DNA of 64,000 nucleotides from Solirubrobacteraceae bacterium (lineage in GTDB: Bacteria > Actinomycetota > Thermoleophilia > Solirubrobacterales > Solirubrobacteraceae): positions 186,001 through 250,000 of the forward strand of contig JAUJOT010000002.1 of the NCBI GenBank assembly GCA_030447505.1, in the 5' to 3' direction. Below, one piece after another: positions 1 to 64,000 of this stretch; position 1 is the stretch's first letter, and each line of letters starts with the position of its first letter. The position numbers were made by a program, and so were the translations under genes. Under the pieces are notes generated by a model, which saw nothing but the letters and a program-made list of their open reading frames with translations, did not search any database and had not been told where the DNA came from.

Positions 1-2
1 CG

Positions 3-1205
3 GGTGACGCCCGCGCAGCCGACGCCGCGGCCGACGCGTTCGCGCAGTTTCGCGCGGCGGTCGTGGCAACGCGCGACCTGGCCGGTCTGAACCCCGAGGC
101 GCTGCTGATCAACACGACCCGCAAGGCCGCCGCGAGCCGCGCTGCGCGGGCGCCGCTGGGCGTCTGCGCCGTCGTTCCGTTGCTGCTCGCCGCGCGCGCC
201 GACAAGACGATCTCGCCCGTCGATCTCGACTGCCTCGAGCAGCATCTCGAGGGCTGCTGGGCCTGCCGCGCCCCGGTCGCGCGCTTCCACGCCGCCGAGC
301 GCGCCTACCGCGATCCCCCCGAGCCGGCGATCGATCCGGCGATCGCCGCGCAGATCATCGCCGCGATGGCGGCGGCGCCCGGCCACGGCGCCGAGCCGCC
401 CACGGCGAACGGCAGCGCCGATCAGCCGCCGACCGCGGGCGTCGTCCCCGTCGCCGCCGAAGCCGAGCGTGCGGCCGCCGGCGGCGCGACGACCGAGTTC
501 CGCACGCCCGACGAGCCCGAGGCCGATCCCGCTGCCGTCGCGAGCGTGACGAGCAAGGGCTCATCCGAGCCCGCGCGCTCGCGAGCGCGCCTCGCCGCCG
601 GTCTGCCACGCGTGCGGCGCCCTGGCGCCAGGGCAGCCAGGGCGCGCGCCGGCCGCGTCCGCGACCGCGGGCGCTCGAGCTCGCGCTCGCGCTCGCGGCT
701 GGCCGTCATGCTGCCGATCGCCGTGGTGCTCGTCGCGCTGCTCGTGGCGCTCTCCGTCGCCGGCGTCTTCGCCGCCAACGACCCGGCCTCGAGCCCGCGC
801 GTCGACGTGCCCGCCGACGCTCCGGCGGACACCGAACCCGCCGATGTCGTCGTCGTGCCGGGCGCCGACCAGGCGAGCTCCGACGACGTCGAGCAGGCCA
901 AGGCGCGCGAGCGCGCCCGCACGCAGCGCAAGCGCGACGCCGCAGCCAAGCCCGAGTCCGGGGCACAGACCCCGGCGACACCGCCGCCGGCGGCAGTCGC
1001 ACCGCCCGCGGCCGCGGCGACGAACCCGCCGCCGCCGCCACCCGCGCCGGACGCGACGGCCGACGACGGCAGCTCGACGAGCGGCAGGTCCCCGAAGGTC
1101 GACGCCGGCAGCGGCGCGACCGGCGCCGAGCAGATCCCGCCCAGCGAGGACACCTCGTCGGTTCCGGACCTCGCGCCGCCGCCCGAGCCCGTGACGGCGC
1201 CGTAG
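3..1205 (+). CDS. Anti-sigma-like zinc-finger, proline-rich membrane protein (5' end outside window)
   Basis: The reading frame is open to the left window edge, so the true start is probably upstream; the first in-window start is GTG at 63. Counting from that GTG, residues 57-68 contain C-x3-H-x3-C-x2-C, the spacing typical of zinc-binding anti-sigma (ZAS-type) domains. The residues before it (FAQFRAAVVATRDLAG and following) faintly resemble a sigma-70 region 2 helix pair. One hydrophobic segment lies near residues 213-238 (LAVMLPIAVVLVALLVALSV), preceded by an Arg/Ser-rich stretch. The rest, after the membrane segment, is a disordered Pro/Ala-rich tail. I infer a membrane-tethered regulator with a cytoplasmic zinc finger and an extracytoplasmic low-complexity tail; the sigma partner is not visible. 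It ends 3 bases before the proline dehydrogenase start. Confidence 0.6.
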   Translation, partial: GDARAADAAADAFAQFRAAVVATRDLAGLNPEALLINTTRKAAASRAARAPLGVCAVVPLLLAARADKTISPVDLDCLEQHLEGCWACRAPVARFHAAERAYRDPPEPAIDPAIAAQIIAAMAAAPGHGAEPPTANGSADQPPTAGVVPVAAEAERAAAGGATTEFRTPDEPEADPAAVASVTSKGSSEPARSRARLAAGLPRVRRPGARAARARAGRVRDRGRSSSRSRSRLAVMLPIAVVLVALLVALSVAGVFAANDPASSPRVDVPADAPADTEPADVVVVPGADQASSDDVEQAKARERARTQRKRDAAAKPESGAQTPATPPPAAVAPPAAAATNPPPPPPAPDATADDGSSTSGRSPKVDAGSGATGAEQIPPSEDTSSVPDLAPPPEPVTAP

Positions 1206-1208
1206 CGG

Positions 1209-2570
1209 GTGGTCGTGGGCGCCGCCACATCGCTCGAGCCTGAGATCCGGCGCGTCGGCAAGGCGCTGTCCGAGGGCTTTCCGTCGCACCGCGGCAACCC
1301 CTTGAAGGTCCTCGACGACCGCGCGATGGACCTCGCGGCGCAGGACGCCGAGCTGCGCGCCGCGCTGTTTCGCTTCGTCGACGTCGTCCCCGCCTGCCGC
1401 TCGCTCGACGACCTCGCCGCGCACCTGACGAGCTTCCTCGGCGAGGTCCACGCACAGCCGCCGTCGCTGCGCGCGGCGATGCGGATCGGCGACACGAAGG
1501 CGGGCCGCGCGGCGCTCGGGGCGGCCGGCGCGGCCGGCGTGCGCCGGATGGCGCACCGCTTCATCGTCGGCGAGGACCCGCAGGCCGCCCTGCCGACGCT
1601 GCGCAGGCTCTGGCGCGACGGGATCGCCGCCTCCGTCGACCTGCTCGGCGAGGCGACCGTCACCGCCGAGGAGGCCGACCGCTACGCCGCCCGCTGCGCG
1701 CAGGCGCTCGACACCCTCGCCGCGGCGTACGCGCGGATGGACGAACAGCCGCTGCTCGAGCGCGACGCGAGCGGACCGCTGCCGCGCGCGAACCTGTCCG
1801 TGAAGGTCTCCGCGCTGACGCCGCTGCTGCGACCCGAGGCGCCCGAGCGCGGCCAGCGCGACGCAGCGCCGCGGCTGCGCGCCCTGCTGCGCCAGGCCAA
1901 GCAGCTCGACGCGCACCTGCACATCGACATGGAGTCGCTGGACACCCGTGAGGCGGTGCTCGAGCTCGTTCTCGATCTGCTCGCCGAAGCGGAGTTCGCC
2001 GACGGGCCGAGCGCCGGCGTCGTCCTGCAGGCCTACCTGCGCGACTCGCCGCAGACGCTCGACACGATCCTCGAGTGGGCGGACCGGACGCCGCGCGCGC
2101 TGCCGCTCGTCGTGCGCCTCGTCAAGGGCGCCTACTGGGATCACGAGGTCGTCGAGGCGCGCCAGCACGGCTGGAGCGTGCCCGTCTTCGAGCGCAAGGG
2201 CGACTGCGACGCGAACTTCGAGGCGCTCACCGCCCGCCTGCTCGAGGCCCGGCCACTCGTGCGCGTCGCGATCGCCTCGCACAACCTGCGCTCGGTCGCC
2301 CACGCGATCGCCCGCAACCGGCTGCTCGACGGCGAGCCGCGCGACGTCGAGTTCCAGGTCCTGCGCGGCCTCGGCGACGACCTCGGCCGGGCGCTCGCCG
2401 CGAGCGGGCTGCGCGTGCGCTCGTACTGTCCGGTCGGCGATCTCGTCGCCGGGATGGCATACCTCGTCCGGCGGCTGCTCGAGAACACCGCAAACGAGTC
2501 CTTTCTCGCAGACCAGGCGCACGGCGTCCCGCTCGAGCAGCTGCTGGCGCCGCCGGAGACGTCGACATGA
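1209..2570 (+). CDS. Proline dehydrogenase (PRODH, PutA-type domain)
   Basis: 453 codons from GTG at 1209 (GTG at 1215 is an alternative). It should oxidise L-proline to delta-1-pyrroline-5-carboxylate with FAD, feeding electrons to quinones. Diagnostic PutA/PRODH barrel segments are present: LSVKVSAL, RLVKGAYWD, and the C-terminal MAYLVRRLLENTANESF, which carries the arginines that bind the substrate carboxylate. The length is longer than short monofunctional PRODHs (about 300 residues) because of an N-terminal helical arm, as in PutA. Its stop overlaps the next gene's ATG (ATGA), so translation is probably coupled with the P5C dehydrogenase that takes its product. The two activities that PutA fuses are here adjacent, separate chains. 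Confidence 0.92.
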   Translation: MVVGAATSLEPEIRRVGKALSEGFPSHRGNPLKVLDDRAMDLAAQDAELRAALFRFVDVVPACRSLDDLAAHLTSFLGEVHAQPPSLRAAMRIGDTKAGRAALGAAGAAGVRRMAHRFIVGEDPQAALPTLRRLWRDGIAASVDLLGEATVTAEEADRYAARCAQALDTLAAAYARMDEQPLLERDASGPLPRANLSVKVSALTPLLRPEAPERGQRDAAPRLRALLRQAKQLDAHLHIDMESLDTREAVLELVLDLLAEAEFADGPSAGVVLQAYLRDSPQTLDTILEWADRTPRALPLVVRLVKGAYWDHEVVEARQHGWSVPVFERKGDCDANFEALTARLLEARPLVRVAIASHNLRSVAHAIARNRLLDGEPRDVEFQVLRGLGDDLGRALAASGLRVRSYCPVGDLVAGMAYLVRRLLENTANESFLADQAHGVPLEQLLAPPETST

Positions 2571-4135
2571 CGACCTTGCCGCCGTTTCGCAACGAGCCCG
2601 TGCTCGAGCTGCGCCGCGCGACCGAGCGCTCCAAGCTGGCGGTCGGGCTCGGCGAGCTGCGCCTGCCGCTCAAGGTGCCCGTCTGGATCGGTCGCGAGCA
2701 GCGCTTCGGCGACGAGCTCGTCTCCACCGATCCGGGCCGCCCGGAGCGCATCGTCGCGCTCGCCGCCGCCGCGAGCGCCGAGGAGGCCGACGCCGCCGTC
2801 GCGACCGCGCAGGCCGCGTTCGGGCGCTGGGCCGCGACCCCGGTGCACGAGCGCGCCGCGGCGCTGCTGCGTGCCGCGGCATGGATGCGCGAGCGGCGCG
2901 CGTCGCTCGCTGCGCTGGCGCTGCGCGAGTGCGCGAAGCCCTGGCCCGAGGCCGACGCCGACGTCTGCGAGGCGATCGACTTCCTCGAGTTCTACGCCCG
3001 CGGGGCGCTCGAGCTGCAGGACCCAGACGGCTCGCAGCTGCTGCAGGTCCCCGGCGAGCGCAACGAGCTGCGCTACGTCCCGCGCGGCGTCTGTGCCGTG
3101 ATCGCGCCGTGGAACTTCCCGCTTGCGATCCCGACCGGGATGACCGCGGCGGCGCTTGCGACCGGCAACACGGTCGTGCTCAAGCCCGCCGAGCAGGCGC
3201 CGGGCTGCGGGATGCGCATCGTCGAGGCGCTGCGCGCGGGCGGGGTGCCGGCCGCCGCGATCGCGCTACTGCCCGGCGGGGGCGAGACCGGCGCCGCGCT
3301 CGCGCGCAACCCGGCCGTCGCGACGATCGCCTTCACCGGCTCGGGGCCGGTCGGCCTCGAGTTGCTGCGCAGCGCCGCCGAGGTCGCGCCCGGCGCGCGC
3401 CAGCTCACGCGCGTCGTCGCCGAGATGGGCGGCAAGAACTGCATCGTCGTCGATTCCGACGCCGACCTCGACGAGGCGATCCCCGCGATCGTCGAGTCCG
3501 CCTTTCACTACGCCGGACAGAAGTGCTCCGCCGCGGCTCGCGTGCTCGCCCACGAGGCGCTGCACGACGCGCTCGTCGAGCGGCTCGCGGGCGCCGTGGC
3601 GGGCCTGCAGGTCGGTCCGGCCGACGACTTCGGCACCGACGTCCCGCCGCTGATCGAGCGCGACGCCCAGCAGCGCGTGCAGCGCTACGCCGCGATCGCC
3701 GGCGAGAGCGGCGAGATCGTCACGGGCGAGCACGACGTGCCCGGCGAGGGCTGGTACGTCGCGCCCGTCGTGGCCGCGGGGCTGCCGCCGGACTCCCGTG
3801 TGCTGCGCGAGGAGGTCTTCGGCCCGCTGCTGACGGTCGAGTCGGTGCGCGACGTCGACGAGGCGATGGACCGCATCGACGGCCTCCCCGTCGCGCTCAC
3901 CGGCGGCCTGTTCAGTCGCAACCCGCGCACCGTCCAGCGCGTGATCGAGCGATCGCCGGTCGGCAACCTCTACATCAATCGCTCCACGACCGGCGCGATG
4001 GTCGGTCGTCAGCCGTTCGGCGGCAACCGGCTGTCGGGCACGGGGACGAAGGCCGGCGGCCGCGAATACCTGCTGCACTTCGTCGAGCCCCGCGTCGTGA
4101 CCGAGAACACGGTCCGCCACGGGCTCGTCGTGTAG
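2567..4135 (+). CDS. Delta-1-pyrroline-5-carboxylate dehydrogenase (aldehyde dehydrogenase family)
   Basis: 522 residues, starting at the ATG that overlaps the PRODH stop. It oxidises glutamate semialdehyde/P5C to glutamate with NAD, completing proline breakdown. Visible ALDH features: PWNFPLAIPTG, the NAD-binding FTGSGPVG, the general base Glu286 in VVAEMGGKN, the catalytic Cys320 in AGQKCSAAARV, and EEVFGPLL plus PFGGNRLSGTGTKAGG near the C-terminus. The last motif is typical of the P5CDH branch. Operon context with proline dehydrogenase makes the substrate assignment strong. Confidence 0.92.
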   Translation: MTTLPPFRNEPVLELRRATERSKLAVGLGELRLPLKVPVWIGREQRFGDELVSTDPGRPERIVALAAAASAEEADAAVATAQAAFGRWAATPVHERAAALLRAAAWMRERRASLAALALRECAKPWPEADADVCEAIDFLEFYARGALELQDPDGSQLLQVPGERNELRYVPRGVCAVIAPWNFPLAIPTGMTAAALATGNTVVLKPAEQAPGCGMRIVEALRAGGVPAAAIALLPGGGETGAALARNPAVATIAFTGSGPVGLELLRSAAEVAPGARQLTRVVAEMGGKNCIVVDSDADLDEAIPAIVESAFHYAGQKCSAAARVLAHEALHDALVERLAGAVAGLQVGPADDFGTDVPPLIERDAQQRVQRYAAIAGESGEIVTGEHDVPGEGWYVAPVVAAGLPPDSRVLREEVFGPLLTVESVRDVDEAMDRIDGLPVALTGGLFSRNPRTVQRVIERSPVGNLYINRSTTGAMVGRQPFGGNRLSGTGTKAGGREYLLHFVEPRVVTENTVRHGLVV

Positions 4136-4180
4136 GCAACGCGGCGCTTCCGCGCCCGCCACGCCGGGTAGCGCACGCCC

Positions 4181-4753
4181 ATGCGCGCATTCGACGCTCT
4201 TCCCCGCCTCGCCGAGCTCTCGCTGCAGACGGCACGGCAAGCCGGATCGCTCGCGCTGTCGGTCGTCCGCTCGGTCGCCGCGCCGGTCCTCGCGTGCCGC
4301 TCCGAAGATGACGGGGATCGCCGGACCGGCGACTCCGAGCCGCCCACGGGCCGTTCGGCCGGCGAGCCGTCTTCGGCGCCGGGCATGGCGCGCGGGCGCG
4401 CGGCCAGAGCGCCGACGCCGACGCCGACGCCCGACCCGCCTCGTCGCGAGCCCGAGCCGCCGGAGCCCGCCCCGCCGGAGCCCGAGCCGCCGGAGCCCGC
4501 CCACGTCGACCGCGACGCGGTCGTCGTCGCGCAGTCCGCCGACGCCGGGGCAGCCGACGGAGCCGGCGCGCAGATCCGCGTCGACGAGCCATGGAGCGGC
4601 TACCGGCAGCTCACGGCCAAGGACGTCACGGCACAGCTCGCGACGGCAGATGCCGCGATGCTCGCGGTGGTGCGCCTGTACGAATCGACGCATCGCAACC
4701 GCAGCACCGTGCTCGCCGAGATCGACCGCAGGCTCGCGACGGTCGACCGCTGA
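4181..4753 (+). CDS. Proline-rich protein with a C-terminal helical domain, function unknown
   Basis: 190 residues from ATG. There is no signal peptide; the N-terminus is amphipathic (RLAELSLQTARQAGSLALSV). The middle is a Pro/Glu repeat of the type PEPPEPAPPEPEPPEP. The last 60 residues form a compact helical domain with the pattern Y..LTAKDV...L......ML.VV.LYE...RNRSTVL.EI, a domain often seen at the C-terminus of actinobacterial proteins that also carry acidic or proline linkers. I do not recognise a catalytic function. It is convergent with the flavin reductase-like gene, sharing a stop-codon hairpin. Confidence 0.7.
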   Translation: MRAFDALPRLAELSLQTARQAGSLALSVVRSVAAPVLACRSEDDGDRRTGDSEPPTGRSAGEPSSAPGMARGRAARAPTPTPTPDPPRREPEPPEPAPPEPEPPEPAHVDRDAVVVAQSADAGAADGAGAQIRVDEPWSGYRQLTAKDVTAQLATADAAMLAVVRLYESTHRNRSTVLAEIDRRLATVDR

Positions 4754-4775
4754 CGCGCCAGCAGCGCGTCAGCGG
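4747..4775. terminator. Bidirectional hairpin spanning two convergent stop codons
   Basis: A perfect 12-bp stem (CCGCTGACGCGC with GCGCGTCAGCGG) and a 5-base loop. It contains the TGA of the plus-strand gene (4751-4753) and the TGA of the minus-strand gene (4769-4771). There is no U tract on either side, so it would act as a factor-assisted or tail-less terminator, or as an RNA 3'-end stabiliser. Confidence 0.6.
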
Positions 4776-5242
4776 CGCTCGACGCGCTTGACGCCGCGGC
4801 CCTCGTGCCAGGACTCGATCACGAGGAACTCCGGCGGATCGGGCAGGCTCACGACCGACAGCTCGGCGATGTCGCAGCGAAAGACGTGCGACGGGCCCGG
4901 CCCGCCCTTGCCACCGACGATCCGCGTCTTGATCTCCTCGTCGGTGACCTCCTCGACACGGCCCGCGAGCTTCGCGTCGCCGTGCCAGCCGGCGTCGGGG
5001 TCGGGTGAGCCGCTGTGCAGGGCGAAGCGCGGATCGCGCTGCAGGTCGCGTGCCTTGAGCGACTGCCACATGCTGCCGAGCCACAGCTCGCCGTCGGCGA
5101 AGATGACCTCGCTGCCGCTGATCCGCGGCGAGCCGTCCCGTCGCAGCGTCGCGAGCGTCTTGTGCACGAACGCGTCGAGGAACTCGCGCGCGAGCGCGGC
5201 CAGCTCGGGAGCCTGCGCTTCGATCTCAGCCCAGGACGCCAC
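4769..5242 (-). CDS. Pyridoxamine 5'-phosphate oxidase-fold (PPOX) flavin/F420 protein
   Basis: 157 residues from GTG at 5242. The split beta-barrel signature is visible: LATLRRDGSPRISGSEV, then GELWLGSMWQSLKARDLQRDP, then the alternating strands that end in WHEGRGVKRVER. Members bind FMN, F420 or heme and reduce or oxidise small substrates; the actual cofactor and substrate cannot be read from sequence. Length matches single-domain members. The gene after it on the same strand is PLP synthase pdxT, but 345 bases separate them, so an operon is not implied. A TAGGTT box nine bases upstream could drive a leaderless message. Confidence 0.85.
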   Translation of the reverse strand: MASWAEIEAQAPELAALAREFLDAFVHKTLATLRRDGSPRISGSEVIFADGELWLGSMWQSLKARDLQRDPRFALHSGSPDPDAGWHGDAKLAGRVEEVTDEEIKTRIVGGKGGPGPSHVFRCDIAELSVVSLPDPPEFLVIESWHEGRGVKRVERR

Positions 5243-5587
5243 GTCGTGGCAAACCTAACCGGCCCGCTGCCAGAAGACCACTCGTCAACGAACACGAGCC
5301 GCTACGCAGCTCACGCGTGCCGCGCCGCCGCAGGGCGGACGTCGAGCTGCCGGGCTCTCCCCGATGACGGCGAGGCCGATCTCGTCGGCCTCCCGCCGCT
5401 GTCACGCGCGCGGATCCTACCCGCGCTGGCGACCGTGCGGCGCGGCATGCATCTCGAGGATGAGCGCGTCTTGACGCGGCCGGTCGAGCGCGTCGAGCCG
5501 CGCTCACACGGTCACCTTTCGCCACCCGGGATACCCCGGGACGCGCGACTGCATCGTCACGGTGGCGCTACGCCCGCGGCCGCAGGG
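5243..5587. other. Intergenic stretch without a supported gene
   Basis: 345 bases between the PPOX gene and pdxT. Open frames here have Arg/Ala/Ser-rich GC-driven composition and no family resemblance. Apart from the -10-like box at 5252-5257 I see no RNA gene, repeat or obvious terminator. Confidence 0.5.
5252..5257 (-). promoter_or_regulatory. Candidate -10 box (TAGGTT) for the PPOX gene
   Basis: On the minus strand TAGGTT lies 9 bases before the GTG start at 5242, giving a transcript that would begin at or very near the start codon. No good -35 is seen. Confidence 0.35.
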
Positions 5588-6130
5588 TCAGCGGCCGTTG
5601 CAGGCAGCGAGAAAGCGCTCGTGCAGGCGCGTGTCCGTCCCGAGCTCGGGATGAAACGCGACGGCGAGCATCTCGCCCTGGCGGGCGGCGACCGAGTGGC
5701 CGTCGACCTCGGCCACGATCTCGACGTCGTCGCCGTGATCGGCGATCCACGGCGCTCGGATGAACACCGCCCGCAGTGGCGGGCCGCCGACGCCGCTGAT
5801 CTCGACGTCGGCCTCGAAGGAGCGCACCTGGCGCCCGAACGCGTTGCGGCGCGCCTCGATGTCCATCATCCCGAGGTGCTCGCGGTCGAGCATGATGAGC
5901 CCGGCGCATGTCCCGAAGACGGGCCTGCCGAACGACCGCAGAGGCTCGGCGAGGCCCTCGCGCTCGATCCCGAGCGTCATCGTCGTCGATTCGCCGCCGG
6001 GGATGACGAGCCCGTCGAGGCCCTCGAGATCGGCCGCAACGCGGACCTCGCGCACGTCGGCGCCGAGCCCGCGCAACATGCGCACGTGCGCCGCGAAGCC
6101 GCCCTGGAGTGCGAGCACCCCGATCAGCAT
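5588..6130 (-). CDS. pdxT: Pyridoxal 5'-phosphate synthase glutaminase subunit PdxT
   Basis: 180 residues, ATG start at 6130. It hydrolyses glutamine and channels ammonia to PdxS in the DXP-independent vitamin B6 pathway. The class I glutaminase triad is visible: Cys75 in FGTCAGL, His160 and Glu162 in AFHPEL; the PdxT-specific GGEST loop is at 45-49. Length equals the family norm (about 190). It starts 9 bases after the pdxS stop, so both are surely one transcript. Confidence 0.97.
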   Translation of the reverse strand: MLIGVLALQGGFAAHVRMLRGLGADVREVRVAADLEGLDGLVIPGGESTTMTLGIEREGLAEPLRSFGRPVFGTCAGLIMLDREHLGMMDIEARRNAFGRQVRSFEADVEISGVGGPPLRAVFIRAPWIADHGDDVEIVAEVDGHSVAARQGEMLAVAFHPELGTDTRLHERFLAACNGR

Positions 6131-6139
6131 CGGGCGCGA

Positions 6140-7024
6140 CTACCAGCCGCGCTGGGCGAGCAACTGGTCGTCGCCGAGCGCACGCGACTCCAGTGAGTCC
6201 ATCGCCGCGCCGAGGCCCTCGGAAGCCTGCGCGATGCGCATCGGATCGGCGAAGTGCGTGCATGCCTCGACGATCGCGCGAGCACGGCGCTCGGGGTTGG
6301 AAGACTTGAAGATCCCGGACCCGACGAACAGGCCCTCGGCGCCGAGCTGCATCATCAGCGACGCGTCGGCGGGCGTCGCGATGCCGCCGGCGCAGAACAG
6401 CACCACCGGCAGGCCGCCCTCGCGGGCGACGCCGCGGACGAGGTCAAGCGGCGCCCCGAGCTCCTTGGCGGCCGTCGGCAGCTCGGTCTCGTCGAGCGTC
6501 CCGAGCCGGCGGATGTCGGAGCGGATCGCGCGCATGTGGCGCACCGCCTCGACGATATCGCCGGTGCCCGCCTCGCCCTTGGAGCGGATCATCGCGGCGC
6601 CCTCGCCGATCCGTCGCAGCGCCTCGCCGAGGTTGGTCGCGCCGCACACGAAGGGGATCGAGAAGTCCCACTTGTCGATGTGGTTGTGCTCGTCGGCGGG
6701 CGTCAGGACCTCGGACTCGTCGATGTAGTCGACCTCGAGCGCCTCGAGCACCTGGGCCTCGGCGATGTGGCCGATGCGCGCCTTCGCCATGACGGGGATC
6801 GTGACCGCGTCCTGGATGCCCTTGATCATCGCGGGGTCAGACATCCGCGCGACGCCGCCATCGCGGCGGATGTCGGAGGGCACGCGCTCGAGCGCCATGA
6901 CGGCGCTCGCGCCGGCGGCCTCGGCGATGCGCGCCTGCTCGGCATCGACGACGTCCATGATGACGCCGCCCTTGAGCATCTCTGCCAGGCCGGCCTTGAC
7001 GCGGAATGTCGCTTCGTCTCGCAC
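6140..7024 (-). CDS. pdxS: Pyridoxal 5'-phosphate synthase lyase subunit PdxS
   Basis: 294 residues. It condenses ribose 5-phosphate, glyceraldehyde 3-phosphate and PdxT-derived ammonia to PLP. Asp24 (VIMDVV), Lys81 (VMAKARIGH) and Lys149 ([10 protein letters not shown]) occupy the numbered positions known from the Bacillus enzyme, supporting the GTG at 7024 as the start. The open frame continues further upstream, but the added residues are not conserved in the family and a -10 box sits at 7033-7038 inside them. First gene of pdxST. Confidence 0.97.
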
Positions 7025-7032
7025 TGAGCGCG

Positions 7033-7038
7033 ATTCTA
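7033..7038 (-). promoter_or_regulatory. -10 box (TAGAAT) of a leaderless pdxS promoter
   Basis: TAGAAT on the minus strand, 8 bases before the pdxS GTG. With the usual 6-8 base distance to the transcription start, the mRNA would begin at the start codon. There is no Shine-Dalgarno sequence in the gap. Confidence 0.55.
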
Positions 7039-7197
7039 CCGGGGCGGCCTGGCAGCCTTGCGCGGCCGCCGCGAGCGTCTCAGGCCGCAGCCGCGTTCGT
7101 GCGCGCGAAAGATGCCGCATGGAGATGTGGGCGCGGGGGGAAATTGTGAACTTCCTTGACATCCTCGTGCCCCGATCCACAGCCACTGCCGCGCCCC

Positions 7198-7935
7198 GTG
7201 CACGTCGTCGTGCTGGCCGCCGGGCGCGGCAGCCGCCTCGGCGCCCTCGGCGAGGGCACGCCGAAGTGGCTGCTGCGCGTCGGCGGCCGCACACTCGCCG
7301 ACCGGCAGCTCGAAGGGTTCGATCGCGCCGCAGGTTCCGTCGCTTCCGTCCGCGTCGTCGTGGGACATGCCCGTCACGCGATCGAGCTGGAGCTCGCGGC
7401 CCGCGCCGATCACGTGGGCGTGGTCGCCAACCCCGAGTTCGCCGAGCTCAACAACTGGTGGTCGCTGTTGCGCGCGCTGCGCGAGCTTCCCGAAGGCGGT
7501 CCCGTCGTGCTGCTGAACGCCGATCTGCTCGCAGAGCCCGAGCACGTCGCGGCGTTCATCGAGGAGGCTGCGGCGGGTCAGGCCGATGGCCTGCTCGCCG
7601 TCGACCTCGTCAAGCAGCTGACGGACGAGTCGATGAAGGTCTCGCTGACGCCGGACGGGACGCTGGCCCGGATCGGCAAGGTCGAGATCGACGATCCCGT
7701 CGGCGAGTACGTCGGCATGCTGATGGTCCGCGCTGTCGCGCTGCGGCGCCTGCGCGCCGTACTGGAGAGCTTCGTCGGGCGCGCCGAGGCTGCCAACGAG
7801 TGGTACGAAGGCGCGGTCGGGCAGACCGCGAGCGCCGGCGTCGCGTGGCACGTCTGGGCGATGGCGCCCGGGGCCTGGGCGGAGATCGACGACGACGCCG
7901 ATCTCGAAGCCGCGCAGTCGATGCGGGCAGCGTGA
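7198..7935 (+). CDS. Sugar-phosphate/CTP-type nucleotidyltransferase
   Basis: 245 residues from GTG at 7198, chosen because it gives the standard N-terminus [15 protein letters not shown]; the frame also offers TTG at 7156. The GRGSRLG...TPKWLL signature binds the nucleotide and VLLNADLL is the metal-binding strand. It resembles the phosphocholine cytidylyltransferase/LicC-like branch that activates small phosphorylated alcohols, including the conserved [14 protein letters not shown] segment seen in that branch. The next gene, overlapping by one base, makes sn-glycerol 1-phosphate, so CDP-activation of glycerol-1-phosphate is a reasonable guess; the true substrate is unproven. Confidence 0.75.
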
Positions 7936-9032
7936 TGGTTGCCCCCCCGCGCACCGTCGAGATCCCGCGGCTGCTGCACGTGAGCGCCGGCTGCCTGCGC
8001 GAGGTGTCTGCGCTGCTTGCCGACCACGACTTCGACCTGGACTGCGTGCTGCTCGGCAGCGGCCCCGGACCATCGCGCATGTTCGCCGAGGGGGTCGTCA
8101 CGGGCCTGCGCGCCGCCGGTGTGCGGGTGCTGCATCTTTCGCACCTGAGCGGACGTCTCGACCAGGCGGCCGCGACCGCGGGCACGATCATCGAAGAGGG
8201 CGTCACGACCGCGGTCGCCGTCGGCGGCGGCCGCGTCATAGACACCGTCAAGCTCGCTGCTGCGCGCACGGGCGTGGACTTCGTGAGCGTCCCGACCGCA
8301 GTCTCCAACGACGGCATCAGCTCGCCCGTCGCATCCCTCGTCGGCAAGGACGGCGCGCGCGCGAGCCACGCCGCGCGGATGCCCTGCGGGATCGTCGTCG
8401 ACATCACCGCGATCGGCAGCGCGCCGGCGACCACGATCCGCGCCGGCGTCGGCGATCTCGTCAGCAATCTCACCGCCTGCCTGGACTGGCGGCTCGCCGA
8501 CCGCCAGGGCTACGAGCAGTACGACGCGTTCGCGGCCATGATCGCCGAGTCGGCCGCGCGGCCGATCCTCGACCTCGAGGAGCTCGACTCCTCCGCCTCC
8601 CACGGCGTCGTCGCGCAGGGGCTCCTGCTCAGTGGCCTCGCGATGGCGGCCGCCGGCACGAGCAGGCCGTGCTCGGGGGCCGAGCACCTGATCTCGCATG
8701 CACTCGACGCACAGCTCGGGTCGCAAGCGGCGCTGCACGGCGAGCAGGTCGCGCTCGGCTGCCTCGTCGCGGCGACGGCGCACGAATGGTCGCAGACCAA
8801 GGAGCTGCTGCGCACGTTCCGGCGCCTCGGGCTCCCGACGTGCCCCGAGGACCTGGGGATGTCGCGCACCCAGATCGTCGAGGCCGTCTGCGCCGCATCA
8901 CAGATGCGGCCGGACCGACGCACCGTCCTCTCCGGGCGCTTCACAGAGCGCGTCGACGTCGAACAGCTCATCCTGCGCGCGTTCGACGACGAGCTGCCCG
9001 CGCCCGGGCGGCTGCCGTCGGCCAGCGCCTAG
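7935..9032 (+). CDS. sn-Glycerol-1-phosphate dehydrogenase-like (AraM/EgsA family)
   Basis: 365 residues; the ATG overlaps the preceding TGA by one base (TGATG). The family reduces dihydroxyacetone phosphate to sn-glycerol 1-phosphate, the stereoisomer used in archaeal lipids and, in Bacillus, for heptaprenylglyceryl phosphate. Seen: the dinucleotide segment VAVGGGRVIDTVK, PTAVSNDGISSPVAS, and metal ligands in GVGDLVSN, GAEHLISHALD and LHGEQVALG. Length fits. Coupling to a nucleotidyltransferase suggests a glycerol-phosphate polymer, glycolipid or capsule precursor rather than a bulk membrane lipid. Related iron/zinc alcohol dehydrogenases cannot be fully excluded. Confidence 0.85.
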   Translation: MVAPPRTVEIPRLLHVSAGCLREVSALLADHDFDLDCVLLGSGPGPSRMFAEGVVTGLRAAGVRVLHLSHLSGRLDQAAATAGTIIEEGVTTAVAVGGGRVIDTVKLAAARTGVDFVSVPTAVSNDGISSPVASLVGKDGARASHAARMPCGIVVDITAIGSAPATTIRAGVGDLVSNLTACLDWRLADRQGYEQYDAFAAMIAESAARPILDLEELDSSASHGVVAQGLLLSGLAMAAAGTSRPCSGAEHLISHALDAQLGSQAALHGEQVALGCLVAATAHEWSQTKELLRTFRRLGLPTCPEDLGMSRTQIVEAVCAASQMRPDRRTVLSGRFTERVDVEQLILRAFDDELPAPGRLPSASA

Positions 9033-9271
9033 TGGGTCGGAAGCTCCGGGTGTCCCAGGCGCGCGCAGGCGCTCGTCTGCGCGTGACGCCCCCGCGCCGG
9101 GCGGCAAGCGCGCGGCCGTCTGTGGGACGAGCCGGTCGCCGTCGGGAGCGCGAAGCGCGAAGCCGACCTCCGACCGTCCTCGCCGGGCTCGCGCCGAACG
9201 CGCCCTCGCGCTGTCAGAGGCCACCCAACTCGGCGTGATCCTCGACGCATCGACGGTCGCGACCCACCTCC

Positions 9272-9919
9272 TCAGGCGACCGCGCGCGATCGGTCGGTGA
9301 GCAGCTTCAGCCCGAACAGTCCCAGGCACGTCCCCATCAGCCACCGCTGCGCCCGGGCGATCGCGGGACGGCGACCCAACACCGCGGCGAGCGAGCCGGC
9401 GGCAATCACGATGATCGCGTTGACCGTGAGCGCGATCGCGATCTGGATCGAGCCGAGCACCAGCGACTGCAAGGCCACGCTGCCCTGGTCGGGCGCTACG
9501 AACTGGGGCAGCAGCGACAGGTAGAGGATGGCGATCTTCGGGTTGAGCAAGTTCGTCAGGAAGCCCATGGCGACGAGCCGCAGCGGCGGGTCCATGGGAA
9601 GCTCGCGCGTCTCGAACAGGGGCGCCGCGCCAGGGCGCAGGACGCTCCACGCCAGGTAGAGGAGGTAGAGCGCGCCGGCGATCTTCAGCGCGGTGTACGC
9701 GGCGGGGACCGCCGCGAAGATCGCGCTGATGCCAAGCACCGCGGTCACCAGGTACACAAGGAACCCGAGGCCGGTTCCGAGCAGCGAGATGATCCCGGCA
9801 CGTGGGCCCTGCGTCAGCGACCGCGAGACCAGGTAGAGCATGTTCGGCCCCGGCGTGAGGACCAGCAGGAGCGCGACGAGCGCGATCCCGGCGGCCGCCG
9901 AGGCGTCGATGACCTGCAC
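9272..9919 (-). CDS. LysE/RhtB-family amino-acid exporter
   Basis: 215 residues from GTG at 9919. That start is chosen over GTG at 9952 because a strong ribosome site (GGGAGGA) stands 7 bases before it and because the protein then begins just before the first membrane helix. The family signature LVLTPGPNMLYLVSRSL is present, followed by LKIAGALYLLYLAW and GFLTNLLNPKIAILYLSLLPQF. About six hydrophobic segments are predicted. It should export an amino acid or similar small metabolite; the substrate is unknown. Confidence 0.9.
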   Translation of the reverse strand: MQVIDASAAAGIALVALLLVLTPGPNMLYLVSRSLTQGPRAGIISLLGTGLGFLVYLVTAVLGISAIFAAVPAAYTALKIAGALYLLYLAWSVLRPGAAPLFETRELPMDPPLRLVAMGFLTNLLNPKIAILYLSLLPQFVAPDQGSVALQSLVLGSIQIAIALTVNAIIVIAAGSLAAVLGRRPAIARAQRWLMGTCLGLFGLKLLTDRSRAVA

Positions 9920-9926
9920 GCGCCGA

Positions 9927-9933
9927 TCCTCCC
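9927..9933 (-). promoter_or_regulatory. Shine-Dalgarno GGGAGGA deciding the LysE start
   Basis: Near-perfect anti-16S complement 7 bases before the GTG at 9919. It falls inside the longer frame starting at 9952, which argues for the shorter protein. Confidence 0.7.
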
Positions 9934-10112
9934 ACAACGCCGGTCGTGTCACGAGCGCTCGGCAGCAATGACCGACAGCACACGCACAACGATGCGAGGC
10001 AGCCGAACGGCGCGCTGAGCGGCGGTGGGTCCGACCGAGATCGCATTTGTAGGTTCCCGCTCTTCAGTGCGCGGCGTGCCGCTCCGGGCCCGTCACGCCG
10101 GGTGCGCGTCGC

Positions 10113-11555
10113 CTATTTCAGCGGCTCCATGGTCTGCGGGTTCAGCCGCTGGAGCTTTATCGCGTCCTTCTTCAGGTCTGGATCGGCGAGGACGTAGGTG
10201 TCAAAGCCCCGGCTCTTCCCGTTCGGATCGGACGTGTCGATCGCCGTGTCGAAGTTGTTGGCGTAGATGAAGCCGCGGTACCAATAGCCCGACCAGACGT
10301 TTGCGACGTGGGGCTCCTTCGCGGCGTAGTGGCCGAGCTGCTCCGGAGCCGCCGGGTCCGTGAAGTCGACGACGGTGACTCCGCCGTTGTACCACCCCGA
10401 CACGAGTACGTCGCGCTCCGTCGCGAGCGGCACGGTATTGAAGTTGTGCGCGGTACAGCCGATCGTCGTCTCCTGCTGCGGGATGCTGAACGTGCCCTTC
10501 GGCACGGGCAGGGCGGGGTTTGAGACGTCGTAGAACCAGATCGCGCCGAGCGGCACGTGCTCGTCGCCGTCGTCGGCGCACCCGGGCGAGGCGGCCGCGC
10601 CGCCGAGCTCGTCTCCGATCGCAAGCGTCCTGCCGTCATAGGAGAACGTCGTCGAGTGGTGGATGTTGATCGCCGGGTTGACGATGTGACTGACGACCCT
10701 CGGCTTGGCCGGATCGCTGATGTCCCACAGCTGCGACTCCGTCAGGCAGGCGGCGCCCGCGAGCTTGCCCGGCACAAAGACGGTGACGTCGTGGCAGCCG
10801 ATCGCCGGAGAGACATCGGGCGTCGAGCCCTGGATCACGTGGGCGCCAGCGGGATTCTGCAAGGGCACCGCGACGACCGAGATCTTCCTGTGCTTCTCGG
10901 CGTTGCAGTCGCTCGCGCTCTGACCGCCCAGCGGATAGGAGAGCACGTAGATCAGCACGCGCTTATTCGCCTCGTCGGGGACAAGCGTGTGCGTGTGCGA
11001 GCCGCACGGGGTGTCCACGAACGCGACCTGGCGGGGATTCGCGCGGTCGGCGATCGAGACCACCCGAATGCCCTCGTACGCCTGGCCGTCGAGCACCCTA
11101 CGGTCCGTCTGTCCGAGCGTCTTCGCGTCATCGCACTCGGGCTTGTCCATCGGCGAGTCGACGGACACGAAGGCGAGGTCCTTCCACACCGAGACGTCGC
11201 TCTGCGGCCCCTTGCAAGCGAACCGGCCGACGACCGTCGGTTTCGTCGGGTCGGCGATGCTGATCAGGCGGAAGCCGCCAGGGAAGGCGTAGTTGCCGGC
11301 GACGGCGAGGTCACCCCAGAAGGCCAGATCGGTGCCCATCCGGTACGGGTGCGTCTCGTTGTCGTCGGTGTTTCCGACGAGCAGCATGTTCTTGGAGTGA
11401 ACGTCCGACTCGTGGCCGATCGCAACCGGCGTCGAGCCGTCTGACAGGGTCGGGAGCGCGTCGCGCAGCTCCTGCGGAAGCTCGTCGTGCGCGGCGGCCG
11501 TACCGACCACCAAGACGATGACAGCAGCCGCCACAATCAAGATCCTCTTGGTCAT
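10113..11555 (-). CDS. Secreted LVIVD-type beta-propeller protein
   Basis: 480 residues with a clear Sec signal peptide (RILIVAAAVIVLVVGTAAAHD). The mature part has recurring blades of the form hh.hsD..NP..v, for example LISIADPTKPTVVGRF, VVSIADRANPRQVAFVDT, LWDISDPAKPRVVSHI, FYDVSNPALPVPKGTF and VVDFTDPAAPEQLGHY, as in LVIVD-repeat propellers. Histidine-rich loops (GSHTHTL, NIHHSTT, CTAHNFN) could hold metal. A ribosome site GAGG lies 5 bases before the ATG, and AATAAT about 60 bases upstream is a candidate -10. The enzymatic role, if any, is unknown. Confidence 0.85.
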   Translation of the reverse strand: MTKRILIVAAAVIVLVVGTAAAHDELPQELRDALPTLSDGSTPVAIGHESDVHSKNMLLVGNTDDNETHPYRMGTDLAFWGDLAVAGNYAFPGGFRLISIADPTKPTVVGRFACKGPQSDVSVWKDLAFVSVDSPMDKPECDDAKTLGQTDRRVLDGQAYEGIRVVSIADRANPRQVAFVDTPCGSHTHTLVPDEANKRVLIYVLSYPLGGQSASDCNAEKHRKISVVAVPLQNPAGAHVIQGSTPDVSPAIGCHDVTVFVPGKLAGAACLTESQLWDISDPAKPRVVSHIVNPAINIHHSTTFSYDGRTLAIGDELGGAAASPGCADDGDEHVPLGAIWFYDVSNPALPVPKGTFSIPQQETTIGCTAHNFNTVPLATERDVLVSGWYNGGVTVVDFTDPAAPEQLGHYAAKEPHVANVWSGYWYRGFIYANNFDTAIDTSDPNGKSRGFDTYVLADPDLKKDAIKLQRLNPQTMEPLK

Positions 11556-11866
11556 CGTGCCCTCGTTCCCCGAGCCGCAGCCCGTACCGAAACACCTCGA
11601 AGCGACGCGATTATTGCATCCTCAGCCAACGCTCGGCGACGAGCTCCCATTCGTGCTCGGCCGCCCACCGGCGCGCCCGATCATCGAGCGGCGGAAGCGC
11701 GGCCTCGATGCGCTGTTTTCGGTCCGATGCGCTCACGCCGGTGACCGTACCCCTCGCGCTGAAGCGTGCGAGCGGCCGAAGCACCGATCGACTCGACCTC
11801 GAGCGTCTCAGCGGCGCGCTCCCCGACGATCCACCGATCGTGACGCCGCGCGCCCGGACGCGACGC
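11556..11866. other. Intergenic stretch without a supported gene
   Basis: 311 bases between two minus-strand genes. Frames through it are short, Arg/Pro-rich shadows. The right part has several CGATCGACTC/ACCGATCG-like words but no repeat unit that I can define. The promoter of the LVIVD gene is probably at its left edge. Confidence 0.45.
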
Positions 11867-12730
11867 CTACTTGAGCTTGAACGCCTTGATGCGGTCGGCG
11901 TAGCCGTCTGCGTCGCGGGCGTAGACGCCGTAGGCGAGCGCCTGGACCATGCTCAGCAGAGCGGTGTGCGAACGCACGTAGGCGGGGCTGTTGGACGAGT
12001 AGTACAGGCGGATCTGCGCGAGCTTCGCGACCTCCGACAGCGTCGCGTCCGTGATCGCGATCGTCTTCGCCTTGCGGTGGCGGGCGAGCTTCATCGCGCG
12101 CACCACGAGCGGGTGCGGCCGCCCCGCCGAGAGGCCGACGACGAGCGTCTCGTCGTCGATCCGGCTCAGGCGCCCGAGCGCCTCCTGCGACGGGCTTGCG
12201 ACGATCTCGGCGCGCAGGTCGAGCAGCATCAGCAGGTGGCGCAGGTAGGAGGCGAAGAACGCCATCTGGTCGGTGCCGGCGACGAGCAGCCGCGGCGTCG
12301 TGGCGATCGCCTCGACGGCCGCCTCGACCTCCCTGCGGGAGACCTTGCGCGCCGTGTCCTCGACGTTGACGTGGTCGGCGGCGAGCATCGTCTCGAACTC
12401 GTTCTGGTCGAGTGAGAACAGCGGCGCGACCGGACCGGGGCCGCTGATGACCGGCGCCGTCGCATGGCGCCGGCGGTACTCCTCGCGGGCGGACTGCTGC
12501 AGCTCGGGATAGCCCTCGAATCCGAGTGCCTGCGAGAAGCGCACGACGGTGCTCGAGGAGGTGCTCGCGCGCCGCGCGAGCTCCTCGGCAGTCTGGAAGG
12601 CGACCTCGTCGAGGTGGTCGACGATGTACTGGGCGACATCCTTCTGCGAGCGCGAGAAGTCGTCGAAGCGGGCTTGGATGTACGTGGAGAGCGACTCGGG
12701 AGTCGTCGTTGGCGTCGCGGATCGCTTCAT
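11867..12730 (-). CDS. MurR/RpiR-family transcriptional regulator with SIS domain
   Basis: 287 residues from ATG at 12730. The N-terminal winged-helix (about residues 20-85) includes SQKDVAQYIVDHLDEVAFQTAEELARR as a continuous helix set and SSSTVVRFSQALGF as recognition helix. The C-terminal SIS sugar-phosphate-sensing domain runs from about 115 (RLLVAGTDQMAFFASYLRH, ETLVVGLSAG, KTIAITDA). Such proteins repress or activate amino-sugar or sugar catabolism in response to phosphosugars. No sugar operon is adjacent, so its target is unclear. Confidence 0.9.
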   Translation of the reverse strand: MKRSATPTTTPESLSTYIQARFDDFSRSQKDVAQYIVDHLDEVAFQTAEELARRASTSSSTVVRFSQALGFEGYPELQQSAREEYRRRHATAPVISGPGPVAPLFSLDQNEFETMLAADHVNVEDTARKVSRREVEAAVEAIATTPRLLVAGTDQMAFFASYLRHLLMLLDLRAEIVASPSQEALGRLSRIDDETLVVGLSAGRPHPLVVRAMKLARHRKAKTIAITDATLSEVAKLAQIRLYYSSNSPAYVRSHTALLSMVQALAYGVYARDADGYADRIKAFKLK

Positions 12731-12944
12731 CGGCGACACCCTGTTTCGACGGCAGGCGTCCTGTTCCCTTCCGCCCTTCGACAAGCCCTTAAGAACCAAG
12801 CGCGCCCGGCGGGGTCACACCGGACGCGCGTTACCGAGAGTCGAGGGGCGGCGGGGGATATGGGCCGAACCGTCTCTCGGGGGGTTCTGGCCCAGTGATT
12901 CCCGGCGTCGCTGCGCGCAAACATCATTCACAAGATCGAGACAC

Positions 12945-13877
12945 CTAGCCGCTCGGTTCGTAGCGGCGCAGAGCGGGACGGGGGCCTTCGGGCGCAGTCA
13001 GGAAGGCTCGCCCGTCGGACGTGAGCGCGAGCGCCTCGCCCTGCCCCTCGCGCAGCAGGTCGGCGTCCGCGCGGCACGGCCGTCGGCGCAGCGCGGCGGC
13101 AACCCCCTCCCCCGCGCGCCGTCGCCAGACGTACGCGTGGTCATACGTCCGCAGCACGATCGTGCTCCCGTCGGCCGACACGTCGCCGGCGGTGACGGCC
13201 TCGCCGGGGCCGAGCCTGATCGTGGCGCTGCGGCGCAGCGTCGTGATCTGGCGCGACGAGGGACGGGCGGCGACGTAGACGCGCGCCTCGCCCCCGAAGC
13301 TCTTCGCGACGATGACGACCGAGCCGCTGGCCGGATCGAACAGCAGCGCCTCGGCGTCTCGTGCGCCGTCCGGATAGCGCAGCTCGTAGCGCGCGGCGAC
13401 CGCGACGCTGCGGGGGGCACGAACGCTTGCCCGCGGCTCGGGCACGCGGTAGAGGGCGACCGAGGACCGCTGGCCGAGGTTGTCGCCGATGTCGCCGACG
13501 AGCAGCGCGCCGCCCGCCCCGATCGCGATGTCCTCCCAGTCGACGTTCTCGCCAGCGGCCAGGGTGACGTCCGCGACGGTCCTGCCCGACGTCGTGATCG
13601 CAAGCAGGCGCGCGTCGTCGCCGGAATCGTTGTGCATCCACAGCACGCCCGGACGCGTGCGCGACAGGACGAGCCCGGAGAGCTCGCGCGCCGCCGTCGA
13701 CGTGACGCGGCCTGCGACGTGGACGCGGAGCGGTCCCGCGCAGAGCGCGGGGCGGCCGACCGGGCTCGTCGGCGTCAGGGGAGACGCCGCGGGCTCCTGC
13801 TGTGGCTGCGGCTGCCGGCCGCCGCAGCCGGCGAGCGCGCCCACGGCCGCCAGGGCTGCCGCAAGCGCCCGCGACAA
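12945..13877 (-). CDS. Lipoprotein with an esterase/phytase-like propeller fold
   Basis: 310 residues from TTG at 13877, the only start giving a full signal peptide; the lipobox is LAGCGG (Cys at about 18). After a Pro/Gln-rich linker the mature domain shows VLWMHNDSGDDARLLAI, NVDWEDIAIG, LLVGDIGDNLGQR, LYRVPEP and DAEALLFDP, a pattern of secreted calcium-binding six-bladed propellers. It is probably anchored to the outer face of the membrane. Catalytic role not established. It lies 11 bases after a 71-residue gene on the same strand. Confidence 0.75.
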   Translation of the reverse strand: MSRALAAALAAVGALAGCGGRQPQPQQEPAASPLTPTSPVGRPALCAGPLRVHVAGRVTSTAARELSGLVLSRTRPGVLWMHNDSGDDARLLAITTSGRTVADVTLAAGENVDWEDIAIGAGGALLVGDIGDNLGQRSSVALYRVPEPRASVRAPRSVAVAARYELRYPDGARDAEALLFDPASGSVVIVAKSFGGEARVYVAARPSSRQITTLRRSATIRLGPGEAVTAGDVSADGSTIVLRTYDHAYVWRRRAGEGVAAALRRRPCRADADLLREGQGEALALTSDGRAFLTAPEGPRPALRRYEPSG

Positions 13878-13888
13878 CCGCCGGCGAA

Positions 13889-14104
13889 TCAGATTCCCAG
13901 GCGCTTCACGGTCTCGCGAGCCCGGACCACGCGCTGGTCCTTCTCGGCGTGCGACTCCGGCATGTTCGTCATCTCGACGAGCGAGAGCACGTCACGCGCG
14001 AGCTGCTCCTGCATCGCGAGCGCCCCCTCCGCCACCTCGAGGAGCTGATCGTGGGTCAGCGAATCGGCCCTGTCTCCAACCATCCTGCGCAGAAAGAAGC
14101 CCAT
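13889..14104 (-). CDS. Small helical protein of unknown function
   Basis: 71 residues, ATG at 14104 with a good ribosome site (GGGGGA, 5 bases spacing) and a near-consensus CATAAT about 40 bases upstream. Content: MGFFLRRMVGD, then an amphipathic region with MQEQLARDVLSLVEMTNMPE and RARETVKRLG. Its composition is less GC-skewed than random frames (Met, Glu, Asp, Thr), supporting a real gene. Function unknown. It is divergent from the tRNA gene and leads into the lipoprotein gene. Confidence 0.6.
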   Translation of the reverse strand: MGFFLRRMVGDRADSLTHDQLLEVAEGALAMQEQLARDVLSLVEMTNMPESHAEKDQRVVRARETVKRLGI

Positions 14105-14164
14105 CAGATCCCCCGCTGTCTCGGGTGCACGCTCGCGCGGGCATTATGCCGCGTGCGGGCGAGC

Positions 14165-14170
14165 TACCGT
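14165..14170 (+). promoter_or_regulatory. -10 box (TACCGT) of the tRNA gene
   Basis: TACCGT matches TANNNT and lies 9 bases before the first base of the tRNA, the usual arrangement. Confidence 0.4.
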
Positions 14171-14179
14171 CCTGCCCGC

Positions 14180-14253
14180 GGGGCAGTAGCTCAGTTGGTC
14201 AGAGCAGCCGACTCATAATCGGTTAGACGGAGGTTCGAGTCCTCCCTGCCCCA
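14180..14253 (+). tRNA. tRNA with CAU anticodon (elongator Met, possibly Ile2)
   Basis: 74 bases. Acceptor GGGGCAG/CTGCCCC with discriminator A, D-stem GCTC/GAGC, anticodon stem GCCGA/TCGGT with loop CTCATAA, variable loop TAGAC, T-stem GGAGG/CCTCC with loop TTCGAGT. CCA is not encoded. CAU reads Met, or Ile (AUA) if the C is converted to lysidine; the acceptor stem does not let me decide. The antisense strand forms the 3' end of the neighbouring NAD-salvage gene. Confidence 0.95.
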
Positions 14254-16104
14254 TCCGGTCGCGACCTGTGCCCCGGCGGCGACCATCTCGTCGAGCGCGC
14301 GGCGCCCGTCTCCGTCCTCGACGTCGACCGCGGCGACCGCATCGGCGAGCACCGTCGTCCGAAAGCCGGCGGCGAGCGCATCGAGCACGGTCGCCTTGAC
14401 GCAGTAGTCCGTCGCCAGGCCGCCGACGAGGACGTGCGTGACGCCGGCGTCCTGCAGCAGCCGGGCGAGCTGCGTGCCGTCGAAGCCCGAGTAGGCGTCC
14501 GCGTCCTGCGTCGTCGCCTTCTCGACGAGCGGCCCGTCGAGCGCGGCGATCGCCGGGTGAAGCTCGGCGCCGTGCGTCCCTGCGACGCAGTGCACCGGCC
14601 AGATCCCGCCCTGCTCTGTGAACGAGCAGTGCTCGACGGTGTGTGCGTCGCGCGTCTTGACGACGAGACCGGCGGCGCCGGCGGCGCGTACCAGCGGCTC
14701 GACGACGGCGTCGCCGCCGGGCACGCCGAGCGCGCCTCCGGGGAGAAAGTCGTGCTGGACGTCGACGGCGATGAGGGCCGTCGCGGAGATGCTGGACCGA
14801 TCTCCTCGGAGCTCTGCGGTCAGGCGCGCGCGCAGCGCGAGCAGGCCGGGCGAGCGGACGAGCTCGGCCGCGCCGTCGCTGCCGATCCGCGCGCGCTCGC
14901 GGGCGGCGTGCGCCCGATCGGCTTCGAGGTCGGGGGCGTTGCGCGTGCGCGCGCCGTCGCGCATCACCTCGACCAGCAGGGCGGTCGCCGACAGCTCTTC
15001 GTCGGCGAGGTGCAGGACGTGCGTCCCGTCCGCGCGGCGCGTGACCTGATGCGCACCGGGGTCGGTCTCCTTGCCCGGCGAGAGCTTCATCGTGTAGCGC
15101 AGCGCGACGTCGTCCTGCTCGGGCTGCTCGACGAGCTTGTAGACGGCGCCGATCGCCTCGCCGCTGCGCAGGCGCGTGCCGACGCCGAACGCTGCGACGG
15201 GAACGCCGCGGTCGACGAGTGCGCCGATCTGCGCCGCGTCGAGGTCGCCGCTGAGGATGATCGCGGTGTCCGTCAGGCCCGCCTCGTCGAGCAGATCGCG
15301 GGCGGTCGTCGCGAGCGCGGCGTGGTCGCCGGAGTCGATCCGGATCGCCTTCAGGCGCGCGCCCGTCAGCCGCTGCGCGGCGATCGCCTTGTGCAGGCCC
15401 TCGATCGGGTCGTACGTGTCGACGAGCAGGGTCGCGCCCGCCGCCCGCGACCGGAGCTGATCGCAGAAGACGTCGAGCTCGCCCGCGCGGCCGCGGGCCA
15501 TCACCTTCGCGTGCGCCATCGTCCCGGTCGCCGGGACGCGGAGGTCGCGCGCGGCGGCCGCCGTCGCGGTTCCCGCAAAGCCGGCGAGGTACGCCGCGCG
15601 GGCGGCGGTGTGCCCCGCGCCGAGGCCGTCGAGGCGGCGCATCGAGAAGTCCCAGACGGGGCGCCCGCGCGCCGCCCGCACGATCGCCGTCGCGTTCGTC
15701 GCGACGCGGACGGCGTAGTTGATCGCCGCCAGCATCGGCGTCTCGACGAGCGTCGCCTCGAGCCGAGTCGCGGTGATGCGCAGCAGCGGCGTTCCGGCGG
15801 GCACGATCGTGCCTTCGCGCGGAGCCCAGACGCTGCCGCCGAAGCGCAGGTCGCGCAGGCGATCGAGCACCGGCGCGTCGAACGTCACGGGGTCCTGCTC
15901 GGCGAGCCAGCACAGGTCGTCGTGGATGAAGCGCATGCGCTCGAGGAACGCGAGCGCCTCCTCCACCCCGGCCACCGTCATCGCGCCCGCGCCGCGCGCC
16001 GCGAGCTCGAAGGTGGCGAGATCGTCGGCCGTGCCTTCGTGCACGTAGTCGGCGGCCATCGTCAGGCAGTAGAGGTCGGTCAGGAGCGCGTCGTTCGGGG
16101 TCAT
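14191..16104 (-). CDS. Fused nicotinate phosphoribosyltransferase-nicotinamidase
   Basis: 637 residues from ATG at 16104. Residues 1 to about 430 are nicotinate phosphoribosyltransferase (LLTDLYCLTMAADYV, ATNATAIVRAARGRPVWDFSMRR, TMAHAKVMA, LLVDTYDP, IRIDSGDHAAL, GVGTRL). Residues about 445-615 are a nicotinamidase/isochorismatase domain (ALIAVDVQHDFLPGG with catalytic Asp, VKTRDAHTVEHCSF, WPVHCVAGTHGAELH, GLATDYCVKATVLDAL with catalytic Cys). The chain therefore deamidates nicotinamide and attaches phosphoribose, two consecutive NAD-salvage steps normally made by separate proteins. The last 19 or so residues are translated from the antisense strand of the tRNA gene. Confidence 0.92.
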   Translation of the reverse strand: MTPNDALLTDLYCLTMAADYVHEGTADDLATFELAARGAGAMTVAGVEEALAFLERMRFIHDDLCWLAEQDPVTFDAPVLDRLRDLRFGGSVWAPREGTIVPAGTPLLRITATRLEATLVETPMLAAINYAVRVATNATAIVRAARGRPVWDFSMRRLDGLGAGHTAARAAYLAGFAGTATAAAARDLRVPATGTMAHAKVMARGRAGELDVFCDQLRSRAAGATLLVDTYDPIEGLHKAIAAQRLTGARLKAIRIDSGDHAALATTARDLLDEAGLTDTAIILSGDLDAAQIGALVDRGVPVAAFGVGTRLRSGEAIGAVYKLVEQPEQDDVALRYTMKLSPGKETDPGAHQVTRRADGTHVLHLADEELSATALLVEVMRDGARTRNAPDLEADRAHAARERARIGSDGAAELVRSPGLLALRARLTAELRGDRSSISATALIAVDVQHDFLPGGALGVPGGDAVVEPLVRAAGAAGLVVKTRDAHTVEHCSFTEQGGIWPVHCVAGTHGAELHPAIAALDGPLVEKATTQDADAYSGFDGTQLARLLQDAGVTHVLVGGLATDYCVKATVLDALAAGFRTTVLADAVAAVDVEDGDGRRALDEMVAAGAQVATGWGREDSNLRLTDYESAALTN

Positions 16105-16189
16105 GTTTTGGGCGGATCGACCAGAACTCGTCAGGACGAGGATACCAGGAGCGCCGCTGCGAAAGGTCCTCTGCTCGCAGCAGCAACCG

Positions 16190-17167
16190 CTACTTCACGC
16201 GCTCGACGGCGGCCGTCAGCTCACGCACCGAGAACACGCCCTCGAACCGCGCGGCCACCCTCCCGTGACGGTCGATCACGAACGCCCACGGCTCGCTCGA
16301 GAGGCGCCAGGCGAGCACCTGCGAGCGGTAGGGCTTTCCGGGGTCGTTGTCCTGGTAGATCTCCTGCTGGATGAAGGCGACGCCCTTGCCGCTCTCGGCG
16401 CGTACCTGCTCGGCGATGTCGACGACGGGGCCGCACGTGCGCGACTTGCACAGTGCGGGGGTCGCGAACAGCAGCACCGCGGGCTTCTTTCCGACGACGT
16501 CGGCGAAGTCCGTGTCGAGCATCTCGCGCGGCGGCGGCATCCGCGTCGACAGCTTCGTCAGGTCGCCGCCGACGTCGGCGCCCGTCTGCGTGTGGATCTC
16601 GATCGCGCGCTCGCCGATCTCCGGTGGGCCGTTCTTCTTGCCGACCGCCAGCGCGGACAGCGAGTCGGCGACGACGAGCCTGCCGTCGAGGCGGACGAGC
16701 CCGATCGCGACGTGCGGGCCGCTCGAGCCGTAGACCGCGTCGGCGACGTAGAAGGTGTCGCCGCTCGCGAGATCTGCGTCGGTCTGCCGGCTGCGATACG
16801 GCGCGTCGACGTCCAGCGACTCCTTGCGCGCGGTGAACGGGCCGCGCAGCTCGGTTCCGTCGAGCTTCGCGGTATAGACGGCGACCTCGGAGACGTCGAT
16901 CTGCTTGTTGGCGCGGTCGACGATCACGAAGGCGAGACGGTTGCGCCCGACGCGCTGGCCGCTGAAGCTCGCGACGCTGAGGATCGCCCCCTTCGGCAGG
17001 CCGTCGATGAGCTCGTTGATCGTCTTGCCCTTGGCCGAGGGGAACGCGGCCGACGCGGCGGCGGAGGGCTGCGGCGGCGCGGGCGTGGTACCGCCGGCGG
17101 CAGAACCGCCGCATCCGGAAAGCGCCACGGTCGCCGCCAGCAGCAACGACGAAAGCAGGCGGGCCAT
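16190..17167 (-). CDS. Lipoprotein with C-terminal thioredoxin-like fold
   Basis: 325 residues; ATG at 17167 gives a lipoprotein signal (LLLAATVALSGCGG). The first 200 residues are a beta-rich extracytoplasmic region without a family I can name. From about 225 a thioredoxin-like fold appears: PAVLLFATPALCKSRTCGPVVD with cysteines spaced C-x4-C, then VAFIQQEIYQDN and PWAFVIDRHGRVAARFEG. It may transfer electrons or sense redox at the cell surface. The cysteine spacing is unlike the CxxC of classical thioredoxins. A TAGAGT box 8 bases upstream suggests a leaderless message. Confidence 0.75.
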   Translation of the reverse strand: MARLLSSLLLAATVALSGCGGSAAGGTTPAPPQPSAAASAAFPSAKGKTINELIDGLPKGAILSVASFSGQRVGRNRLAFVIVDRANKQIDVSEVAVYTAKLDGTELRGPFTARKESLDVDAPYRSRQTDADLASGDTFYVADAVYGSSGPHVAIGLVRLDGRLVVADSLSALAVGKKNGPPEIGERAIEIHTQTGADVGGDLTKLSTRMPPPREMLDTDFADVVGKKPAVLLFATPALCKSRTCGPVVDIAEQVRAESGKGVAFIQQEIYQDNDPGKPYRSQVLAWRLSSEPWAFVIDRHGRVAARFEGVFSVRELTAAVERVK

Positions 17168-17175
17168 GTGCGCAG

Positions 17176-17181
17176 ACTCTA
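17176..17181 (-). promoter_or_regulatory. -10 box (TAGAGT) of the thioredoxin-like lipoprotein gene
   Basis: TANNNT match on the minus strand, 8 bases before the ATG at 17167, with no ribosome site between them. Confidence 0.45.
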
Positions 17182-17207
17182 GGCGCTCGCATGATTGGAT
17201 AGCGCCG

Positions 17208-17936
17208 ATGACCGACCGCGCGGCGATCGTCACCGGAGCCTCCAGCGGGATCGGCCTGGCGGTCGCGCGCATGCTCGCCACGGAGGGGCACGCGGTGACG
17301 CTCGTCGCCCGCCGCCGCGAGAAGCTCGAGGCCGCCTACGAGGCGCTGCGGGCCGACGGGCTGGCGGTCCAGCGCGTCGCCGCGGACGTCGGTGACGAGG
17401 ACGACGTGGTCCGCGCCGTCAGCGCCCACCGCGACGCCTACGGGCGACTGGACGTGCTCGTCAACAACGCGGGCCTCGGGATCGCGGCGCCGATCGGCGA
17501 GCTCAACACGAAGCGGATGGACATCCAGCTCAACACGAACCTGCGCTCGATCCCGCTCTTCTACCGCGAGTCGGTCGCGATGCTGACCGCGGCCGGTGCC
17601 GAGCACGGCAACGCGCTCGTCGTCAACACCGCCTCGATCGCCGGAAAGCAGGGCCAGGCATGGCTGAGCATCTACTCGGCGACGAAGTTCGGCATCGTCG
17701 GCTTCACCGAGGCGATGAACAAGGAGCTCGGCGGCCTCGGCATCAAGTCGACCGCGCTCTGCCCGGCCTGGGTCGACACGCCGATGACGGACTTCGTCAA
17801 GCGGCGGGTGCCGCCCGAGGCGATGATCCAGACGTCTGACATCGTCGCCTCGGTGCGGATGCTGCTGTCCCTGTCTCCGGGCTGCGTCGTGCCGGAGATC
17901 GTGTTCCAGGCGCCCACCGGCGGGGCGCTGACCTGA
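17208..17936 (+). CDS. Short-chain dehydrogenase/reductase
   Basis: 242 residues, ATG at 17208. Classical SDR: cofactor motif VTGASSGIGLAVA, NNAG at LVNNAGLG, catalytic Ser in NTASIAGKQG, Tyr-x3-Lys as YSATKFG, then PAWVDTPMT. The ARRREK segment after beta-2 favours NADP. Substrate unknown. It is divergent from the thioredoxin-like lipoprotein gene with 40 bases between starts. Confidence 0.93.
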   Translation: MTDRAAIVTGASSGIGLAVARMLATEGHAVTLVARRREKLEAAYEALRADGLAVQRVAADVGDEDDVVRAVSAHRDAYGRLDVLVNNAGLGIAAPIGELNTKRMDIQLNTNLRSIPLFYRESVAMLTAAGAEHGNALVVNTASIAGKQGQAWLSIYSATKFGIVGFTEAMNKELGGLGIKSTALCPAWVDTPMTDFVKRRVPPEAMIQTSDIVASVRMLLSLSPGCVVPEIVFQAPTGGALT

Positions 17937-17958
17937 CGTCGCTCGTAGGCCGCCGCTT

Positions 17959-17985
17959 GCGGCGATCGAAGAGCGAGATCGCCGC
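17959..17985. terminator. Hairpin between convergent SDR and hypothetical genes
   Basis: Perfect 9-bp stem (GCGGCGATC/GATCGCCGC) with a 9-base loop, ending one base before the minus-strand stop codon. No U tract on either strand; probable shared terminator. Confidence 0.45.
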
Positions 17986-18585
17986 TCAGCGTCGCAGCAG
18001 CTCGGACTCGGCGGCGTCGAAGTCGAACTCGTCGCGCGAGCCCTCCTCGGCGACCGGCTCGCGCCCGAAGTCCTCGGGCAGCAACAGCGTCTCCTCGAAG
18101 AGCCAGTCCAGGCCGGTGGCCTCGGCTTCGCGCCCGCGCCGCTCGCGCGCCGTTGACATGTGCTCGTCGATCGCGCCGCCGAGGTCGAGCGGCGGCCCGC
18201 CGTAGCGCGAGCGCCGGCGGCGCGCCTCGACCGTCGCCTGATGGTCGGCGATCGCCTCGGCGAACATGCTCGGCCCCGCCGGCTCGAGGCTGGCCTCGAT
18301 CTCGCGACGCAGGATCAGGACCTCGTACTCCGTCGCGGGACGGATGATGTGGCGCCCGGCGACGCCGGTGAACCTGTCCCACGCCTCGGGAAACAAGCAG
18401 GAGCGTGTGCGCCCGCCCTCGCGGTGAGCCGCGAGCATCGGACAGGCGCCGCCGCCGCCGGCGAAGGCGCCGGTGATGACGGTGTTGTTGTCGAGGCCGA
18501 TGAGCATCGCCTTGCGAGTGCGCTCAGGCAGGACGTCGATGGACCGTCGAAGCTCTGCGACCGCTTGTTCGCGAGGCGTTGTCAT
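17986..18585 (-). CDS. Conserved-looking soluble protein of unknown function
   Basis: 199 residues from ATG at 18585, chosen because GGAGAG precedes it at proper distance; the longer frame adds a non-conserved tail. Notable segments: KAMLIGLDNNTVITGAFAGG, GGACPMLAAHREGGRTRSC with paired Cys/His, FPEAWDRFTGV, and an acidic C-terminus (SRDEFDFDAAESELLRR). The middle is helical. I cannot assign a family. Spacing of Cys and His (C..ML..H....R..SC) could hold a metal, but that is speculation. Confidence 0.65.
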   Translation of the reverse strand: MTTPREQAVAELRRSIDVLPERTRKAMLIGLDNNTVITGAFAGGGGACPMLAAHREGGRTRSCLFPEAWDRFTGVAGRHIIRPATEYEVLILRREIEASLEPAGPSMFAEAIADHQATVEARRRRSRYGGPPLDLGGAIDEHMSTARERRGREAEATGLDWLFEETLLLPEDFGREPVAEEGSRDEFDFDAAESELLRR

Positions 18586-18680
18586 AGGGTTCTCTCTCCG
18601 TTCGTCGCGGGCTCGGCCACCGTATGCGAGCCCGTCGTCTGCGGCAACAGAAGTCCTGCCATGAAAGCGATCTTGCACGG

Positions 18681-19715
18681 ATGAAGCTCGGCGTCCACGT
18701 CGGCTATTGGGGGCTCGGCCTCTCCTCCGAGGACCAGCGCGAGATCGTTCAGCAGGCCGAGCGGCTGGGCTATGACTCGGTCTGGGCTGCCGAGGCCTAC
18801 GGCTCGGATGCGGCGACGATCCTCGGCTGGCTGGCGGGCCTGACGTCGACGATCAGGCTCGGCTCGGCGATCTTCCAGATGCCGGCCCGCAGCGCCGCGA
18901 TGACGGCGATGACCGCGGCCACGATCGACCAGCTCTCCGGCGGGCGCATGCTGCTCGGCATCGGCTCGTCGGGACCGCAGGTCGCCGAGGGCTGGCACGG
19001 CCAGCGCTTCGGCCGCCAGATCCAGCGCACGCGCGAGTACGTCGCGGTCGTGCGCAAGGCGCTGGCGCGCGAGCGCCTGGTGTTCGAGGGCGAGACGCTC
19101 ACGCTGCCGCTGCCCGACGGCCCCGGCAAGGCACTGAAGCTGACGATCGCGCCGGTCCAGGACGAGATCCCGATCTACCTCGCGGCGATCGGGCCCAACA
19201 ACACGCGCCTGGCCGGCGAGATCGCCGACGGCTGGATCCCGATGCTCTTCTCCCCCGAGCACGTCGCGGAGTTCCGCCCGCTGCTCGAGGAGGGCGCCGC
19301 CCGCAGCGGGCGCTCGCTGGAGCACTTCGACGTCGCGCCGCAGGTCAACGTCTTCGTCAGCGACGACGTCGCCGCCGCGCGCGACGCGATGCGTCCCTTC
19401 CTCGCGCTCTACGTCGGCGGAATGGGCTCACGCGACAGGAACTTCTACAACGCCCTCGTGCAGCGCTACGGCTTCGAGGACGAGGCGCGCGAGGTCCAGG
19501 ACCTCTACCTCGACGGCAAGCGCGCGCAGGCGATGGCGCGGCTGTCGGACGAGCTGATCGACGCCGTATCGCTCGTCGGCCCGCGCGAGCAGGTCCGCGA
19601 GCGCCTGGCGGTCTACCGCGATGCCGGCGTCGGCACGCTCGGCGTCAGCCCGCTGGCGTTCACGAAGGTCGAGCGGCTCGAGCAGCTGCGGCTGCTCGCG
19701 GAGCTGGCAGCCTGA
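18681..19715 (+). CDS. LLM-class (luciferase-like) F420/FMN-dependent oxidoreductase
   Basis: 344 residues, ATG at 18681. TIM-barrel family signatures: GYWGLGLSSEDQREIVQQAE, YDSVWAAEAYGSDAATILGW, STIRLGSAIFQMPARSA, LSGGRMLLGIGSSGPQV, EIADGWIPMLFSP. It is close to the actinobacterial F420-dependent branch; cofactor choice is inferred. The stop overlaps the probable CTG start of the glycosyltransferase that follows. Confidence 0.9.
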   Translation: MKLGVHVGYWGLGLSSEDQREIVQQAERLGYDSVWAAEAYGSDAATILGWLAGLTSTIRLGSAIFQMPARSAAMTAMTAATIDQLSGGRMLLGIGSSGPQVAEGWHGQRFGRQIQRTREYVAVVRKALARERLVFEGETLTLPLPDGPGKALKLTIAPVQDEIPIYLAAIGPNNTRLAGEIADGWIPMLFSPEHVAEFRPLLEEGAARSGRSLEHFDVAPQVNVFVSDDVAAARDAMRPFLALYVGGMGSRDRNFYNALVQRYGFEDEAREVQDLYLDGKRAQAMARLSDELIDAVSLVGPREQVRERLAVYRDAGVGTLGVSPLAFTKVERLEQLRLLAELAA

Positions 19716-20899
19716 GCCGCCGCCGGCGGATTCTGCTCGGCGCCTTCGGCGATCCGGGGCACGCCTTTCCGGTCATCGCGCTCGGCCGCGAGCTCGCCCG
19801 CCGCGACCACGACGTGACGCTGCAGACGTGGCGGCGCTGGGAGGAGGACGTCCGGCGCGAGGGGATGCGCTTCGCCGCCGCACCCGAGTACCACGTGTTC
19901 CCGACTCGCGAGAGGCCGCTGACGCCCTACCAGGCCGTCGAGCGCGCCACCCGCGAGACGGTCGAGCTCGTGCGCGACGTGGCGCCCGACGCGGTCGTCT
20001 CGGACATCCTCACGCTCGCACCGGCGCTGGCGGGCGAGCTCGAGGGCGTGCCCGTCGGCACGCTCATCCCCCACCTCGACCCGCGCATGCCGCCCGGGAG
20101 CGCGCCGTACTCCTGCGGCGCGCGGCTGCCGCGCACGCGCGCCGGCCGGGTGCTGTGGCGGGGCGCCGACCCGCTGCTGCGCCACGGGCTGCAGCTCGGG
20201 CGCAGCCAGCTCAACGAGACGCGGCGGCGGCTGGGCCTGCCGGCGCTCGAGCGCGACCACGGCGGCATCAGCGAGAGGCTCGCGCTCGTCGCGACGTTCC
20301 CGCAGCTCGAGTATCCGCGCAGCTGGCCGGCGGGCGCGCATGTCGTCGGGCCGCTGATCTGGGAACCGCCGGCGCCGGACGTCGAGCTGCCGCCGGGCGA
20401 GGACCCGCTCGTCCTGCTCGCCCCGTCGACCTCGCAGGACCCCGGTCAGACGCTGCTGCGTGCGGCGCTCGAGGGCCTTGCGGAGCTCTCCGTGCGGGTG
20501 CTCGCGTCGGCGAACCGCCCGCCCCCGTCGGTCTGCGTCCCCGCGAACACGCGGATGGTCGAGTGGGTCTCCTACGCGCGGACGATGCCTGCCTGCGACC
20601 TCGTCGTCTGCCACGGCGGGCACGGCACCGTGGCGCGGGCGCTTGCGAGCGGCTGCGTCGTCGTGATCGTGCCGGCCGGGGGCGACATGAACGAGAACGC
20701 CGCCCGCGTGGACTGGGCGGGGGTCGGCGTGCGGCTGCCGGGGCGACTCGTCGGCGCGCGCGCGCTGGCGCTGGCCGTCCGGCGCGCGCTCGCGCGCCCC
20801 GAGCTGCGCGCCGGCGCACGCGGGCTGCAGGCGTGGGCGGCCCGCCACGACGGCGCGGCGCGTGCCGCCGACCTCGTCGAGGCGCTCGCGGCCGGCTGA
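19712..20899 (+). CDS. GT-B glycosyltransferase (GT1/MGT-like), probable CTG start
   Basis: 395 residues if translation begins at CTG 19712. The shorter frame from GTG 19814 would lack the first Rossmann strand, ILLGAFGDPGHAFPVIALG, which is needed for a GT-B fold. There is no ATG, GTG or TTG between. CTG overlaps the upstream stop as CTGA, mimicking the common ATGA coupling, and GGAG precedes it by 9 bases. The donor-site segment VVCHGGHGTVARALASG and the later DMNENAARVDWAGVG are typical of the UDP/TDP-sugar MGT family. The acceptor is unknown, probably a lipid or secondary metabolite made with the LLM oxidoreductase. Confidence 0.85.
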   Translation: MSRRRRILLGAFGDPGHAFPVIALGRELARRDHDVTLQTWRRWEEDVRREGMRFAAAPEYHVFPTRERPLTPYQAVERATRETVELVRDVAPDAVVSDILTLAPALAGELEGVPVGTLIPHLDPRMPPGSAPYSCGARLPRTRAGRVLWRGADPLLRHGLQLGRSQLNETRRRLGLPALERDHGGISERLALVATFPQLEYPRSWPAGAHVVGPLIWEPPAPDVELPPGEDPLVLLAPSTSQDPGQTLLRAALEGLAELSVRVLASANRPPPSVCVPANTRMVEWVSYARTMPACDLVVCHGGHGTVARALASGCVVVIVPAGGDMNENAARVDWAGVGVRLPGRLVGARALALAVRRALARPELRAGARGLQAWAARHDGAARAADLVEALAAG

Positions 20900-20923
20900 G
20901 GACACGCGTCGAGGCTCAACCGG
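20892..20923. terminator. Stop-codon-spanning hairpin between convergent genes
   Basis: CCGG-c-TGAG pairs with CTCA-a-CCGG (one mismatch), 14-base loop, covering the TGA of the glycosyltransferase and the stop of the Calx-beta gene. Weaker than the hairpin at 4747. Confidence 0.3.
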
Positions 20924-22142
20924 AGTGGCTCGTGCGCGCGACGAGCGTGCCGTTGACACGGCGCACGCCGGTCCGCCCGGCGCTGTCGGTCGTGACGACG
21001 TAGGCGCGCACGGCGATCCGGCCGGCGCGCCGCAGCAGCACCCGGTCGCGCTTCGAAAGCGCGATCCGCAGCGTCTGCGCCGCTCCCCCGGGGAGCTTGA
21101 AGTTGCGCCGCCCGAGGCGCCGCTCGCTGCGCAGCGCCTTGATCTTCGAGCGCCTGTTCGGGCGGCTGAAGATCGTGATGCGGCCGCTGCAGCGACCCGA
21201 CTGGCGCGGGCAGGAGATCGTCACGAGGACCGTCGACGGCTGTCGCAGGCGCGGGCTGGAGACGCCGAGCCGCGGCAGCGCGGCGGTGGGCGCCGAGCCG
21301 ATCGCGGGCGACGGCTCGCCGCTGGCGGACGGTCCGGGCGCGGGTCCGGGTGCGGGCGGCGCGGTCGGCGTCGCGACGGCCGCGGGATCGTCGTTGTCGA
21401 CGACGGTGGCAACAGCGCTCGCGTCAGCGAGCGTCGCGGCGCGCGGCGCGCTGATGCGCAGCTCGAAGCTCTCGTCGGGCTCATCGCTGGCGTCGTCGAG
21501 CAGCGGCACGCCGAGCGCCCGCGATCTCGAGCCGGCCGGGATCGTGATCGTGCCGCCGCGGGCGGTGTAGTCCTGGCCCGCGACGGCGCTGCCGTCGGCC
21601 GTCGCGAATGCGACGGCGACGTTGCGCCCGCTCGGCCGGCTGAGCGCGATCGTGAAGAGCGCCGTCGCACCCTCGCTCGCAGGCGACGCATCGACGACGG
21701 CGACGGCGGGTCGTGGGTCGTCGTCGACGATCGTGCCGGTGCCCTCGCCGTCGGACACGCCGGTACCGCTGATCGCCAGCCGGAACGTCTCGTCGGGCTC
21801 GTCGATCGTGTCGCCCGCGATCGCGACCGTGACGTGCTGGGTCTGCGTCGTGGCGAACAGCGTGCCGGGGAAGGTGCGACTCCCGCTCGCCGCGGCGTGG
21901 TCGGCGGGCGAGGCGGCCGAGCCGTCGGAGGTCGCGAACGCGACGGTGACGGACGGCGCGAGCAGCCCGGCCTGTCGCGTGATCGTGAACGTCAGCGAAC
22001 CCGCGCCCTCCGAGGCCGAGACGTCGTCGACGACGATCTGCGCCTGGGCCGCCGCCGGCACTCCGGCGAGCAGCGCGAGCGCGCCGAGCAGCAGCGCGCA
22101 GAGCGCGGCTCGCATCCCCCGACGCCCTCCCTGGCCGCCCAT
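20916..22142 (-). CDS. Secreted protein with two Calx-beta domains
   Basis: 408 residues from ATG at 22142, which a TACGGT -10 box 7 bases upstream supports. A signal peptide (ALCALLLGALALLAGVPAAAQA) leads into two Calx-beta repeats (about 45-155 and 155-260), each with the pattern SEG...F.I...G....V..ATSDGSA....D, DEPDETF and a GTIVDDD close. After a Pro/Ala/Gly linker a C-terminal beta domain has paired cysteines (SCPRQSGRCSGRI) and Arg/Lys-rich strands. Probably a calcium-binding cell-surface adhesin or matrix protein. No sortase or membrane anchor is visible. Confidence 0.85.
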   Translation of the reverse strand: MGGQGGRRGMRAALCALLLGALALLAGVPAAAQAQIVVDDVSASEGAGSLTFTITRQAGLLAPSVTVAFATSDGSAASPADHAAASGSRTFPGTLFATTQTQHVTVAIAGDTIDEPDETFRLAISGTGVSDGEGTGTIVDDDPRPAVAVVDASPASEGATALFTIALSRPSGRNVAVAFATADGSAVAGQDYTARGGTITIPAGSRSRALGVPLLDDASDEPDESFELRISAPRAATLADASAVATVVDNDDPAAVATPTAPPAPGPAPGPSASGEPSPAIGSAPTAALPRLGVSSPRLRQPSTVLVTISCPRQSGRCSGRITIFSRPNRRSKIKALRSERRLGRRNFKLPGGAAQTLRIALSKRDRVLLRRAGRIAVRAYVVTTDSAGRTGVRRVNGTLVARTSHSG

Positions 22143-22149
22143 GGCCCAG

Positions 22150-22155
22150 ACCGTA
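22150..22155 (-). promoter_or_regulatory. -10 box (TACGGT) of the Calx-beta gene
   Basis: TANNNT match 7 bases before ATG 22142 on the minus strand; decides between several possible starts. Confidence 0.45.
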
Positions 22156-22200
22156 TCGCCGCGCCTGCTCGCGGGCAAGCCCGCGAGCAGTCCCGCGTAG

Positions 22201-22273
<73 letters not shown>

Positions 22274-22360
22274 TCGTGCGCTGGAAGCCTAGTGGGTCGC
22301 CCGGGAACGTTGCGCCCGAAACCGCGCCCGAGGTTTCGGGTGCAACGTTCGTGGGCCCGC

Positions 22361-24157
22361 TCAGCGAGACGCAGCGCCCTCCTCCATGACCTGCTCCATC
22401 GCGCGGCCGATCGCCGCCTGCGTCGTGCCGCGCCGCTTGGCGAGATCGCTGATCGGCTCGTCGCGCGCGCGGGCAGCCGCGATCTCGCGCTCGATCCGGT
22501 GCAGCTCGAGCTGCAGGCGCTCGACGCGAAACTGCGCCGGCGACGCGCGCTCGATGCCGGCGGCCCGGACCGAGAGCGCACGGACGAGCGCCGTCAGCTC
22601 CTCGTCGCCCTCGAGCGCCTCGCTGGGCGCGGCGAGATGCTCGCGCAGGTGAAGGGCCGCCCGGCGCAGCGCCGGCGTCGCGAGGTCCGCCTCGGGGTCG
22701 AGCTCGGCGAGCGCGGGGCTGCCGAGGTCGGGCAGCGCGATGCACAGCTCGAGGAACGTGCGCTCCTGCTTCTCGCGGCGCCCCAGCGAGGCGGCGGGCG
22801 CGCGCTGCTCGGCGGCCTGCGGGCGCTGCTCGCGCTCGGCGGGGTCCGGTCGGCGCTGCGCCAGCAGCGAGTTGAGCAGCTCGGTCGAGAGGTCGATGCG
22901 GTCGGCGACGATCCGCAGCAGCTCCTCGCGCATGACGCTCGGCGCCAGCGTCGCGAAGATGCCGCGCAGCTGGGCGAGCACGCGGTCCTTGCCCTCCGCG
23001 TCGCTGAGGTCGCCGGCCTCCAGCGCGCGCAGGACGCGGAAGCGGACGAACGGGACCGACGCGGCGATCCGCCGCTCGATCTCCTCCCCGCCCGCGCGCT
23101 GCACGAGCTCCGCAGGGTCCTCGCCCCGGGGCAGCGGGACGACGCGCAGCTCGAGCTTGCGCCCGGCCGCCACTCGCGCGGCCCGCAGCATCGCCTCCTG
23201 GCCGGCGCTGTCGGCGTCCAGCGCGAGCTGCACGACCGGCGCCAGGCGCGCCAGCTCGGCGACCTGCTCCTCGGTCAGCGACGTGCCCATGATGCAGACG
23301 CTGTTTCGCACGCCGACCTGGTGCATCGCGATGACGTCCGTGTAGCCCTCGGCGACGACGACGCTGCCCGCCTTCGCGGCGGGCGCGCGGGCGAGGTCGG
23401 CGGCGAAGAGCTGGCTGCGCTTGTGGAAGAGCTCGCTCTCCGGGCTGTTGACGTACTTCGGGCGGCGGTCGCCCTCGCCGCCGAGCGTGCGCCCGGCGAA
23501 GCCGCGCACGCGCCCGCGCGCGTCGGCGAGCGGGAAGATGATCTGCGAGCGGAAGCGGTCGTAGATGCGCCCGCTCTTCTCGGACTTCGTCGCGAGGCCC
23601 GCGTCGTAGAGCTCGCGGTTGCCGAAGCCCGCCCGTCGCGACGCATCGAGCACCGTGTCCCAGGCGCTCGGGGCGTAGCCGACGCGAAACTCGCGCAGCA
23701 TGCCCTCCTCCAGGCCGCGCTCGGTCAGGTACGCCCGCGCGCGCTGCGCCTCGCGCGACTCCCAGAGCTGGCGCGCGTAGTACGTGGCGGTGCGCTCGAG
23801 CAGCTCGAGCAGGCGCTCGCGGCGCTGGCGCTGCTCGGCGGCGCGCGGGTCCTCGTCCTCGAGCTCGAGCGCGACCCTGTAGCGGTCGGCGAGCAGCTCC
23901 AGCGCGCCCTTGAAGTCGACGCCCTCGGTCTCCATCACGAACGTGAACGCGTCACCGGAGGCCTGGCAGCCGAAGCAGTAGTAGACCTTGTCGGCGGGGT
24001 TGATCCCGAACGACGGCGAGCGCTCGTCGTGAAACGGGCACAGGCCGGTGAAGCGGTTGGCGCCGGCCTTGCGCAGCTCGGTGCGCGAGGAGACGAGGTC
24101 GACCATGTCGACGGCGTCGCGGACACGCTCCTTGGAGTCGTTCGTGTAGAGGGCCAC
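22361..24157 (-). CDS. dnaG: DNA primase DnaG
   Basis: 598 residues from GTG at 24157; the frame is open further upstream but the family begins here. It makes RNA primers at the replication fork. Zinc-binding CHC2 domain: Cys40, His43, Cys61, Cys64 (GLCPFHDERSPSF ... YYCFGC). Catalytic Toprim region: VVVAEGYTDVIAMHQVG and LALDADSAGQEA. The C-terminal helical domain binds DnaB helicase. It starts 5 bases after the dgt stop, so dgt-dnaG is one unit, a frequent actinobacterial pairing. Confidence 0.97.
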   Translation of the reverse strand: MALYTNDSKERVRDAVDMVDLVSSRTELRKAGANRFTGLCPFHDERSPSFGINPADKVYYCFGCQASGDAFTFVMETEGVDFKGALELLADRYRVALELEDEDPRAAEQRQRRERLLELLERTATYYARQLWESREAQRARAYLTERGLEEGMLREFRVGYAPSAWDTVLDASRRAGFGNRELYDAGLATKSEKSGRIYDRFRSQIIFPLADARGRVRGFAGRTLGGEGDRRPKYVNSPESELFHKRSQLFAADLARAPAAKAGSVVVAEGYTDVIAMHQVGVRNSVCIMGTSLTEEQVAELARLAPVVQLALDADSAGQEAMLRAARVAAGRKLELRVVPLPRGEDPAELVQRAGGEEIERRIAASVPFVRFRVLRALEAGDLSDAEGKDRVLAQLRGIFATLAPSVMREELLRIVADRIDLSTELLNSLLAQRRPDPAEREQRPQAAEQRAPAASLGRREKQERTFLELCIALPDLGSPALAELDPEADLATPALRRAALHLREHLAAPSEALEGDEELTALVRALSVRAAGIERASPAQFRVERLQLELHRIEREIAAARARDEPISDLAKRRGTTQAAIGRAMEQVMEEGAASR

Positions 24158-24162
24158 GCCGC

Positions 24163-25203
24163 TCAGACGGTGAACGAGGCCGGCACGGCCAGGGCGGTGA
24201 AGGAGCGCACGGCGTAGCGATCGGTCATCCCGGCGAGGTAGTCGGTGACGCGCTGCGCGTGGTCGGCGCCGGGCGCGCCGCCACCGTCGGGCAGCCGCTG
24301 CGCGTCGGAGGCGTAGTGGTCGAAGAGCGTGCGAATGACGCGCTCGATCCGCGAGTGCTCCTGACGCGCCGCGGCGCCGAGATAGACCTGCTCGAACATG
24401 AACGCGCGCAGCGCGCTCATCGCCGCGCCGGCCTCGGCGCCCTGGACGACGTCGCCGGCCGCCTCGGAGTGCTCGACCAGGTCGTGCACGAGCGCATCGA
24501 TCCGCGCCGACCCATGCGAGCCGAGCACGGCGATCGCGGCGGCGGGCAGCGCCGCCTCGTCGAGCACGCCGGCGCGCAACGCGTCGTCGATGTCGTGGTT
24601 GATGTAGGCGATCCGGTCGACGATGCGCACGATCCGCCCCTCGAGCGTCGCCGGCCTCGACGCGCGCCCGGAGTGGCAGAGAATCCCGTCGCGGACGTCG
24701 GCGCAGAGGTTCAGCCCCGCCCCCTCGCGCTCGAGCACGTCGACGACGCGCAGCGAGTGCTCGTAGTGGCGAAAGCCGCCGCCGAAGCGCTCGGCGAGGC
24801 AGGCGTCGAGGACGGCCTCGCCGATGTGCCCGAACGGCGGGTGGCCGAGGTCGTGGCCGAGCCCGATCGCCTCCGTGAGGTCCTCGTTGAGCGCCAGCGC
24901 GCGGGCGACGGTGCGCGCAATCTGGGTGACCTCGAGCGTGTGCGTCAGGCGCGTGCGGAAGTGGTCGCCCTCGGGCGCGACGAAGACCTGGGTCTTGTGC
25001 TTCAGGCGGCGGAAGGCCTTGCAGTGCACGATCCGGTCGCGGTCGCGCTGTAGCGGCGTGCGCAGGGCGCAATCGGCCTCGTCGACGGCGCGGCGGGCGG
25101 GATACGAGCGCGCCGCGAGCGGCGACAGCTGCTCCTCCTCCCACGCCTGCCGCCGCGCCGCGAAACGCTGCGCGACGGCGCCCGGTGCGGTGGCTGCGTC
25201 CAT
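24163..25203 (-). CDS. dgt: Deoxyguanosinetriphosphate triphosphohydrolase-like HD protein
   Basis: 346 residues, ATG at 25203. It cleaves dGTP or other dNTPs to nucleoside and triphosphate. HD-domain ligands are visible in [28 protein letters not shown] and [18 protein letters not shown]. The start CRTP-like segment [25 protein letters not shown] is interrupted here only for brevity; it is the usual dNTPase N-terminus. Lies directly before dnaG, so it may tune dNTP pools with replication. Confidence 0.94.
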
Positions 25204-25232
25204 CCGTCGATTCTCGCAGCCGCGATGGCGCG

Positions 25233-25238
25233 TACGCT
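25233..25238 (+). promoter_or_regulatory. -10 box (TACGCT) of the medium-chain reductase gene
   Basis: TANNNT match 6 bases before GTG 25245; leaderless arrangement. It lies in the 41-base divergent gap shared with dgt. Confidence 0.45.
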
Positions 25239-25244
25239 GACGCC

Positions 25245-26168
25245 GTGCTCGCCCTGCTCGTCGCCGAGCAACCTCCGCACCTCGTGCTGAGCGAGGTTGC
25301 GCCGCCAGAGCCGCTGCCATTCCAGGCGCTCGTCGCCGTCAAGGCGTTCTCGCTCAATCGCGGCGAGTCGCGCCAGCTGCCCGACCGCCCGCGCGGTCAG
25401 GTTCCGGGCTGGGACGTCGCCGGCGTCGTGATGCGCGCGGCGGCCGACGGCAGCGGCCCGCCGCAGGGCGCGCGCGTCGTCGGGATCGTCCGCAACGGGG
25501 CATGGGCACAGCAGGTCGCGGTCGCCACGCAGAACCTCGCCGAGCTGCCCGATCCGGTGAGCTTCGCGCAGGCGGCGACGCTGCCGGTCGCGGGCATCAC
25601 TGCGCTGCGCGCGCTGGAGATCTGCGGGTTCGTGCTCGGCAAGCGCGTCCTCGTGACGGGCGCGAGCGGCGGCGTCGGGCGCTTCGCCGTCCAGCTCGCC
25701 GCGCGTGGCGGCGCGCATGTGACGGCGGTCTCGCGCAATGCCGAGCGGGCGCGCGGGCTGCGCGAGCTCGGCGCCGACGAGATCGTCTTCGACCTCGACG
25801 GCGAAGGGAGCTACGACGCCGTCGTCGAGGGCGTCGGCGGCGCGACGCTCGCCGCCGCGCTGCGGCTGGTCGCCGCTCGCGGCATCGTGGTGTCGTTCGC
25901 GTCGAGCGATCCGCAGCCTGTGAGCTTCCCGGCGCGCGCGCTGTTCGGCCGCGCACCCGGCGCCGCGCTGCGCGGGCTGTTCGTCTTCGAGGAGATCGAG
26001 CGAAGCGGGACCGGCGGCGCCGACCTGGCGCGCCTGGCCGCGCTCGTCGCCGCCGGCGAGCTCGATCCGCAGATCGACCTCGAGAGCTCCTGGCGCGATC
26101 CAGCGCCCGCGATCGCCGCCCTGCTCGAGCGCCGCGTGACGGGCAAGGCGGTCCTGCTCGTCGACTGA
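25245..26168 (+). CDS. Zinc-independent medium-chain dehydrogenase/quinone-oxidoreductase-like protein
   Basis: 307 residues from GTG at 25245. GroES-like N-terminus ([28 protein letters not shown]) and NADP-binding Rossmann domain with [19 protein letters not shown], the AxxGxxG-type signature of quinone oxidoreductase/MDR proteins. Structural and catalytic zinc cysteines are absent. Shorter than most MDRs (about 330). Substrate unknown. Confidence 0.88.
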
Positions 26169-26213
26169 CAGCCCGGGTTGGCGACGGCTACGTGCGGGAA
26201 GACTGCCAGGACG

Positions 26214-26711
26214 ATGTCGACGACACCGCCACCCGACCGCCCCACCGAGCGGCTGCAGCCGTCACCGCCACCATCGCCTGTCTACGAAGAGCGCGTCGTC
26301 GACCCGAACGGGATCCTCGTGCGCCTCGAGGACGCGATCGGCTCGCTGCGCACCGGCCTCGTGGTCGTCGGGGTGATCGGCGTCGCCGCGCTCGGCGTGG
26401 CGATCTACGCGCTGCTTGCCGACGACGAGGGGCGCGACGGATCGCGCAGCGGCCTCGCAACCGACTCGCGCGTGTCGCAGCTCGACGACCGCATCGATCG
26501 CATCAGCCGTCAGGTGCAGGACCTGCGCTCGGGCGGCGCCGGCAGCAGCGCTGAGGTCGAGGACCGCGTCGAGGCGCTCGAGCGCACGGTCAGGACGCTC
26601 GCCGACCGCCCCTCGGCCGATCCGCAGCAGGCGATCGACCAGCTCTCGGGCCGCATCGACGACATCGCCCGAGACGTCGACGAGCTCAAGCAGGCTCCAC
26701 CGACGCCGTAG
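26214..26711 (+). CDS. Single-pass membrane protein with coiled coil
   Basis: 165 residues from ATG at 26214. A cytoplasmic Pro-rich head, a membrane helix at about 43-65 (LVVVGVIGVAALGVAIYALL), then two coiled-coil stretches (SQLDDRIDRISRQVQDL and AEVEDRVEALERTVRTL) and a third (AIDQLSGRIDDIARDVDEL). Likely a self-associating envelope protein; no enzyme domain. Confidence 0.75.
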   Translation: MSTTPPPDRPTERLQPSPPPSPVYEERVVDPNGILVRLEDAIGSLRTGLVVVGVIGVAALGVAIYALLADDEGRDGSRSGLATDSRVSQLDDRIDRISRQVQDLRSGGAGSSAEVEDRVEALERTVRTLADRPSADPQQAIDQLSGRIDDIARDVDELKQAPPTP

Positions 26712-26768
26712 GCCCCTCCGAGGTCTCCCCGCCGCCGGCGCCTCGCGGCAGCACTGGTGGGCCGGAGG

Positions 26769-26795
26769 CGCGCCGCCGGCTCGGCGGCCGGCGCG
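26769..26795. terminator. GC-rich hairpin between convergent genes
   Basis: CGCGCCG/CGGCGCG stem extended by three more pairs across a one-base bulge, just before the ppdK stop. No U tract. Shared terminator for the coiled-coil gene and ppdK is plausible. Confidence 0.35.
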
Positions 26796-26799
26796 TGTC

Positions 26800-29400
26800 T
26801 CACCAGCCGCCGTCGTCGCCGGCGCGGATCGCGGCCTGCGCGGCGGCGACGCGCGCGACCGGCACGCGAAACGGCGAGCAGGAGACGTAGTCCAGGCCGG
26901 AGTTGTGGAAGAAGTCGATCGAGTCGGGGTCGCCGCCGTGCTCGCCGCAGATGCCGAGCTCGAGCTCGAGCTTCGTCTTGCGCCCGAGCCAGGCTCCCAT
27001 CCGCACGAGCTGCCCGACGCCGGGAGCGTCGAGCGTCTCGAACGGCGAGCGGTCGAAGACCTTGTTCTCGATGTACGGCGACAGGATCTTGCCCTCGATG
27101 TCGTCGCGGCTGAAGCCCAGCGCGGTCTGCGTGAGGTCGTTCGTGCCGAACGAGAAGAAGTCGGCGTGCGTGGCGATCGTGTCGGCGAGGAAGCACGCCC
27201 GCGGCAGCTCGATCATCGTGCCGACGAGGTAGTGCTCGCGCGCGACGCCCTCCTCCGCGGCGACGCGCAGGATCAGCGCCTCGATGATCTCGAGCTCGCG
27301 CTCGTAGTCGATCAGCGGCACCATGACCTCCAGGCGCGGCGGGTGGCCGAGGCGCGCGCTGACGGCGCACTGGGCGCGCATGATCGCCCGCACCTGCATC
27401 TCGTAGATCTCGGGGTGCAGGATCGCCAGGCGGCAGCCGCGCGTACCGAGCATCGGGTTGACCTCGCGCAGCGCGTGCGCGCGCGGGTCGTCCTCGTCGG
27501 GCGGCAGGAACTCGTGCAGCGGCGGGTCGAGCAGGCGGATCGTGACGGGCAGCCCGTCCATCGCCTCGAGGATGTCCTCGAAGTCCTGCTGCTGCAGGGG
27601 CAGCAGCTCGTCGAGCGCGGCGCGGCGCTCGTCGATCGTGTCCGCGAGGATCATCTCGCGCATCTTCGGCTGGCGGTCGGCGGCCATGAACATGTGCTCG
27701 GTCCGGCACAGGCCGATGCCGGTGGCTCCGAACGAGCGCGCCTTGATCGCGTCCTCGGGCGTGTCGGCGTTGGCGCGGACGCCGAGTGAGCGCAGCTCGT
27801 CTGACCACTCGAGCACCCGCTCGAAGTGCTCGTCCATCTGCGGCTCGACGAGCGGCACGTCGTCGATCGTGATCTGACCCGTCGTCCCGTCGATCGAGAT
27901 CACGTCTCCCTCGCACAGGAGGGTTTCGCCCACCCTCAGCTCCTTCGTCGCGAGGTCGATCTCGAGCGCGCTCGCGCCCGTGACCGCCGGCCGGCCCATC
28001 CCGCGGGCGACGAGCGCGGCGTGGCTGGCCTTGCCGCCCTCGGCCGTGAGGATCCCGCGCGCGGCGTGGAAGCCGGCGACGTCCTCGGCCTCGGTGAACG
28101 GGCGCACGAGGATCACGTCGCGGCCCGCAGCGGCCGCCTGCACCGCATCCGGCGCGCTGAAGACGATCTCGCCCTTCGCCGCGCCCGGCGAGGCGGCGAC
28201 GCCCTTGGCGAGCACCGCGTAGTCGACGGCGGGGTCGAAGGTGGGATGCAGCAGCGCGTCGAGCTTCTCGCAGTCGATCGTCGCGATCGCCTCGGCCTTC
28301 GTCAGCAGGCCCTCGTCGACGACGTCGCAGGCGAAGCGCACGGCGGCCTGCGCGGGCCGCTTCGCGTTGCGCGTCTGCAGCATGTACAGACGGCCTTCCT
28401 CGATCGTGAACTCCGTGTCCTGCATGTCCTTGTAATGCGCCTCGAGCGCGCGCAGGATCTCCATCAGCGTGGCGTGCGCCTCGGGCATCACGTCGCGCAG
28501 GTCGGCGATGTCCTGCGTGTTGCGCACACCCGAGACGACGTCCTCGCCCTGCGCGTTGACGAGGAAGTCGCCGGACGGCTCGGGTGCGCCGCTGACCTCG
28601 TCGCGGCTGAAGGCGACGCCCGAGCCCGACGTGTCGCCCTTGTTGCCGAAGACCATCTGCTGCACGTTGACGGCGGTGCCCCAGTCGTCGGGGATGCGGT
28701 TGATGCGCCGGTAGGCGACGGCGCGGTCGCCCGTCCAGGAGTCGAAGACGGCGCGGATCGCCTGTTCGAGCTGGTCTCTCGGTTCCTGCGGGAACTGCTC
28801 GCCGGTCTCGTGCTCGAAGATCTCTCGAAAGCGCGCTGTGAGCTGCTCGAGGGCGTCGACGTCGAGCTCGGTGTCGAGCGTCACGCCGTGCTGCTTCTTC
28901 GCGTCGGCGATCGCCTGCTCGAAGCGCTCGCCGGGGATGTTGCGCACGACGTTGCCGAACATCTGCACGAAGCGCCGGTAGGAATCCCACGCGAAGCGCT
29001 CGTTGCCCGTCTTGTCGGCGAGCCCCCGCACGGACCGGTCGTTGAGGCCGAGGTTGAGGACGGTGTCGAGCATGCCCGGCATCGACTCGCGCGCTCCGCT
29101 TCGGACCGACACGAGCAGCGGGTCGTCGGGGTGGCCGAGCGTCCTGCCGGCCGTCTGCTCGAGGCGAGCGAGCGCTTCGTCGACCTCCTCCGCCATGCCC
29201 TCCGGCGTCGTCTGGCCGTTCTCCATGTATGACACGCACGCCTCGGTCGTGATGGTGAACCCCGCCGGAACGCGCCCGGCGCCCAGGATGCGCGTCATCT
29301 CGGCGACGTTCGCGCCCTTTCCGCCGAGCAGCTCACGCATCTCCTTTGAGCCCTCGGCGAAGTCGTACACCCACTTCGCAGCAACTCGAGCGACTCCCAT
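26800..29400 (-). CDS. ppdK: Pyruvate, phosphate dikinase
   Basis: 866 residues from ATG at 29400, normal for the family. It interconverts pyruvate, ATP and phosphate with phosphoenolpyruvate, AMP and pyrophosphate. ATP-grasp region: LLGGKGANVAEMTR and SVRSGARESMPGMLDTVLN. Phospho-accepting His in GGKASHAALVARGMGRPAV. PEP/pyruvate barrel: GLCRTEHMF, NPMLGTRGCRL, and catalytic FGTNDLTQTALGFSRDD. A TAGGAT box 8 bases before ATG suggests leaderless transcription; recO lies just upstream on the same strand with its own start. Confidence 0.97.
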   Translation of the reverse strand: MGVARVAAKWVYDFAEGSKEMRELLGGKGANVAEMTRILGAGRVPAGFTITTEACVSYMENGQTTPEGMAEEVDEALARLEQTAGRTLGHPDDPLLVSVRSGARESMPGMLDTVLNLGLNDRSVRGLADKTGNERFAWDSYRRFVQMFGNVVRNIPGERFEQAIADAKKQHGVTLDTELDVDALEQLTARFREIFEHETGEQFPQEPRDQLEQAIRAVFDSWTGDRAVAYRRINRIPDDWGTAVNVQQMVFGNKGDTSGSGVAFSRDEVSGAPEPSGDFLVNAQGEDVVSGVRNTQDIADLRDVMPEAHATLMEILRALEAHYKDMQDTEFTIEEGRLYMLQTRNAKRPAQAAVRFACDVVDEGLLTKAEAIATIDCEKLDALLHPTFDPAVDYAVLAKGVAASPGAAKGEIVFSAPDAVQAAAAGRDVILVRPFTEAEDVAGFHAARGILTAEGGKASHAALVARGMGRPAVTGASALEIDLATKELRVGETLLCEGDVISIDGTTGQITIDDVPLVEPQMDEHFERVLEWSDELRSLGVRANADTPEDAIKARSFGATGIGLCRTEHMFMAADRQPKMREMILADTIDERRAALDELLPLQQQDFEDILEAMDGLPVTIRLLDPPLHEFLPPDEDDPRAHALREVNPMLGTRGCRLAILHPEIYEMQVRAIMRAQCAVSARLGHPPRLEVMVPLIDYERELEIIEALILRVAAEEGVAREHYLVGTMIELPRACFLADTIATHADFFSFGTNDLTQTALGFSRDDIEGKILSPYIENKVFDRSPFETLDAPGVGQLVRMGAWLGRKTKLELELGICGEHGGDPDSIDFFHNSGLDYVSCSPFRVPVARVAAAQAAIRAGDDGGW

Positions 29401-29408
29401 GGCGGGCG

Positions 29409-29414
29409 ATCCTA
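29409..29414 (-). promoter_or_regulatory. -10 box (TAGGAT) of ppdK
   Basis: TANNNT match 8 bases before the ppdK ATG. It overlaps the last bases of recO including its stop, so ppdK may be transcribed independently of recO. Confidence 0.45.
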
Positions 29415-30155
29415 CCTCGGAACCGCCGGACGCAACCGGACGTGCGCATGATGCGCGAGCGTCTCGTGGATCGCCCGTTCGGCTTCGCGCAACGCGCGAT
29501 CTCCGGCCTGCGGAACGTCGGCCAGGGCGGATCCCAGCGCGTCGGTCATGAAGGCGTGGGCCTCCTCGCCCAGCGCGAAGCCCGTCGCCTCGCACGCGCT
29601 GCAGACGACGCCGCCCGCGGAGCCGCTGAAGCCGGCGAGATGATCGGCCTCGCCGCAGGCCGCGCATGCCGCGAGCTGTGGCGCGAGGCCCGCGGCGAGC
29701 AGGAGCTTGAGGCGAAAGGCGAGCTGGTTTGCGTGCGTGGCGTGCGAGCGCTGCGAGCCTGCGCCCGCGTCGAGCAGCGCAAGCTCGTTGCACAGCAGCG
29801 CGAATACGCCAGGATGCGCCTCGTCGGTCTCGAACAGCCGCCCGACGGCGTCGCACGCGCGCGCCGCGCTGTCCAGCGCGGGCCCGTCCTCACGCAGGCG
29901 CCGATAGCCGTCGACCGTCTCAGCGCTCGTCACGGTCAGCAGATCGCTGCGCGGGCGGGCGGCTTCATACAGGACCATTTGCAGGCGAAAGAACGGCTCC
30001 AGGCGGCCGCCGAAGCGGCTCTTCGTGCGCCGCACGCCCTTCGCGATCGCGCTGACGCGGCCGCGCTGCGGGGTGTAGAGATGCAGGATCCGGTCGGCCT
30101 CGCCGTAGCGCAGCGAGCGCAGCACCACAGCCTCCGTCTTGAGGGCGCCTGCCAT
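29412..30155 (-). CDS. recO: DNA repair protein RecO
   Basis: 247 residues from ATG at 30155. RecO helps RecR load RecA on SSB-coated single-stranded DNA. N-terminal OB fold begins KTEAVVLRSLRYGEADRILHLYT and RVSAIAKGVRRTKSRFGGRLEPF is split across its strands; the four-cysteine zinc site appears as CAACGEADH and VVCSACEA. Length is normal. Divergent from the glutaredoxin-like genes with 15 bases between starts. Confidence 0.93.
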   Translation of the reverse strand: MAGALKTEAVVLRSLRYGEADRILHLYTPQRGRVSAIAKGVRRTKSRFGGRLEPFFRLQMVLYEAARPRSDLLTVTSAETVDGYRRLREDGPALDSAARACDAVGRLFETDEAHPGVFALLCNELALLDAGAGSQRSHATHANQLAFRLKLLLAAGLAPQLAACAACGEADHLAGFSGSAGGVVCSACEATGFALGEEAHAFMTDALGSALADVPQAGDRALREAERAIHETLAHHAHVRLRPAVPR

Positions 30156-30161
30156 TACACT
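30156..30161 (+). promoter_or_regulatory. -10 box (TACACT) of the glutaredoxin-like operon
   Basis: TANNNT match 9 bases before the first ATG (30171); it begins one base after the recO start codon in the divergent gap. Confidence 0.4.
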
Positions 30162-30170
30162 TTTCGCACC

Positions 30171-30425
30171 ATGAGAACGATCCAGATCTACACGAAAGAG
30201 GGCTGCCAGTTCAGCGGCCAGCTCCGGGAGCTCCTCGAGGAGAAGCAGATCCCGTACGAGGAGACCCTCGTCAGGCTCGACTCGCCGGAGCACCACGAGC
30301 TCGGCGAACGGTCTGGCTCGATGAAGCTCCCGCAGGCGTTCATCGGCGTCATCCCGATGGGAAGCACCCAGGAGGTGCAGGCGGCCTCGATCAACGGCAT
30401 GCTCGACGACCTGCTCGCCGACTGA
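30171..30425 (+). CDS. Glutaredoxin-like protein 1 (CQFS active site)
   Basis: 84 residues. Thioredoxin fold with IYTKEGCQFSGQLRELLEE and the cis-Pro loop MKLPQAFIG. The active site is C-x-x-S, lacking the resolving cysteine, as in monothiol glutaredoxins that act with glutathione-like thiols or carry Fe-S clusters. The GG near the C-terminus of its two sisters is replaced by GS/Q. First of three tandem paralogues of identical length; the next start follows its stop by 2 bases. Confidence 0.88.
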   Translation: MRTIQIYTKEGCQFSGQLRELLEEKQIPYEETLVRLDSPEHHELGERSGSMKLPQAFIGVIPMGSTQEVQAASINGMLDDLLAD

Positions 30426-30427
30426 CC

Positions 30428-30682
30428 ATGCGGCCGGTCACCGTCTACACCGACGAGATCTGCACGCTCTGCCATTCGGTCGAGAACCTGCTGAACGTTC
30501 GGGACATCCCATACGAGAAGGTCATGATCACGCCCGGATCGGACGAGCACGAGCAGCTCGCCGAGCGCTCGGGGCTGAAGGCGCTGCCACAGGTCTACAT
30601 CGGCAGCCTGCTGCTCGGCGGCTATCAGGAGACGCTCGCCGCCGACCAGGCGGGGATGCTCGCCGACCTGCTCGTCGACTGA
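30428..30682 (+). CDS. Glutaredoxin-like protein 2 (CTLC active site)
   Basis: 84 residues. Dithiol site in VYTDEICTLCHSVENLL, cis-Pro loop KALPQVYIG, then LLLGGYQETLAADQAGMLADLL. Actinobacteria use mycothiol or NrdH-type systems, so it may be a mycoredoxin- or NrdH-like disulfide reductase; neither is certain. Two bases after gene 1 and 26 before gene 3, clearly co-transcribed. Confidence 0.9.
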   Translation: MRPVTVYTDEICTLCHSVENLLNVRDIPYEKVMITPGSDEHEQLAERSGLKALPQVYIGSLLLGGYQETLAADQAGMLADLLVD

Positions 30683-30708
30683 CGTCCGCGACTGCACGTT
30701 CTCACGTC

Positions 30709-30963
30709 ATGCGCGAAGTGACCGTCTACACGACCGAGGGCTGCGGATTCTGCACCCGCGTCAAGATGCTCCTGAGCGCCCGCGGGATCGACTTTCGCGA
30801 GGAGAACCTGGCGGGCAGGCCCGAGGCGGTGGTCGAGCTCGCCGAGAAGACGGGCATGACGAGCCTGCCGCAGGTCATGGTCGGCAGCATCCTGATCGGC
30901 GGCTACGACGAAACCGCCGCGGCCGACCAGTCGGGGATGCTGGCGGATCTGCTGGAGGACTAG
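30709..30963 (+). CDS. Glutaredoxin-like protein 3 (CGFC active site)
   Basis: 84 residues. Dithiol site in VYTTEGCGFCTRVKMLLSA, cis-Pro loop TSLPQVMVG, GGYDETAAADQSGMLADLL. Shares the C-terminal ADQ.GMLADLL with gene 2, showing a recent duplication, while gene 1 is more diverged. Its stop lies 4 bases before the 6-bp target repeat of the insertion sequence. Confidence 0.92.
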   Translation: MREVTVYTTEGCGFCTRVKMLLSARGIDFREENLAGRPEAVVELAEKTGMTSLPQVMVGSILIGGYDETAAADQSGMLADLLED

Positions 30964-30966
30964 CGC

Positions 30967-30972
30967 GCTAGG
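30967..30972. repeat. IS target-site duplication, left copy (GCTAGG)
   Basis: GCTAGG flanks the left end of the insertion sequence; an identical copy is at 32020-32025. It fits the NCTAGN target preference known for IS481-type elements. Confidence 0.85.
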
Positions 30973-31939
30973 TGTAGGTCCCGAGCAGGTTGTTCAGGCG
31001 GCTGATCGGTGGTTGTCGGCCGATGGCTGCGTGTCGTCGGTGATGGTTGTAGCGGTAGATCCAGCCGTCAAGGGCTGCGGTGCGTTCGGCGCTGGTGGCG
31101 TAGATCGCGCCGTAGGCCCAGCCGGCGAGCATCGTGCGGATGAAGCGCTCGGCCTTGCCGTTGGTCTGCGGGCGTCGTGGCCGGGTGCGCAGGTGGCGGA
31201 TGCCCAGCGTTCTGCAGGCGATCGCGTGAACGGCTGAGCGGTACGCCGAGCCGTTGTCGGTAAGCAGGTCGCAGACGGTCATGCCGTGGCTCTCAAAGAA
31301 CGCGATCGCTCGGCGCAAAAACCCGATCGCGGTGGTTGCCTTCTCGTCGCTGAGGACTTCGGCGTAGGCCAGGCGCGTGGCGTCGTCGATCGCGACGTGG
31401 ACGTAGTCCCAGCCGACGATCCTGCGGTTGTGTCCCTCGCTGTCTTTGCGTGTGCGTCGCGGGTTGCGCTGGAGCCCGGTGATGCGTTTGCCCGCGCCGC
31501 CGTGGATGCGGCCGAGCTTCTTGACGTCGATGTGGATCAGCTCACCGGCGACCTGGCGCTCGTAGCGCTCCGCGGGCTCCAAGCCCAAGCGACCGAGGCG
31601 CCCCATCCCGATCCGCGTGAGGATCCCTGAGACCGTCGACAGCGGCCGGTCAAGGACCTCGGCGATCTCTGGCCCCGAGAAGCGCAACCGTCGCAGTGCC
31701 GCGATCGCCTCGATCGTCCGCTCGTCGGTGCGGTTGGCCACCAGCTGCGGCGTCGACGGCCTGTCGATCAAGCCATCGGGCCCTTCGGTGCGATACCGCG
31801 CGAGCCACTTCCGGGCGGTCCGCTCAGAGATCCCGACGCTCTGTGCGGCGTCTCGGACCTTCCAACTCTCCCTCTCGATTCGATCGACAAGCAACTGCCG
31901 GCCGATCACGCTGAGCCGCGCGTTAGCGTGCAACTTCAT
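30968..31939 (-). CDS. IS481-family transposase
   Basis: 323 residues from ATG at 31939. N-terminal helix-turn-helix (VRDAAQSVGISERTARKWLARY), second HTH region (LSTVSGILTRIGMGRLGRLG), then an rve/DDE domain: first Asp in LIHIDVKKLGRI, second Asp in DLLTDNGSAYRS, Glu in RPQTNGKAERFIRTM. All catalytic residues are present, so the element may be active. The stop TAG lies in the flanking target duplication, outside the terminal repeat. Confidence 0.95.
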   Translation of the reverse strand: MKLHANARLSVIGRQLLVDRIERESWKVRDAAQSVGISERTARKWLARYRTEGPDGLIDRPSTPQLVANRTDERTIEAIAALRRLRFSGPEIAEVLDRPLSTVSGILTRIGMGRLGRLGLEPAERYERQVAGELIHIDVKKLGRIHGGAGKRITGLQRNPRRTRKDSEGHNRRIVGWDYVHVAIDDATRLAYAEVLSDEKATTAIGFLRRAIAFFESHGMTVCDLLTDNGSAYRSAVHAIACRTLGIRHLRTRPRRPQTNGKAERFIRTMLAGWAYGAIYATSAERTAALDGWIYRYNHHRRHAAIGRQPPISRLNNLLGTYT

Positions 31940-32019
31940 CCGGTGTCTCCTTGGTGCTGGGGCTTCGTAACCACCAGCCTCCAGGGAGGCCCGGATGAAC
32001 AACGTCCTCAGGAACTACA
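30973..32019 (-). mobile_element. IS481-family insertion sequence, intact
   Basis: 1047 bp bounded by inverted repeats TGTAGGTCCCGAGCAGGTTG... (left, inward from 30973) and TGTAGTTCCTGAGGACGTTG... (right, inward from 32019), matching at 20 of 24 positions. Flanked by a 6-bp duplication GCTAGG. One transposase gene fills it. The target was the CTAG at the mutM stop codon; duplication restored that codon, so mutM is intact. The transposase itself has no stop inside the element and uses the CTAG of the duplicated target. Confidence 0.93.
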
Positions 32020-32025
32020 GCTAGG
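32020..32025. repeat. IS target-site duplication, right copy (GCTAGG)
   Basis: Second copy of GCTAGG; it contains the TAG stop codon (minus strand) of mutM. Confidence 0.85.
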
Positions 32026-32863
32026 GCGAGCGCTGGGCCCGCGGCCGCGTCTGGCAGGCCTCGCAGGCATACGTCCCGCGACCGGCAGCGACGAACTTGC
32101 GCACCGGCGTCCCGCAGACCGTGCAGGGCGCGCCCTCGCGGCTGTGGACGAGGAACTCGTCCTGAAAGGCCCCCTTCACGCCGTCCGGGTGGCGAAAGTC
32201 GTCGATCGACGCGCCGCCGGCGCCGAGCCCGGCCTGCAGGGAAGCCACCACGGCGTCACGCAGAGCGGCGACCTGCCCGCGCTTGAGGGCCCCCGCCCTG
32301 CGCAGCGGATGGATCCGCGCCCGGAACAGCGCCTCGTTGGCGTAGATGTTCCCGACGCCGGCGACGCGCCGCTGGTCGAGCAGCAGCGCCTTGATCGGCA
32401 TCCGGCGCTTGCGTGTCTGCAGGTACAGGTGCTCGGTCGTGAAGTCAGGGCCGAGCGGCTCGACGCCGAGGCGCTCGTCGAGGAACGCTTGCAGCGCGTC
32501 GCGGCCGAGCGCGAGCTCGCCGGTGCCGAAGCGGCGCGGGTCGCAGAACGACAACACGTGGCCGTCGTCGAGCTCGAGGCGCACGCGCACGTACAGCGTC
32601 CCCGGCGGCGCGTCGTAGAGCACGGTGCCCGTCATGCGCAGGTGCATGAGCAGGTAGACCTCGTCCTCCGCCTCGCAGATGAGGTACTTGCCGCGCCGCG
32701 ACAGGCGCTCGACGACCCGCCCCTCGAGCGCGGCGCTCAGCTCGGACGGCGCGATCGGCGAGCACCACTTCGAGTCAAGCACCTCGAGCGTGCGCAGCGT
32801 GCGGCCCTCGACGAGCGGCGCGAGCCGGCGGCGGATCGTCTCGACCTCGGGAAGCTCAGGCAT
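32021..32863 (-). CDS. mutM: Formamidopyrimidine-DNA glycosylase (Fpg/MutM)
   Basis: 280 residues from ATG at 32863. It excises 8-oxoguanine and formamidopyrimidines and nicks the abasic site. After Met the catalytic Pro-Glu (PELPEVETIRR), the Lys59 loop (RRGKYL), the H2TH helix (VAGVGNIYANEALFRARIHP) and the C-terminal zinc finger (CTVCGTPVRKF...YACEAC) are all present. The 3' end abuts the insertion sequence but the reading frame and stop are intact. Confidence 0.97.
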   Translation of the reverse strand: MPELPEVETIRRRLAPLVEGRTLRTLEVLDSKWCSPIAPSELSAALEGRVVERLSRRGKYLICEAEDEVYLLMHLRMTGTVLYDAPPGTLYVRVRLELDDGHVLSFCDPRRFGTGELALGRDALQAFLDERLGVEPLGPDFTTEHLYLQTRKRRMPIKALLLDQRRVAGVGNIYANEALFRARIHPLRRAGALKRGQVAALRDAVVASLQAGLGAGGASIDDFRHPDGVKGAFQDEFLVHSREGAPCTVCGTPVRKFVAAGRGTYACEACQTRPRAQRSP

Positions 32864-32933
32864 CGGTGCTCTGAGCGTAGTTGCTCGCCGGGGCCAGGCC
32901 CGAGCGCGCGCCCGCCGCCTCACGCTGGTTGTA

Positions 32934-33509
32934 CTAGTTCGGCCGGCGCAGCTTCAGCGAGCGGGTCATCGGGCCGAAGGTCTGCTCGTCGATCCGGGCG
33001 AACTCCTTCGGCGGCGCGAACGCGTCCATGACGACCTCGGCGCCGTGGCCGTAGGCGTGCAGGGAGCGCATCGAGCGCTGGACGCCCTGGTTGGTGAGGT
33101 TCGTTCCGGTGCCGACGACCTCGACCGCCCGGATCCCGGGCTTGACGACGAGCCGTGTCGACGTGAGCTTGAACGTCGGGTCGCGGCTCTCGATCTGGGC
33201 GACGAGCGCATCGCGCGCGGCGTTGAGCTGCGCACGCGTCTCGGGCAGTGGCTCAGTGCGCGGATAGCGCCAGACTGCAAGCTGCGCGGTGCCGATCGCG
33301 ACCGTCGCGACCTGTGACCCCTGGCCGGGCACGACGCGCCAGTTGGTCGGCGAGCGGAAGCGCACGCCCTGCTCGTCGAAGAACCGCTCCTGAAACGCCT
33401 TTGGCGCCGGGACGACGCTGAGGTCAGGAACCGGCGTGCGGTCGTTGCCGCAGCCGGCGAGCAGCGCGGCGAGCCCGGCGACGGCGAACGAGATCAGGGC
33501 GCGGCGCAC
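32934..33509 (-). CDS. Lipoprotein of unknown function
   Basis: 191 residues with signal and lipobox LAALLAGCGN. The mature part (FFDEQGVRFRSPTNWRVVPG, AVWRYPRTEPLPET, TRLVVKPGIRAVEVVGTGTN) resembles the single-domain extracytoplasmic lipoproteins whose fold begins with a short beta strand and a SP..W motif. Function unknown. It starts 12 bases after the xerD stop, so probably co-transcribed with it. Confidence 0.75.
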   Translation of the reverse strand: MRRALISFAVAGLAALLAGCGNDRTPVPDLSVVPAPKAFQERFFDEQGVRFRSPTNWRVVPGQGSQVATVAIGTAQLAVWRYPRTEPLPETRAQLNAARDALVAQIESRDPTFKLTSTRLVVKPGIRAVEVVGTGTNLTNQGVQRSMRSLHAYGHGAEVVMDAFAPPKEFARIDEQTFGPMTRSLKLRRPN

Positions 33510-33521
33510 CCCGGCATTCTC

Positions 33522-34481
33522 TCAAGTGCCCGGCGCGGAGCCGCCACCGGCCCGCGGATGCGTCCGGAAGTAGACGTCCCTCAGGCGGTCGGCGGAGAGG
33601 TGCGTGTAGATCTGCGTCGTCGCGACGTCGGCGTGCCCGAGCATCTCCTGCAGCGAGCGCAGGTCGCAGCCGCCGGCCAGCAGGTGCGTCGCGAACGTGT
33701 GGCGCAGCGTGTGCGGGCTCATGCGCCCGGCGAGGCCGGCGCTGGCCGCGTGGCGCTGGACGATCTTGTACAGGCCCTGGCGCGTCAGTCCGTTGCCGCG
33801 GTGGTTGACGAACAGGTGGCGCTCCTCGCGCAGCCCGACGAGCTTCGGCCGCCCGTGCTCGAGGTACGCGCGCGCGGCGATCGTCGCCTGGCGCCCGACG
33901 GGGATCAGGCGCTCCTTCGAGCCCTTGCCACGCGCGCGGACGATACCGCTGCCCAGGTCGACGCTGCCGACCGTCAGGTCGACGGCCTCGCTCGCACGAA
34001 GGCCGCAGGCGTACATGAGCTCGAGCAGGGCGCGGTCGCGCAGCGCGGCGGGCTCGGCCCCGCGCGGCGCGGCGAGGAGCTTGGCGACCTCGTCGCGCGA
34101 CAGCACCTGCGGCAGCTTCTGGCTCTTGCGCGGTGCGCGCAGGTCGGCCGTCGGGTCATGCGAGATGATCCGCTCGCGGCGCAGGTGACGGTAGAACGAG
34201 CGCAGGCAGGCGGTCTTTCGCTGGATCGTCGCCGGGGCGACGGGCGGGCGCTGCGGTCCGCCGGCCGTCAGCTCGGAGAGAAAGCGCGCGAGCTCGGCGT
34301 GGCCCAGCGTCGTGGCGTCGAGGCCGTCGCGCGCGAGGAAGTGGCCGAACTGCAGCAGGTCCGAGCGGTAGGCATCCAGCGTGTTGCGCGACAGGCCCCG
34401 CTCGAACTCGAGGTAGGCGAGGAAGTCGCGCACGTGCTGCTCGAACGGGCGCGTGAGCGGTTCGGTCCGGGCGACGGCCAT
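33522..34481 (-). CDS. xerD: Tyrosine recombinase XerD
   Basis: 319 residues. It resolves chromosome dimers at dif together with XerC. Core-binding domain 1-115; catalytic residues Arg162 (CGLRASE), Lys186 (RGKGSKER), His257/Arg260 (PHTLRHTFATHLL), His283 (LGHADV) and nucleophile Tyr292 (TQIYTHL) are all visible. It occupies the same position as xerD in the Mycobacterium pyrG-Nudix-xerD string, which supports XerD over an integrase. Confidence 0.93.
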   Translation of the reverse strand: MAVARTEPLTRPFEQHVRDFLAYLEFERGLSRNTLDAYRSDLLQFGHFLARDGLDATTLGHAELARFLSELTAGGPQRPPVAPATIQRKTACLRSFYRHLRRERIISHDPTADLRAPRKSQKLPQVLSRDEVAKLLAAPRGAEPAALRDRALLELMYACGLRASEAVDLTVGSVDLGSGIVRARGKGSKERLIPVGRQATIAARAYLEHGRPKLVGLREERHLFVNHRGNGLTRQGLYKIVQRHAASAGLAGRMSPHTLRHTFATHLLAGGCDLRSLQEMLGHADVATTQIYTHLSADRLRDVYFRTHPRAGGGSAPGT

Positions 34482-34548
34482 GTGCCGTTGCTTCGCCGCC
34501 GGCTGCGCGATCCATTCCGGTGCAACGCGCCGTGCGCCGGCCGTCTGG

Positions 34549-35082
34549 TCAGACGACGCTGCGCAACCACTGCAGCCCGATGATCGTCTTGGCGTCGTTG
34601 GTCGCGCTGAGCGCGCCGTCGAGATCGGCGAGCAGCCAGCGCACGAGCTCGATCCGCTCGGAGGCGTCCGGCTCGGCGTCGGCGCACGGGCGCAGCCCGG
34701 TCGCGGCGAAGACGTGGACGAGCTCGTCGGAGTAGCCGCTGGACGGGTAGTAGCACTCGACCTCCTGCCAGCGATCGGCCGCCTGTCCGATCTCCTCTGC
34801 CAGCTCGCGCTGGGCGGTCTGCAGCGGCGACTCGCCGTCGACGTCGAGCTTGCCGGCCGGCAGCTCGAGGGTGTACTGCAGGATCGCCTCGCGCGGCTGG
34901 CGTACGAGCCAGACGTGCTCGTCGTCGTAGGCGACGATCGCCGCGGCGGCCATGCGGTGGACGAACTCGCGCTGCACCTCCTCGCCGTCGCCGTGCCGGA
35001 AGCGCTCCACGCGCACCGAGAACTGGCTGCCCTCGAAGGGCTCGTCGCCGCCGAGCGGCTCGATCCGTGGGTCGTCGCTCAT
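34549..35082 (-). CDS. Nudix hydrolase, ADP-ribose pyrophosphatase type
   Basis: 177 residues; the ATG overlaps the upstream stop (ATGA). The Nudix box GKLDVDGESPLQTAQRELAEEIG carries the metal-binding REL.EE core; one extra residue lies between Gly and Glu compared with the textbook box, as in actinobacterial ADP-ribose enzymes. Preceding LQYTLELPAG is typical of the same branch. It sits between pyrG-linked genes and xerD, as in Mycobacterium. Confidence 0.92.
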   Translation of the reverse strand: MSDDPRIEPLGGDEPFEGSQFSVRVERFRHGDGEEVQREFVHRMAAAAIVAYDDEHVWLVRQPREAILQYTLELPAGKLDVDGESPLQTAQRELAEEIGQAADRWQEVECYYPSSGYSDELVHVFAATGLRPCADAEPDASERIELVRWLLADLDGALSATNDAKTIIGLQWLRSVV

Positions 35083-36095
35083 GTCATCTGCGCCAGCGCG
35101 CTGCCCGCCGCAAGCGCGGCCGAGAAGAACAGCGGGTCCTCGCGGCCCATCGAGCGCGTCGGCAGGCCGCTGGCGGCATACCCGTCGAGGTCGACCGCGA
35201 ACGTGCGCCAGTCGTGGCGTTCGTCGGCCGGCTCCTCGCCGGCAGGGATCGCGACGACGACCGCAGCGAGCAGCAGACCGAGCACCGTTCGCGTGTGATG
35301 GCTCAGGCCGCGATGGCGCGCGCGCAGGTCCGTGGAGGACATGCGCGGCACGAGCAGCGCGTCGCAGCCCAGCGCGAGAGCGGTGTGCAGGGAGTCGAGC
35401 GCGTGCAGGCCGCCATGCCCGAGCGACGACCCCGAGCCGAGGATCCCTGGGCCGGGACCGCACACGGCGGCGTCCCAGCCCAGCTCGGTGAGCGCGTGGT
35501 GCAGCGCCGCCGCAGTCGTGATCGCCTCCCCGTCGGCGCCGCCGTAGGCCGGTCCGGCCGTCAGGTGGCCGGCCAGCATCGCGTCGTCGCGCAGGTCGCG
35601 CACGACGCACGAGTGCCCGCCCGGCAGCGCGCCGCCGGGCGTCTGCACGTAGCCGAGCCGGCACCTGCCCCCGGTCGCCTGCCGAAACGCCCACGCCAGC
35701 GGCGCGAGCTGTCCGTGCAGCCCGATCACCGCTGCGGGCCTGCCGAGCGGCAGCTGCGGCGCTGACGGCGCGCCGTCGCAGTCGCCCTCCTCGACCGGCA
35801 GCACCGCGTGCTGGAGGCTCGTGTAGTTGAGCTTCATGACGTGCGCGCGCGGCGTCCCCGCGCCGTCGAGGCCGCGCGTGAGGTTCGCGTGGACGATGTC
35901 GAAGCCGCCGGAGCCGAGGCCGAGCTCGACGGCCTCGACGTTGACGATGACCTCGTCGCCCGGCTCGGCCGCGCCGACGAGCCCGACGTCGGCGATCGCG
36001 CTGCGCCGCTCGTCGCCGACCTGGATCGCCAGGCGCTGCTCCATCGGCTCGGCCGGCCCGACGGCGAGCACCATCGCGCGCCTCAGGCGGAGCAT
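35079..36095 (-). CDS. DUF3866 family protein
   Basis: 338 residues from ATG at 36095, overlapping the M20 peptidase stop by 13 bases. ATG at 36074 has a better ribosome site, but the first seven residues (LRLRRAM) fit the family start. Recognisable DUF3866 blocks: HVMKLNYTSLQHAVLPVEE, VIGLHGQLAPLAWAF, YVQTPGGALPGGHS, GPGPGILGSGSSLGHGG, RMSSTDLRARHRGLSHHT. Biochemical function is unknown. It is found next to the Nudix and xerD genes in many actinobacteria. Confidence 0.88.
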   Translation of the reverse strand: MLRLRRAMVLAVGPAEPMEQRLAIQVGDERRSAIADVGLVGAAEPGDEVIVNVEAVELGLGSGGFDIVHANLTRGLDGAGTPRAHVMKLNYTSLQHAVLPVEEGDCDGAPSAPQLPLGRPAAVIGLHGQLAPLAWAFRQATGGRCRLGYVQTPGGALPGGHSCVVRDLRDDAMLAGHLTAGPAYGGADGEAITTAAALHHALTELGWDAAVCGPGPGILGSGSSLGHGGLHALDSLHTALALGCDALLVPRMSSTDLRARHRGLSHHTRTVLGLLLAAVVVAIPAGEEPADERHDWRTFAVDLDGYAASGLPTRSMGREDPLFFSAALAAGSALAQMT

Positions 36096-37219
36096 GCCTC
36101 GAGCAGCGCGTAGGCGACGTCGAGCATCCCCTCCAGCGCGGCGACGCTGACGCGCTCGTCGGGCTCGTGGTTTCGCTCCGTCCCGTTGGCGAGGTTCGTG
36201 CAGTGAAAGCCCGCCGCCTCAAAGGCGTTTGCGTCCGAGCCGCCGCCGGTCGGCCGACGCGTCGATGCGTACCCGCAGACGCGCAGCGCCTGCTCGGCGG
36301 CGAGCACGGCGGGCGCATCGGGCGAATGGCGGTAGCCGTCGAACAGCCGCTGCGTCGTCACGTCGACGTCGCAGAAGCAGGACGGGGTGTTCGAGGCGTC
36401 GTGGGCGCAGGCGATCACCTCGGCGATCAGCTCCTCGGCCTTGGCCGGATCGAGCGAGCGCGCCTCTCCCACGACCTTGCAGCGCGCGGCGACGGTGTTC
36501 GTGCCGCCGCGCTGGCCGCCCTCGATCGAGCCGATGTTCGCCGTCGTCTGCTCGTCGATGCGCCCGAGCCTCATCGCGCCGATCGCGCGCGCGGCGGCCT
36601 CGATCGCGCTGCGCCCGCGCTCGGGGCGGATGCCGGCGTGCGCCGGCGTCCCGCGGAAGTCGGCCTCGAAGCGGTAGTACGTCGGTGAGGCGACGATGAT
36701 CTCGCCGATCGGCGAGGCGTGGTCGAAGACGTAGCCCCAGTCGCTGCGCAGCGTCCTGACGTCAAAGGCCTTTGCCCCCGCGAGCGCGTTCTCCTCGCTG
36801 ACGGTGAAGAGCAGCTCGAGCCCGACGGGCGAGCTCTCGACGGCGCATCGTCGCGCGACCTCGAGCATGACGGCGACTGCCGCCTTGTTGTCGGCGCCGA
36901 GGATCGTGTCGCCGCGGCTCACCCAGGCGCCGTCCTCGAGCACGGGCTCGATGACGCCCGCCTCGGGGACCGTGTCGAGGTGCGCGCAGAGCAGGATCGT
37001 GCGCTCGCCCCGTCCCGGGATCCGGGCCAGCAGGTTGCCGCACTGCGCGCCGACGTCGGCCGCCACACCGTCCTCCTCGACGTCGACGCCGATCGCGCCG
37101 AGCTCGCGCGCGACCGCCTCCGCGATCGCCTTCTCGCAGCCGAACGGGCTCGGGATCGCGCACAGGCGCGCGAACGTCTCGTTCAGGCGGCGGCGCTCGA
37201 CGTCGGAGGCGGGACGCAT
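36083..37219 (-). CDS. M20-family metallopeptidase (peptidase T/ArgE-like)
   Basis: 378 residues from ATG at 37219. Di-zinc ligands appear in LLCAHLDTVPEAG, GADNKAAVAVMLEV, TVSEENALAG, and a late His in NGTERNHEPDE. The dimerisation (lid) domain occupies about 180-290 (TPAHAGIRPERGRSAIEAAA). It probably hydrolyses small peptides or N-acyl amino acids. Between the small membrane gene and DUF3866 in one minus-strand run. Confidence 0.93.
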   Translation of the reverse strand: MRPASDVERRRLNETFARLCAIPSPFGCEKAIAEAVARELGAIGVDVEEDGVAADVGAQCGNLLARIPGRGERTILLCAHLDTVPEAGVIEPVLEDGAWVSRGDTILGADNKAAVAVMLEVARRCAVESSPVGLELLFTVSEENALAGAKAFDVRTLRSDWGYVFDHASPIGEIIVASPTYYRFEADFRGTPAHAGIRPERGRSAIEAAARAIGAMRLGRIDEQTTANIGSIEGGQRGGTNTVAARCKVVGEARSLDPAKAEELIAEVIACAHDASNTPSCFCDVDVTTQRLFDGYRHSPDAPAVLAAEQALRVCGYASTRRPTGGGSDANAFEAAGFHCTNLANGTERNHEPDERVSVAALEGMLDVAYALLEACSA

Positions 37220-37271
37220 CGGTCGCGTCAGTCTGACGTGCGAGGGTGCGGACGGCCGCGCCGCCGCGCGT

Positions 37272-37475
37272 TCACTGGGGCGGCTGCGAGCTCGTCGACG
37301 GGTCGCGCGGGAACTCCACGTCGCGCGTCTCGTTGTCGACGACGGTGTGCGTCGGCGCACCCGATTCTTCCTCGCCCGCGTTCTCGAGCTCCCGGCGGCG
37401 CACATAGCCGCCCGCTCCGAACAGCGCGACGCCGCCGACGATCGCGGCGAACACGATCATCAGCGTCAGGATCAC
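37272..37475 (-). CDS. Small single-pass membrane protein
   Basis: 67 residues from GTG at 37475, supported by GGCGGAG 5 bases before it. One N-terminal helix (ILTLMIVFAAIVGGVALFGA), then RRRELENAGEEE and a polar tail with DVEFPRDPSTSSQPPQ. It is in the middle of the pyrG-xerD string. The longer frame reading in from pyrG has no resemblance to a protein. Function unknown. Confidence 0.6.
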   Translation of the reverse strand: MILTLMIVFAAIVGGVALFGAGGYVRRRELENAGEEESGAPTHTVVDNETRDVEFPRDPSTSSQPPQ

Positions 37476-37624
37476 GGTTACTCCGCCTTCCACGCTGCCC
37501 GTATACCCGCTGATGCCGGCCGCGAACGTCCGGATCCGCCGATCGGGTCGGCCGAGATGGCGCGGCGCTGCCATTGCTGCGATCACGGCGCGCTGTGATC
37601 GCTCCGAGCTCGGCTTGCGGCGCC

Positions 37625-39294
<1,670 letters not shown>

Positions 39295-39298
<4 letters not shown>

Positions 39299-40119
39299 GT
39301 AGGCCTCCCCAGCGAGTCTAGGTGCCGAAGTCCCGGAACCTTCTCGATCAGCTTGGAGATCGACCGAAATTCCCCGAAAAGGTTCACGGCCAGGAGGATC
39401 AGGAGCGCGATGACCTGGCCATCGGCGTCGAGCGTCAACACGATCCACAGGCCGGCGAGCGCGCCGATCGCGTTTGACCCCGTGTCGCCGAGCATCGCCT
39501 TCTCGCGCAGGTCGAGCCAGCCCGCGATCAGCACCGGTCCGGTGAAGATCCCCAGGCCCGCGAGCGCCGCGGTGTTCTGCGTCGCCACGGTGAGGCCGAT
39601 GCCGAGCAGCACGTAGGCCTTGACGCTGCGCCCGGGCCGCAGGTCGAGCAGGTTGAAGGCGTTCGTCGCGAGCACGAGGACGGCCGTCGCGAGCAGGAAG
39701 TCCGCGCCCGAGCCCGGCAGGCCCGAGGCGACGAGCAGCGCCAGGCCGAGCGTGCCGCCGGCCTTCAGCAGACCGGTCGACAGCGACCCGCTGAGGACGT
39801 CCTTGCCGTGGCCGCGCCAGCCGCGGCCCTCGCCCGAGAGCACGTCGTCGATCAGGCCGAGCAGCGCGATCCCGGGCACGAACACGATCGCGAAGCCGAG
39901 GTTGTCGGGGTAGATGTCGAGGTCGGTCAGGCGCGCGAGCAGCGTGACCGGGATCAGCGCGATGAGCGCCGCAGGCACGATGACGAGGCCGATCGGGATC
40001 GGCAGCCGCCGGCCGCGGTAGTTCTCGCGCGTCGCGCTCGCCTCCGAGAGTCGCTTGAGCAGCAGCGGCGTGAGCGCGCCGGCGACCAGCAGCGAGAAGA
40101 CGAACGGCAGTGCTTGCAC
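39295..40119 (-). CDS. MraY/WecA-like polyprenyl-phosphate glycosyl-1-phosphate transferase
   Basis: 274 residues from GTG at 40119, with about nine membrane helices. Active-site features of GT family 4: Asp pair in [28 protein letters not shown] with the conserved Asn/Asp, [14 protein letters not shown]. Shorter than MraY or WecA (about 330-360) and missing the last helices. It likely moves a sugar phosphate from UDP-sugar to a polyprenyl phosphate for an envelope polymer. Lies between mctB and pyrG and is translationally coupled to pyrG. Confidence 0.82.
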
Positions 40120-40190
40120 CGGGACGGGAACCTAGCGGGGTCGCCGGACGAAGAGCGCTGCGGTGGCGGCGCGCGCGACGCCGGTGGCGG

Positions 40191-41054
40191 TCAGCGGGCG
40201 CGCCCGACGACCGGCGGCAGCAGCGCCTGCGCGCTGTCGCGGCGCCCGTAGGCGCCCGGGTTGCCGGCGAGCACGAAGACGAGCGCCGCGCGGCCCGCCT
40301 GCTCGTCGAGGTTGTCGACGCTCGACAGCTCACGGTCGCGAAACCAGGCGATGCTCGACGGCTCGCTCGCGCGCCGCTCGACGCCGACGACGGGCACCCC
40401 GGTCTGCACGAGCCCGCGGACGATCCCGTCCTGCAGCTCGTCGAGGCGCCGGGCGGCGTCCTCGTCGGCGGGCTTGTCGGACGAGCGCAGGACGATCACA
40501 CCGTCGATGTCGCCGAAGCTGCCGCTGAGCGACTGCAGCAACGCCGTCTGGACCTGGCCGACGAGCCGCCCGCCGCCCACCATCTGGATCCCGACGCGCT
40601 TGCCGAGGTCGTCGAGCAACGTCAGGTCGCGCTCGATGTCCGCGTAGCGCGTGCCCTCCGCGCGCTCGGCGAGCGCGCCGAGCTCGACGTTCTCGCGCAC
40701 GACCGCGACGAACGCCAGCTCGGCGCCGGTCGGATCGAGTGCGTCGCGGATGATCTCGGGCGCGTCGTCGTCGCCACCGAGCAGGACGAGCCCGATCCGC
40801 GCGTCGGGCAGCTGGCCGCCGGCCAGGATCGGGTAGGCGGCAGCCGCGAACTCGTTCTGCTCGCGCACGCGCGCGTTGGCCTCGTCGCGCTCCTGGTCGG
40901 CCTCGCGCACGTCGGCGCGCAGCGACTCGCGCAGCTCCTCGCGGGCCCCCGATACGAGCTCCTTGTCGCCGATCGCGACGCCCAGCAGCAGCCCCACGAT
41001 CAGCGCGATGAAGACGGCTGCCAGTGACAGCGCGTGGTAGCGGAAGTCGAACAT
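40191..41054 (-). CDS. mctB: MctB/SteB-family protein (copper transporter-like, DUF3186)
   Basis: 287 residues. Begins [20 protein letters not shown], the family hallmark: a single membrane helix followed by a long coiled coil ([18 protein letters not shown]) and an alpha/beta extracytoplasmic domain. In Mycobacterium the homologue has been linked to copper handling; in corynebacteria the steA-steB pair acts in cell separation. It follows steA by 15 bases, which favours the SteB role here. Confidence 0.88.
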
Positions 41055-41069
41055 TGCGAGGCGGTGGCG

Positions 41070-42212
41070 CTACTCGAGCCCGAGGACGACCTCGAGCTTG
41101 AGCCACATGAGGTCTGCGACGTCGCGCAGGGCCGGGGTCAGCACGACGATAGCCAGCAGGCACAGAAGACCCGCCAGTACGACGAAGACGACGGGGCTGC
41201 GCCCGGGCAGCGGGCGGTACAGGCGGCTCACGCCCTTCGCGTCGACGAGGATCTCCCCCAGCCGCAGCCGCGTGAGGAACGTCGACGCCATCCCGCGGCG
41301 GTTCTTGTCGAGAAACTCGACGAGGTTGAACTGCGAGCCGACCGAGACGATCAGCTCGGCGCCCTTCTCGGCCGCGATCAGCATCGCGACGTCCTGGCTC
41401 GTACCGGGCGCGGGGACGAGCTTGAAGGGCAGCTCGAGCGTCTCGAGGTGCTCCCGCCCGGGCGCGCGGCCGTCCGGATAGGCGTGGACGACGAGCTCGG
41501 CGCCGCAGCGCAGCGACGCCTCGCTCGCCGAGTCCATGTCGCCGACGATCATGTCCGGCACGAAGCCCTCCTCGAGCAGCGCGTTGGCACCGCCGTCGAC
41601 CGCGATGATGCGCGGCCTGACGTCGCGGATGTAGGGCCGCAGCATGCGCAGGTCCTTCTGATGGTCGACGCCGCGCACGACGATCAGCGCCTGGCGGTCA
41701 CGAAAGTCCGTCTGGAAGCGCGGCAGCTCGATCCGGCCCGACAGCAGCTCGCGCTCCTCGAGCATGTGCTCGATCGTGTTCTTCGCAAAGGCCTCGAGTG
41801 CGTCGCCGATCTCGCGGCGGCGCTCGTCGGTCGCCGCGCGGACGGCGGCCGGCTCCTGCACCTCGCCCGTCACGAGCTCCTTGGACCCGCGCGCGACGGT
41901 GCCGCCGCGAACCGTGATCTCGTCGCCGTCGCCGATCTGTTCGAACAGCCTGTCGTCGGGCAGGTCGACGAGGTGGATGCCGGCCTGCACGATCAGCAGC
42001 GGCCCCATGTTCGGGTAGGCGCCCGTCGACGAACGGCTGCAGTTGAGCACCGCCAGCACGCCCGCCGCGATCAGGTCCTCGGCCGACACGCGGTCGAGGT
42101 CCTTGTGGTCGAGAACGGCGATCGCGCCCGGCTGCAGCGTCTTGACGAGGAGCTTCGTGCGCCTGCCCAGGCGGGCGGGTCCGGTCAGCTCGCGGGCGAC
42201 GGCAACGGCCAT
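41070..42212 (-). CDS. steA: SteA-like cytokinetic protein
   Basis: 380 residues, ATG at 42212. The cytosolic region has a thiamine-pyrophosphokinase-like fold (IIAVDGGANALLEEGFVPDMIVGDMDS) and the SteA-specific AIAVLDHKDLDRVSAEDLIAAG-type opening; one C-terminal membrane helix (VVFVVLAGLLCLLAIVVL). A TAGACT box 6 bases before ATG points to a leaderless mRNA heading the steA-mctB-pyrG string. Confidence 0.9.
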   Translation of the reverse strand: MAVAVARELTGPARLGRRTKLLVKTLQPGAIAVLDHKDLDRVSAEDLIAAGVLAVLNCSRSSTGAYPNMGPLLIVQAGIHLVDLPDDRLFEQIGDGDEITVRGGTVARGSKELVTGEVQEPAAVRAATDERRREIGDALEAFAKNTIEHMLEERELLSGRIELPRFQTDFRDRQALIVVRGVDHQKDLRMLRPYIRDVRPRIIAVDGGANALLEEGFVPDMIVGDMDSASEASLRCGAELVVHAYPDGRAPGREHLETLELPFKLVPAPGTSQDVAMLIAAEKGAELIVSVGSQFNLVEFLDKNRRGMASTFLTRLRLGEILVDAKGVSRLYRPLPGRSPVVFVVLAGLLCLLAIVVLTPALRDVADLMWLKLEVVLGLE

Positions 42213-42218
42213 CGGCGC

Positions 42219-42224
42219 AGTCTA
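42219..42224 (-). promoter_or_regulatory. -10 box (TAGACT) of the steA-mctB-pyrG transcript
   Basis: TANNNT match 6 bases before the steA ATG, facing away from the mscS promoter. Confidence 0.5.
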
Positions 42225-42259
42225 GATGGGGCTTGCGAAGATCGGCCGGGTGCGGTTGC

Positions 42260-42265
42260 TAGCGT
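42260..42265 (+). promoter_or_regulatory. -10 box (TAGCGT) of the MscS gene
   Basis: TANNNT match 10 bases before GTG 42276. The alternative GTG 42264 overlaps the box, so the later start is preferred. Confidence 0.4.
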
Positions 42266-42275
42266 GTTCGCCGCT

Positions 42276-43298
42276 GTGTCTGCACCGCTGGCAGCGGTTA
42301 CGGATAAGCGGCTGGAAGATGTCTGTGGCCAGGATGCAGGCTTCTTCTGCCGCGAGGTTCTCAACCGCACGAACGATCGCAGCCTCGCCGAGCTTGCCGA
42401 CAGGCTCCTCGGCACGACGCTGACGATCGTCGCGATCCTCGTCGGGGCGATCGTCGTCAACCGACTCGTCAAGCGCAGCGTCAGGCGCGGGCTGCGCACG
42501 CTGCACTCCGGCGCTGTTCGCGAGCGCCTCGGCGCGATCCGCCGCCGTACCCCGAACGCGCTGCTGGAGACCGAGGAGATCAGCCTGCGCGCCGAGCAGC
42601 GCATCAACGCGCTGACGAGCGTCCTGCGCAGCATCGCGAGCGCGGTGATCTTCGCGATCGCCGGCTTCCTGATCCTCGGTGAGGTGGGGCTGAACCTCGC
42701 GCCGCTGCTGGCCGGCGCCGGGATCCTCGGCGTCGCGCTTGGCTTCGGCGCGCAGTCGCTCGTCAAGGACTTCCTGTCGGGCCTGTTCATCCTCGTCGAG
42801 GACCAGTTCGGCGTCGGCGACATCGTCGACCTCGACCAGCAGACGTCGGGCACGGTCGAGGCCGTGTCGCTGCGCACGACGCGCCTGCGCGCGGTCGACG
42901 GCACGGTCTGGCACGTGCCCAACGGCGAGATCCGGCGCGTCGGCAACAAGAGCCAGCACTGGTCGCGCGCGCTGCTGGACGTCGAGGTCGCCTACGAGAC
43001 CGACATCGAGCACGCCAAGTCGGTGATCAAGCGCGTCGCCGACGAGCTGTGGCAGCAGCGCGAGGACGTCCTCGAGGAGCCCGAGGTCTGGGGCGTCGAG
43101 CAGCTCGGCCCGAACTCGATCGTGATCCGCCTCGTCGTCAAGACGCGCCCCGCCGACCAGTACGACGTCAGCCGCGAGCTGCGCCAGCGCCTGAAGGAGG
43201 CCTTCGACGCCGAGGGGATCGAGATCCCGTTCGCACAGCAGGTCGTGTGGCACCGCGGCGAGCGCTCACCGCAGCCGGCCGGCGACGATCAGGCGTAG
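42276..43298 (+). CDS. MscS-family mechanosensitive channel
   Basis: 340 residues from GTG at 42276. Three membrane helices: TLTIVAILVGAIVVNRLV, IASAVIFAIAGFLILGEVG and the pore helix LAPLLAGAGILGVALGFGAQ, then the beta domain (FILVEDQFGVGDIVDL, VEAVSLRTTRLRAVDGTVWHVPNGEI). It releases solutes on osmotic downshock. It alone reads plus-strand inside a long minus-strand housekeeping string, so it was probably inserted. Confidence 0.93.
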   Translation: MSAPLAAVTDKRLEDVCGQDAGFFCREVLNRTNDRSLAELADRLLGTTLTIVAILVGAIVVNRLVKRSVRRGLRTLHSGAVRERLGAIRRRTPNALLETEEISLRAEQRINALTSVLRSIASAVIFAIAGFLILGEVGLNLAPLLAGAGILGVALGFGAQSLVKDFLSGLFILVEDQFGVGDIVDLDQQTSGTVEAVSLRTTRLRAVDGTVWHVPNGEIRRVGNKSQHWSRALLDVEVAYETDIEHAKSVIKRVADELWQQREDVLEEPEVWGVEQLGPNSIVIRLVVKTRPADQYDVSRELRQRLKEAFDAEGIEIPFAQQVVWHRGERSPQPAGDDQA

Positions 43299-43336
43299 GC
43301 GGCGGGCGGGGCCGGATCTACGGCGTCTGGTTCTGT

Positions 43337-43393
43337 CCCCCGAGATCCGGGGGCGGCGCGGCGGGCGGGGCCGGGGCCGCATCGGGCCCCGCC
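43337..43393. terminator. Two strong hairpins between convergent mscS and recN
   Basis: CCCCCG-AGATC-CGGGGG (43337-43353) and GGCGGGGCC/GGCCCCGCC (43364-43372 with 43385-43393). Neither has a U run. They fill the 173-base convergent gap, which holds no ORF I can support. Confidence 0.4.
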
Positions 43394-43471
43394 ACGGCCG
43401 CGGCCCCGGCACGATCGCTGCCGCAGGCGCGGGAGCGGGACGCCGACCACCAGTCGGGCGCAATACGAGGG

Positions 43472-45130
43472 CTACGCCGCGCGCAGCAGCTCCTCGGCGT
43501 GCCTGCGCGCGGTGCCATCCAGATCGTCGGCACCGAGCATCCGCACGAGCTCGCGCACGACGTCGTCGTCGCGCAGCTCGGTGACGGTCGTCTGGGCCGG
43601 GCTGCGCGTGGCGTCCTTCGAGATCGAGAAGTGGCGCGCGGCGAGCGAGGCGACCTGGGGCAGGTGCGTGATGCAGATCACCTGGCGGCCGCTGGCGAGG
43701 TCGCGCAGCCGTTCGCCGACGGCGCGCGCGGTCTGGCCGCCGATGCCGGCGTCGACCTCGTCGAAGACGAGCGTCGCGCCGCCGCCGCAGCCCTGCGCGG
43801 CGATCCCCATCAGCGCGAGCATCACGCGCGACAGCTCGCCGCCGGACGCCGTCTCGCGCAGCGGCCCGGCCGGCACGCCCGGGTTGGGCGCGATCAGGAA
43901 CTCGACGGCGTCGGCGCCCGCCGGCCCGGGCTGGCGGTCGGACAGCTCGATCTCGAACGCCGCGCCCTTCATCGCGAGCTCGTCGAGGCGGGCGCGGACG
44001 GCGCGCGCGAGCTTCGGGCCGGCCGCGCCGCGGGCCTTGCGCAGTGCGTCGCTGCCGGCCTGCAGCGCGCTGCGGGCCTGCTCCAGACGCGCCGTGGCGG
44101 CCTCGATCGCGACCTCCGCGTCGGCGAGCTCCGCGCGCCGGGCACGGCAGACCTCGGCGTGCGCGAGCACCGCCGCGATCGTGCCGCCGTGCTTTCGCTC
44201 CAGGCGATCGAGCACGGCCAGGCGCTCCTCGACCGCGTCCAGGCGCCCCGGCTGCGCCGCGAGCCCGTCGGCGTAGCCGCACAGCTCGCGGGCGAGGTCG
44301 GCGGCCTCGTATGTCAGCGCGCTCCAGCGCTCGGCCAGCGCGTCGAGGGCGGGGTCGATCCCGCGCGCGCCGAGCAATCCGCGGGCGGCCGTCGCCAGCA
44401 GGCTGGCGATCCCCGACTCGTCGCCGCCCGCCGCGTCGGCGGCGGTCAGCGCGGCGACGCGGAGCGCCTCGACGTGGCGCAGTCGGTCGCGCTCGGCGCG
44501 CAGCGCGAGCGCCTCCTCCTCGCTGCACTCGGCGGCGTCGATCTCCGCCAGCTCGAAGTCGAGCAGGTCAAGCTCGCGCTCGCGTGCCCCCGCGAGCTCG
44601 CGCAGCTGCGCCAGCGCCACCTCGGCCTCGCGCGCGGCCGCATATGCCGCCGCGACACGCGCGCGGCGCGCGAGCTGGGCGTCGCCGCAGAAGCCGTCGA
44701 GGATGTCGAGCTGCGCGCTCGCCAGCGTCAGCCTGCGATGCTCGTGCTGGCCGTAGAACGTGATCAGCGGCTCGGCGAGCTCGCGCAGGTCGGTGACCGT
44801 CGCCGAGCGGCCGTTGACGAGCGCGCGCGTGCGGCCGTCGGCGCCGATCCGCCGCGCGAGCACGACGTCCTCGGCGTCGGCCGGAAGCCGCTCGCCGAGC
44901 TCGCCGCGCAGCGCTTCGGGCAGGTCAAAGACGCCCTCGACGTAGGCCTCGGCGGCGCCGGGGCGCACGATCCCCGGCTTCGCGCGCCCACCGAGCAGCA
45001 GGTCGAGCGCGTGCGCGAGCACCGTCTTGCCCGCGCCGGTCTCGCCGGTCAGGACGTTGAGGCCGGGCGCGAGGCGCAGCTCGGCCCGCTCGATCAGCAG
45101 GAGGTTCTCGACGCGCAGCTCGCAGAGCAT
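43472..45130 (-). CDS. recN: DNA repair protein RecN
   Basis: 552 residues from ATG at 45130 (GTG 45136 is an alternative). SMC-like ATPase in double-strand break repair: Walker A GLNVLTGETGAGKTVL, NGRSATVTDL, a central coiled coil, signature SGGELSRVMLALM, Walker B ATLVFDEVDAGIGG, and ITHLPQVASLA. Normal length. It follows nadK by 66 bases, as in mycobacteria. Confidence 0.96.
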   Translation of the reverse strand: MLCELRVENLLLIERAELRLAPGLNVLTGETGAGKTVLAHALDLLLGGRAKPGIVRPGAAEAYVEGVFDLPEALRGELGERLPADAEDVVLARRIGADGRTRALVNGRSATVTDLRELAEPLITFYGQHEHRRLTLASAQLDILDGFCGDAQLARRARVAAAYAAAREAEVALAQLRELAGARERELDLLDFELAEIDAAECSEEEALALRAERDRLRHVEALRVAALTAADAAGGDESGIASLLATAARGLLGARGIDPALDALAERWSALTYEAADLARELCGYADGLAAQPGRLDAVEERLAVLDRLERKHGGTIAAVLAHAEVCRARRAELADAEVAIEAATARLEQARSALQAGSDALRKARGAAGPKLARAVRARLDELAMKGAAFEIELSDRQPGPAGADAVEFLIAPNPGVPAGPLRETASGGELSRVMLALMGIAAQGCGGGATLVFDEVDAGIGGQTARAVGERLRDLASGRQVICITHLPQVASLAARHFSISKDATRSPAQTTVTELRDDDVVRELVRMLGADDLDGTARRHAEELLRAA

Positions 45131-45196
45131 GAGCACGGTGTACCAGCGCCGCCCGACGGACCGACGCAGCGGCGCAGGTTCGTAACACCCGCTGAG

Positions 45197-46069
45197 CTAC
45201 GAGGACAGGCGGCCGAACTTCGCCCGCAGCCGCTTGTAGAACGACGACGCGGGCAGTTGCGCGAGCGAGGCGGCCTGCGGCTGGAAGCGGGCGTGGATGT
45301 CCTCGCCAGGCGCGATCTCGCAGACCGGACGGCCGTCGAGGTTCACGTCGACCGCCTCGCGCCCATGGTTGGAGACCGTCAGCGTGTCGCCTGGGGCGAC
45401 GACGAGCGCCCGCGCCGTCAGCGAGTGCGGCGAGATGAACGACACGCCGAAGCCCTCCACGCCCCACGCGAGCACCGGCCCGCCGTTGGCGAGGTTGTAG
45501 CCCGTCGACCCGGCCGGCGTGCAGACGACGAGCCCGTCGCAGCGCACGGAGCCGACCTCCTCCCCCTGCACCCCGTAGGCCAGCTGCGCGACGCGCCCGC
45601 CGACCTTGCGGTGAAACGAGATGTCGTTGATCGCCTTGTGCACGCGCCCGGCGCCGCTCTCGAACACGATCGCGGGCAGCAGGAGCACCTCGAAGTCGGC
45701 GCGGAACGCCCGCTCGAAGCCGAACTCGCCGAGCTCCTCGGGCTCGAGTGTCGCGAGAAAGCCGACCTCGCCGAAGTTCACCGCGAAGATCGGCACGCCC
45801 GTGCCGGCGTAGCAGCGCAGGCCCTTGAGGATCGTCCCGTCGCCGCCGAGCACGACGCACAGCTCGACGTCGTGCAGCAGCGGCTCGGCGTCGACGACGA
45901 CGACGCCCTCCGCGTCTGCCTCGAGGCCGTGCTTCTTCGTCTCCGCCCGATCGAAGCGCAGCGCGATCGCGTCGGAGCGCGCGGCCTCGATCAGCCGCTG
46001 CAGCGTCGGCGCGACCTCGGCGACGCGCTGGTGCGTCAGCACCGTGACGGGACGGCGTGCGGCGTTCAT
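45197..46069 (-). CDS. nadK: NAD kinase
   Basis: 290 residues. Phosphorylates NAD to NADP. GGDGT motif in VVLGGDGTILKG, the FGEVGFLATLEPEEL segment, and the second nucleotide motif as TPAGSTGYNLANGGP. ATG overlaps the tlyA stop by four bases, so expression is coupled. Confidence 0.96.
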   Translation of the reverse strand: MNAARRPVTVLTHQRVAEVAPTLQRLIEAARSDAIALRFDRAETKKHGLEADAEGVVVVDAEPLLHDVELCVVLGGDGTILKGLRCYAGTGVPIFAVNFGEVGFLATLEPEELGEFGFERAFRADFEVLLLPAIVFESGAGRVHKAINDISFHRKVGGRVAQLAYGVQGEEVGSVRCDGLVVCTPAGSTGYNLANGGPVLAWGVEGFGVSFISPHSLTARALVVAPGDTLTVSNHGREAVDVNLDGRPVCEIAPGEDIHARFQPQAASLAQLPASSFYKRLRAKFGRLSS

Positions 46070-46860
46070 GGCTCGACCTCGCGCGCCGCCGCGTCGAGAT
46101 CGTCGCCGACGTCGCCCGCGCGCCCGGCCTCGGCGAGCCAGACGAAGCTCTCCCGGTTGCCCTTCGGTCCGGGCAGCCCGGAGGAGGCGAAACCGAGCAC
46201 GGCGGCGCCGAGCTCGCGCGCGCTCTGCGCCGCCGCAACCAGCGCCGTGCGGCGCTGGTCCGGATCGCGGACGACGCCGCCCTTGCCGACGTTGCCGCGC
46301 CCGACCTCGAACTGCGGCTTTACCATCGCGAGCACGTCGAACACAGGCGCGGTCGTCGCGAGCACGGCCGGCAGGACCTTCGCAAGCGAGATGAACGACA
46401 CGTCGACGACGACGAGATCGGGCGCGTAGGGCAGCTTCTCGGGTGTGATCGAGCGGGCGTTCGTGCGCTCCAGCACCGTCACGCGCTCGTCGTTGCGCAG
46501 CCGCCAGTCAAGCTCCCCGTAGGCGACGTCGAGCGCCACCACCCGCGCCGCGCCGGCCTGCAGCAGGCAGTCGGTGAAGCCGCCGGTGGAGGCCCCGACA
46601 TCGAGCGCGCAGCGCCCGCGAACGTCGAGCTGCAGGCGCTCGAGCGCATTGGCCAGCTTGATCCCGCCACGCGAGACGAAGCGCGGCATCTCGTCGACCG
46701 CCACGAGGGTGTCCGGGTCGACCATCTGGCCGGGCTTCTGCGCCCGCTGGCCGTCGGCGCCGACGCGCACCTCGCCCGCCATCACCGACGCGGCAGCGCG
46801 CGAGCGCGACTCGAACAGGCCTCGCTCGGCCAAGAGGGTGTCCAGGCGCACGCGGGCCAC
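46066..46860 (-). CDS. tlyA: TlyA-family rRNA 2'-O-methyltransferase/hemolysin
   Basis: 264 residues from GTG at 46860, giving the usual MARVRLDTLLAERGLFESR start. N-terminal S4 RNA-binding domain (1-60), then a FtsJ-like SAM domain (ALDVGASTGGFTDCLLQAGA, DLVVVDVSFISL, MVKPQFEVG) with the K-D-K-E catalytic set. In mycobacteria it 2'-O-methylates 16S and 23S rRNA and confers capreomycin sensitivity. The TAGCGT box 8 bases upstream confirms the start. Confidence 0.95.
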   Translation of the reverse strand: MARVRLDTLLAERGLFESRSRAAASVMAGEVRVGADGQRAQKPGQMVDPDTLVAVDEMPRFVSRGGIKLANALERLQLDVRGRCALDVGASTGGFTDCLLQAGAARVVALDVAYGELDWRLRNDERVTVLERTNARSITPEKLPYAPDLVVVDVSFISLAKVLPAVLATTAPVFDVLAMVKPQFEVGRGNVGKGGVVRDPDQRRTALVAAAQSARELGAAVLGFASSGLPGPKGNRESFVWLAEAGRAGDVGDDLDAAAREVEP

Positions 46861-46868
46861 GAGGCTCA

Positions 46869-46874
46869 ACGCTA
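46869..46874 (-). promoter_or_regulatory. -10 box (TAGCGT) of the tlyA-nadK-recN transcript
   Basis: TANNNT match 8 bases before GTG 46860 on the minus strand; leaderless arrangement. Confidence 0.45.
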
Positions 46875-46948
46875 CCCGCTGCCCGAAGTCGGTTGCGGGG
46901 CAGCCGCACGGTGAGCGCCGACCGTTCACGCGCCTTGTGTGACCCTCC

Positions 46949-47356
46949 TCACGCATGACTGGCCGGCCAGCCAGCACAATCTCGGTGGGCGGTGAATCCG
47001 AGGCCCTTCTCCCGAAAGAGGCCTCCGATATATGGCTCCCGCCGGCCGGAACACAACCACATAGCAGTGTCTCTCCTCCCCGAGCGGCCCGCCCTTCCCG
47101 GCGGGCCGTTTCGTTTCACGAACGCTGCGCAGCTGCACGCCAGCGCGTCGCGGCGCACGTGCTGGACCTCGGGCTCGTCGAACGCGAGCGCTGCGCCGGG
47201 ATCCGCCAGCGCGCAGACGTGGGCGTGGGCGCCCGCCACCGGCTCGCCCCGCACGCAGCGCGCACCGACCATGAAGCCGCGCCCCGGCGCGCCGCCGAGG
47301 TGCAGGGCGCGGCCGTCGAATGCCAGCAGCGCGGCGCCCCGCGGCAGATCGCCCAT
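46949..47356 (-). CDS. Doubtful ORF coupled to the 37-codon gene
   Basis: 135 residues; ATG overlaps the previous stop by one base (TGATG). The first 75 residues (LLAFDGRALHLGGAPGRGF, GARCVRGEPVAGAHAHVCAL, DEPEVQHVRRDALACSC) look protein-like. The rest reads through the plus-strand terminator hairpin and the small-RNA hairpin and is basic and low quality. The real gene may end early by a frameshift, or may not exist. Confidence 0.3.
   Translation of the reverse strand: MGDLPRGAALLAFDGRALHLGGAPGRGFMVGARCVRGEPVAGAHAHVCALADPGAALAFDEPEVQHVRRDALACSCAAFVKRNGPPGRAGRSGRRDTAMWLCSGRREPYIGGLFREKGLGFTAHRDCAGWPASHA
46981..47118 (+). ncRNA. Candidate small RNA with intrinsic terminator
   Basis: A strong hairpin (46996-47029: ATC, one C-C mismatch, GAGGCC, CTT paired with AAG, GGCCTC, GAT, 7-base loop) and a terminator hairpin at 47085-47108 followed by TTTCGTTTC. 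No plus-strand gene ends here, so the terminator must belong to a short plus-strand transcript. It does not fit the 6S, SRP, tmRNA or RNase P consensus that I know. The promoter is not clear; CACAAT at 46975-46980 is a weak -10 candidate. A minus-strand ORF overlaps it. Confidence 0.4.
47085..47117 (+). terminator. Intrinsic (Rho-independent) terminator
   Basis: Perfect 9-bp stem CGGCCCGCC/GGCGGGCCG with loop CTTCCC, followed on the plus strand by TTTCGTTTC. The only classical U-tailed terminator seen in the window. No T-run on the minus-strand side. Confidence 0.7.
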
Positions 47357-47469
47357 CAGCGGCGGAAGTCCGTGCGGACGTCGCGTGAGATCGCGCGCAT
47401 GTCGCGGCGCAGATCCTCGACGGTCGGCCGGCCCCAGTACCAGTAGCCGTCGTAGACGGAATGGATCAT
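47356..47469 (-). CDS. Small ORF (37 residues), aromatic-rich, coupled to phosphoesterase gene
   Basis: ATG overlaps the phosphoesterase stop as ATGA, and the stop overlaps the next ATG. The peptide begins MIHSVYDGYWYWGRPTVEDL and ends with a basic amphipathic helix (RRDMRAISRDVRTDFRR). Non-random composition (five Trp/Tyr in the first 12) and tight coupling support it as a real short protein. Too short for most annotation pipelines; function unknown. Confidence 0.5.
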   Translation of the reverse strand: MIHSVYDGYWYWGRPTVEDLRRDMRAISRDVRTDFRR

Positions 47470-48968
47470 GAGATCGGGCCGCAGCAGGGTGCGCGGAGGC
47501 CGAGGCGCACGTTGCGGTCGCCTCGTCGCGCCTGCAGGTTGCGCGGCCGCCCGCCCTGCACGTCGAGGTAGGCCAGCTCGCGGGCGGTCCCCGCAAGACC
47601 GGCACCGTCGTGGTCGACGACCCAGGTCTCGAGCGCCAGCCCGGCCGGGCGCGAACGCGTGCGCACGAGCCGCAGCATCCGCGCCTGCTGCGGGTGATCG
47701 GCGAGCGACGCCGTCTCGATCAACCAGTACCCGCCGCCGCCGCGCCTGCGCCGTGGCTCGATGCGGTGGCGGTGCGTGTGCCCGGACAGCGCCGCGACGA
47801 CGGCGGGGCTGCTGTCGAGCAGGCGCAGCACCGCGGCGCCGCCGCGCGAGGAGCGCAGCGGCTGGTGCGTGGCGACGATCACCGCGCGGCGTCCCGCACG
47901 CGCGAGCTCGCGGCGCAGCCAGGTGAGCTGGCGCGGCGTGATGCGGCCCTCGGAGCCGCCGGTGCGGTCGACGGCATCGAGCGCCAGGATCCGCAGCGAC
48001 GGGCCGACGTCGGCGGTGTAGTCCAGCGCGTCCGACGCCGTCGCGGGCAGACCGGCGGCGGCGCGCAGGCGCGCCGCGACCTGCGCCGGGCGCAGTGCAC
48101 GCCGGCCGGGGTCGGCAGCGACGCGCCGCGTCGGCCCGAGCGCCGGGCCGGCCAGCAGTGCCCGGATCGCGGCGATGCGCAGCGCGGCGGGCGCGCCGTC
48201 GGGCAGCTGCGGGCGCTCGCGAAGCCGCGTGAGCCGGCGGTCGCCGGTCGCGATCGCCTGCGTCCGCGCGTCGGGCGGCAGCTCGCCCTGGACGAGCAGG
48301 TCGTGGTTGCCGATCAGCGGCAGAAGCCGCGCGCCACCCAGCCCGACGGCGCGAAACGGGCGCTGGGCACGGGCCAGCAGCCCCGGATGGCGCGGGGCGT
48401 CGACGTCGGGGCGGTAGAAGAGCGGGTCGGGGTTGGCGGCGCGCTGGGGGCCGTCATAGCCGGCGGCGCCGCTGTCGGGGCGGGCGGTGCCGCCGCGCAG
48501 GACGGTCAGCGCCAGCGCAAGCTCGTTGGCCTGCGCGTTGTCGACGAGGTCGCCCGCGACGAGCACGGCGTCGGGGCGCTCGGCGCGGATCGCGCGCACG
48601 CTGGCGTCGAGAACCTGTGCGGAAAGCGCCTCGTGCGGGCGAAACGTCGAATCGACCGGCGCGCCGAAGCGATCGAGGAAGGGCACGCGCGCCGGCGACT
48701 CCTCGTCGCGCACGTGCGCGTCGGAGACGATCGCGAGCGTCGCAAGCGTTCGCTCGGCGGGGCCGGGCGCACCGAGCTGCGTGCGCGCGACGAGCGGCTC
48801 GGCGGGGCCGGGCTCGAGCGCGCCGTCGCCGTCGGCATCGCGCAGGGTGGATCGCAGTGTCGAGCCGGACGCGGGCGCGCGATCGGCTGCGCCGCAGCCG
48901 CTGGCCGCTGCGGCGGCCGCCAGGCATGCGACGACGGCGAGCAGGCGGATGTGGACGCGCAGCGCCAT
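47466..48968 (-). CDS. Lipoprotein metallophosphoesterase (calcineurin-like)
   Basis: 500 residues from ATG at 48968, overlapping the permease stop by one base. Lipobox AAASGCGAAD. Metallophosphoesterase motifs: IVSDAHVRDEE, VLVAGDLVDNAQ, PLIGNHDLLVQG, IVATHQPLRSS, ALSGHTHRHR. Outward-facing, so the substrate is an extracytoplasmic phosphoester such as a teichoic-like or nucleotide compound. Translational coupling to an ABC exporter suggests it processes something the pump moves. Confidence 0.88.
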   Translation of the reverse strand: MALRVHIRLLAVVACLAAAAAASGCGAADRAPASGSTLRSTLRDADGDGALEPGPAEPLVARTQLGAPGPAERTLATLAIVSDAHVRDEESPARVPFLDRFGAPVDSTFRPHEALSAQVLDASVRAIRAERPDAVLVAGDLVDNAQANELALALTVLRGGTARPDSGAAGYDGPQRAANPDPLFYRPDVDAPRHPGLLARAQRPFRAVGLGGARLLPLIGNHDLLVQGELPPDARTQAIATGDRRLTRLRERPQLPDGAPAALRIAAIRALLAGPALGPTRRVAADPGRRALRPAQVAARLRAAAGLPATASDALDYTADVGPSLRILALDAVDRTGGSEGRITPRQLTWLRRELARAGRRAVIVATHQPLRSSRGGAAVLRLLDSSPAVVAALSGHTHRHRIEPRRRRGGGGYWLIETASLADHPQQARMLRLVRTRSRPAGLALETWVVDHDGAGLAGTARELAYLDVQGGRPRNLQARRGDRNVRLGLRAPCCGPIS

Positions 48969-51246
48969 CAGTCCTCGTGCTCGAGCCCCGCTGCGATCGG
49001 CTCGCCGAGCGCCGAACGCGTCACGACCAGTACCGCGATCACGCCCACCAGCGTCAGCCCGCCGCCGACGGCGAGCGCGTCGCCGGCTGACACGCCGAGC
49101 GGCAACGTTGCGTAGTCGGCCGCGAGGCCGGCCACGACCGGTGCGAGCACGAGCCGCTGCAGCGCGACGCCCGCCGCCAGCGCGGGGACGACCAGCGCGG
49201 CCGCCGCCCCGGCGAGCACGGCGGCCAGCGCGCGCGGCGTCGCGCCTGTCGCGCGCAGCACGGCGAGCGAACGGCGGCGGTCGCGCGCCGTCAGCGTCAG
49301 CGTCTGGACGACCGCGGCGAGGCAGACGAGGCCGATCGCGAGCGCGACGTTGCGCAGGACCGTCGCCAGGACCGCGAGAAACGCCTGGTTGCGAGCGGTC
49401 GCGCCGCCGGTCGCGCGGCTCGCGAAGCCCGCACGCGCGAGGCGCCGCACCACCGCGCCGCGAGCGGCGCCCGGCTCCAGGCGGACGGCGATCGGTCCGC
49501 CGAGGGACGGGCCGTCGCGCAGCAGCGGCGCGGTCCGCGCGTAGACGACGCGCCCGTCGTTCTCGAGCGCCCGCACGATCCCGGCGACGCGAAAGCGCAG
49601 CTCGCGTCCGCTCGCCGCCTGGATCGCCAGCTGACCACCGGGACGCAGCCCGAGCGCGTCGGCCAGCCCGGCGCCGACCTCGACCTCGCGCTCCGTACGC
49701 AGGCGCCGCCCGCTTGCCAGCGGCGGCGCCTCGAAGGGCACGTGGTCGCCGGGGTAGGCGATGACGCGCAGCGGCTCGGTCAGCGAGAACGAGTCGGCGG
49801 CGTCGACGGTCGAGCGCTGGGCCGCGGCTGCAACCCCCGGGATGCGCTGAACCGCGGCGGCGTCCGCCGCCTCGCCGGGGACGGTCAGGGCATAGCGGCG
49901 CCCGAGCGTGCCCGGGTCGTCGCGCAGCGACACGAGCAGGTCGGCGACGGCGAGGACGAGCAGGACGGCGGCTGCGGCGACCGCGAGCACGCAGACGCAG
50001 GACAGCCAGCGCGCGCGACGCGCGAGCGCGAAGTGCGCGCCCAGCGCGAGCAGGCCGCCGCGGGCGTCGCGGCCAGCGCCGCGGCGACGGCCGCGACGGA
50101 CGCAGGAGCGCGCGGTCAGGTCGCCGCCGCGCAGCAGCGCGGCGATCGGGCGGCGACCGAGCCGCCACGCCGGCCACGCGGCGCCGGCCGCGACCACGGC
50201 CATCAGCGCGGCGAAGGCCGCGACCAGCGGCCAGAGCAGCGCCGCGCCGGGTGCGAGCTCGTTGAGATAGCCCAGCAGCGCGGCCGTCGGCGCCGCGGCC
50301 GCGAGCGCGCCGATCGCCACACCGGCCGCCGCGGCGGGGACGGCGACGAGCAGCGCGTCGAGCACCTGCTCGCCGACGGTCCTCCTGCGCGTCGCCCCGA
50401 GCGCGCGCTGCACGCCGAGCACCGGCGCGCGGCGACGGACCTCGGCGCTGGCCGCCGCGGCGAGCATCGCGCCGGCGCAGACGCAGGCGACGAGCGCCAG
50501 GATGGCGAGCAGCGCGATGACGATGCCCGCCGCCTGGTCGATCGCCTGCCGCACCCCGCGCCCCGTCAGCAGCTGCTCGGTGCGCAGCCCGAAGGCCGCC
50601 GGTCGTGCGGCGGCGAGCGTGACGTCGAGCCGTGCGGGATCGGCGAGCCACACGAGCGCGATGTTCACGTCGGGGTCGGGATCGGCGCCGAAGCGCCGCT
50701 GGATCATCGCCTCGCTGACGTAGATGCGCGGCACCGAGGCGAGCGGAAAGGCGACGTTGTCGACCGAAAGCGCGATCCCGGCGACACGCAGCTCGCCCAG
50801 CTGGCGCACGCTGATCCGGTCGCCCGGCTGCAGGTCCCACTCCCGTGCCACGCCGCGCTCGACGAGCGCCTCGGCACCGTCGCCACGGACGTCGCGCCCC
50901 GCGACGATCGCGTAGCCGCGTCGGCCGGGATGCACGACGTGCACGGCGCCCCTGCGGCTGAACCGGCCGCCGGCGCCGAGCCCGATGCGGTTGACCTCCA
51001 GCCGATAGGAGATCCGCTCGACGTTGGGCAGCCGGTCCAGCCGCGCGCGCAGCTCCGAGCGCCGCCGCGGCGCGAAGCGCGCCAGGATGTCGGGCTGGTC
51101 GCTGCGCTGCGCGGCGCGGTCGTAGCCCGTCGCCAGCGAGTAGCCGACGCTGCCCGCCACGCCGACCGCGAGCCCCGCGGCCGCGATCAGGGTCGCCGCG
51201 ACGAGGACCTGGCGGCGCCGGCCGAGCAGGCGCTGCAGAGCTCGCC

Positions 51247-51250
<4 letters not shown>
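48968..51250 (-). CDS. FtsX/MacB-type ABC permease
   Basis: 760 residues with the duplicated FtsX arrangement: an N-terminal helix, a large extracytoplasmic domain, three helices (IVIALLAILALVACVCAGAM; ALLVAVPAAAAGVAIGALAA; LLWPLVAAFAALMAVVAAG), then a second copy of helix, external domain and three helices. Ten helices in all, consistent with MacB-like or lipoprotein/peptide exporters that do not pump through the bilayer but transmit force. ATG overlaps the ATPase stop by four bases. Confidence 0.88.
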
Positions 51251-51906
<656 letters not shown>

Positions 51907-51986
51907 CGCAGGCCGCGAATGCTGACACGAGCGTCCCTGCGGCGAGCCGGGTGAGCCGGGCGTCCGGGCGGGGACTGCGCTCGCGG

Positions 51987-52736
51987 TCAGCGGCGCCGGT
52001 TGGCGATCCGCACGTGCACGTGGTCGTCGTGATGCGCGATCGCCTGCACGACGCGCGGCGGGCCGCGCAGCCCGACGCGCCGCCCGACGAACGCGTACTG
52101 CGCGCCCGCGGCGACGAAGCGGCTGACGAGATCCTGCGCGAGCACGCGGTCGACCTGCGCGATCGCGATCGGCCGCCGCAGCCGGCGGTCCAGTCGCGGG
52201 TAGTAGACGTCGACGTCGAGGCCGTTCTGGTGTGAGACGTGACCGAGACCGCCGAACTCGCGGCCGAACGGGCCGCCGTGGGGGCGGCTGAGGTCGCCGA
52301 CGAGAACCGGCGGCGCAGCGGGGTTGGCGAGCCGGTAGTCGCGCAGGACGTCGAGCAGGAACGCGAGCAGGCGGTCGGTTCCCCAGCGCCGCTCGGGACG
52401 GTTGGGGATCCGGCGCTCGACCGGGTCATAGGTGACCCAGTCCGGCCCCGTCGCGGGCAGCTGCAGCCCGTTGACGAGGCGCCCGTTGTTCGTCGCACCA
52501 ACGGCGATCGAGCCGACCTGCGGCACCGACACCGCGGGCGGAAGCTGCGGACGGCCGGAGGACGTCAGCGTCGTGGCCCTGCGCGGCTGCTTCGTCACGA
52601 GCGCGCCCGGGTTCAGCCGCAGGACGCGCACCTCGTCGACGGGCGGACCGCCGCCGCCGCAGCCGAGCGCCGCGGCCGGCGCCGCTGCCAACAGCGTCAC
52701 GATGAGCATCCGAGGGAGGATCGACGGCACGGACAT
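51987..52736 (-). CDS. Lipoprotein related to penicillin-insensitive murein endopeptidase (MepA/M74-like)
   Basis: 249 residues from ATG at 52736, lipobox near ALGCGGGG. The C-terminal half has GGLGHVSHQNGLDVDVYYPR and HHDDHVHVRI, the LAS-type zinc peptidase ligands of MepA (His..Asp and HxH). It probably cuts peptidoglycan cross-links at the cell surface. Located between dxs and the ABC exporter, inside the interruption of the dxs-tlyA string. Confidence 0.82.
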   Translation of the reverse strand: MSVPSILPRMLIVTLLAAAPAAALGCGGGGPPVDEVRVLRLNPGALVTKQPRRATTLTSSGRPQLPPAVSVPQVGSIAVGATNNGRLVNGLQLPATGPDWVTYDPVERRIPNRPERRWGTDRLLAFLLDVLRDYRLANPAAPPVLVGDLSRPHGGPFGREFGGLGHVSHQNGLDVDVYYPRLDRRLRRPIAIAQVDRVLAQDLVSRFVAAGAQYAFVGRRVGLRGPPRVVQAIAHHDDHVHVRIANRRR

Positions 52737-52810
52737 CACGGTCGGCGCGCGCAGGCGCGGTCGCACAGTGTCGCGGATCCAGTGGTCCGTCCGTGCAGGA
52801 CGGGTGGTGC

Positions 52811-54748
52811 TCAGGTCCCGGCGACCGCGCGTTCGGTCACGGTCGCCTCGATGCGCTCCGCGATCCGCTTGCCGGTGAAGCCGACCTCGGCGTGCAGGAT
52901 CGGCACCGGGCCGTGTGTGACGTAGCGGTCGGGCAGCCCGACGCGCAGGATGCGCGGGATCTCCTGGCCGCCGTCGTTGAGCGTCTCCCAGACCGCGCTG
53001 CCGAAGCCGCCCGCGAGCACACCCTCCTCGACGGTGACGAGCAGCTCGTGCTCCGCGGCGAGCTGGGCCATCAGCGCCTCGTCGATCGGCTTGGCGAAGC
53101 GCGCGTCGGCGACGGTGGCGTCGATCCCGCGCACGCTCAGGCGATCGGCGGCTTCCAGGCCCTTCGCGACGCCCGTGCCGTAACCGATGATCGCGACCTT
53201 GCCGTCGCCCTCGCGCAGGATCGCCCCGGTCCCGATCTCGATCGGCTCGGCGAACGCCGGCAACGGCACGCCGAGCGCCTCGCCGCGCGGGTAGCGCAGC
53301 GCGATCGGCCCGTCGTCGTAGAGCAGCGCGGTGCGCAGCATGTGGACGAGCATCGCCTCGTCGCGCGGTGCCATCAGCACGATGTTCGGCAGCGAGCGCA
53401 GGTAGGCGATGTCGAACACGCCGTGATGCGTCGGACCGTCGTCGCCGACGAGGCCGGCGCGATCGATCGCGAACACGACGTTGAGCTTCTGCAGGCAGAC
53501 GTCGTGGACGATCTGGTCGTAGGCGCGCTGCAGGAACGTCGAGTAGATCGCGGCGACCGGCTTGACGCCCTCCAGCGCGAGGCCGGAGGCGAACAGGGTC
53601 GCCTGCTGCTCGGCGATGCCGACGTCGAAGTAGCGCTCCGGAAGCTCCTTCTGCAGGATGTTCAGACCGGTGCCGGTGTTCATCGCGGCGGTGATCCCGA
53701 CGATCCGGCGGTCACGGCGGCACTCCTTGACGAGCGCCTCGCCGAAGACCGTCGTGAACTGCGGCGGCGGCTTGGGCAGCACGGGCTCGGCCGGGGCCGC
53801 GACGACGCCGTCCATGATCGATCTCGGCTTGGCGGCGTGCCAGCGCTCCATCCCCTCCAGTCCGCCCTCCTCGGCGGGTGCGAAGCCCTTGCCCTTGATC
53901 GTCGCGACGTGGACGACGACCGGCCGCTCGGCCGCCAGCGCGCTGCGCAGCGCGACGCGCAGCTCGTGGATGTCGTGGCCGTCGATGACGCCGGTGTAGG
54001 CCCAGCCGAGCTCCTCCCAGAACAGACCGGGCGCCCAGAACGCCTTGATCGACTCCTTCATCTGGGGGCCGAAGCGCTCGATCTGGCGCCCGACGCCCGG
54101 CAGCTCGCTGAGCCGCGTCTCGACGTTCTCGCGCGTGTGCCAGAGCTTGGGATGCAGGCGCACGCGGTTGAAGTAGCGCGACAGCGCGCCGACGTTCGGC
54201 GCGATCGACATCCCGTTGTCGTTGAGGACGACGACCATCGGCGTGCCCGCGCCGCCGGCCTGGTGGATCGCCTCGAACGCGACGCCGCCGGTCATCGCGC
54301 CGTCGCCGATGACGGCGACGACGTGGCCGGGATCGGGCACCTTGAGCGCGCGCATCGCCTCCTTGAGGCCGACCGCGTAGCCGATCGAGGTCGAGGCGTG
54401 GCCGGCGCCCATGATGTCGTGCTCGGACTCGCCCGTCGCGCAGAACGGCGCGAGGCCCTCGTACTGGCGGATCGTCGGCAGCTCGTCGCGGCGGCCCGTC
54501 AGGACCTTGTGCGGATAGGCCTGATGGCCGACGTCCCAGAGGATCTTGTCGCGCGGCGAGTCCAGCAGCGAGTGCAGCGCGACGGCGAGCTCGCAGGTAC
54601 CGAGGTTCGCCCCGAAGTGCCCGCCGATCTCGCCGACCGTGGCGATGATGTGCTCGCGCACCTCCTGCGCGACGCGCGCCAGCTCGTCCTCGTCGAGGCC
54701 GTGCAGGTCCTGCGGGCGGTCGATGCGTTGAAGCAGGGCCGGGGTCAT
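52811..54748 (-). CDS. dxs: 1-Deoxy-D-xylulose-5-phosphate synthase
   Basis: 645 residues, ATG at 54748. First step of the MEP isoprenoid pathway, also a thiamine and (in DXP-dependent organisms) pyridoxal precursor. TPP region: GGHFGANLGTCELAVALH, VIGDGAMTGGVAFEA with the Asp-Asn metal set. Transketolase part: FDVGIAEQQATLFASGLALEG, DDGPTHHGVFDIAYLR. ispA ends 7 bases before it. Confidence 0.98.
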   Translation of the reverse strand: MTPALLQRIDRPQDLHGLDEDELARVAQEVREHIIATVGEIGGHFGANLGTCELAVALHSLLDSPRDKILWDVGHQAYPHKVLTGRRDELPTIRQYEGLAPFCATGESEHDIMGAGHASTSIGYAVGLKEAMRALKVPDPGHVVAVIGDGAMTGGVAFEAIHQAGGAGTPMVVVLNDNGMSIAPNVGALSRYFNRVRLHPKLWHTRENVETRLSELPGVGRQIERFGPQMKESIKAFWAPGLFWEELGWAYTGVIDGHDIHELRVALRSALAAERPVVVHVATIKGKGFAPAEEGGLEGMERWHAAKPRSIMDGVVAAPAEPVLPKPPPQFTTVFGEALVKECRRDRRIVGITAAMNTGTGLNILQKELPERYFDVGIAEQQATLFASGLALEGVKPVAAIYSTFLQRAYDQIVHDVCLQKLNVVFAIDRAGLVGDDGPTHHGVFDIAYLRSLPNIVLMAPRDEAMLVHMLRTALLYDDGPIALRYPRGEALGVPLPAFAEPIEIGTGAILREGDGKVAIIGYGTGVAKGLEAADRLSVRGIDATVADARFAKPIDEALMAQLAAEHELLVTVEEGVLAGGFGSAVWETLNDGGQEIPRILRVGLPDRYVTHGPVPILHAEVGFTGKRIAERIEATVTERAVAGT

Positions 54749-54755
54749 CTGAGGC

Positions 54756-55625
54756 TCAGGAGGTGCGGGTGGCGATGAAATCGGTGATCTGCTCGAGCTC
54801 GCTCGCCCCGCCGGGAGCCGCCGAGGCCAGCGACGCGCGCGCCTGCCGATGCGAGCGCGCGGCGAGCTCGCGCGCGCCATCGAGTCCGAACTCGCTGACG
54901 TACGTGCGCTTGCCATGGCGCTCGTCGCTGCCCTGCGGCTTGCCGAGGGCGGCGTCGGTTCCCGTCACGTCGAGGATGTCGTCGACGATCTGAAAGAGCA
55001 CGCCGAGCTCGGATGCGAAGTCGCAATAGGCAGATGTATCTGGGCGGCTCATTCCGGCTATAAGCAATACGCACTCTACCGACGCGCAGATGAGCCTCCC
55101 GGTCTTCAGTTCGTGCAGGCGCCGCAGGTCCTCCGCCGTCTGCTGCTCGCCCGCGATGTCGAGGAACTGGCCGCCGACCATCCCGTTGACGCCGGTTGCG
55201 GCCGCCAGCTCGGCCATCGCGGCGAGGATCTTCGCGGGTTCGCCCTGCTGGTGGCGCAGGACGTGGCGGAACGCCTCGGCGTAGAGCGCGTCGCCCGCGA
55301 GGATCGCGACGTCCTCGCCGTAGGCGACGTGGGCGGTCGGCCGCCCGCGGCGCATGTCGTCGTCGTCCATCGCCGGCAGGTCGTCGTGGATCAGCGAGTA
55401 CGTGTGGATCAGCTCGAGCGCCGCGGCGAACGGCAGGAAGCGCCGCTCGTCGCCGCCGATCGAGCGGGCGGTGGCGAGGGCCAGCACCGGGCGGATGCGC
55501 TTGCCGCCGGCGAGCAGGCTGTAGCGCATCGTCTCGACGAGCCGTGCGATCCCCGGATCGTCGCTGAACGTCAGCCCGGCGAGCTCCTTCTCGACCAGGA
55601 GCTGCAGCTCCTCCGGGTACGCCAC
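54756..55625 (-). CDS. ispA: Short-chain polyprenyl diphosphate synthase (FPP/GGPP)
   Basis: 289 residues from GTG at 55625. Condenses IPP with allylic diphosphates. First Asp-rich motif DDLPAMDDDDMRRG, second motif QIVDDILDVTG with the K following later (RTYVSEFGLDGA). The D-x4-D form with SLIHDD context is that of bacterial FPP/GGPP synthases. Product chain length cannot be settled. Feeds from dxs directly downstream. Confidence 0.93.
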   Translation of the reverse strand: MAYPEELQLLVEKELAGLTFSDDPGIARLVETMRYSLLAGGKRIRPVLALATARSIGGDERRFLPFAAALELIHTYSLIHDDLPAMDDDDMRRGRPTAHVAYGEDVAILAGDALYAEAFRHVLRHQQGEPAKILAAMAELAAATGVNGMVGGQFLDIAGEQQTAEDLRRLHELKTGRLICASVECVLLIAGMSRPDTSAYCDFASELGVLFQIVDDILDVTGTDAALGKPQGSDERHGKRTYVSEFGLDGARELAARSHRQARASLASAAPGGASELEQITDFIATRTS

Positions 55626-55684
55626 TACGACCGCACGCCGTTGCTCGCCGCAGCCCTGATGGCAGACCTCATCGCCTCTCCTCG

Positions 55685-55894
55685 CTACAGGAGCGTGTCC
55701 TGGCCCGGCCGCGGCTCGCGCTCTGCCTCGCGAGCGCGGCGCTCGAGCTCGGCCGAGGCCTGTGAGGCGAGCGAGGCGCAGTCCTCCACGAGCGTCGCGG
55801 CGGCGTCGGCGCTCAGGTCGCCGCTGCGCAGCTGCTCGGCCGCACGATCGAGACGGCCGACGAGTTCGTCGAGGGTGGCGTCGGCTTCGCTCAT
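55685..55894 (-). CDS. xseB: Exodeoxyribonuclease VII small subunit-like protein
   Basis: 69 residues. The helical-hairpin pattern LDELVGRLDRAAEQLRSGDL followed by ADAAATLVEDCASLASQA fits XseB, and its position between nusB and ispA is the usual place. No large subunit (xseA) lies next to it, unlike most genomes. The ATG overlaps the nusB stop (ATGA). Assignment rests on short helical similarity. Confidence 0.65.
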   Translation of the reverse strand: MSEADATLDELVGRLDRAAEQLRSGDLSADAAATLVEDCASLASQASAELERRAREAEREPRPGQDTLL

Positions 55895-56304
55895 CGCGGC
55901 GGCCGATTGTCGCCCATCTCGCGATGGATGGCCGCGAGCACGCCGTTGACGAAGCTCGGGGCGTCGGCGCCGGAGTAGGTCTTGGCGAGCTCGACGGCCT
56001 CGTCGATCGCCCCCTCGGCAGGGATCGGCGTGTCCGCCGGCGCCGCGTCGGGGTGCAGCATCTCCAGCAGCGCGACGCGCATGATCGCCTTCTCCAGCGG
56101 CGCGATGCGGTCGATCGACCAGCCCTTGGCGTGGCGCGCGACGAGCGCGTCGAGCTCGTCCTCGCGGTCCTGCGCGGCATGCGCGAGCGCTTTCGTGAAC
56201 AGCGACGCGTTGCGCTCGAAGACGTCCTCGAGCTCGCGCTCGGTCAGCTCGGCCTGGTAGAGCGCGAAGACGGCGGCCCTGCGCTGATCTGTCCTGCGCG
56301 ACAC
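55891..56304 (-). CDS. nusB: Transcription antitermination factor NusB
   Basis: 137 residues. All-helical RNA-binding protein that with S10 binds boxA of rRNA leaders. Seen: RRTDQRRAAVFALYQAEL, IDRIAPLEKAIMRVALLEML, AIDEAVELAKTYSGADAPSFVNGVL. Standard length. Follows efp by 15 bases, a conserved actinobacterial/Firmicute order. Confidence 0.94.
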   Translation of the reverse strand: MSRRTDQRRAAVFALYQAELTERELEDVFERNASLFTKALAHAAQDREDELDALVARHAKGWSIDRIAPLEKAIMRVALLEMLHPDAAPADTPIPAEGAIDEAVELAKTYSGADAPSFVNGVLAAIHREMGDNRPPR

Positions 56305-56319
56305 GCGGGGCCGGTGCCG

Positions 56320-56880
56320 TCAGGCGCGGGACATGTAGTCGCCGGTCGCCGTCTGCACCTTGATGCGATCGCCGATGTTGACGAACAGCGGCACGCGCAC
56401 CTTCGCGCCCGTCTCCAGCGTCGCGGGCTTGTCGCCGCCGCCCGAGGCGGTGTCGCCGCGCAGGCCGGGCTCCGTCTCGGTGACCTCGAGCTCGACGGAG
56501 GACGGAAGCTGGAGGTCGCCGGGGTTGCCGTCGATGAACAGCACGTCGACGGCGTCGTTGGCCTTCGTCCAGCGCAGCGCCTCGGCGACCGAGGACTCGG
56601 GGACGGCGATCTGCTCGTAGGACTCAGCGTCCATGAAGTGCGCGTCGGTTCCGTCTGTGTAGAGGAACTGCATCTTGCGCGCCTCGGTGTGCACGGAGCG
56701 GAACTTCTCGCCGGCGCGGAAGGTCTTGTCGATGACGTTTCCGTCGCTGGCGCGGCGCAGCTTCGTACGCACGAACGCGCCGCCCTTGCCGGGCTTGACG
56801 TGCTGGAACTCGAGGACCTTGAAGATCGTCCCGTCGACCTCGATGTGGTTCCCGTTCTTCAACTGGTTGGTACTGATCAT
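56320..56880 (-). CDS. efp: Elongation factor P
   Basis: 186 residues. Rescues ribosomes stalled on polyproline. Three beta domains: KOW-like N-terminus with tip Lys32 in VKPGKGGAFVRTKL, OB domain (FLYTDGTDAHFMDAESYEQ), C-terminal LETGAKVRVPLFVNIGDRI. The window has many proline-rich proteins, so it matters here. A modification enzyme is not visible nearby. Confidence 0.97.
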   Translation of the reverse strand: MISTNQLKNGNHIEVDGTIFKVLEFQHVKPGKGGAFVRTKLRRASDGNVIDKTFRAGEKFRSVHTEARKMQFLYTDGTDAHFMDAESYEQIAVPESSVAEALRWTKANDAVDVLFIDGNPGDLQLPSSVELEVTETEPGLRGDTASGGGDKPATLETGAKVRVPLFVNIGDRIKVQTATGDYMSRA

Positions 56881-56889
56881 GGCTGCGCG

Positions 56890-57816
56890 TCAGTGTAGGG
56901 CGCGCCTGCGGCTTCGAGCCTGCGGATCAAGCTGGCGCGGCTCTTGGATCGCCTGTTCGAGGGTGGTGCGGAGCACGCGCTCGCCGGCGGCCTCGAGAGC
57001 GGCCTGGCGGGCGGCGTCGAGCTCGTTGGCGAGCGGGCCGTCGTGCCACGCGCTGTCGATCTCGACGATCAGCTGCTGCGCCGGCCAGCGGAGGTCGGGG
57101 TAGTAGGCGGTGTCGGCGATCGCCAGGCGCTGGTTGACGTCCGGATGCTCGAAGCCGGCGTCGAGGACGAGGTCGAGCACGACATCCTCGTGCGCGCTGT
57201 AGGTCGGCGCGGCGCCCGTGGCGATGATCGCGGCGAGCCTGCGCGTGGCGCGGTGACCGTTGGCGCGGCGCAGGACGTCGGCGATCTGGCGGACGTTCGT
57301 CGCGCGCTCGGCCTGGGCTTGGCGCACGGCGCGCTTGAGCCGGCGATCGCTGAGCTGCGGCGCGATCTCGAGCAGGGCTCGTGCGGCTGTGGTCGTCGGG
57401 ATCCCCTCCACGCGCGTGACGTCGCGCGGGTCCAGCGCGCGTGGGCGGTGAAAGCGCAGGCCGGGGCGGCTGCGCCCGCCGCTGCCTGGAACAGAGACGT
57501 CGACGCAGCGGCCGTCCCAGCGCACGAAGCCGTGCAGCGTCGAAGACGTCCAGTGGCTGGCGACCGCCGTCTCGCCACCCGCGAGGACTGCAGCCGTGAT
57601 CTGCGCGAGCAGCCCGCCGCCGGTGTGGCCGACGGCGTAGACGCCGCTGTGGAGGCGGTGCAGGTGCCCCTTGTGCACGCGCCGGCGGATCGCCGCGTCG
57701 TCGAGCCCGCACGCGACGAGCTGATCGAACCGGATCCGGCCGTGCTGGCGCTCCGCGACCTCCGCGACCCGTCGGTCGCACGGTGTGTCGAATCGTCGTC
57801 GCGGGGCGACGGTCAT
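56890..57816 (-). CDS. AbiEi-like N-terminal domain plus DUF559/Vsr-like endonuclease domain
   Basis: 308 residues. N-terminal winged helix (AERQHGRIRFDQLVACGLD, IRRRVHKGHLHRLHSGVYAV) is the type IV antitoxin AbiEi domain. The C-terminal 110 residues (AHEDVVLDLVLDAGFEHPDVNQRL, LRWPAQQLIVEIDSAWHDG) match the PD-(D/E)XK-like DUF559 fold with the E-I-D strand. No AbiEii toxin gene is adjacent, so toxin-antitoxin activity is doubtful. The only start available, ATG 57816, lies inside a 45-bp palindromic repeat. Confidence 0.8.
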   Translation of the reverse strand: MTVAPRRRFDTPCDRRVAEVAERQHGRIRFDQLVACGLDDAAIRRRVHKGHLHRLHSGVYAVGHTGGGLLAQITAAVLAGGETAVASHWTSSTLHGFVRWDGRCVDVSVPGSGGRSRPGLRFHRPRALDPRDVTRVEGIPTTTAARALLEIAPQLSDRRLKRAVRQAQAERATNVRQIADVLRRANGHRATRRLAAIIATGAAPTYSAHEDVVLDLVLDAGFEHPDVNQRLAIADTAYYPDLRWPAQQLIVEIDSAWHDGPLANELDAARQAALEAAGERVLRTTLEQAIQEPRQLDPQARSRRRALH

Positions 57817-57826
57817 TCGTCACACC
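57782..57826. repeat. 45-bp palindromic repeat, copy 1
   Basis: Imperfect palindrome beginning GGTGTGTCGAATCG and ending ATTCGTCACACC; 40 of 45 positions match copy 2. It contains the ATG of the AbiEi/DUF559 gene. REP-like. Confidence 0.75.
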
Positions 57827-57943
57827 CTTCGCTGCTGCGGTCGTATGGCATCGCCTGAGCCTCGTCGCGAGGTGGTGACGAAACCAGACGAGATCGCAAC
57901 CAATCGCCAGCGCAACTGCGACGCGCGCAGCCGTCGGGGCGGG

Positions 57944-57988
57944 GGTGTGGCGAATCGTCGTCGCCTGGCGACGGTTGTTCGTCACACC
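57944..57988. repeat. 45-bp palindromic repeat, copy 2
   Basis: GGTGTGGCGAATCG ... TGTTCGTCACACC; 17 of 22 base pairs possible between arms with a single-base centre. Same orientation as copy 1, 162 bases away. The 117 bases between copies hold no ORF. Confidence 0.75.
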
Positions 57989-58039
57989 TCTGCGGCCGCG
58001 CGCTGCTGACGACGGCGTGCGCTCGTGCCGCGGCTGACG

Positions 58040-58399
58040 CTACTCCCCCGCTGCATCCTGCTCGGCGTCCCGCGCCGCCACCGCGCGCTTGGCGGCGAAC
58101 ACGCGCCAGGCGTCCTCGATCAGCTCCCCCAGCTCGACCGGATCGACGGCCTCCAGGCGCACGAGCACGTACGGCCAGCCGTCGTAGTGCGGGGTCGTGA
58201 AGAACACGCCGGGATCGCCCTGCAGCAGCGCCTCGCGCTCGCCCATGTCCGTCACGCGGACGACGAGCGCGTCGGGGTTCGTGCGCAGCCGGCACATGCC
58301 CTTGCCGCGCACGCGCAGCGCCGGCGTCCCGTACGAGGTCCCGACCTCCACCCCCGGCAACCGCGTCCCGATCGCGACGACGTCCTCCCAGCTCGCCAT
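58040..58399 (-). CDS. MmcQ/YjbR-family protein
   Basis: 119 residues from ATG at 58399, fixed by a TACCTT -10 box 6 bases before it. Family signatures: SWEDVVAIGTRLPGVEVGTS, GTPALRVRGKGMCRL, VFFTTPHYDGWPYVLVRLE and a C-terminal LIEDAWRVFAAKRAV. DNA-binding-like (cyaY-type) fold; the role in the cell is not known. Divergent from the OsmC-like gene. Confidence 0.88.
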   Translation of the reverse strand: MASWEDVVAIGTRLPGVEVGTSYGTPALRVRGKGMCRLRTNPDALVVRVTDMGEREALLQGDPGVFFTTPHYDGWPYVLVRLEAVDPVELGELIEDAWRVFAAKRAVAARDAEQDAAGE

Positions 58400-58405
58400 C
58401 GCGAC

Positions 58406-58411
58406 AAGGTA
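58406..58411 (-). promoter_or_regulatory. -10 box (TACCTT) of the MmcQ/YjbR gene
   Basis: TANNNT match 6 bases before ATG 58399; its TA is shared in the opposite orientation with the -10 of the divergent gene. Confidence 0.5.
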
Positions 58412-58415
58412 GCGT
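58410..58415 (+). promoter_or_regulatory. -10 box (TAGCGT) of the OsmC-like gene
   Basis: TANNNT match 8 bases before ATG 58424; overlaps the minus-strand -10 box by two bases. Confidence 0.5.
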
Positions 58416-58423
58416 CCGGACGC

Positions 58424-58933
58424 ATGGACCGCGACGCGCTGCGCGCCCTCCAGGCGCCACTGAAGGAGCGCTACGCCACCGAGCCCGAGCAGGCGCGCGT
58501 CACCCTGACCGCGACGGGCGCGCTCGACGACGAGATCGCCTGCAACGTCCGCACCGGCCGCGCGCTGGCGAAGGCCGGGCTGCACCCCGCGACAGGCGGC
58601 GACGGCAGCCTGCTGTGCTCCGGCGACATGCTGCTCGAGGCGCTCGTGGCCTGCGCCGGCGTGACGCTCAAGGCAGTCGCGACCGCGCTCGAGATCCCGC
58701 TCGCCGGCGCCACGATCACCGCCGACGGCGCGCTCGACTTCCGCGGAACGCTCGGCGTCGACCGCCAGGCGCCGGTCGGCTTCACCGACATCGCGCTGCG
58801 CTTCGAGCTCGACGCCCCCGGCGCGAGCGAGGAGCAGCTCGCGACGCTGCTCAAGCTCACGGAGCGCTACTGCGTCGTGCTGCAGACCCTGCGCAGCGCG
58901 ACCCCCACCACCGCACGCATCGCGCGGGCCTGA
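58424..58933 (+). CDS. OsmC-family peroxide-detoxifying protein
   Basis: 169 residues, ATG at 58424. OsmC/Ohr fold with the two reactive cysteines in SGDMLLEALVACAGVTLKAV and ERYCVVLQTLR. Such proteins reduce organic hydroperoxides with dihydrolipoamide-type partners. The N-terminal strand (ARVTLTATGALDDEIACNV) is usual. Convergent with the small gene that follows the alpha/beta hydrolase. Confidence 0.9.
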   Translation: MDRDALRALQAPLKERYATEPEQARVTLTATGALDDEIACNVRTGRALAKAGLHPATGGDGSLLCSGDMLLEALVACAGVTLKAVATALEIPLAGATITADGALDFRGTLGVDRQAPVGFTDIALRFELDAPGASEEQLATLLKLTERYCVVLQTLRSATPTTARIARA

Positions 58934-58939
58934 GCGCCG

Positions 58940-59281
58940 CTACTCGGCGGCGATCGCCGGCTTCGTCTCGGCAGCCCGCCGGCGGTGCGACTCGCAGTAG
59001 GCCTCCGAGCGGAAGTGCAGCAGCGGGTCGTCGGACAGCTCGATGCCGGCCGGCATCCGCGTCGGGTCGAAGACCCCGTCCTCGACGAGGTCCTGGTCAT
59101 CGTGCAGGCGGTCGATCGCGAGCTGCCCGGCGACGATCTGCGGGCGGCTCTCGGGCACAGCCGGCGCGGGTCGTCGAACAGCCTGTTCCTCGCCTCGAGG
59201 GCCTCTGGGACAGTGCGCGGTCGCGAACATGAACGCCATCACGAGGCGCGGCGCGTCGGGCGAGACGGCGGGCAGCGTCAT
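58940..59281 (-). CDS. Small protein resembling a catalase-family C-terminal piece
   Basis: 113 residues; ATG overlaps the hydrolase stop (ATGA). Segments DGVFDPTRMPAGIELSDDPLL and FRSEAYCESHRRR (quoted separately) recall the region of heme catalase/SrpA-type proteins around the proximal side, but the heme-binding Tyr motif and the barrel are absent. It may be a relic, or a small protein with an independent role tied to the GMC operon. Low certainty. Confidence 0.5.
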   Translation of the reverse strand: MTLPAVSPDAPRLVMAFMFATAHCPRGPRGEEQAVRRPAPAVPESRPQIVAGQLAIDRLHDDQDLVEDGVFDPTRMPAGIELSDDPLLHFRSEAYCESHRRRAAETKPAIAAE

Positions 59282-60321
59282 TCGGCGCGGGCGAGCTCGC
59301 CGAGGATGATCGGATGCCAATCCCTCGCCGCGTGCTCGCCGACGAACACGTCCAGGTGCCCGTAGCCCGGCACGATGTGGATCGTATGACGGCCCGGATC
59401 GCGCTTCTCGAACCACTCGAAGGTGCGCATCTGGCTCTCCGGCAGGAAGCAGTTGTTGCGCCCGCCGGTGACGAACGAGAAGCGCGCGTCGGTCAGCGGC
59501 GCCTGCGCGACGAAGCTCTCGGGCAGCTCGGGGCGGCCCTCGACGCTGACGAGATGGCCGCGCTGGACGCACGTGGCGATCTGCTTGAAGAACGTCAGCG
59601 GCGCCGGCCCGAACTCGCCCTTCGTCCACTCGTGCGTGGCGGGGCTGAGCTGCTCGTGCGTCCACAGCGTCGGGTTGCCGGCGCCGAACATGAAGCTCGA
59701 GACCTTGCAGACGCCGTTGTCGCAGGCGCGGCGCGAGAGCTTGCAGTAGGCCGTCAGCGCCTTGGGCAGCAGCCACGGCGCGTCCTTCTCGCCCCACTGC
59801 GGGTCCAGGTAGCCGAGCACCCGCGAGACCGGCGGGACGATGTAGTCGAGCTTGAACTTCGCCATCCGCGTGACGACCGGATGCAGCGAGACGGCGCTGG
59901 CGACGATCGTGCGCACCTCGGGCAGCAGCCCCGCGCAGGCGGACATCATGAAGCTCGTCGAGCCCTGGCAGTGGGTGATCGCCTGGATCGAGTCGGCGCC
60001 GGTCAGCTCGACGACCTTCCTGACGGCGACGGGATGGTCGAGCACGGCGCCCTGGTCGAGCGTCCATGTGTTGTTGGGCACGTCCATGCTCGCCCGCCAG
60101 GTCTCCATCCAGACGTCGTAGCCCTCGTCGACGAGCGCCTCGATCAGCGTGCGCGGCGTCGGTGGGCGCCAGATCTCCGTGCGCACCCCGACGCCGTGGA
60201 CCAGCAGCACCGGACCCTTGGTGGGCTCGCGCGGACCGCGGACGTGGATCAGGTTGCACGGGACCCCGTCCGCGACGTCGAGCGCGATCAGCTCGTCGGT
60301 GTGAGCGGCGGCGGTCGTCAC
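59278..60321 (-). CDS. Alpha/beta-hydrolase linked to GMC oxidoreductase (lipid/sterol type)
   Basis: 347 residues from GTG at 60321. Fold blocks: VLLVHGVGVRTEIWRPP (oxyanion strand), ITHCQGSTSFMMSACAGL, where the nucleophile elbow is H-C-Q-G-S with Cys in the usual Ser place, LHPVVTRMAKFKLDYIVPP, and IHIVPGYGHLDVFVGEHA with the catalytic His. The Cys nucleophile is like that of polyhydroxyalkanoate synthases. Eight bases after the GMC gene. Likely acts on the oxidised product of that enzyme. Confidence 0.85.
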   Translation of the reverse strand: MTTAAAHTDELIALDVADGVPCNLIHVRGPREPTKGPVLLVHGVGVRTEIWRPPTPRTLIEALVDEGYDVWMETWRASMDVPNNTWTLDQGAVLDHPVAVRKVVELTGADSIQAITHCQGSTSFMMSACAGLLPEVRTIVASAVSLHPVVTRMAKFKLDYIVPPVSRVLGYLDPQWGEKDAPWLLPKALTAYCKLSRRACDNGVCKVSSFMFGAGNPTLWTHEQLSPATHEWTKGEFGPAPLTFFKQIATCVQRGHLVSVEGRPELPESFVAQAPLTDARFSFVTGGRNNCFLPESQMRTFEWFEKRDPGRHTIHIVPGYGHLDVFVGEHAARDWHPIILGELARAE

Positions 60322-60329
60322 CCTGCCGG

Positions 60330-62741
60330 TCAGTCCTTCTTCGCGCCCGGTCCGAAGGTGTCCCAGAGGCTTCCGGCGAAGAGCCCGCCGAAGCGGCCGA
60401 GCGCGTCGAGCCGGTGCGCCGGATCGACGCGGAACGTCGTCAGCTGCACCGCGAAGTCCTGCGGCAGGACGTGCAGGATCCCGCTTGCGACGACGTCTGC
60501 CCCGTCGTCGTCGTCGCCGGGCTCGACGTGTCCGGCGAGGATTCGCGTGAAGAGCGTCGTCGTGTCGCTCCAGACGTCGAAGCCGCGGTCGTCGTGCACT
60601 TCCTTGAAGCCGTTGAGCGTGATCGGATGGCCTTCGCCGTCTGCGATCAGCAGCCGGTACTTCATCAGCTTGCGCTCCTCGCCGCCATCGTCGGCGTCGA
60701 CGAAGAGGTTGAACCAGCCCTGCCGCACCTCGAGCCTGCCGCCGAGCGCGTCGCAGTCGACGTGCCCCGTGATCGTGCCGGGATGCTGCTTGTCGGAGAT
60801 GAAGCGCTCGACGTCGTCCATGACGACCGTGACGTGGAACATGCATGCCGTCTTCGCCTTCTTGCCCTGCCGAAAGCCCTTGTCGAAGTCGTCCTCGCCG
60901 AAGGTGATGAAGCCGCGCATCTTCTCGGTGAACTGCAGCGACGCGGGGTGCTCGCTGGCGGGCGCAGCGGCGCCGGCCGGCGCCTCGCCGCCGTCGTCGG
61001 CCGGCGGGGATGGCGGTGCGGTCACGGTCTTTCCCTTCATCTCTTCGAGGATTGCGTCGGCGAAGCGGTCGGCGAGGCCGGCGATCGTGAGGCTCGGGTT
61101 GGGCCCGACGGGGCCCGGCATCACCGAGCCGTCGGCGATGTGCAGGCCGGGGTGGTTGTAGACGCGGCCCCACGGATCGACGACGCCCTCCCGGTCGTCG
61201 CGGCCGATCGGGCAGCCGCCGAGCGCATGCACGGTGACGACACGGCTCAGCAGCCAGATCGGGTTGTCGAGGAACCTCCCGCCGAGCTCGTCGGCGACGT
61301 CCCTGGAGACGTCGCGCACCCGCTCGAAGTACTCCTTCGAGGAGCCGTTCTTCTTCCAGTCGATCGCCAGGCCGCCGTCGCGCAGCGACATGATCCCCTC
61401 GGGGACGTCGCGGCCCATTCCGAGCAGCGGCAGGAAGCCCGACGACTCGCTGCACTCGCCCAGCAGCTCTGAGATCTCGGCGCCGACGTCTACGTCCTGG
61501 TGCGTGAACACGCCGCGCAAGATCTTCGGCAGCTTGCGGCGCTGCTCGAGCAGCGAGGCCGGCGTGTCGAGCAGCTGCAGCATCCAGCTGACGAACTCGG
61601 GCTGGCCGGCGTCCTCGAGATAGAAGCCGCGGCCCTCGCCGCCGTCGATCTCGTCGGGCACGCGAATCGCGCTCGTGATGACGGGCGCGTGGGCGGAGTC
61701 CAGGACGTGGGGGACCTGCTCGCCGTTGGGGCCCTCCGTCATGCAGTTGCGCGCGAACGTCAGCAGGTCGCCGTTGCCGCCGAAGCGCGAGCCGAGCGCC
61801 GCGCTGAGGCCGGGGAACGCCGAGCGGTTCTTCAGCAGCAGGTACGTCGTCCCGAGCGTGCCGGCCGACAGGACCAACCGGTCGCAGGTGACCGCGTGGC
61901 GGTCGAGCGTGCCGGTCTCGGTCTTCGTGCCCTCCGACTCGGCGTCGTGGACGACGTACTCGAGCTGGTAGCCGCCACCCTCGCGCGGCTGCAGGGAGCG
62001 CACCTCGTGGCGCGTGCGGACATCCGCGCCGGCGTGCCAGGCGGCCGTGATGTACGTGTAGTCCAGCGAGTTCTTGGAGCCGTGGTTGCAGCCGAGATCG
62101 CACTCGCCGGTGAGCTTGCAGGTCAGCCGCGTGCGGCCGTGGATGTTCGGCCGGTCCTCCTTGATCGGCTCACCGACCAGCGGCGGGTCGCCGGGGTTGG
62201 CGAACGTCACCGCGAGGTTGACCAGGCGCCAGTCCAGGCCGAGCCTCTGCGCCGCGTCGCGAAACGCCAGCGTCTTGAGCGTCTTGTCGTAGGGGTCCTG
62301 GTCGAGCGGGTACTTCTGGACGTTCATCATCCGCTCGACACGGTCGTAGTGCGGATCCAGATCGGCGCGCGTGACCGGCCAGTACTCGTAGCCGCCCTCC
62401 CACGAGCCCCTGCCCGGCTCCTCGCGCACGAACCAGTCCTCGTCCTTGCGCAGCAGGACGTTCGCGTAGATGAGCGAGCCGCCGCCGAGGCCGCTGGCGA
62501 CGATCGCGTCGATGTTGTCGAAGCTCCAGACGTTGAACATCCCGTGCAGGCCTTCGCTGGGATCCCAGAACTGACGCTTCATCCCGAGCGGAGAGCGCGG
62601 GAAGGAGTTGGGCGGAAACGACTTTCCGCGTTCGAGCAGGCAGACGCTGTGCCCGGCCTCGGCCAGGCGATACGCCGTCACAGATCCGCCGAAGCCGGAT
62701 CCGACGACGACAGCGTCGAAATGCTCGGATGCTGGACTCAC
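60330..62741 (-). CDS. GMC-family oxidoreductase (cholesterol-oxidase-like) with C-terminal extension
   Basis: 803 residues from GTG at 62741, supported by GAGG 6 bases upstream. FAD-binding VVVGSGFGGSVTAYRLAEAG, GLGGGSLIYANV, TCKLTGECDLGCNHGSKNS, ALGGCPIGRDD and the C-terminal GMC block PNPSLTIAGLADRFAD with the active-site His earlier. Residues about 590-800 form an added beta-rich domain (MFHVTVVMDDVERF, RQGWFNLFVDADD, VWSDTTTLFTRIL, QLTTFRVDP). Probably oxidises a sterol or long-chain alcohol. First gene of a three-gene operon. Confidence 0.9.
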   Translation of the reverse strand: MSPASEHFDAVVVGSGFGGSVTAYRLAEAGHSVCLLERGKSFPPNSFPRSPLGMKRQFWDPSEGLHGMFNVWSFDNIDAIVASGLGGGSLIYANVLLRKDEDWFVREEPGRGSWEGGYEYWPVTRADLDPHYDRVERMMNVQKYPLDQDPYDKTLKTLAFRDAAQRLGLDWRLVNLAVTFANPGDPPLVGEPIKEDRPNIHGRTRLTCKLTGECDLGCNHGSKNSLDYTYITAAWHAGADVRTRHEVRSLQPREGGGYQLEYVVHDAESEGTKTETGTLDRHAVTCDRLVLSAGTLGTTYLLLKNRSAFPGLSAALGSRFGGNGDLLTFARNCMTEGPNGEQVPHVLDSAHAPVITSAIRVPDEIDGGEGRGFYLEDAGQPEFVSWMLQLLDTPASLLEQRRKLPKILRGVFTHQDVDVGAEISELLGECSESSGFLPLLGMGRDVPEGIMSLRDGGLAIDWKKNGSSKEYFERVRDVSRDVADELGGRFLDNPIWLLSRVVTVHALGGCPIGRDDREGVVDPWGRVYNHPGLHIADGSVMPGPVGPNPSLTIAGLADRFADAILEEMKGKTVTAPPSPPADDGGEAPAGAAAPASEHPASLQFTEKMRGFITFGEDDFDKGFRQGKKAKTACMFHVTVVMDDVERFISDKQHPGTITGHVDCDALGGRLEVRQGWFNLFVDADDGGEERKLMKYRLLIADGEGHPITLNGFKEVHDDRGFDVWSDTTTLFTRILAGHVEPGDDDDGADVVASGILHVLPQDFAVQLTTFRVDPAHRLDALGRFGGLFAGSLWDTFGPGAKKD

Positions 62742-62813
62742 GCCTACCTCTGCGCCTAGCTATAACCGATGCTCGGTCGCGCTGCAACGAGCGCGACCGC
62801 GTGCGCGCTCGCG

Positions 62814-64000
62814 CTATCGCTGGGGCACGGCGGCGATCGGCCGGCGCCCCGGATCGGACGCGTTGCGGCGCTCGACGCGCGCGACGGGGGACCCGAACGC
62901 CGTGCGCGCCATCCACGCGGCGAACGGCAGCGCCCAGGCGACGAAGAGCACGCTCTGCATGTCGGGGCTCAACCAGTTCGGCGCCGACTCGAACGTCACC
63001 CAGCTCAGAACAGTCGCCACGAGCGCGCCGATCGGCAGGCGCTCGGGGCGACAGAGCGCCTCCCATGCCAGCAGCGCCAGGACGAACGGCAGCTCGTAGT
63101 AGACGACGTTCCAGGGGTCCAGGGCGCAGCGCAGGAGAAACAGCAGCGCGAGCAGTAGGAGCAGTTGCTCGGCGCCGGGCTGCGTCGCGCGGCGCACGCG
63201 CGCCCAGGCCAGCGACAGCGGCACGACGAGCGACGCGATCAGCGGGTGCGTCAGCGGCGACAGCCACTGCGGCGGCACGCGGTAGCCGTCGGGCTTGGGC
63301 AGGCCGTCTCCGCCGATCACGACGTGGCCGCTGTCGCCGAGAAACCAGAAGACGTGCCACGGGACGAAGATCTGGCCGGTCACGCTGGCGCCCTTGGCAA
63401 GCGCCGCCGGCGATGACGCAAGCGAGATCGGCGCGAGCACGGCGAGCGTCACGGCGCCGGCGACGCCCAGCGCCACGATGCGGCGCTGCGGCAGCGCGAG
63501 CAGCACCGGGCCGATCGCGAGCACCGCCCACGCCTTCGTCGCGATCGCCAGGCCGAGCAGGACGGCGGCGAGCATGGCACGGCGGTCGGCTGCGGCCAGT
63601 ACGGCGCCGATCGCGAGCGCGGCGCAGAGCAGCTCCTCGGGGTGGCCGATCTCGAGCGCCCGCAACGTCAGAGGGTTCGCGACGCAGAGGCCGAGGACGA
63701 GGGCGCGGGCGCCGTTCGCGCGCCCCCGCGCGCCCATCCTGCGCACGAGCACGAGGCCGAGCACCGCGAGCGCGAACACGCCGGGGATCGACACCGCGCG
63801 GTAGACGGCGAGCTCACCGCCGCCGAGCGCCGCGGCGGCGCTCGCGAACGGCGCGCGCAGCACCAGCGATCCGCCGTACGCCGGGACCTGCGCGAGGAAG
63901 CCGTGAAGGTCGCCGTCGATCAGCGACCTGAAGGCCGCCGAGACCTCCACGTCGTAGTCGCTCCAGGCGAAGCCCTGCAGCGCGAGCCAGCACATCATCG
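62814..64000 (-). CDS. Multi-pass membrane protein, GT-C/GT87-like (5' end outside window)
   Basis: At least 394 residues with about ten membrane helices. The frame is open to the right window edge, so the start may lie beyond it; ATGs at 63995 and 63998 are the first in-window starts. Near the visible N-terminus SDYDVEVSAAFRSLIDGDLHG has the acidic loop typical of polyprenyl-sugar-dependent GT-C enzymes. Later loops include GHPEELLCAALAIGAVLAAA and PWHVFWFLGDSG. The acceptor is unknown. Confidence 0.7.
   Translation of the reverse strand, partial: MMCWLALQGFAWSDYDVEVSAAFRSLIDGDLHGFLAQVPAYGGSLVLRAPFASAAAALGGGELAVYRAVSIPGVFALAVLGLVLVRRMGARGRANGARALVLGLCVANPLTLRALEIGHPEELLCAALAIGAVLAAADRRAMLAAVLLGLAIATKAWAVLAIGPVLLALPQRRIVALGVAGAVTLAVLAPISLASSPAALAKGASVTGQIFVPWHVFWFLGDSGHVVIGGDGLPKPDGYRVPPQWLSPLTHPLIASLVVPLSLAWARVRRATQPGAEQLLLLLALLFLLRCALDPWNVVYYELPFVLALLAWEALCRPERLPIGALVATVLSWVTFESAPNWLSPDMQSVLFVAWALPFAAWMARTAFGSPVARVERRNASDPGRRPIAAVPQR

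What the first reader, a model, noticed from the sequence alone, without database searches (positions are those of the whole stretch)
7198..9032. Nucleotidyltransferase coupled to a bacterial sn-glycerol-1-phosphate dehydrogenase
The two genes overlap by one base (TGATG). One belongs to the LicC/phosphocholine cytidylyltransferase-like branch, the other to the AraM/EgsA family, which makes the archaeal stereoisomer of glycerol phosphate. Together they could make a CDP- or other NDP-activated glycerol 1-phosphate, which would be an unusual precursor for an actinobacterial polymer, capsule or lipid. No glycosyl or phosphoglycerol transferase is adjacent, so the end product is unknown.
Basis: partly seen in the sequence, partly recalled or inferred. 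Interest (0 to 1): 0.6.

Follow-up and report, generated by a model that had tools for sequence, protein, structure and literature searches.

The report
Candidate CDP-glycerol-1-phosphate gene pair in actinobacteria
Two coupled genes in a soil-type actinobacterium most likely make an activated form of mirror-image (archaeal-type) glycerol phosphate for building a teichoic-acid-like molecule, a precursor that a 2021 paper judged likely absent from bacteria.

Summary
In detail: an NTP-transferase gene (7198-7935 +) runs by a one-base TGATG overlap into a dehydrogenase gene (7935-9032 +). By sequence and predicted structure the dehydrogenase groups with archaeal and AraM sn-glycerol-1-phosphate (G1P) dehydrogenases, and the transferase with cytidylyltransferases of phospho-alcohols (LicC, PntC, IPCT). 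The missing transferase can be found in relatives. Seven of nine close homologues sit directly beside a TagF/TarF-like CDP-glycerol glycerophosphotransferase (PF04464), and the window's own genome has one TagF-like gene about 100 kb away. The same trio recurs in Nocardioidaceae, Clostridia, Peptococcaceae and Bacteroidales. Across 396 Actinomycetota genomes, TagF-bearing genomes have either this dehydrogenase (18) or the classical G3P cytidylyltransferase TagD (6), never both; 9 have neither. Best reading: DHAP -> G1P -> CDP-1-glycerol -> TagF-like transferase, replacing TagD. No enzyme activity is shown. The main rival is CDP-2-glycerol, as reported for pneumococcal Gtp1-3, whose gene order matches the clostridial locus. 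The pair itself is common: a Streptomyces version lies in an uncharacterised DUF5941/CDP-alcohol transferase/ABC module. I rate this a new variant of a known kind, directly testable with, for example, the Patulibacter americanus proteins.

The parts
7198..7935 (+). LicC/PntC/IPCT-like nucleotidyltransferase (P0001, 245 aa, GTG start; predicted CTP:glycerol-1-phosphate cytidylyltransferase)
   Evidence: PF12804; profile hits LicC 1jyk 2.9e-22, PntC 6pd1, IPCT 4jd0/2xme; AF2 pLDDT 95.4; VIA Z 29.1 PntC, 28.0 LicC; L-A-A-G-x-G-x-R, PK, N-D, MK and EID motifs conserved
7935..9032 (+). EgsA-like iron-ADH family dehydrogenase (P0002, 365 aa; predicted sn-glycerol-1-phosphate dehydrogenase)
   Evidence: PF13685; NF002022 G1PDH 259 bits (below its cut-off 413), next family 64 bits; VIA Z 42.9/42.3 to archaeal G1PDH, 39.8 AraM, 36.2 glycerol dehydrogenase
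7933..7937 (+). TGATG stop-start overlap coupling the two genes
   Evidence: a close or overlapping NT-DH junction is also seen in L163, L167, L168, L169
8454..8456 (+). codon of Asp174, predicted metal ligand
   Evidence: invariant in A1 and A4; aligned with the Asp of M. jannaschii G1PDH; role from knowledge of the fold
8685..8687 (+). codon of His251 (SRPCSGAEH motif), predicted metal ligand
   Evidence: invariant in A1 and A4; motif shared with archaeal enzymes
8736..8738 (+). codon of His268 (LHGEQ motif), predicted metal ligand
   Evidence: invariant in A1 and A4

Best explanation
The pair is a two-step module making CDP-activated glycerol with sn-1 stereochemistry. Step 1 (inferred): P0002 reduces DHAP with NAD(P)H to sn-glycerol-1-phosphate, using a metal held by Asp174, His251 and His268. 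Step 2 (inferred): P0001 transfers CMP from CTP to G1P, giving CDP-1-glycerol and pyrophosphate. Step 3 (inferred from gene linkage): a TagF/TarF-like glycerophosphotransferase moves the glycerol phosphate onto a glycan, polyol or growing chain. In relatives that gene is next to the pair; in the window's genome the only copy is coupled to a glycosyltransferase gene about 100 kb away on the same contig. The module stands in for TagD, which makes CDP-3-glycerol elsewhere. The separate enantiomer would keep polymer synthesis apart from the G3P pool used for phospholipids (GpsA-type genes are present). In other lineages the same pair feeds CDP-alcohol phosphotransferase family enzymes instead.
For: Shown: the pair and its coupling. 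DH closest to archaeal G1PDH by NCBIfam, PDB sequence and predicted structure, with the archaeal active-site motifs S[NH]DGI.SP, GD, SRP.SG.EH, LHGE, RPDR.T.L. NT closest to phospho-alcohol cytidylyltransferases, 2-3 Z units above sugar-1-phosphate transferases. TagF-like gene adjacent in 7 of 9 close homologues, in two arrangements: convergent with DH in five, divergent from NT in two. All 14 family genomes with a strong PF04464 gene have the DH, against 30 of 146 overall (Fisher 1.2e-11; by genus 4.6e-4). TagF neighbour is TarF-like (glycerol) 258 bits against TarL (ribitol) 81 bits and keeps both invariant His. No TagD over cut-off in 146 family genomes. In the phylum TagF+ genomes are DH+ 18, TagD+ 6, both 0, neither 9. 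Trio also in L188, L190, L217, L220 of other families and phyla. GpsA-type genes in own genome.
Against: No activity is shown. In the window's genome the TagF-like gene is not linked to the pair. In G410 and G411 the TagF gene cluster has no pair beside it. Most pairs elsewhere have no TagF nearby (9 of 64 bacterial loci within 6 kb), so the activated product may serve several ends or differ between clades. NF002022 is matched below its curated cut-off. Nine TagF+ genomes have neither DH nor TagD, so other routes to CDP-glycerol exist. Genome counts are not phylogenetically independent. Pneumococcal Gtp1-Gtp2-Gtp3, with the same gene order as L220, is reported to make CDP-2-glycerol (from memory; not held).
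Confidence: 0.57

Rival explanations
1. CDP-2-glycerol route, as reported for pneumococcal Gtp1-3: the dehydrogenase reduces unphosphorylated dihydroxyacetone to glycerol, another enzyme makes glycerol 2-phosphate, and the transferase makes CDP-2-glycerol for the TagF-like enzyme.
For: The cps23F locus is annotated wchX (glycerol phosphotransferase), gtp1 (dehydrogenase), gtp2 (nucleotidyltransferase), gtp3 (phosphotransferase); clostridial L220 has the order TagF-DH-NT-HAD. An HAD-family gene also lies in the Solirubrobacterales TagF clusters.
Against: The HADs next to the pair in L220 and L190 are HAD-IIA (Hydrolase_6), while those in Solirubrobacterales are HAD-IA and lie beyond another gene. 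The Solirubrobacterales-type HAD has no match near the window's pair. The DH keeps archaeal DHAP-reductase motifs, so direct G1P formation needs no third enzyme. Sequence homology of gtp1/gtp2 to this pair was not tested.
Confidence: 0.18
2. The transferase activates another alcohol or polyol phosphate (for example a mannitol, arabinitol or inositol phosphate), and the dehydrogenase acts on a different ketose phosphate, for a polyol-phosphate polymer or a compatible solute.
For: TagF clusters of relatives hold a Mannitol_dh-family gene and an HAD sugar-phosphatase-like gene; IPCT is among the structural neighbours of the transferase.
Against: The window's genome has no Mannitol_dh yet has the pair and a TagF gene. 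The DH is far closer to G1PDH than to other polyol dehydrogenases. The TagF neighbour is TarF-like rather than TarL-like.
Confidence: 0.13
3. The dehydrogenase supplies G1P for an archaeal-type ether lipid (as AraM does with PcrB in Bacillus), and the transferase activates an unrelated substrate.
For: Bacterial AraM is a G1P dehydrogenase feeding heptaprenylglyceryl phosphate (PMC4244643).
Against: The NT-DH pairing is conserved in bacteria (47 of 64) and absent from archaeal lipid-type loci (0 of 16), and main clades recur in the two trees, so the two proteins share a pathway. No prenyl-glyceryl-phosphate synthase was seen beside the pair (genome-wide absence not tested).
Confidence: 0.07
4. 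The transferase activates a hexose 1-phosphate and the pairing with the dehydrogenase is incidental.
For: Weak NCBIfam matches to sugar-1-phosphate transferases.
Against: Top profile and fold matches are phospho-alcohol cytidylyltransferases; the pairing is conserved across phyla.
Confidence: 0.05

Closest known systems
TagD/TagF (TarD/TarF) poly(glycerol phosphate) wall teichoic acid pathway
   Same: CDP-glycerol donor and a PF04464 transferase; the TagF-like neighbour in relatives is TarF-like
   Different: TagD is replaced by a protein of an unrelated family (LicC-type fold), and the glycerol phosphate would come from a G1P rather than a G3P dehydrogenase; no TagD over cut-off in the family
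Pneumococcal Gtp1-Gtp2-Gtp3 and WchX (CDP-2-glycerol, serotypes 15 and 23F)
   Same: dehydrogenase, nucleotidyltransferase and glycerol phosphotransferase genes together, in the same order as clostridial L220
   Different: reported product is CDP-2-glycerol and needs a third enzyme (from memory); no partner gene of that kind was found beside the window's pair; sequence homology not tested
Archaeal EgsA and Bacillus AraM sn-glycerol-1-phosphate dehydrogenases
   Same: fold, metal ligands and active-site motifs of P0002
   Different: those serve ether lipids; no transferase gene lies beside the archaeal ones (0 of 16 loci)
LicC, PntC and IPCT cytidylyltransferases
   Same: predicted fold of P0001 and closest sequence profile
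   Different: 18-22% identity; substrates are phosphocholine, phosphonate and inositol 1-phosphate, and the partner genes differ
Archaeoglobus glycerophosphoinositol pathway (unidentified G1P-preferring cytidylyltransferase activity, cited in PMC8262930)
   Same: predicted product CDP-1-glycerol
   Different: gene unidentified according to that paper; here a candidate bacterial family with other partners
Streptomyces DUF5941-CCT-FeADH-CDP-OH_P-GT-ABC module
   Same: homologous NT-DH pair
   Different: transferase is of the CDP-alcohol phosphotransferase family; uncharacterised; no paper found

Membership tests
sn-glycerol-1-phosphate dehydrogenase (EgsA/AraM) | Fe-ADH_2/DHQS-like fold, structurally closer to solved G1PDHs than to glycerol dehydrogenases | tested here: met
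   Z 42.9, 42.3 (archaeal), 39.8 (AraM) against 36.2; the top hit 3ce9 (45.4) carries an untested structural-genomics name
sn-glycerol-1-phosphate dehydrogenase (EgsA/AraM) | metal ligands Asp, His, His and archaeal active-site motifs | tested here: met
sn-glycerol-1-phosphate dehydrogenase (EgsA/AraM) | score over the curated NF002022 cut-off (413 bits) | tested here: not met
   259 bits; trio homologues 277-281. It is therefore not claimed as a curated equivalog of that archaeal family, only as a divergent relative that probably works like one
sn-glycerol-1-phosphate dehydrogenase (EgsA/AraM) | reduces DHAP to G1P | not testable with these tools
   needs purified enzyme
LicC/PntC/IPCT-type CTP:phospho-alcohol cytidylyltransferase | nucleotidyltransferase fold with closest match to this group | tested here: met
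LicC/PntC/IPCT-type CTP:phospho-alcohol cytidylyltransferase | uses CTP and a phosphorylated alcohol | not testable with these tools
   needs assay
Classical TagD/TarD pathway | TagD (TIGR01518) present | tested here: not met
   none over cut-off in the family; best own-genome hit 42.7 bits against 165.4
Classical TagD/TarD pathway | TagF/TarF-like glycerophosphotransferase in the genome | tested here: met
   one PF04464 gene, 310 bits, G000:C7:91532-92587
Pneumococcal Gtp1-3 cassette | third gene (Gtp3 phosphotransferase) beside the pair | tested here: inconclusive
   the Solirubrobacterales-type HAD gene finds no match in the window; the HAD-IIA type of L220/L190 was not searched there, and Gtp3's own family could not be checked

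The most novel reading that the evidence does not exclude
Bacteria have a dedicated CDP-1-glycerol pathway (EgsA-like dehydrogenase plus LicC-like cytidylyltransferase) that replaces TagD and builds teichoic-acid-like polymers of archaeal-handed glycerol phosphate, recruited separately with TagF-like enzymes in several phyla and with CDP-alcohol phosphotransferases in Streptomyces and others.
Probability: 0.45. Interest if true: 0.78.

Novelty: new variant of a known kind. Interest (0 to 1): 0.6.

Why it matters
A 2021 paper on TagF-like polymerases states that CDP-1-glycerol is likely absent from bacteria (PMC8262930). If this module makes it, bacteria have a soluble cytoplasmic donor for archaeal-handed glycerol phosphate. 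A second origin of CDP-glycerol, unrelated to TagD, would be defined, along with a use of bacterial G1P dehydrogenases other than ether lipids. It would also give a testable role to a conserved uncharacterised operon of Streptomyces and offer an enantiopure enzyme source for making glycerol-phosphate polymers.

Tried and rejected
Linkage in the window itself: nothing found. TagD anywhere in the family: none over cut-off. Mannitol_dh as the source of the substrate: absent from the own genome. Defence-system library: no hits. Papers on DUF5941, the CCT/FeADH/CDP-OH_P combination and CDP-1-glycerol: none held. Rodrigues 2017 and Han & Ishikawa 2005 are not held, so their content rests on citations in other papers. 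Promoter and terminator scans were empty. Sugar-1-phosphate transferase as the role of P0001: disfavoured by profile and fold ranking.

Full report
WHAT IS THERE. The window (G000:C7:186001-250000 of a 3.84 Mb, 13-contig assembly) holds a GTG-started gene for a 245-residue NTP-transferase at 7198-7935 (+) and a 365-residue iron-ADH family protein at 7935-9032 (+). The TGA stop and ATG start share one base. Upstream, divergent, is a pdxS-like gene (SOR_SNZ, within 6140-7294 -); downstream is a convergent LysE-type exporter gene at 9272-9952 (-). Neither was noted as a partner of the pair in relatives, and I regard them as unrelated. No TagF-like gene, and none of the partner genes found in Solirubrobacterales relatives, lies in the 64 kb.

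THE DEHYDROGENASE. P0002 matches Pfam Fe-ADH_2 and, among NCBIfam models, the archaeal G1P dehydrogenase NF002022 at 259 bits. The next family, glycerol dehydrogenase, scores 64. It is below the curated cut-off of 413, so it is a divergent relative and not a curated equivalog. By sequence the PDB relatives are 3ce9 (an unassayed 'glycerol dehydrogenase'), then Methanocaldococcus and Pyrobaculum G1PDH, then AraM 9h4x. An AlphaFold model (pLDDT 93) aligns best with 3ce9 (Z 45.4), archaeal G1PDH (42.9, 42.3) and AraM (39.8), ahead of glycerol dehydrogenase (36.2). Asp174, His251 and His268, and the motifs GGGR.ID, S[NH]DGI[SA]SP, GD, SRP.SG.EH, LHGE and RPDR.T.L, are shared with archaeal enzymes. 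That these three residues bind the metal follows from established knowledge of the fold.

THE TRANSFERASE. P0001 is a MobA/IspD-like NTP transferase. A profile of its orthologues picks out LicC (2.9e-22), PntC, and the inositol-1-phosphate cytidylyltransferases 4jd0 and 2xme before any sugar-1-phosphate enzyme. Its AlphaFold model (pLDDT 95.4) aligns best with PntC (Z 29.1) and LicC (28.0). GlmU and IPCT follow at about 25.9. This favours CTP and a phosphorylated alcohol; the substrate itself cannot be read from the fold.

THE PAIR IS CONSERVED. In 396 Actinomycetota genomes 44 have the dehydrogenase at E <= 1e-25. In 80 named loci from the genome collection, a transferase gene lies within 150 bp in 47 of 64 bacterial loci and in none of 16 archaeal ones. 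Main clades recur in both trees: Solirubrobacterales with their Thermoleophilia/Euzebya sisters, a Firmicutes/Bacteroidales group, and a Streptomyces/Nitriliruptor group.

THE PARTNERS. In the close subfamily (nine genomes, DH identity 70% or more), a PF04464 gene is directly beside the pair in seven. It is convergent with DH in L139, L140, L141, L142 and L144, and divergent from NT in L060 and L143. Two arrangements keeping the same neighbour argue for a functional link. The gene in Patulibacter americanus is TarF-like (258 bits) rather than TarL-like (81), and the catalytic-type histidines H97 and H229 are invariant in twelve such proteins. The other two of the nine, the window's genome and G381, each carry a single PF04464 gene elsewhere, in both cases directly downstream of a GT1/GT4-family glycosyltransferase gene (48% identical to the neighbour type; in the window's genome start and stop overlap). 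The window-genome copy is at C7:91532-92587, about 100 kb from the pair. Outside this family the trio recurs in Nocardioidaceae (L188), Peptococcaceae (L217), Clostridia (L220) and Bacteroidales (L190), each confirmed with Pfam, in polysaccharide gene surroundings for the last three. In Streptomyces and Nitriliruptor relatives the transferase is instead of the CDP-OH_P family, within a DUF5941-NT-DH-CDP-OH_P-GT2-ABC module. One locus (L051) has both kinds.

DISTRIBUTION TEST. In 146 genomes of the family, all 14 with a strong PF04464 match have the dehydrogenase, against 30 of 146 overall (Fisher 1.2e-11; by genus 9 of 9 against 13 of 25, 4.6e-4). No genome has a TagD match over the cut-off; the best is 48.9 bits against 165.4, while the control finds TagD in Bacillus. 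In the 396 phylum genomes, the 33 with PF04464 divide into 18 with the dehydrogenase, 6 with TagD, none with both and 9 with neither. Dehydrogenase and TagD never co-occur. By genus the split is 8, 6, 0 and 5. The genomes are not independent, so the p-values are indicative; the mutual exclusion is what a replacement would produce.

INTERPRETATION. Both transferase families found with the pair use CDP-alcohols or act on them. The dehydrogenase resembles enzymes making glycerol phosphate, and the transferase resembles enzymes making CDP-alcohols. The common denominator is CDP-glycerol, and with an EgsA-like enzyme the expected stereoisomer is sn-1. The own genome also has GpsA-type genes, so G3P has its own source. 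I put about 0.75 on CDP-glycerol of some kind and 0.57 on the full sn-1 statement. PMC8262930 states that free Gro1P is absent from most bacteria and that CDP-1-Gro is likely absent, and notes an unidentified G1P-preferring activity in Archaeoglobus. The present family is a candidate for such an activity.

MAIN RIVAL. In pneumococcal cps23F the genes wchX, gtp1 (dehydrogenase), gtp2 (nucleotidyltransferase) and gtp3 lie in that order (PMC3493582), as TagF-DH-NT-HAD do in L220. From memory, Wang et al. 2010 reported CDP-2-glycerol as the product, with Gtp1 acting on dihydroxyacetone. The source was not held and homology to this pair was not tested. If P0002 works like Gtp1, the product here would be achiral CDP-2-glycerol. 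No third gene of the Solirubrobacterales HAD type lies beside the window's pair, and that HAD is of another subfamily than the one in L220 and L190.

UNEXPLAINED. The TagF clusters of relatives also carry a Mannitol_dh-family gene, an HAD gene and a glycerophosphodiesterase gene. The own genome lacks Mannitol_dh. The single-domain size of these TagF-like proteins (about 360 residues) would fit a primase or a small-acceptor transferase as well as a polymerase. The end product is therefore still unknown.

Noticed in passing
L139, L140, L141, L143, L144, L147, L149, L166, L168: In Solirubrobacterales the TagF-like gene travels with a Mannitol_dh-family gene, an HAD phosphatase-like gene and often a glycerophosphodiesterase; in G410 and G411 (L147, L149) this cluster stands without the pair.
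   Followed up: partly
L069, L158, L215 and others: Streptomyces module DUF5941 - CCT family - FeADH - CDP-OH_P transferase - GT2 - ABC permease - ABC ATPase, next to hpnCDE in L069 and L158 (hopanoid-type squalene genes); no paper found.
   Followed up: partly
L073-L078 (family f8): NT-DH pair followed in several loci by a type I phosphodiesterase/nucleotide pyrophosphatase (PF01663) gene, with neither TagF nor a CDP-OH_P gene directly beside the pair: a third kind of partner.
   Followed up: no
L174, L176, L178, L179, L185, L193: NT-DH pairs in Spirochaetes, WOR-3/Stahlbacteria and Patescibacteria MAGs, some with CDP-OH_P-like genes nearby.
   Followed up: no
window 14191-16104 (-): Nicotinate phosphoribosyltransferase fused to an isochorismatase/nicotinamidase domain in one 637-residue frame: two successive NAD salvage steps in one protein.
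   Followed up: no
PDB 3ce9 (Clostridium acetobutylicum): Structural-genomics 'glycerol dehydrogenase' is the closest solved relative of P0002 (Z 45.4) and groups with G1P dehydrogenases rather than glycerol dehydrogenases; the label may be wrong.
   Followed up: no

What the first reader, a model, noticed from the sequence alone, without database searches (positions are those of the whole stretch)
30171..30963. Three tandem glutaredoxin-like genes of identical length with different active sites
All three encode 84 residues. The active sites are CQFS, CTLC and CGFC. Genes 2 and 3 share a long C-terminal segment, gene 1 has diverged. A local triplication followed by change from dithiol to monothiol suggests division of labour (disulfide reduction against cluster or mixed-disulfide handling) in one operon.
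Basis: partly seen in the sequence, partly recalled or inferred. Interest (0 to 1): 0.5.

Follow-up and report, generated by a model that had tools for sequence, protein, structure and literature searches.

The report
Tandem glutaredoxin trio with monothiol copy
Three small redox genes lying side by side in an actinobacterium arose by copying one ancestral gene within a single genus, and one copy lost its second active-site cysteine, giving it a motif typical of iron-sulfur carriers on a protein body that is not of that type.

Summary
In detail: three 84-aa glutaredoxin ORFs at 30171-30425, 30428-30682 and 30709-30963, active sites CQFS, CTLC and CGFC. They are a real local multiplication: across Solirubrobacteraceae one dithiol glutaredoxin sits beside recO and fpg; at that site 6 of 7 genomes of the window's genus carry three copies, or four in one. 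Genes 1 and 2 group together; gene 3 is nearest the single-copy gene. Gene 1 is monothiol in 6 of 6 (CGFS in 4, CQFS in 2); single-copy relatives are CxxC in 74 of 74. Gene 1 is not a class II CGFS glutaredoxin: no five-residue loop, no WP motif, closest to E. coli Grx3. It resembles an engineered "CGFS on a class I loop" chimera, and has a lysine that 73 of 74 single-copy relatives lack. "One operon" is doubtful in sister genomes: in 3 of 6, gene 3 keeps its own promoter box, which also marks MoeZ, ErpA, CysM-like, TrxA and TrxB genes across the order. Division of labour is plausible but untested; mycothiol coupling is not supported.

The parts
30171..30425 (+). gene 1: monothiol glutaredoxin, CQFS, Lys9, single Cys
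30428..30682 (+). gene 2: dithiol glutaredoxin, CTLC, Asp9; starts 2 nt after gene 1
30709..30963 (+). gene 3: dithiol glutaredoxin, CGFC, the ancestor-like copy
30156..30161 (+). -10-like TACACT before gene 1; right half of the regulon box lost
   Evidence: 9 of 15 positions
30692..30707 (+). decayed remnant of the regulon box before gene 3
   Evidence: 10 of 15 in the window, 14-15 of 15 in G003, G005, G001; no site with up to 3 mismatches in the window
29412..30155 (-). recO, divergent left neighbour conserved at the family-wide locus
32021..32863 (-). fpg, right neighbour of the locus

Best explanation
The trio is a genus-specific local expansion of a single class I-type (Grx3-like) dithiol glutaredoxin that lies beside recO and fpg across the family. 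Shown: one dithiol gene elsewhere; three copies (four in one genome) in this genus; genes 1 and 2 closest to each other; gene 3 nearest the single-copy form; gene 1 fixed as a monothiol. Inferred: gene 3 keeps the ancestral job, dithiol disulfide reduction within a thiol, cysteine and Fe-S stress regulon, with thioredoxin reductase a likely electron source because trxB carries the same promoter box and the usual glutathione route was not detected. Gene 2 is a dithiol variant with an altered pocket. Gene 1 is a short-loop monothiol enzyme that uses Cys12 and Lys9 to form and resolve mixed disulfides between proteins and a small thiol, rather than passing on Fe-S clusters. Genes 1-2 have left the regulon box and probably run from their own -10.
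For: Synteny and copy number; trees; motifs fixed by copy; short loop, Lys9, no WP, Grx3-like model; box before gene 3 in 3 of 6 genomes and before five other thiol/Fe-S gene families; no GshB or BshC match in 7 genus genomes, no MshC over cut-off in 61.
Against: No biochemistry. The array as one clade is weakly supported (72/40, 77/54), and gene 2 with gene 3 is not rejected (p 0.227). The box is lost before gene 3 in 3 of 6 genomes, the window's among them. Gene 1 lacks the GG motif used for glutathione binding, which may mean it binds no small thiol. GCS2 genes are present in 7 of 7, so a gamma-glutamyl thiol may exist.
Confidence: 0.55

Rival explanations
1. Gene 1 is a cluster-binding monothiol on a class I scaffold, like yeast Grx6: it holds a [2Fe-2S] cluster between two subunits with a small thiol as co-ligand and serves as an Fe-S store or sensor.
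For: CGFS in 4 of 6; no proline after the Cys, and PMC7138851 (passage) says the CPYC proline prevents cluster binding; engineered short-loop Grx5 held its cluster more stably (PMC7351949 passage); Grx6 holds a cluster (PMC5053157, abstract start in listing).
Against: GG changed to GS, so a thiol co-ligand may bind poorly; the genome already has Grx4 next to BolA.
Confidence: 0.22
2. Gene 1 has lost catalysis and acts as a binding partner or regulator of its neighbours or of another protein.
For: One cysteine, GG lost, 14 gene 1-specific fixed positions.
Against: Cys12 and Lys9 are fixed in 6 of 6, and gene 1 is the best-conserved copy (88% mean column identity against 81% and 82%).
Confidence: 0.13
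3. Gene 1 is a class II CGFS Fe-S transferase.
For: The CGFS motif itself; class II structures also appear in the fold list (3ipz and 2mma, Z 11.5).
Against: No five-residue loop, no WP, no match to the Grx4 model at E 0.01; best fold and sequence matches are class I.
Confidence: 0.05
4. The three copies came together from separate origins, for instance by transfer.
For: Array clade support is weak in 84 columns; G026's single gene (Lys9, LPQ) falls near the array.
Against: Shared site, equal length, shared LPQ, shared promoter remnant before genes 1 and 3; among 399 class genomes the only matches above 62 bits to the gene 1 profile are array genes of this genus.
Confidence: 0.05

Closest known systems
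Class I bacterial glutaredoxin 3 (E. coli Grx3, PDB 3grx, 1fov; TIGR02181)
   Same: Length, fold (Z 13.6, 2.1 A over 82 residues), short loop, cis-Pro; best NCBIfam match of all three
   Different: Below the TIGR02181 cut-off (50.0, 56.8, 68.8 of 90 bits); genes 2 and 3 lack the conserved Lys; gene 1 is monothiol and lacks GG
Class II CGFS glutaredoxin (Grx4/GrxD)
   Same: CGFS motif in gene 1 of four genomes, CQFS in two
   Different: No five-residue loop, no WP motif, no GGxD, no Grx4 model match
Engineered human Grx5-loop chimera (PMC7351949, passages)
   Same: CGFS active site on a short CxxC/S-type loop with the lysine
   Different: Natural, derived from a class I gene, GG lost, partner thiol unknown
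Yeast monothiol class I Grx6 (PMC5053157, listing only)
   Same: Class I scaffold with a single active-site cysteine
   Different: Grx6 uses glutathione; no glutathione synthetase match in 7 genus genomes
SigH regulon of M. tuberculosis (PMC4803200, passages), for the promoter box
   Same: Gene set: trxB1, trxB2, moeZ, cysM, Rv2204c (that Rv2204c is an A-type Fe-S protein is recalled)
   Different: The box is a -10 overlapping ACTT-N4-AAGT with no conserved -35, unlike the SigH promoter (recalled); regulator unknown

Membership tests
Glutaredoxin (PF00462) | Score over the Pfam cut-off | tested here: met
   42.7, 36.0, 56.2 bits against 22.9
Glutaredoxin 3 equivalog (TIGR02181) | Score over the curated cut-off of 90 bits | tested here: not met
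   50.0, 56.8, 68.8 bits; best match but below cut-off
Class I (CxxC/S-type) glutaredoxin | Short loop between Lys position and active-site Cys | tested here: met
   Position 9 to Cys12 in all three copies, as read against PMC7351949
Class I (CxxC/S-type) glutaredoxin | Conserved lysine (or rarely arginine) | tested here: inconclusive
   Gene 1 Lys 6 of 6; gene 3 Thr; gene 2 Asp or Thr; 73 of 74 single-copy relatives Thr or Ser
Class I (CxxC/S-type) glutaredoxin | Thiol-disulfide exchange activity | not testable with these tools
   needs assays
Class II CGFS glutaredoxin | CGFS motif | tested here: inconclusive
   Gene 1: CGFS in 4 of 6 genomes, CQFS in the window and G003
Class II CGFS glutaredoxin | Five-residue loop extension before the active site | tested here: not met
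   Absent in 6 of 6 gene 1 rows, present in the genome's own Grx4
Class II CGFS glutaredoxin | WP motif before the cis-Pro | tested here: not met
   SMKLPQ in 6 of 6 gene 1 rows
Class II CGFS glutaredoxin | Fe-S cluster binding and transfer | not testable with these tools
   needs reconstitution
Mycoredoxin (TIGR02200) | Score over the curated cut-off of 89.5 bits | tested here: not met
   16.5, 19.9, 23.0 bits
Mycoredoxin (TIGR02200) | Mycothiol pathway (MshC) in the organism | tested here: not met
   MshC over cut-off in 0 of 61 genomes; weaker matches of about 250 bits are present and probably cysteinyl-tRNA synthetase (recalled)

The most novel reading that the evidence does not exclude
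Gene 1 is a natural class I-to-CGFS convergence: a dithiol, lysine-less glutaredoxin lineage duplicated, and one copy gained the CGFS motif, gained the lysine and lost GG, making a monothiol protein specific for a thiol that is neither glutathione nor mycothiol, or for a stably held cluster. Its ancestor belongs to an undescribed Solirubrobacterales thiol/Fe-S regulon with a -10-embedded ACTT-N4-AAGT operator, perhaps read by an HxlR-type thiol sensor, that stands where SigR/SigH stands in other actinobacteria.
Probability: 0.25. Interest if true: 0.7.

Novelty: new variant of a known kind. Interest (0 to 1): 0.45.

Why it matters
What separates redox-active from Fe-S-handling glutaredoxins has been tested by engineering chimeras. 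Here evolution built one: a CGFS motif on a short-loop class I body, beside dithiol sister copies that serve as matched controls. The promoter box offers a testable thiol and Fe-S stress regulon in an order where neither mycothiol synthesis nor, in this genus, the usual glutathione synthetase was detected.

Tried and rejected
Class II identity of gene 1: rejected on loop, WP motif and profile; the fold alone does not exclude it (class II structures listed at Z 11.5). Scattered separate origins: not supported. Gene conversion between genes 2 and 3 as cause of the shared C-terminus: within-genome identity (mean 76.8 of 108 nt) is no higher than between genomes (78.05), so it is better read as inherited. 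Mycothiol, bacillithiol and GshB routes: MshC 0 of 61 over cut-off, BshC 0 of 7, GshB family 0 of 7 in the genus though 8 of 61 relatives have it. Rrf2 regulators as readers of the box: present in 9 of 9 genomes, one lies about 0.8 kb from a box site in G020, no link established. Inverted repeats of 14 bases or more around the IS: none. tRNA in 25000-37000: none. Operator of YodB/HypR: passages of three papers gave no YodB operator sequence, so a likeness of ACTT-N4-AAGT to it is recall only. Paper searches (listings only) showed nothing on this trio or box; one search lists 2 papers holding both 'solirubrobacter' and 'glutaredoxin', neither on it by title. This is no proof of absence from print.

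Dropped rows and weak points: 13 of the 142 box sites were not looked at. Genome G004 (77% complete) gave no match. The 'GG' column printed is unreliable (its pattern could catch an earlier GS or GG); the GG/GS statement rests. A recount gave 73 sequences with one odd active site because its pattern caught an upstream Cys; the stricter recount gives 74 of 74 as. In one search recO was searched with a badly framed query that still covered part of the gene; its hits mark the place of recO only, and recO itself is confirmed in the window.

Full report
Observation. The three ORFs are real and as described: 84 aa each, + strand, 2 nt between genes 1 and 2, 26 nt between genes 2 and 3. All match Pfam Glutaredoxin.

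Where it lies. The window is C7:186001-250000 of its genome. Five named relatives of gene 3 (61-86% identity) are MAGs, four titled Solirubrobacteraceae and one Actinomycetota; a sixth, weak match (34%) is a Clostridiaceae. Neighbours: recO to the left, divergent; to the right an IS481 transposase, fpg, an unnamed gene and xerD.

Local multiplication. Gene 1 was sought in 151 genomes and gene 3 in 146 of the family. Outside the genus 127 family genomes matched, 122 of them once and 5 twice; 13 of the 146, G004 included, had no match. From 99 fetched loci I have 74 distinct single-copy sequences: 68 have a recO hit, 60 an fpg hit and 74 one or the other in the fetched stretch. In the genus (7 genomes) five have three copies and one (G006) four, at the same site; G004, 77% complete, gave none. 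Trees of 72 and 70 rows group gene 1 (100/99 in both), gene 2 (92/83; 94/74) and genes 1+2 (98/90; 99/91), with gene 3 at the base of the array. The array as one group is recovered but weakly supported (72/40; 77/54); only 84 columns are available. AU tests do not reject gene 3 as one clade (p 0.399) nor genes 2+3 together (p 0.227). So the copying is local; the order of branching is likely, not proven.

Active sites. Gene 1: CGFS in 4 and CQFS in 2 of 6 genomes. Gene 2: CTLC in 5; its two relatives in G006 are CTTC and CQSC. Gene 3: CGFC in 3, CSFC in 2, CGYC in 1. Single-copy genes: CxxC in 51 of 51 and in 74 of 74 of a larger overlapping set. The simplest reading is one change to monothiol in the genus ancestor, since fixed. 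Gene 1 has a single cysteine. Fourteen positions are fixed in gene 1 and absent from the 13 other array rows, among them Lys9, Ser15, Lys52 and Ser65, the last replacing a Gly of the GG motif. Gene 1 is the best-conserved copy (mean column identity 88%, against 81% for gene 2 with G006's extra row and 82% for gene 3).

What gene 1 is not. PMC7351949 (passages) states that CGFS-type glutaredoxins carry a five-residue extension of the loop before the active site, anchored by a lysine conserved in glutaredoxins; PMC7138851 (passages) adds a WP motif. Gene 1 has the lysine but neither loop nor WP. It has no match to the Grx4 model at E 0.01; its best NCBIfam match is glutaredoxin 3, below that model's cut-off. 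An AlphaFold2 model made with 18 array rows (mean pLDDT 85.9) is closest to E. coli Grx3 (Z 13.6, 2.1 A over 82 residues; Foldseek E 4.4e-8); class II structures come lower (Z 11.5). The genome has a separate protein with loop, WP and GGCD beside bolA. Gene 1 is thus a class I scaffold that acquired a CGFS motif, a natural counterpart of the short-loop CGFS protein engineered in PMC7351949.

The missing lysine. At that lysine's position 73 of 74 single-copy relatives have Thr or Ser and one (G026) Lys. Gene 3 has Thr, gene 2 Asp or Thr, gene 1 Lys in 6 of 6. [quoted passage not shown] With no GshB-family match in 7 genus genomes, no BshC in 7 and no MshC over cut-off in 61, but GCS2 genes in 7 of 7, I infer that the ancestral protein is not reduced by glutathione or mycothiol. 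What gene 1's lysine contacts is unknown.

Promoter box. The stretch before the single-copy gene is conserved: CTATACTTTnTGAAGT, mostly ending 1 nt before ATG. Of 51 upstream regions 39 match at 11 or more of 15 positions; 17 of 10,200 shuffled ones do. Before gene 3 it is kept in G003 (14), G005 (15) and G001 (14), not in G002 (7), G006 (7) or the window (10). Gene 1 keeps a -10-like part (7-9 of 15); gene 2 in five genomes and the two middle copies of G006 score 7-8, no better than shuffles. So the copied unit probably included the promoter, genes 1-2 left the box, and in this genome gene 3 may depend on read-through. 'One operon' may hold here but is doubtful in G003, G005 and G001.

A regulon. 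A 20-nt pattern with up to 3 mismatches gives 1-6 sites in each of 9 genomes and none for the reversed pattern. A 17-nt form with up to 2 mismatches gives 142 sites in 41 genomes (my sum of the table) against 12 for the reversed control; 2 of the 41 have none. I looked at 129 of the 142: 14 lie before Grx genes by coordinates, 15 were read and 100. Downstream: MoeZ-type ThiF-rhodanese 31, A-type Fe-S protein 20, Grx 14, CysM-like 13, TrxA 10, TrxB 9, together 97 of 129. The other 32 include an ABC transporter (7), NadA (2), HxlR regulators (2), and CysE-like, DsbA-like and CMD-family proteins (1 each); 18 remain unassigned. Pfam was run on single representatives of seven of these families and both HxlR proteins; TrxA, TrxB, NadA and DsbA-like are my reading of the sequences. 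In 21 of 27 MoeZ cases the ORF start found lies 27-37 nt after the box, so the box is not a ribosome-binding feature. It is a -10-like TATACT run into the dyad ACTT-N4-AAGT, with no conserved -35. The M. tuberculosis SigH regulon has trxB1, trxB2, moeZ, cysM and Rv2204c (PMC4803200, passages; that Rv2204c is an A-type Fe-S protein is recalled). The box thus marks a similar gene set under a different signal. The regulator is unknown; two HxlR genes with the box (L239, L257) are candidates by possible self-regulation only.

Mechanism. Shown: sequence, synteny, motif change, box. Inferred: gene 3 as ancestral dithiol reductase of this regulon, gene 2 a dithiol variant, gene 1 a monothiol mixed-disulfide enzyme. 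The main rival is a cluster-holding protein. Both need assays.

Verdict. New variant of a known kind; interest 0.45. A clean case of local copying with a fixed monothiol change; the regulon may be the more valuable lead.

Noticed in passing
L160-L177 and L238-L337; own genome C5:10154-10170 (before erpA) and C1:211519-211535 (before moeZ): A promoter box GCTATACTTTnTGAAGY marks a small thiol/cysteine/Fe-S gene set across the order, 142 sites against 12 control sites in 41 genomes; 97 of 129 examined fall before six gene families.
   Followed up: partly
L239 (G101), L257 (G093): HxlR-family regulators with a CxxC near the N-terminus carry the box before their own gene: candidate regulators.
   Followed up: no
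L241, L246, L250, L264: A small basic protein with a shared GSxFGNLP-SRPGxRSPRR-like stretch and no Pfam match (one member tested) recurs after the box.
   Followed up: no
own genome C12:230960-231190 with C12:233000-233758; C7:394983 with C7:393298; G003 C155: Glutaredoxin-like genes lie within about 4 kb of GCS2 (glutamate-cysteine ligase type) genes, while no GshB-family match was found in the genus.
   Followed up: no
own genome C5 around 9482-10174 (L002, L162): A canonical CGFS Grx4 next to bolA, with an erpA-like gene divergent from them that carries the box.
   Followed up: partly
window 30968-32002: IS481-family transposase ending 4 bp after the stop of gene 3, between the array and fpg; the query for it gave no displayed hit in the sister loci.
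   Followed up: partly
L096 (G026): The only single-copy relative with the lysine also has the array-type LPQ and falls near the array in the trees.
   Followed up: no
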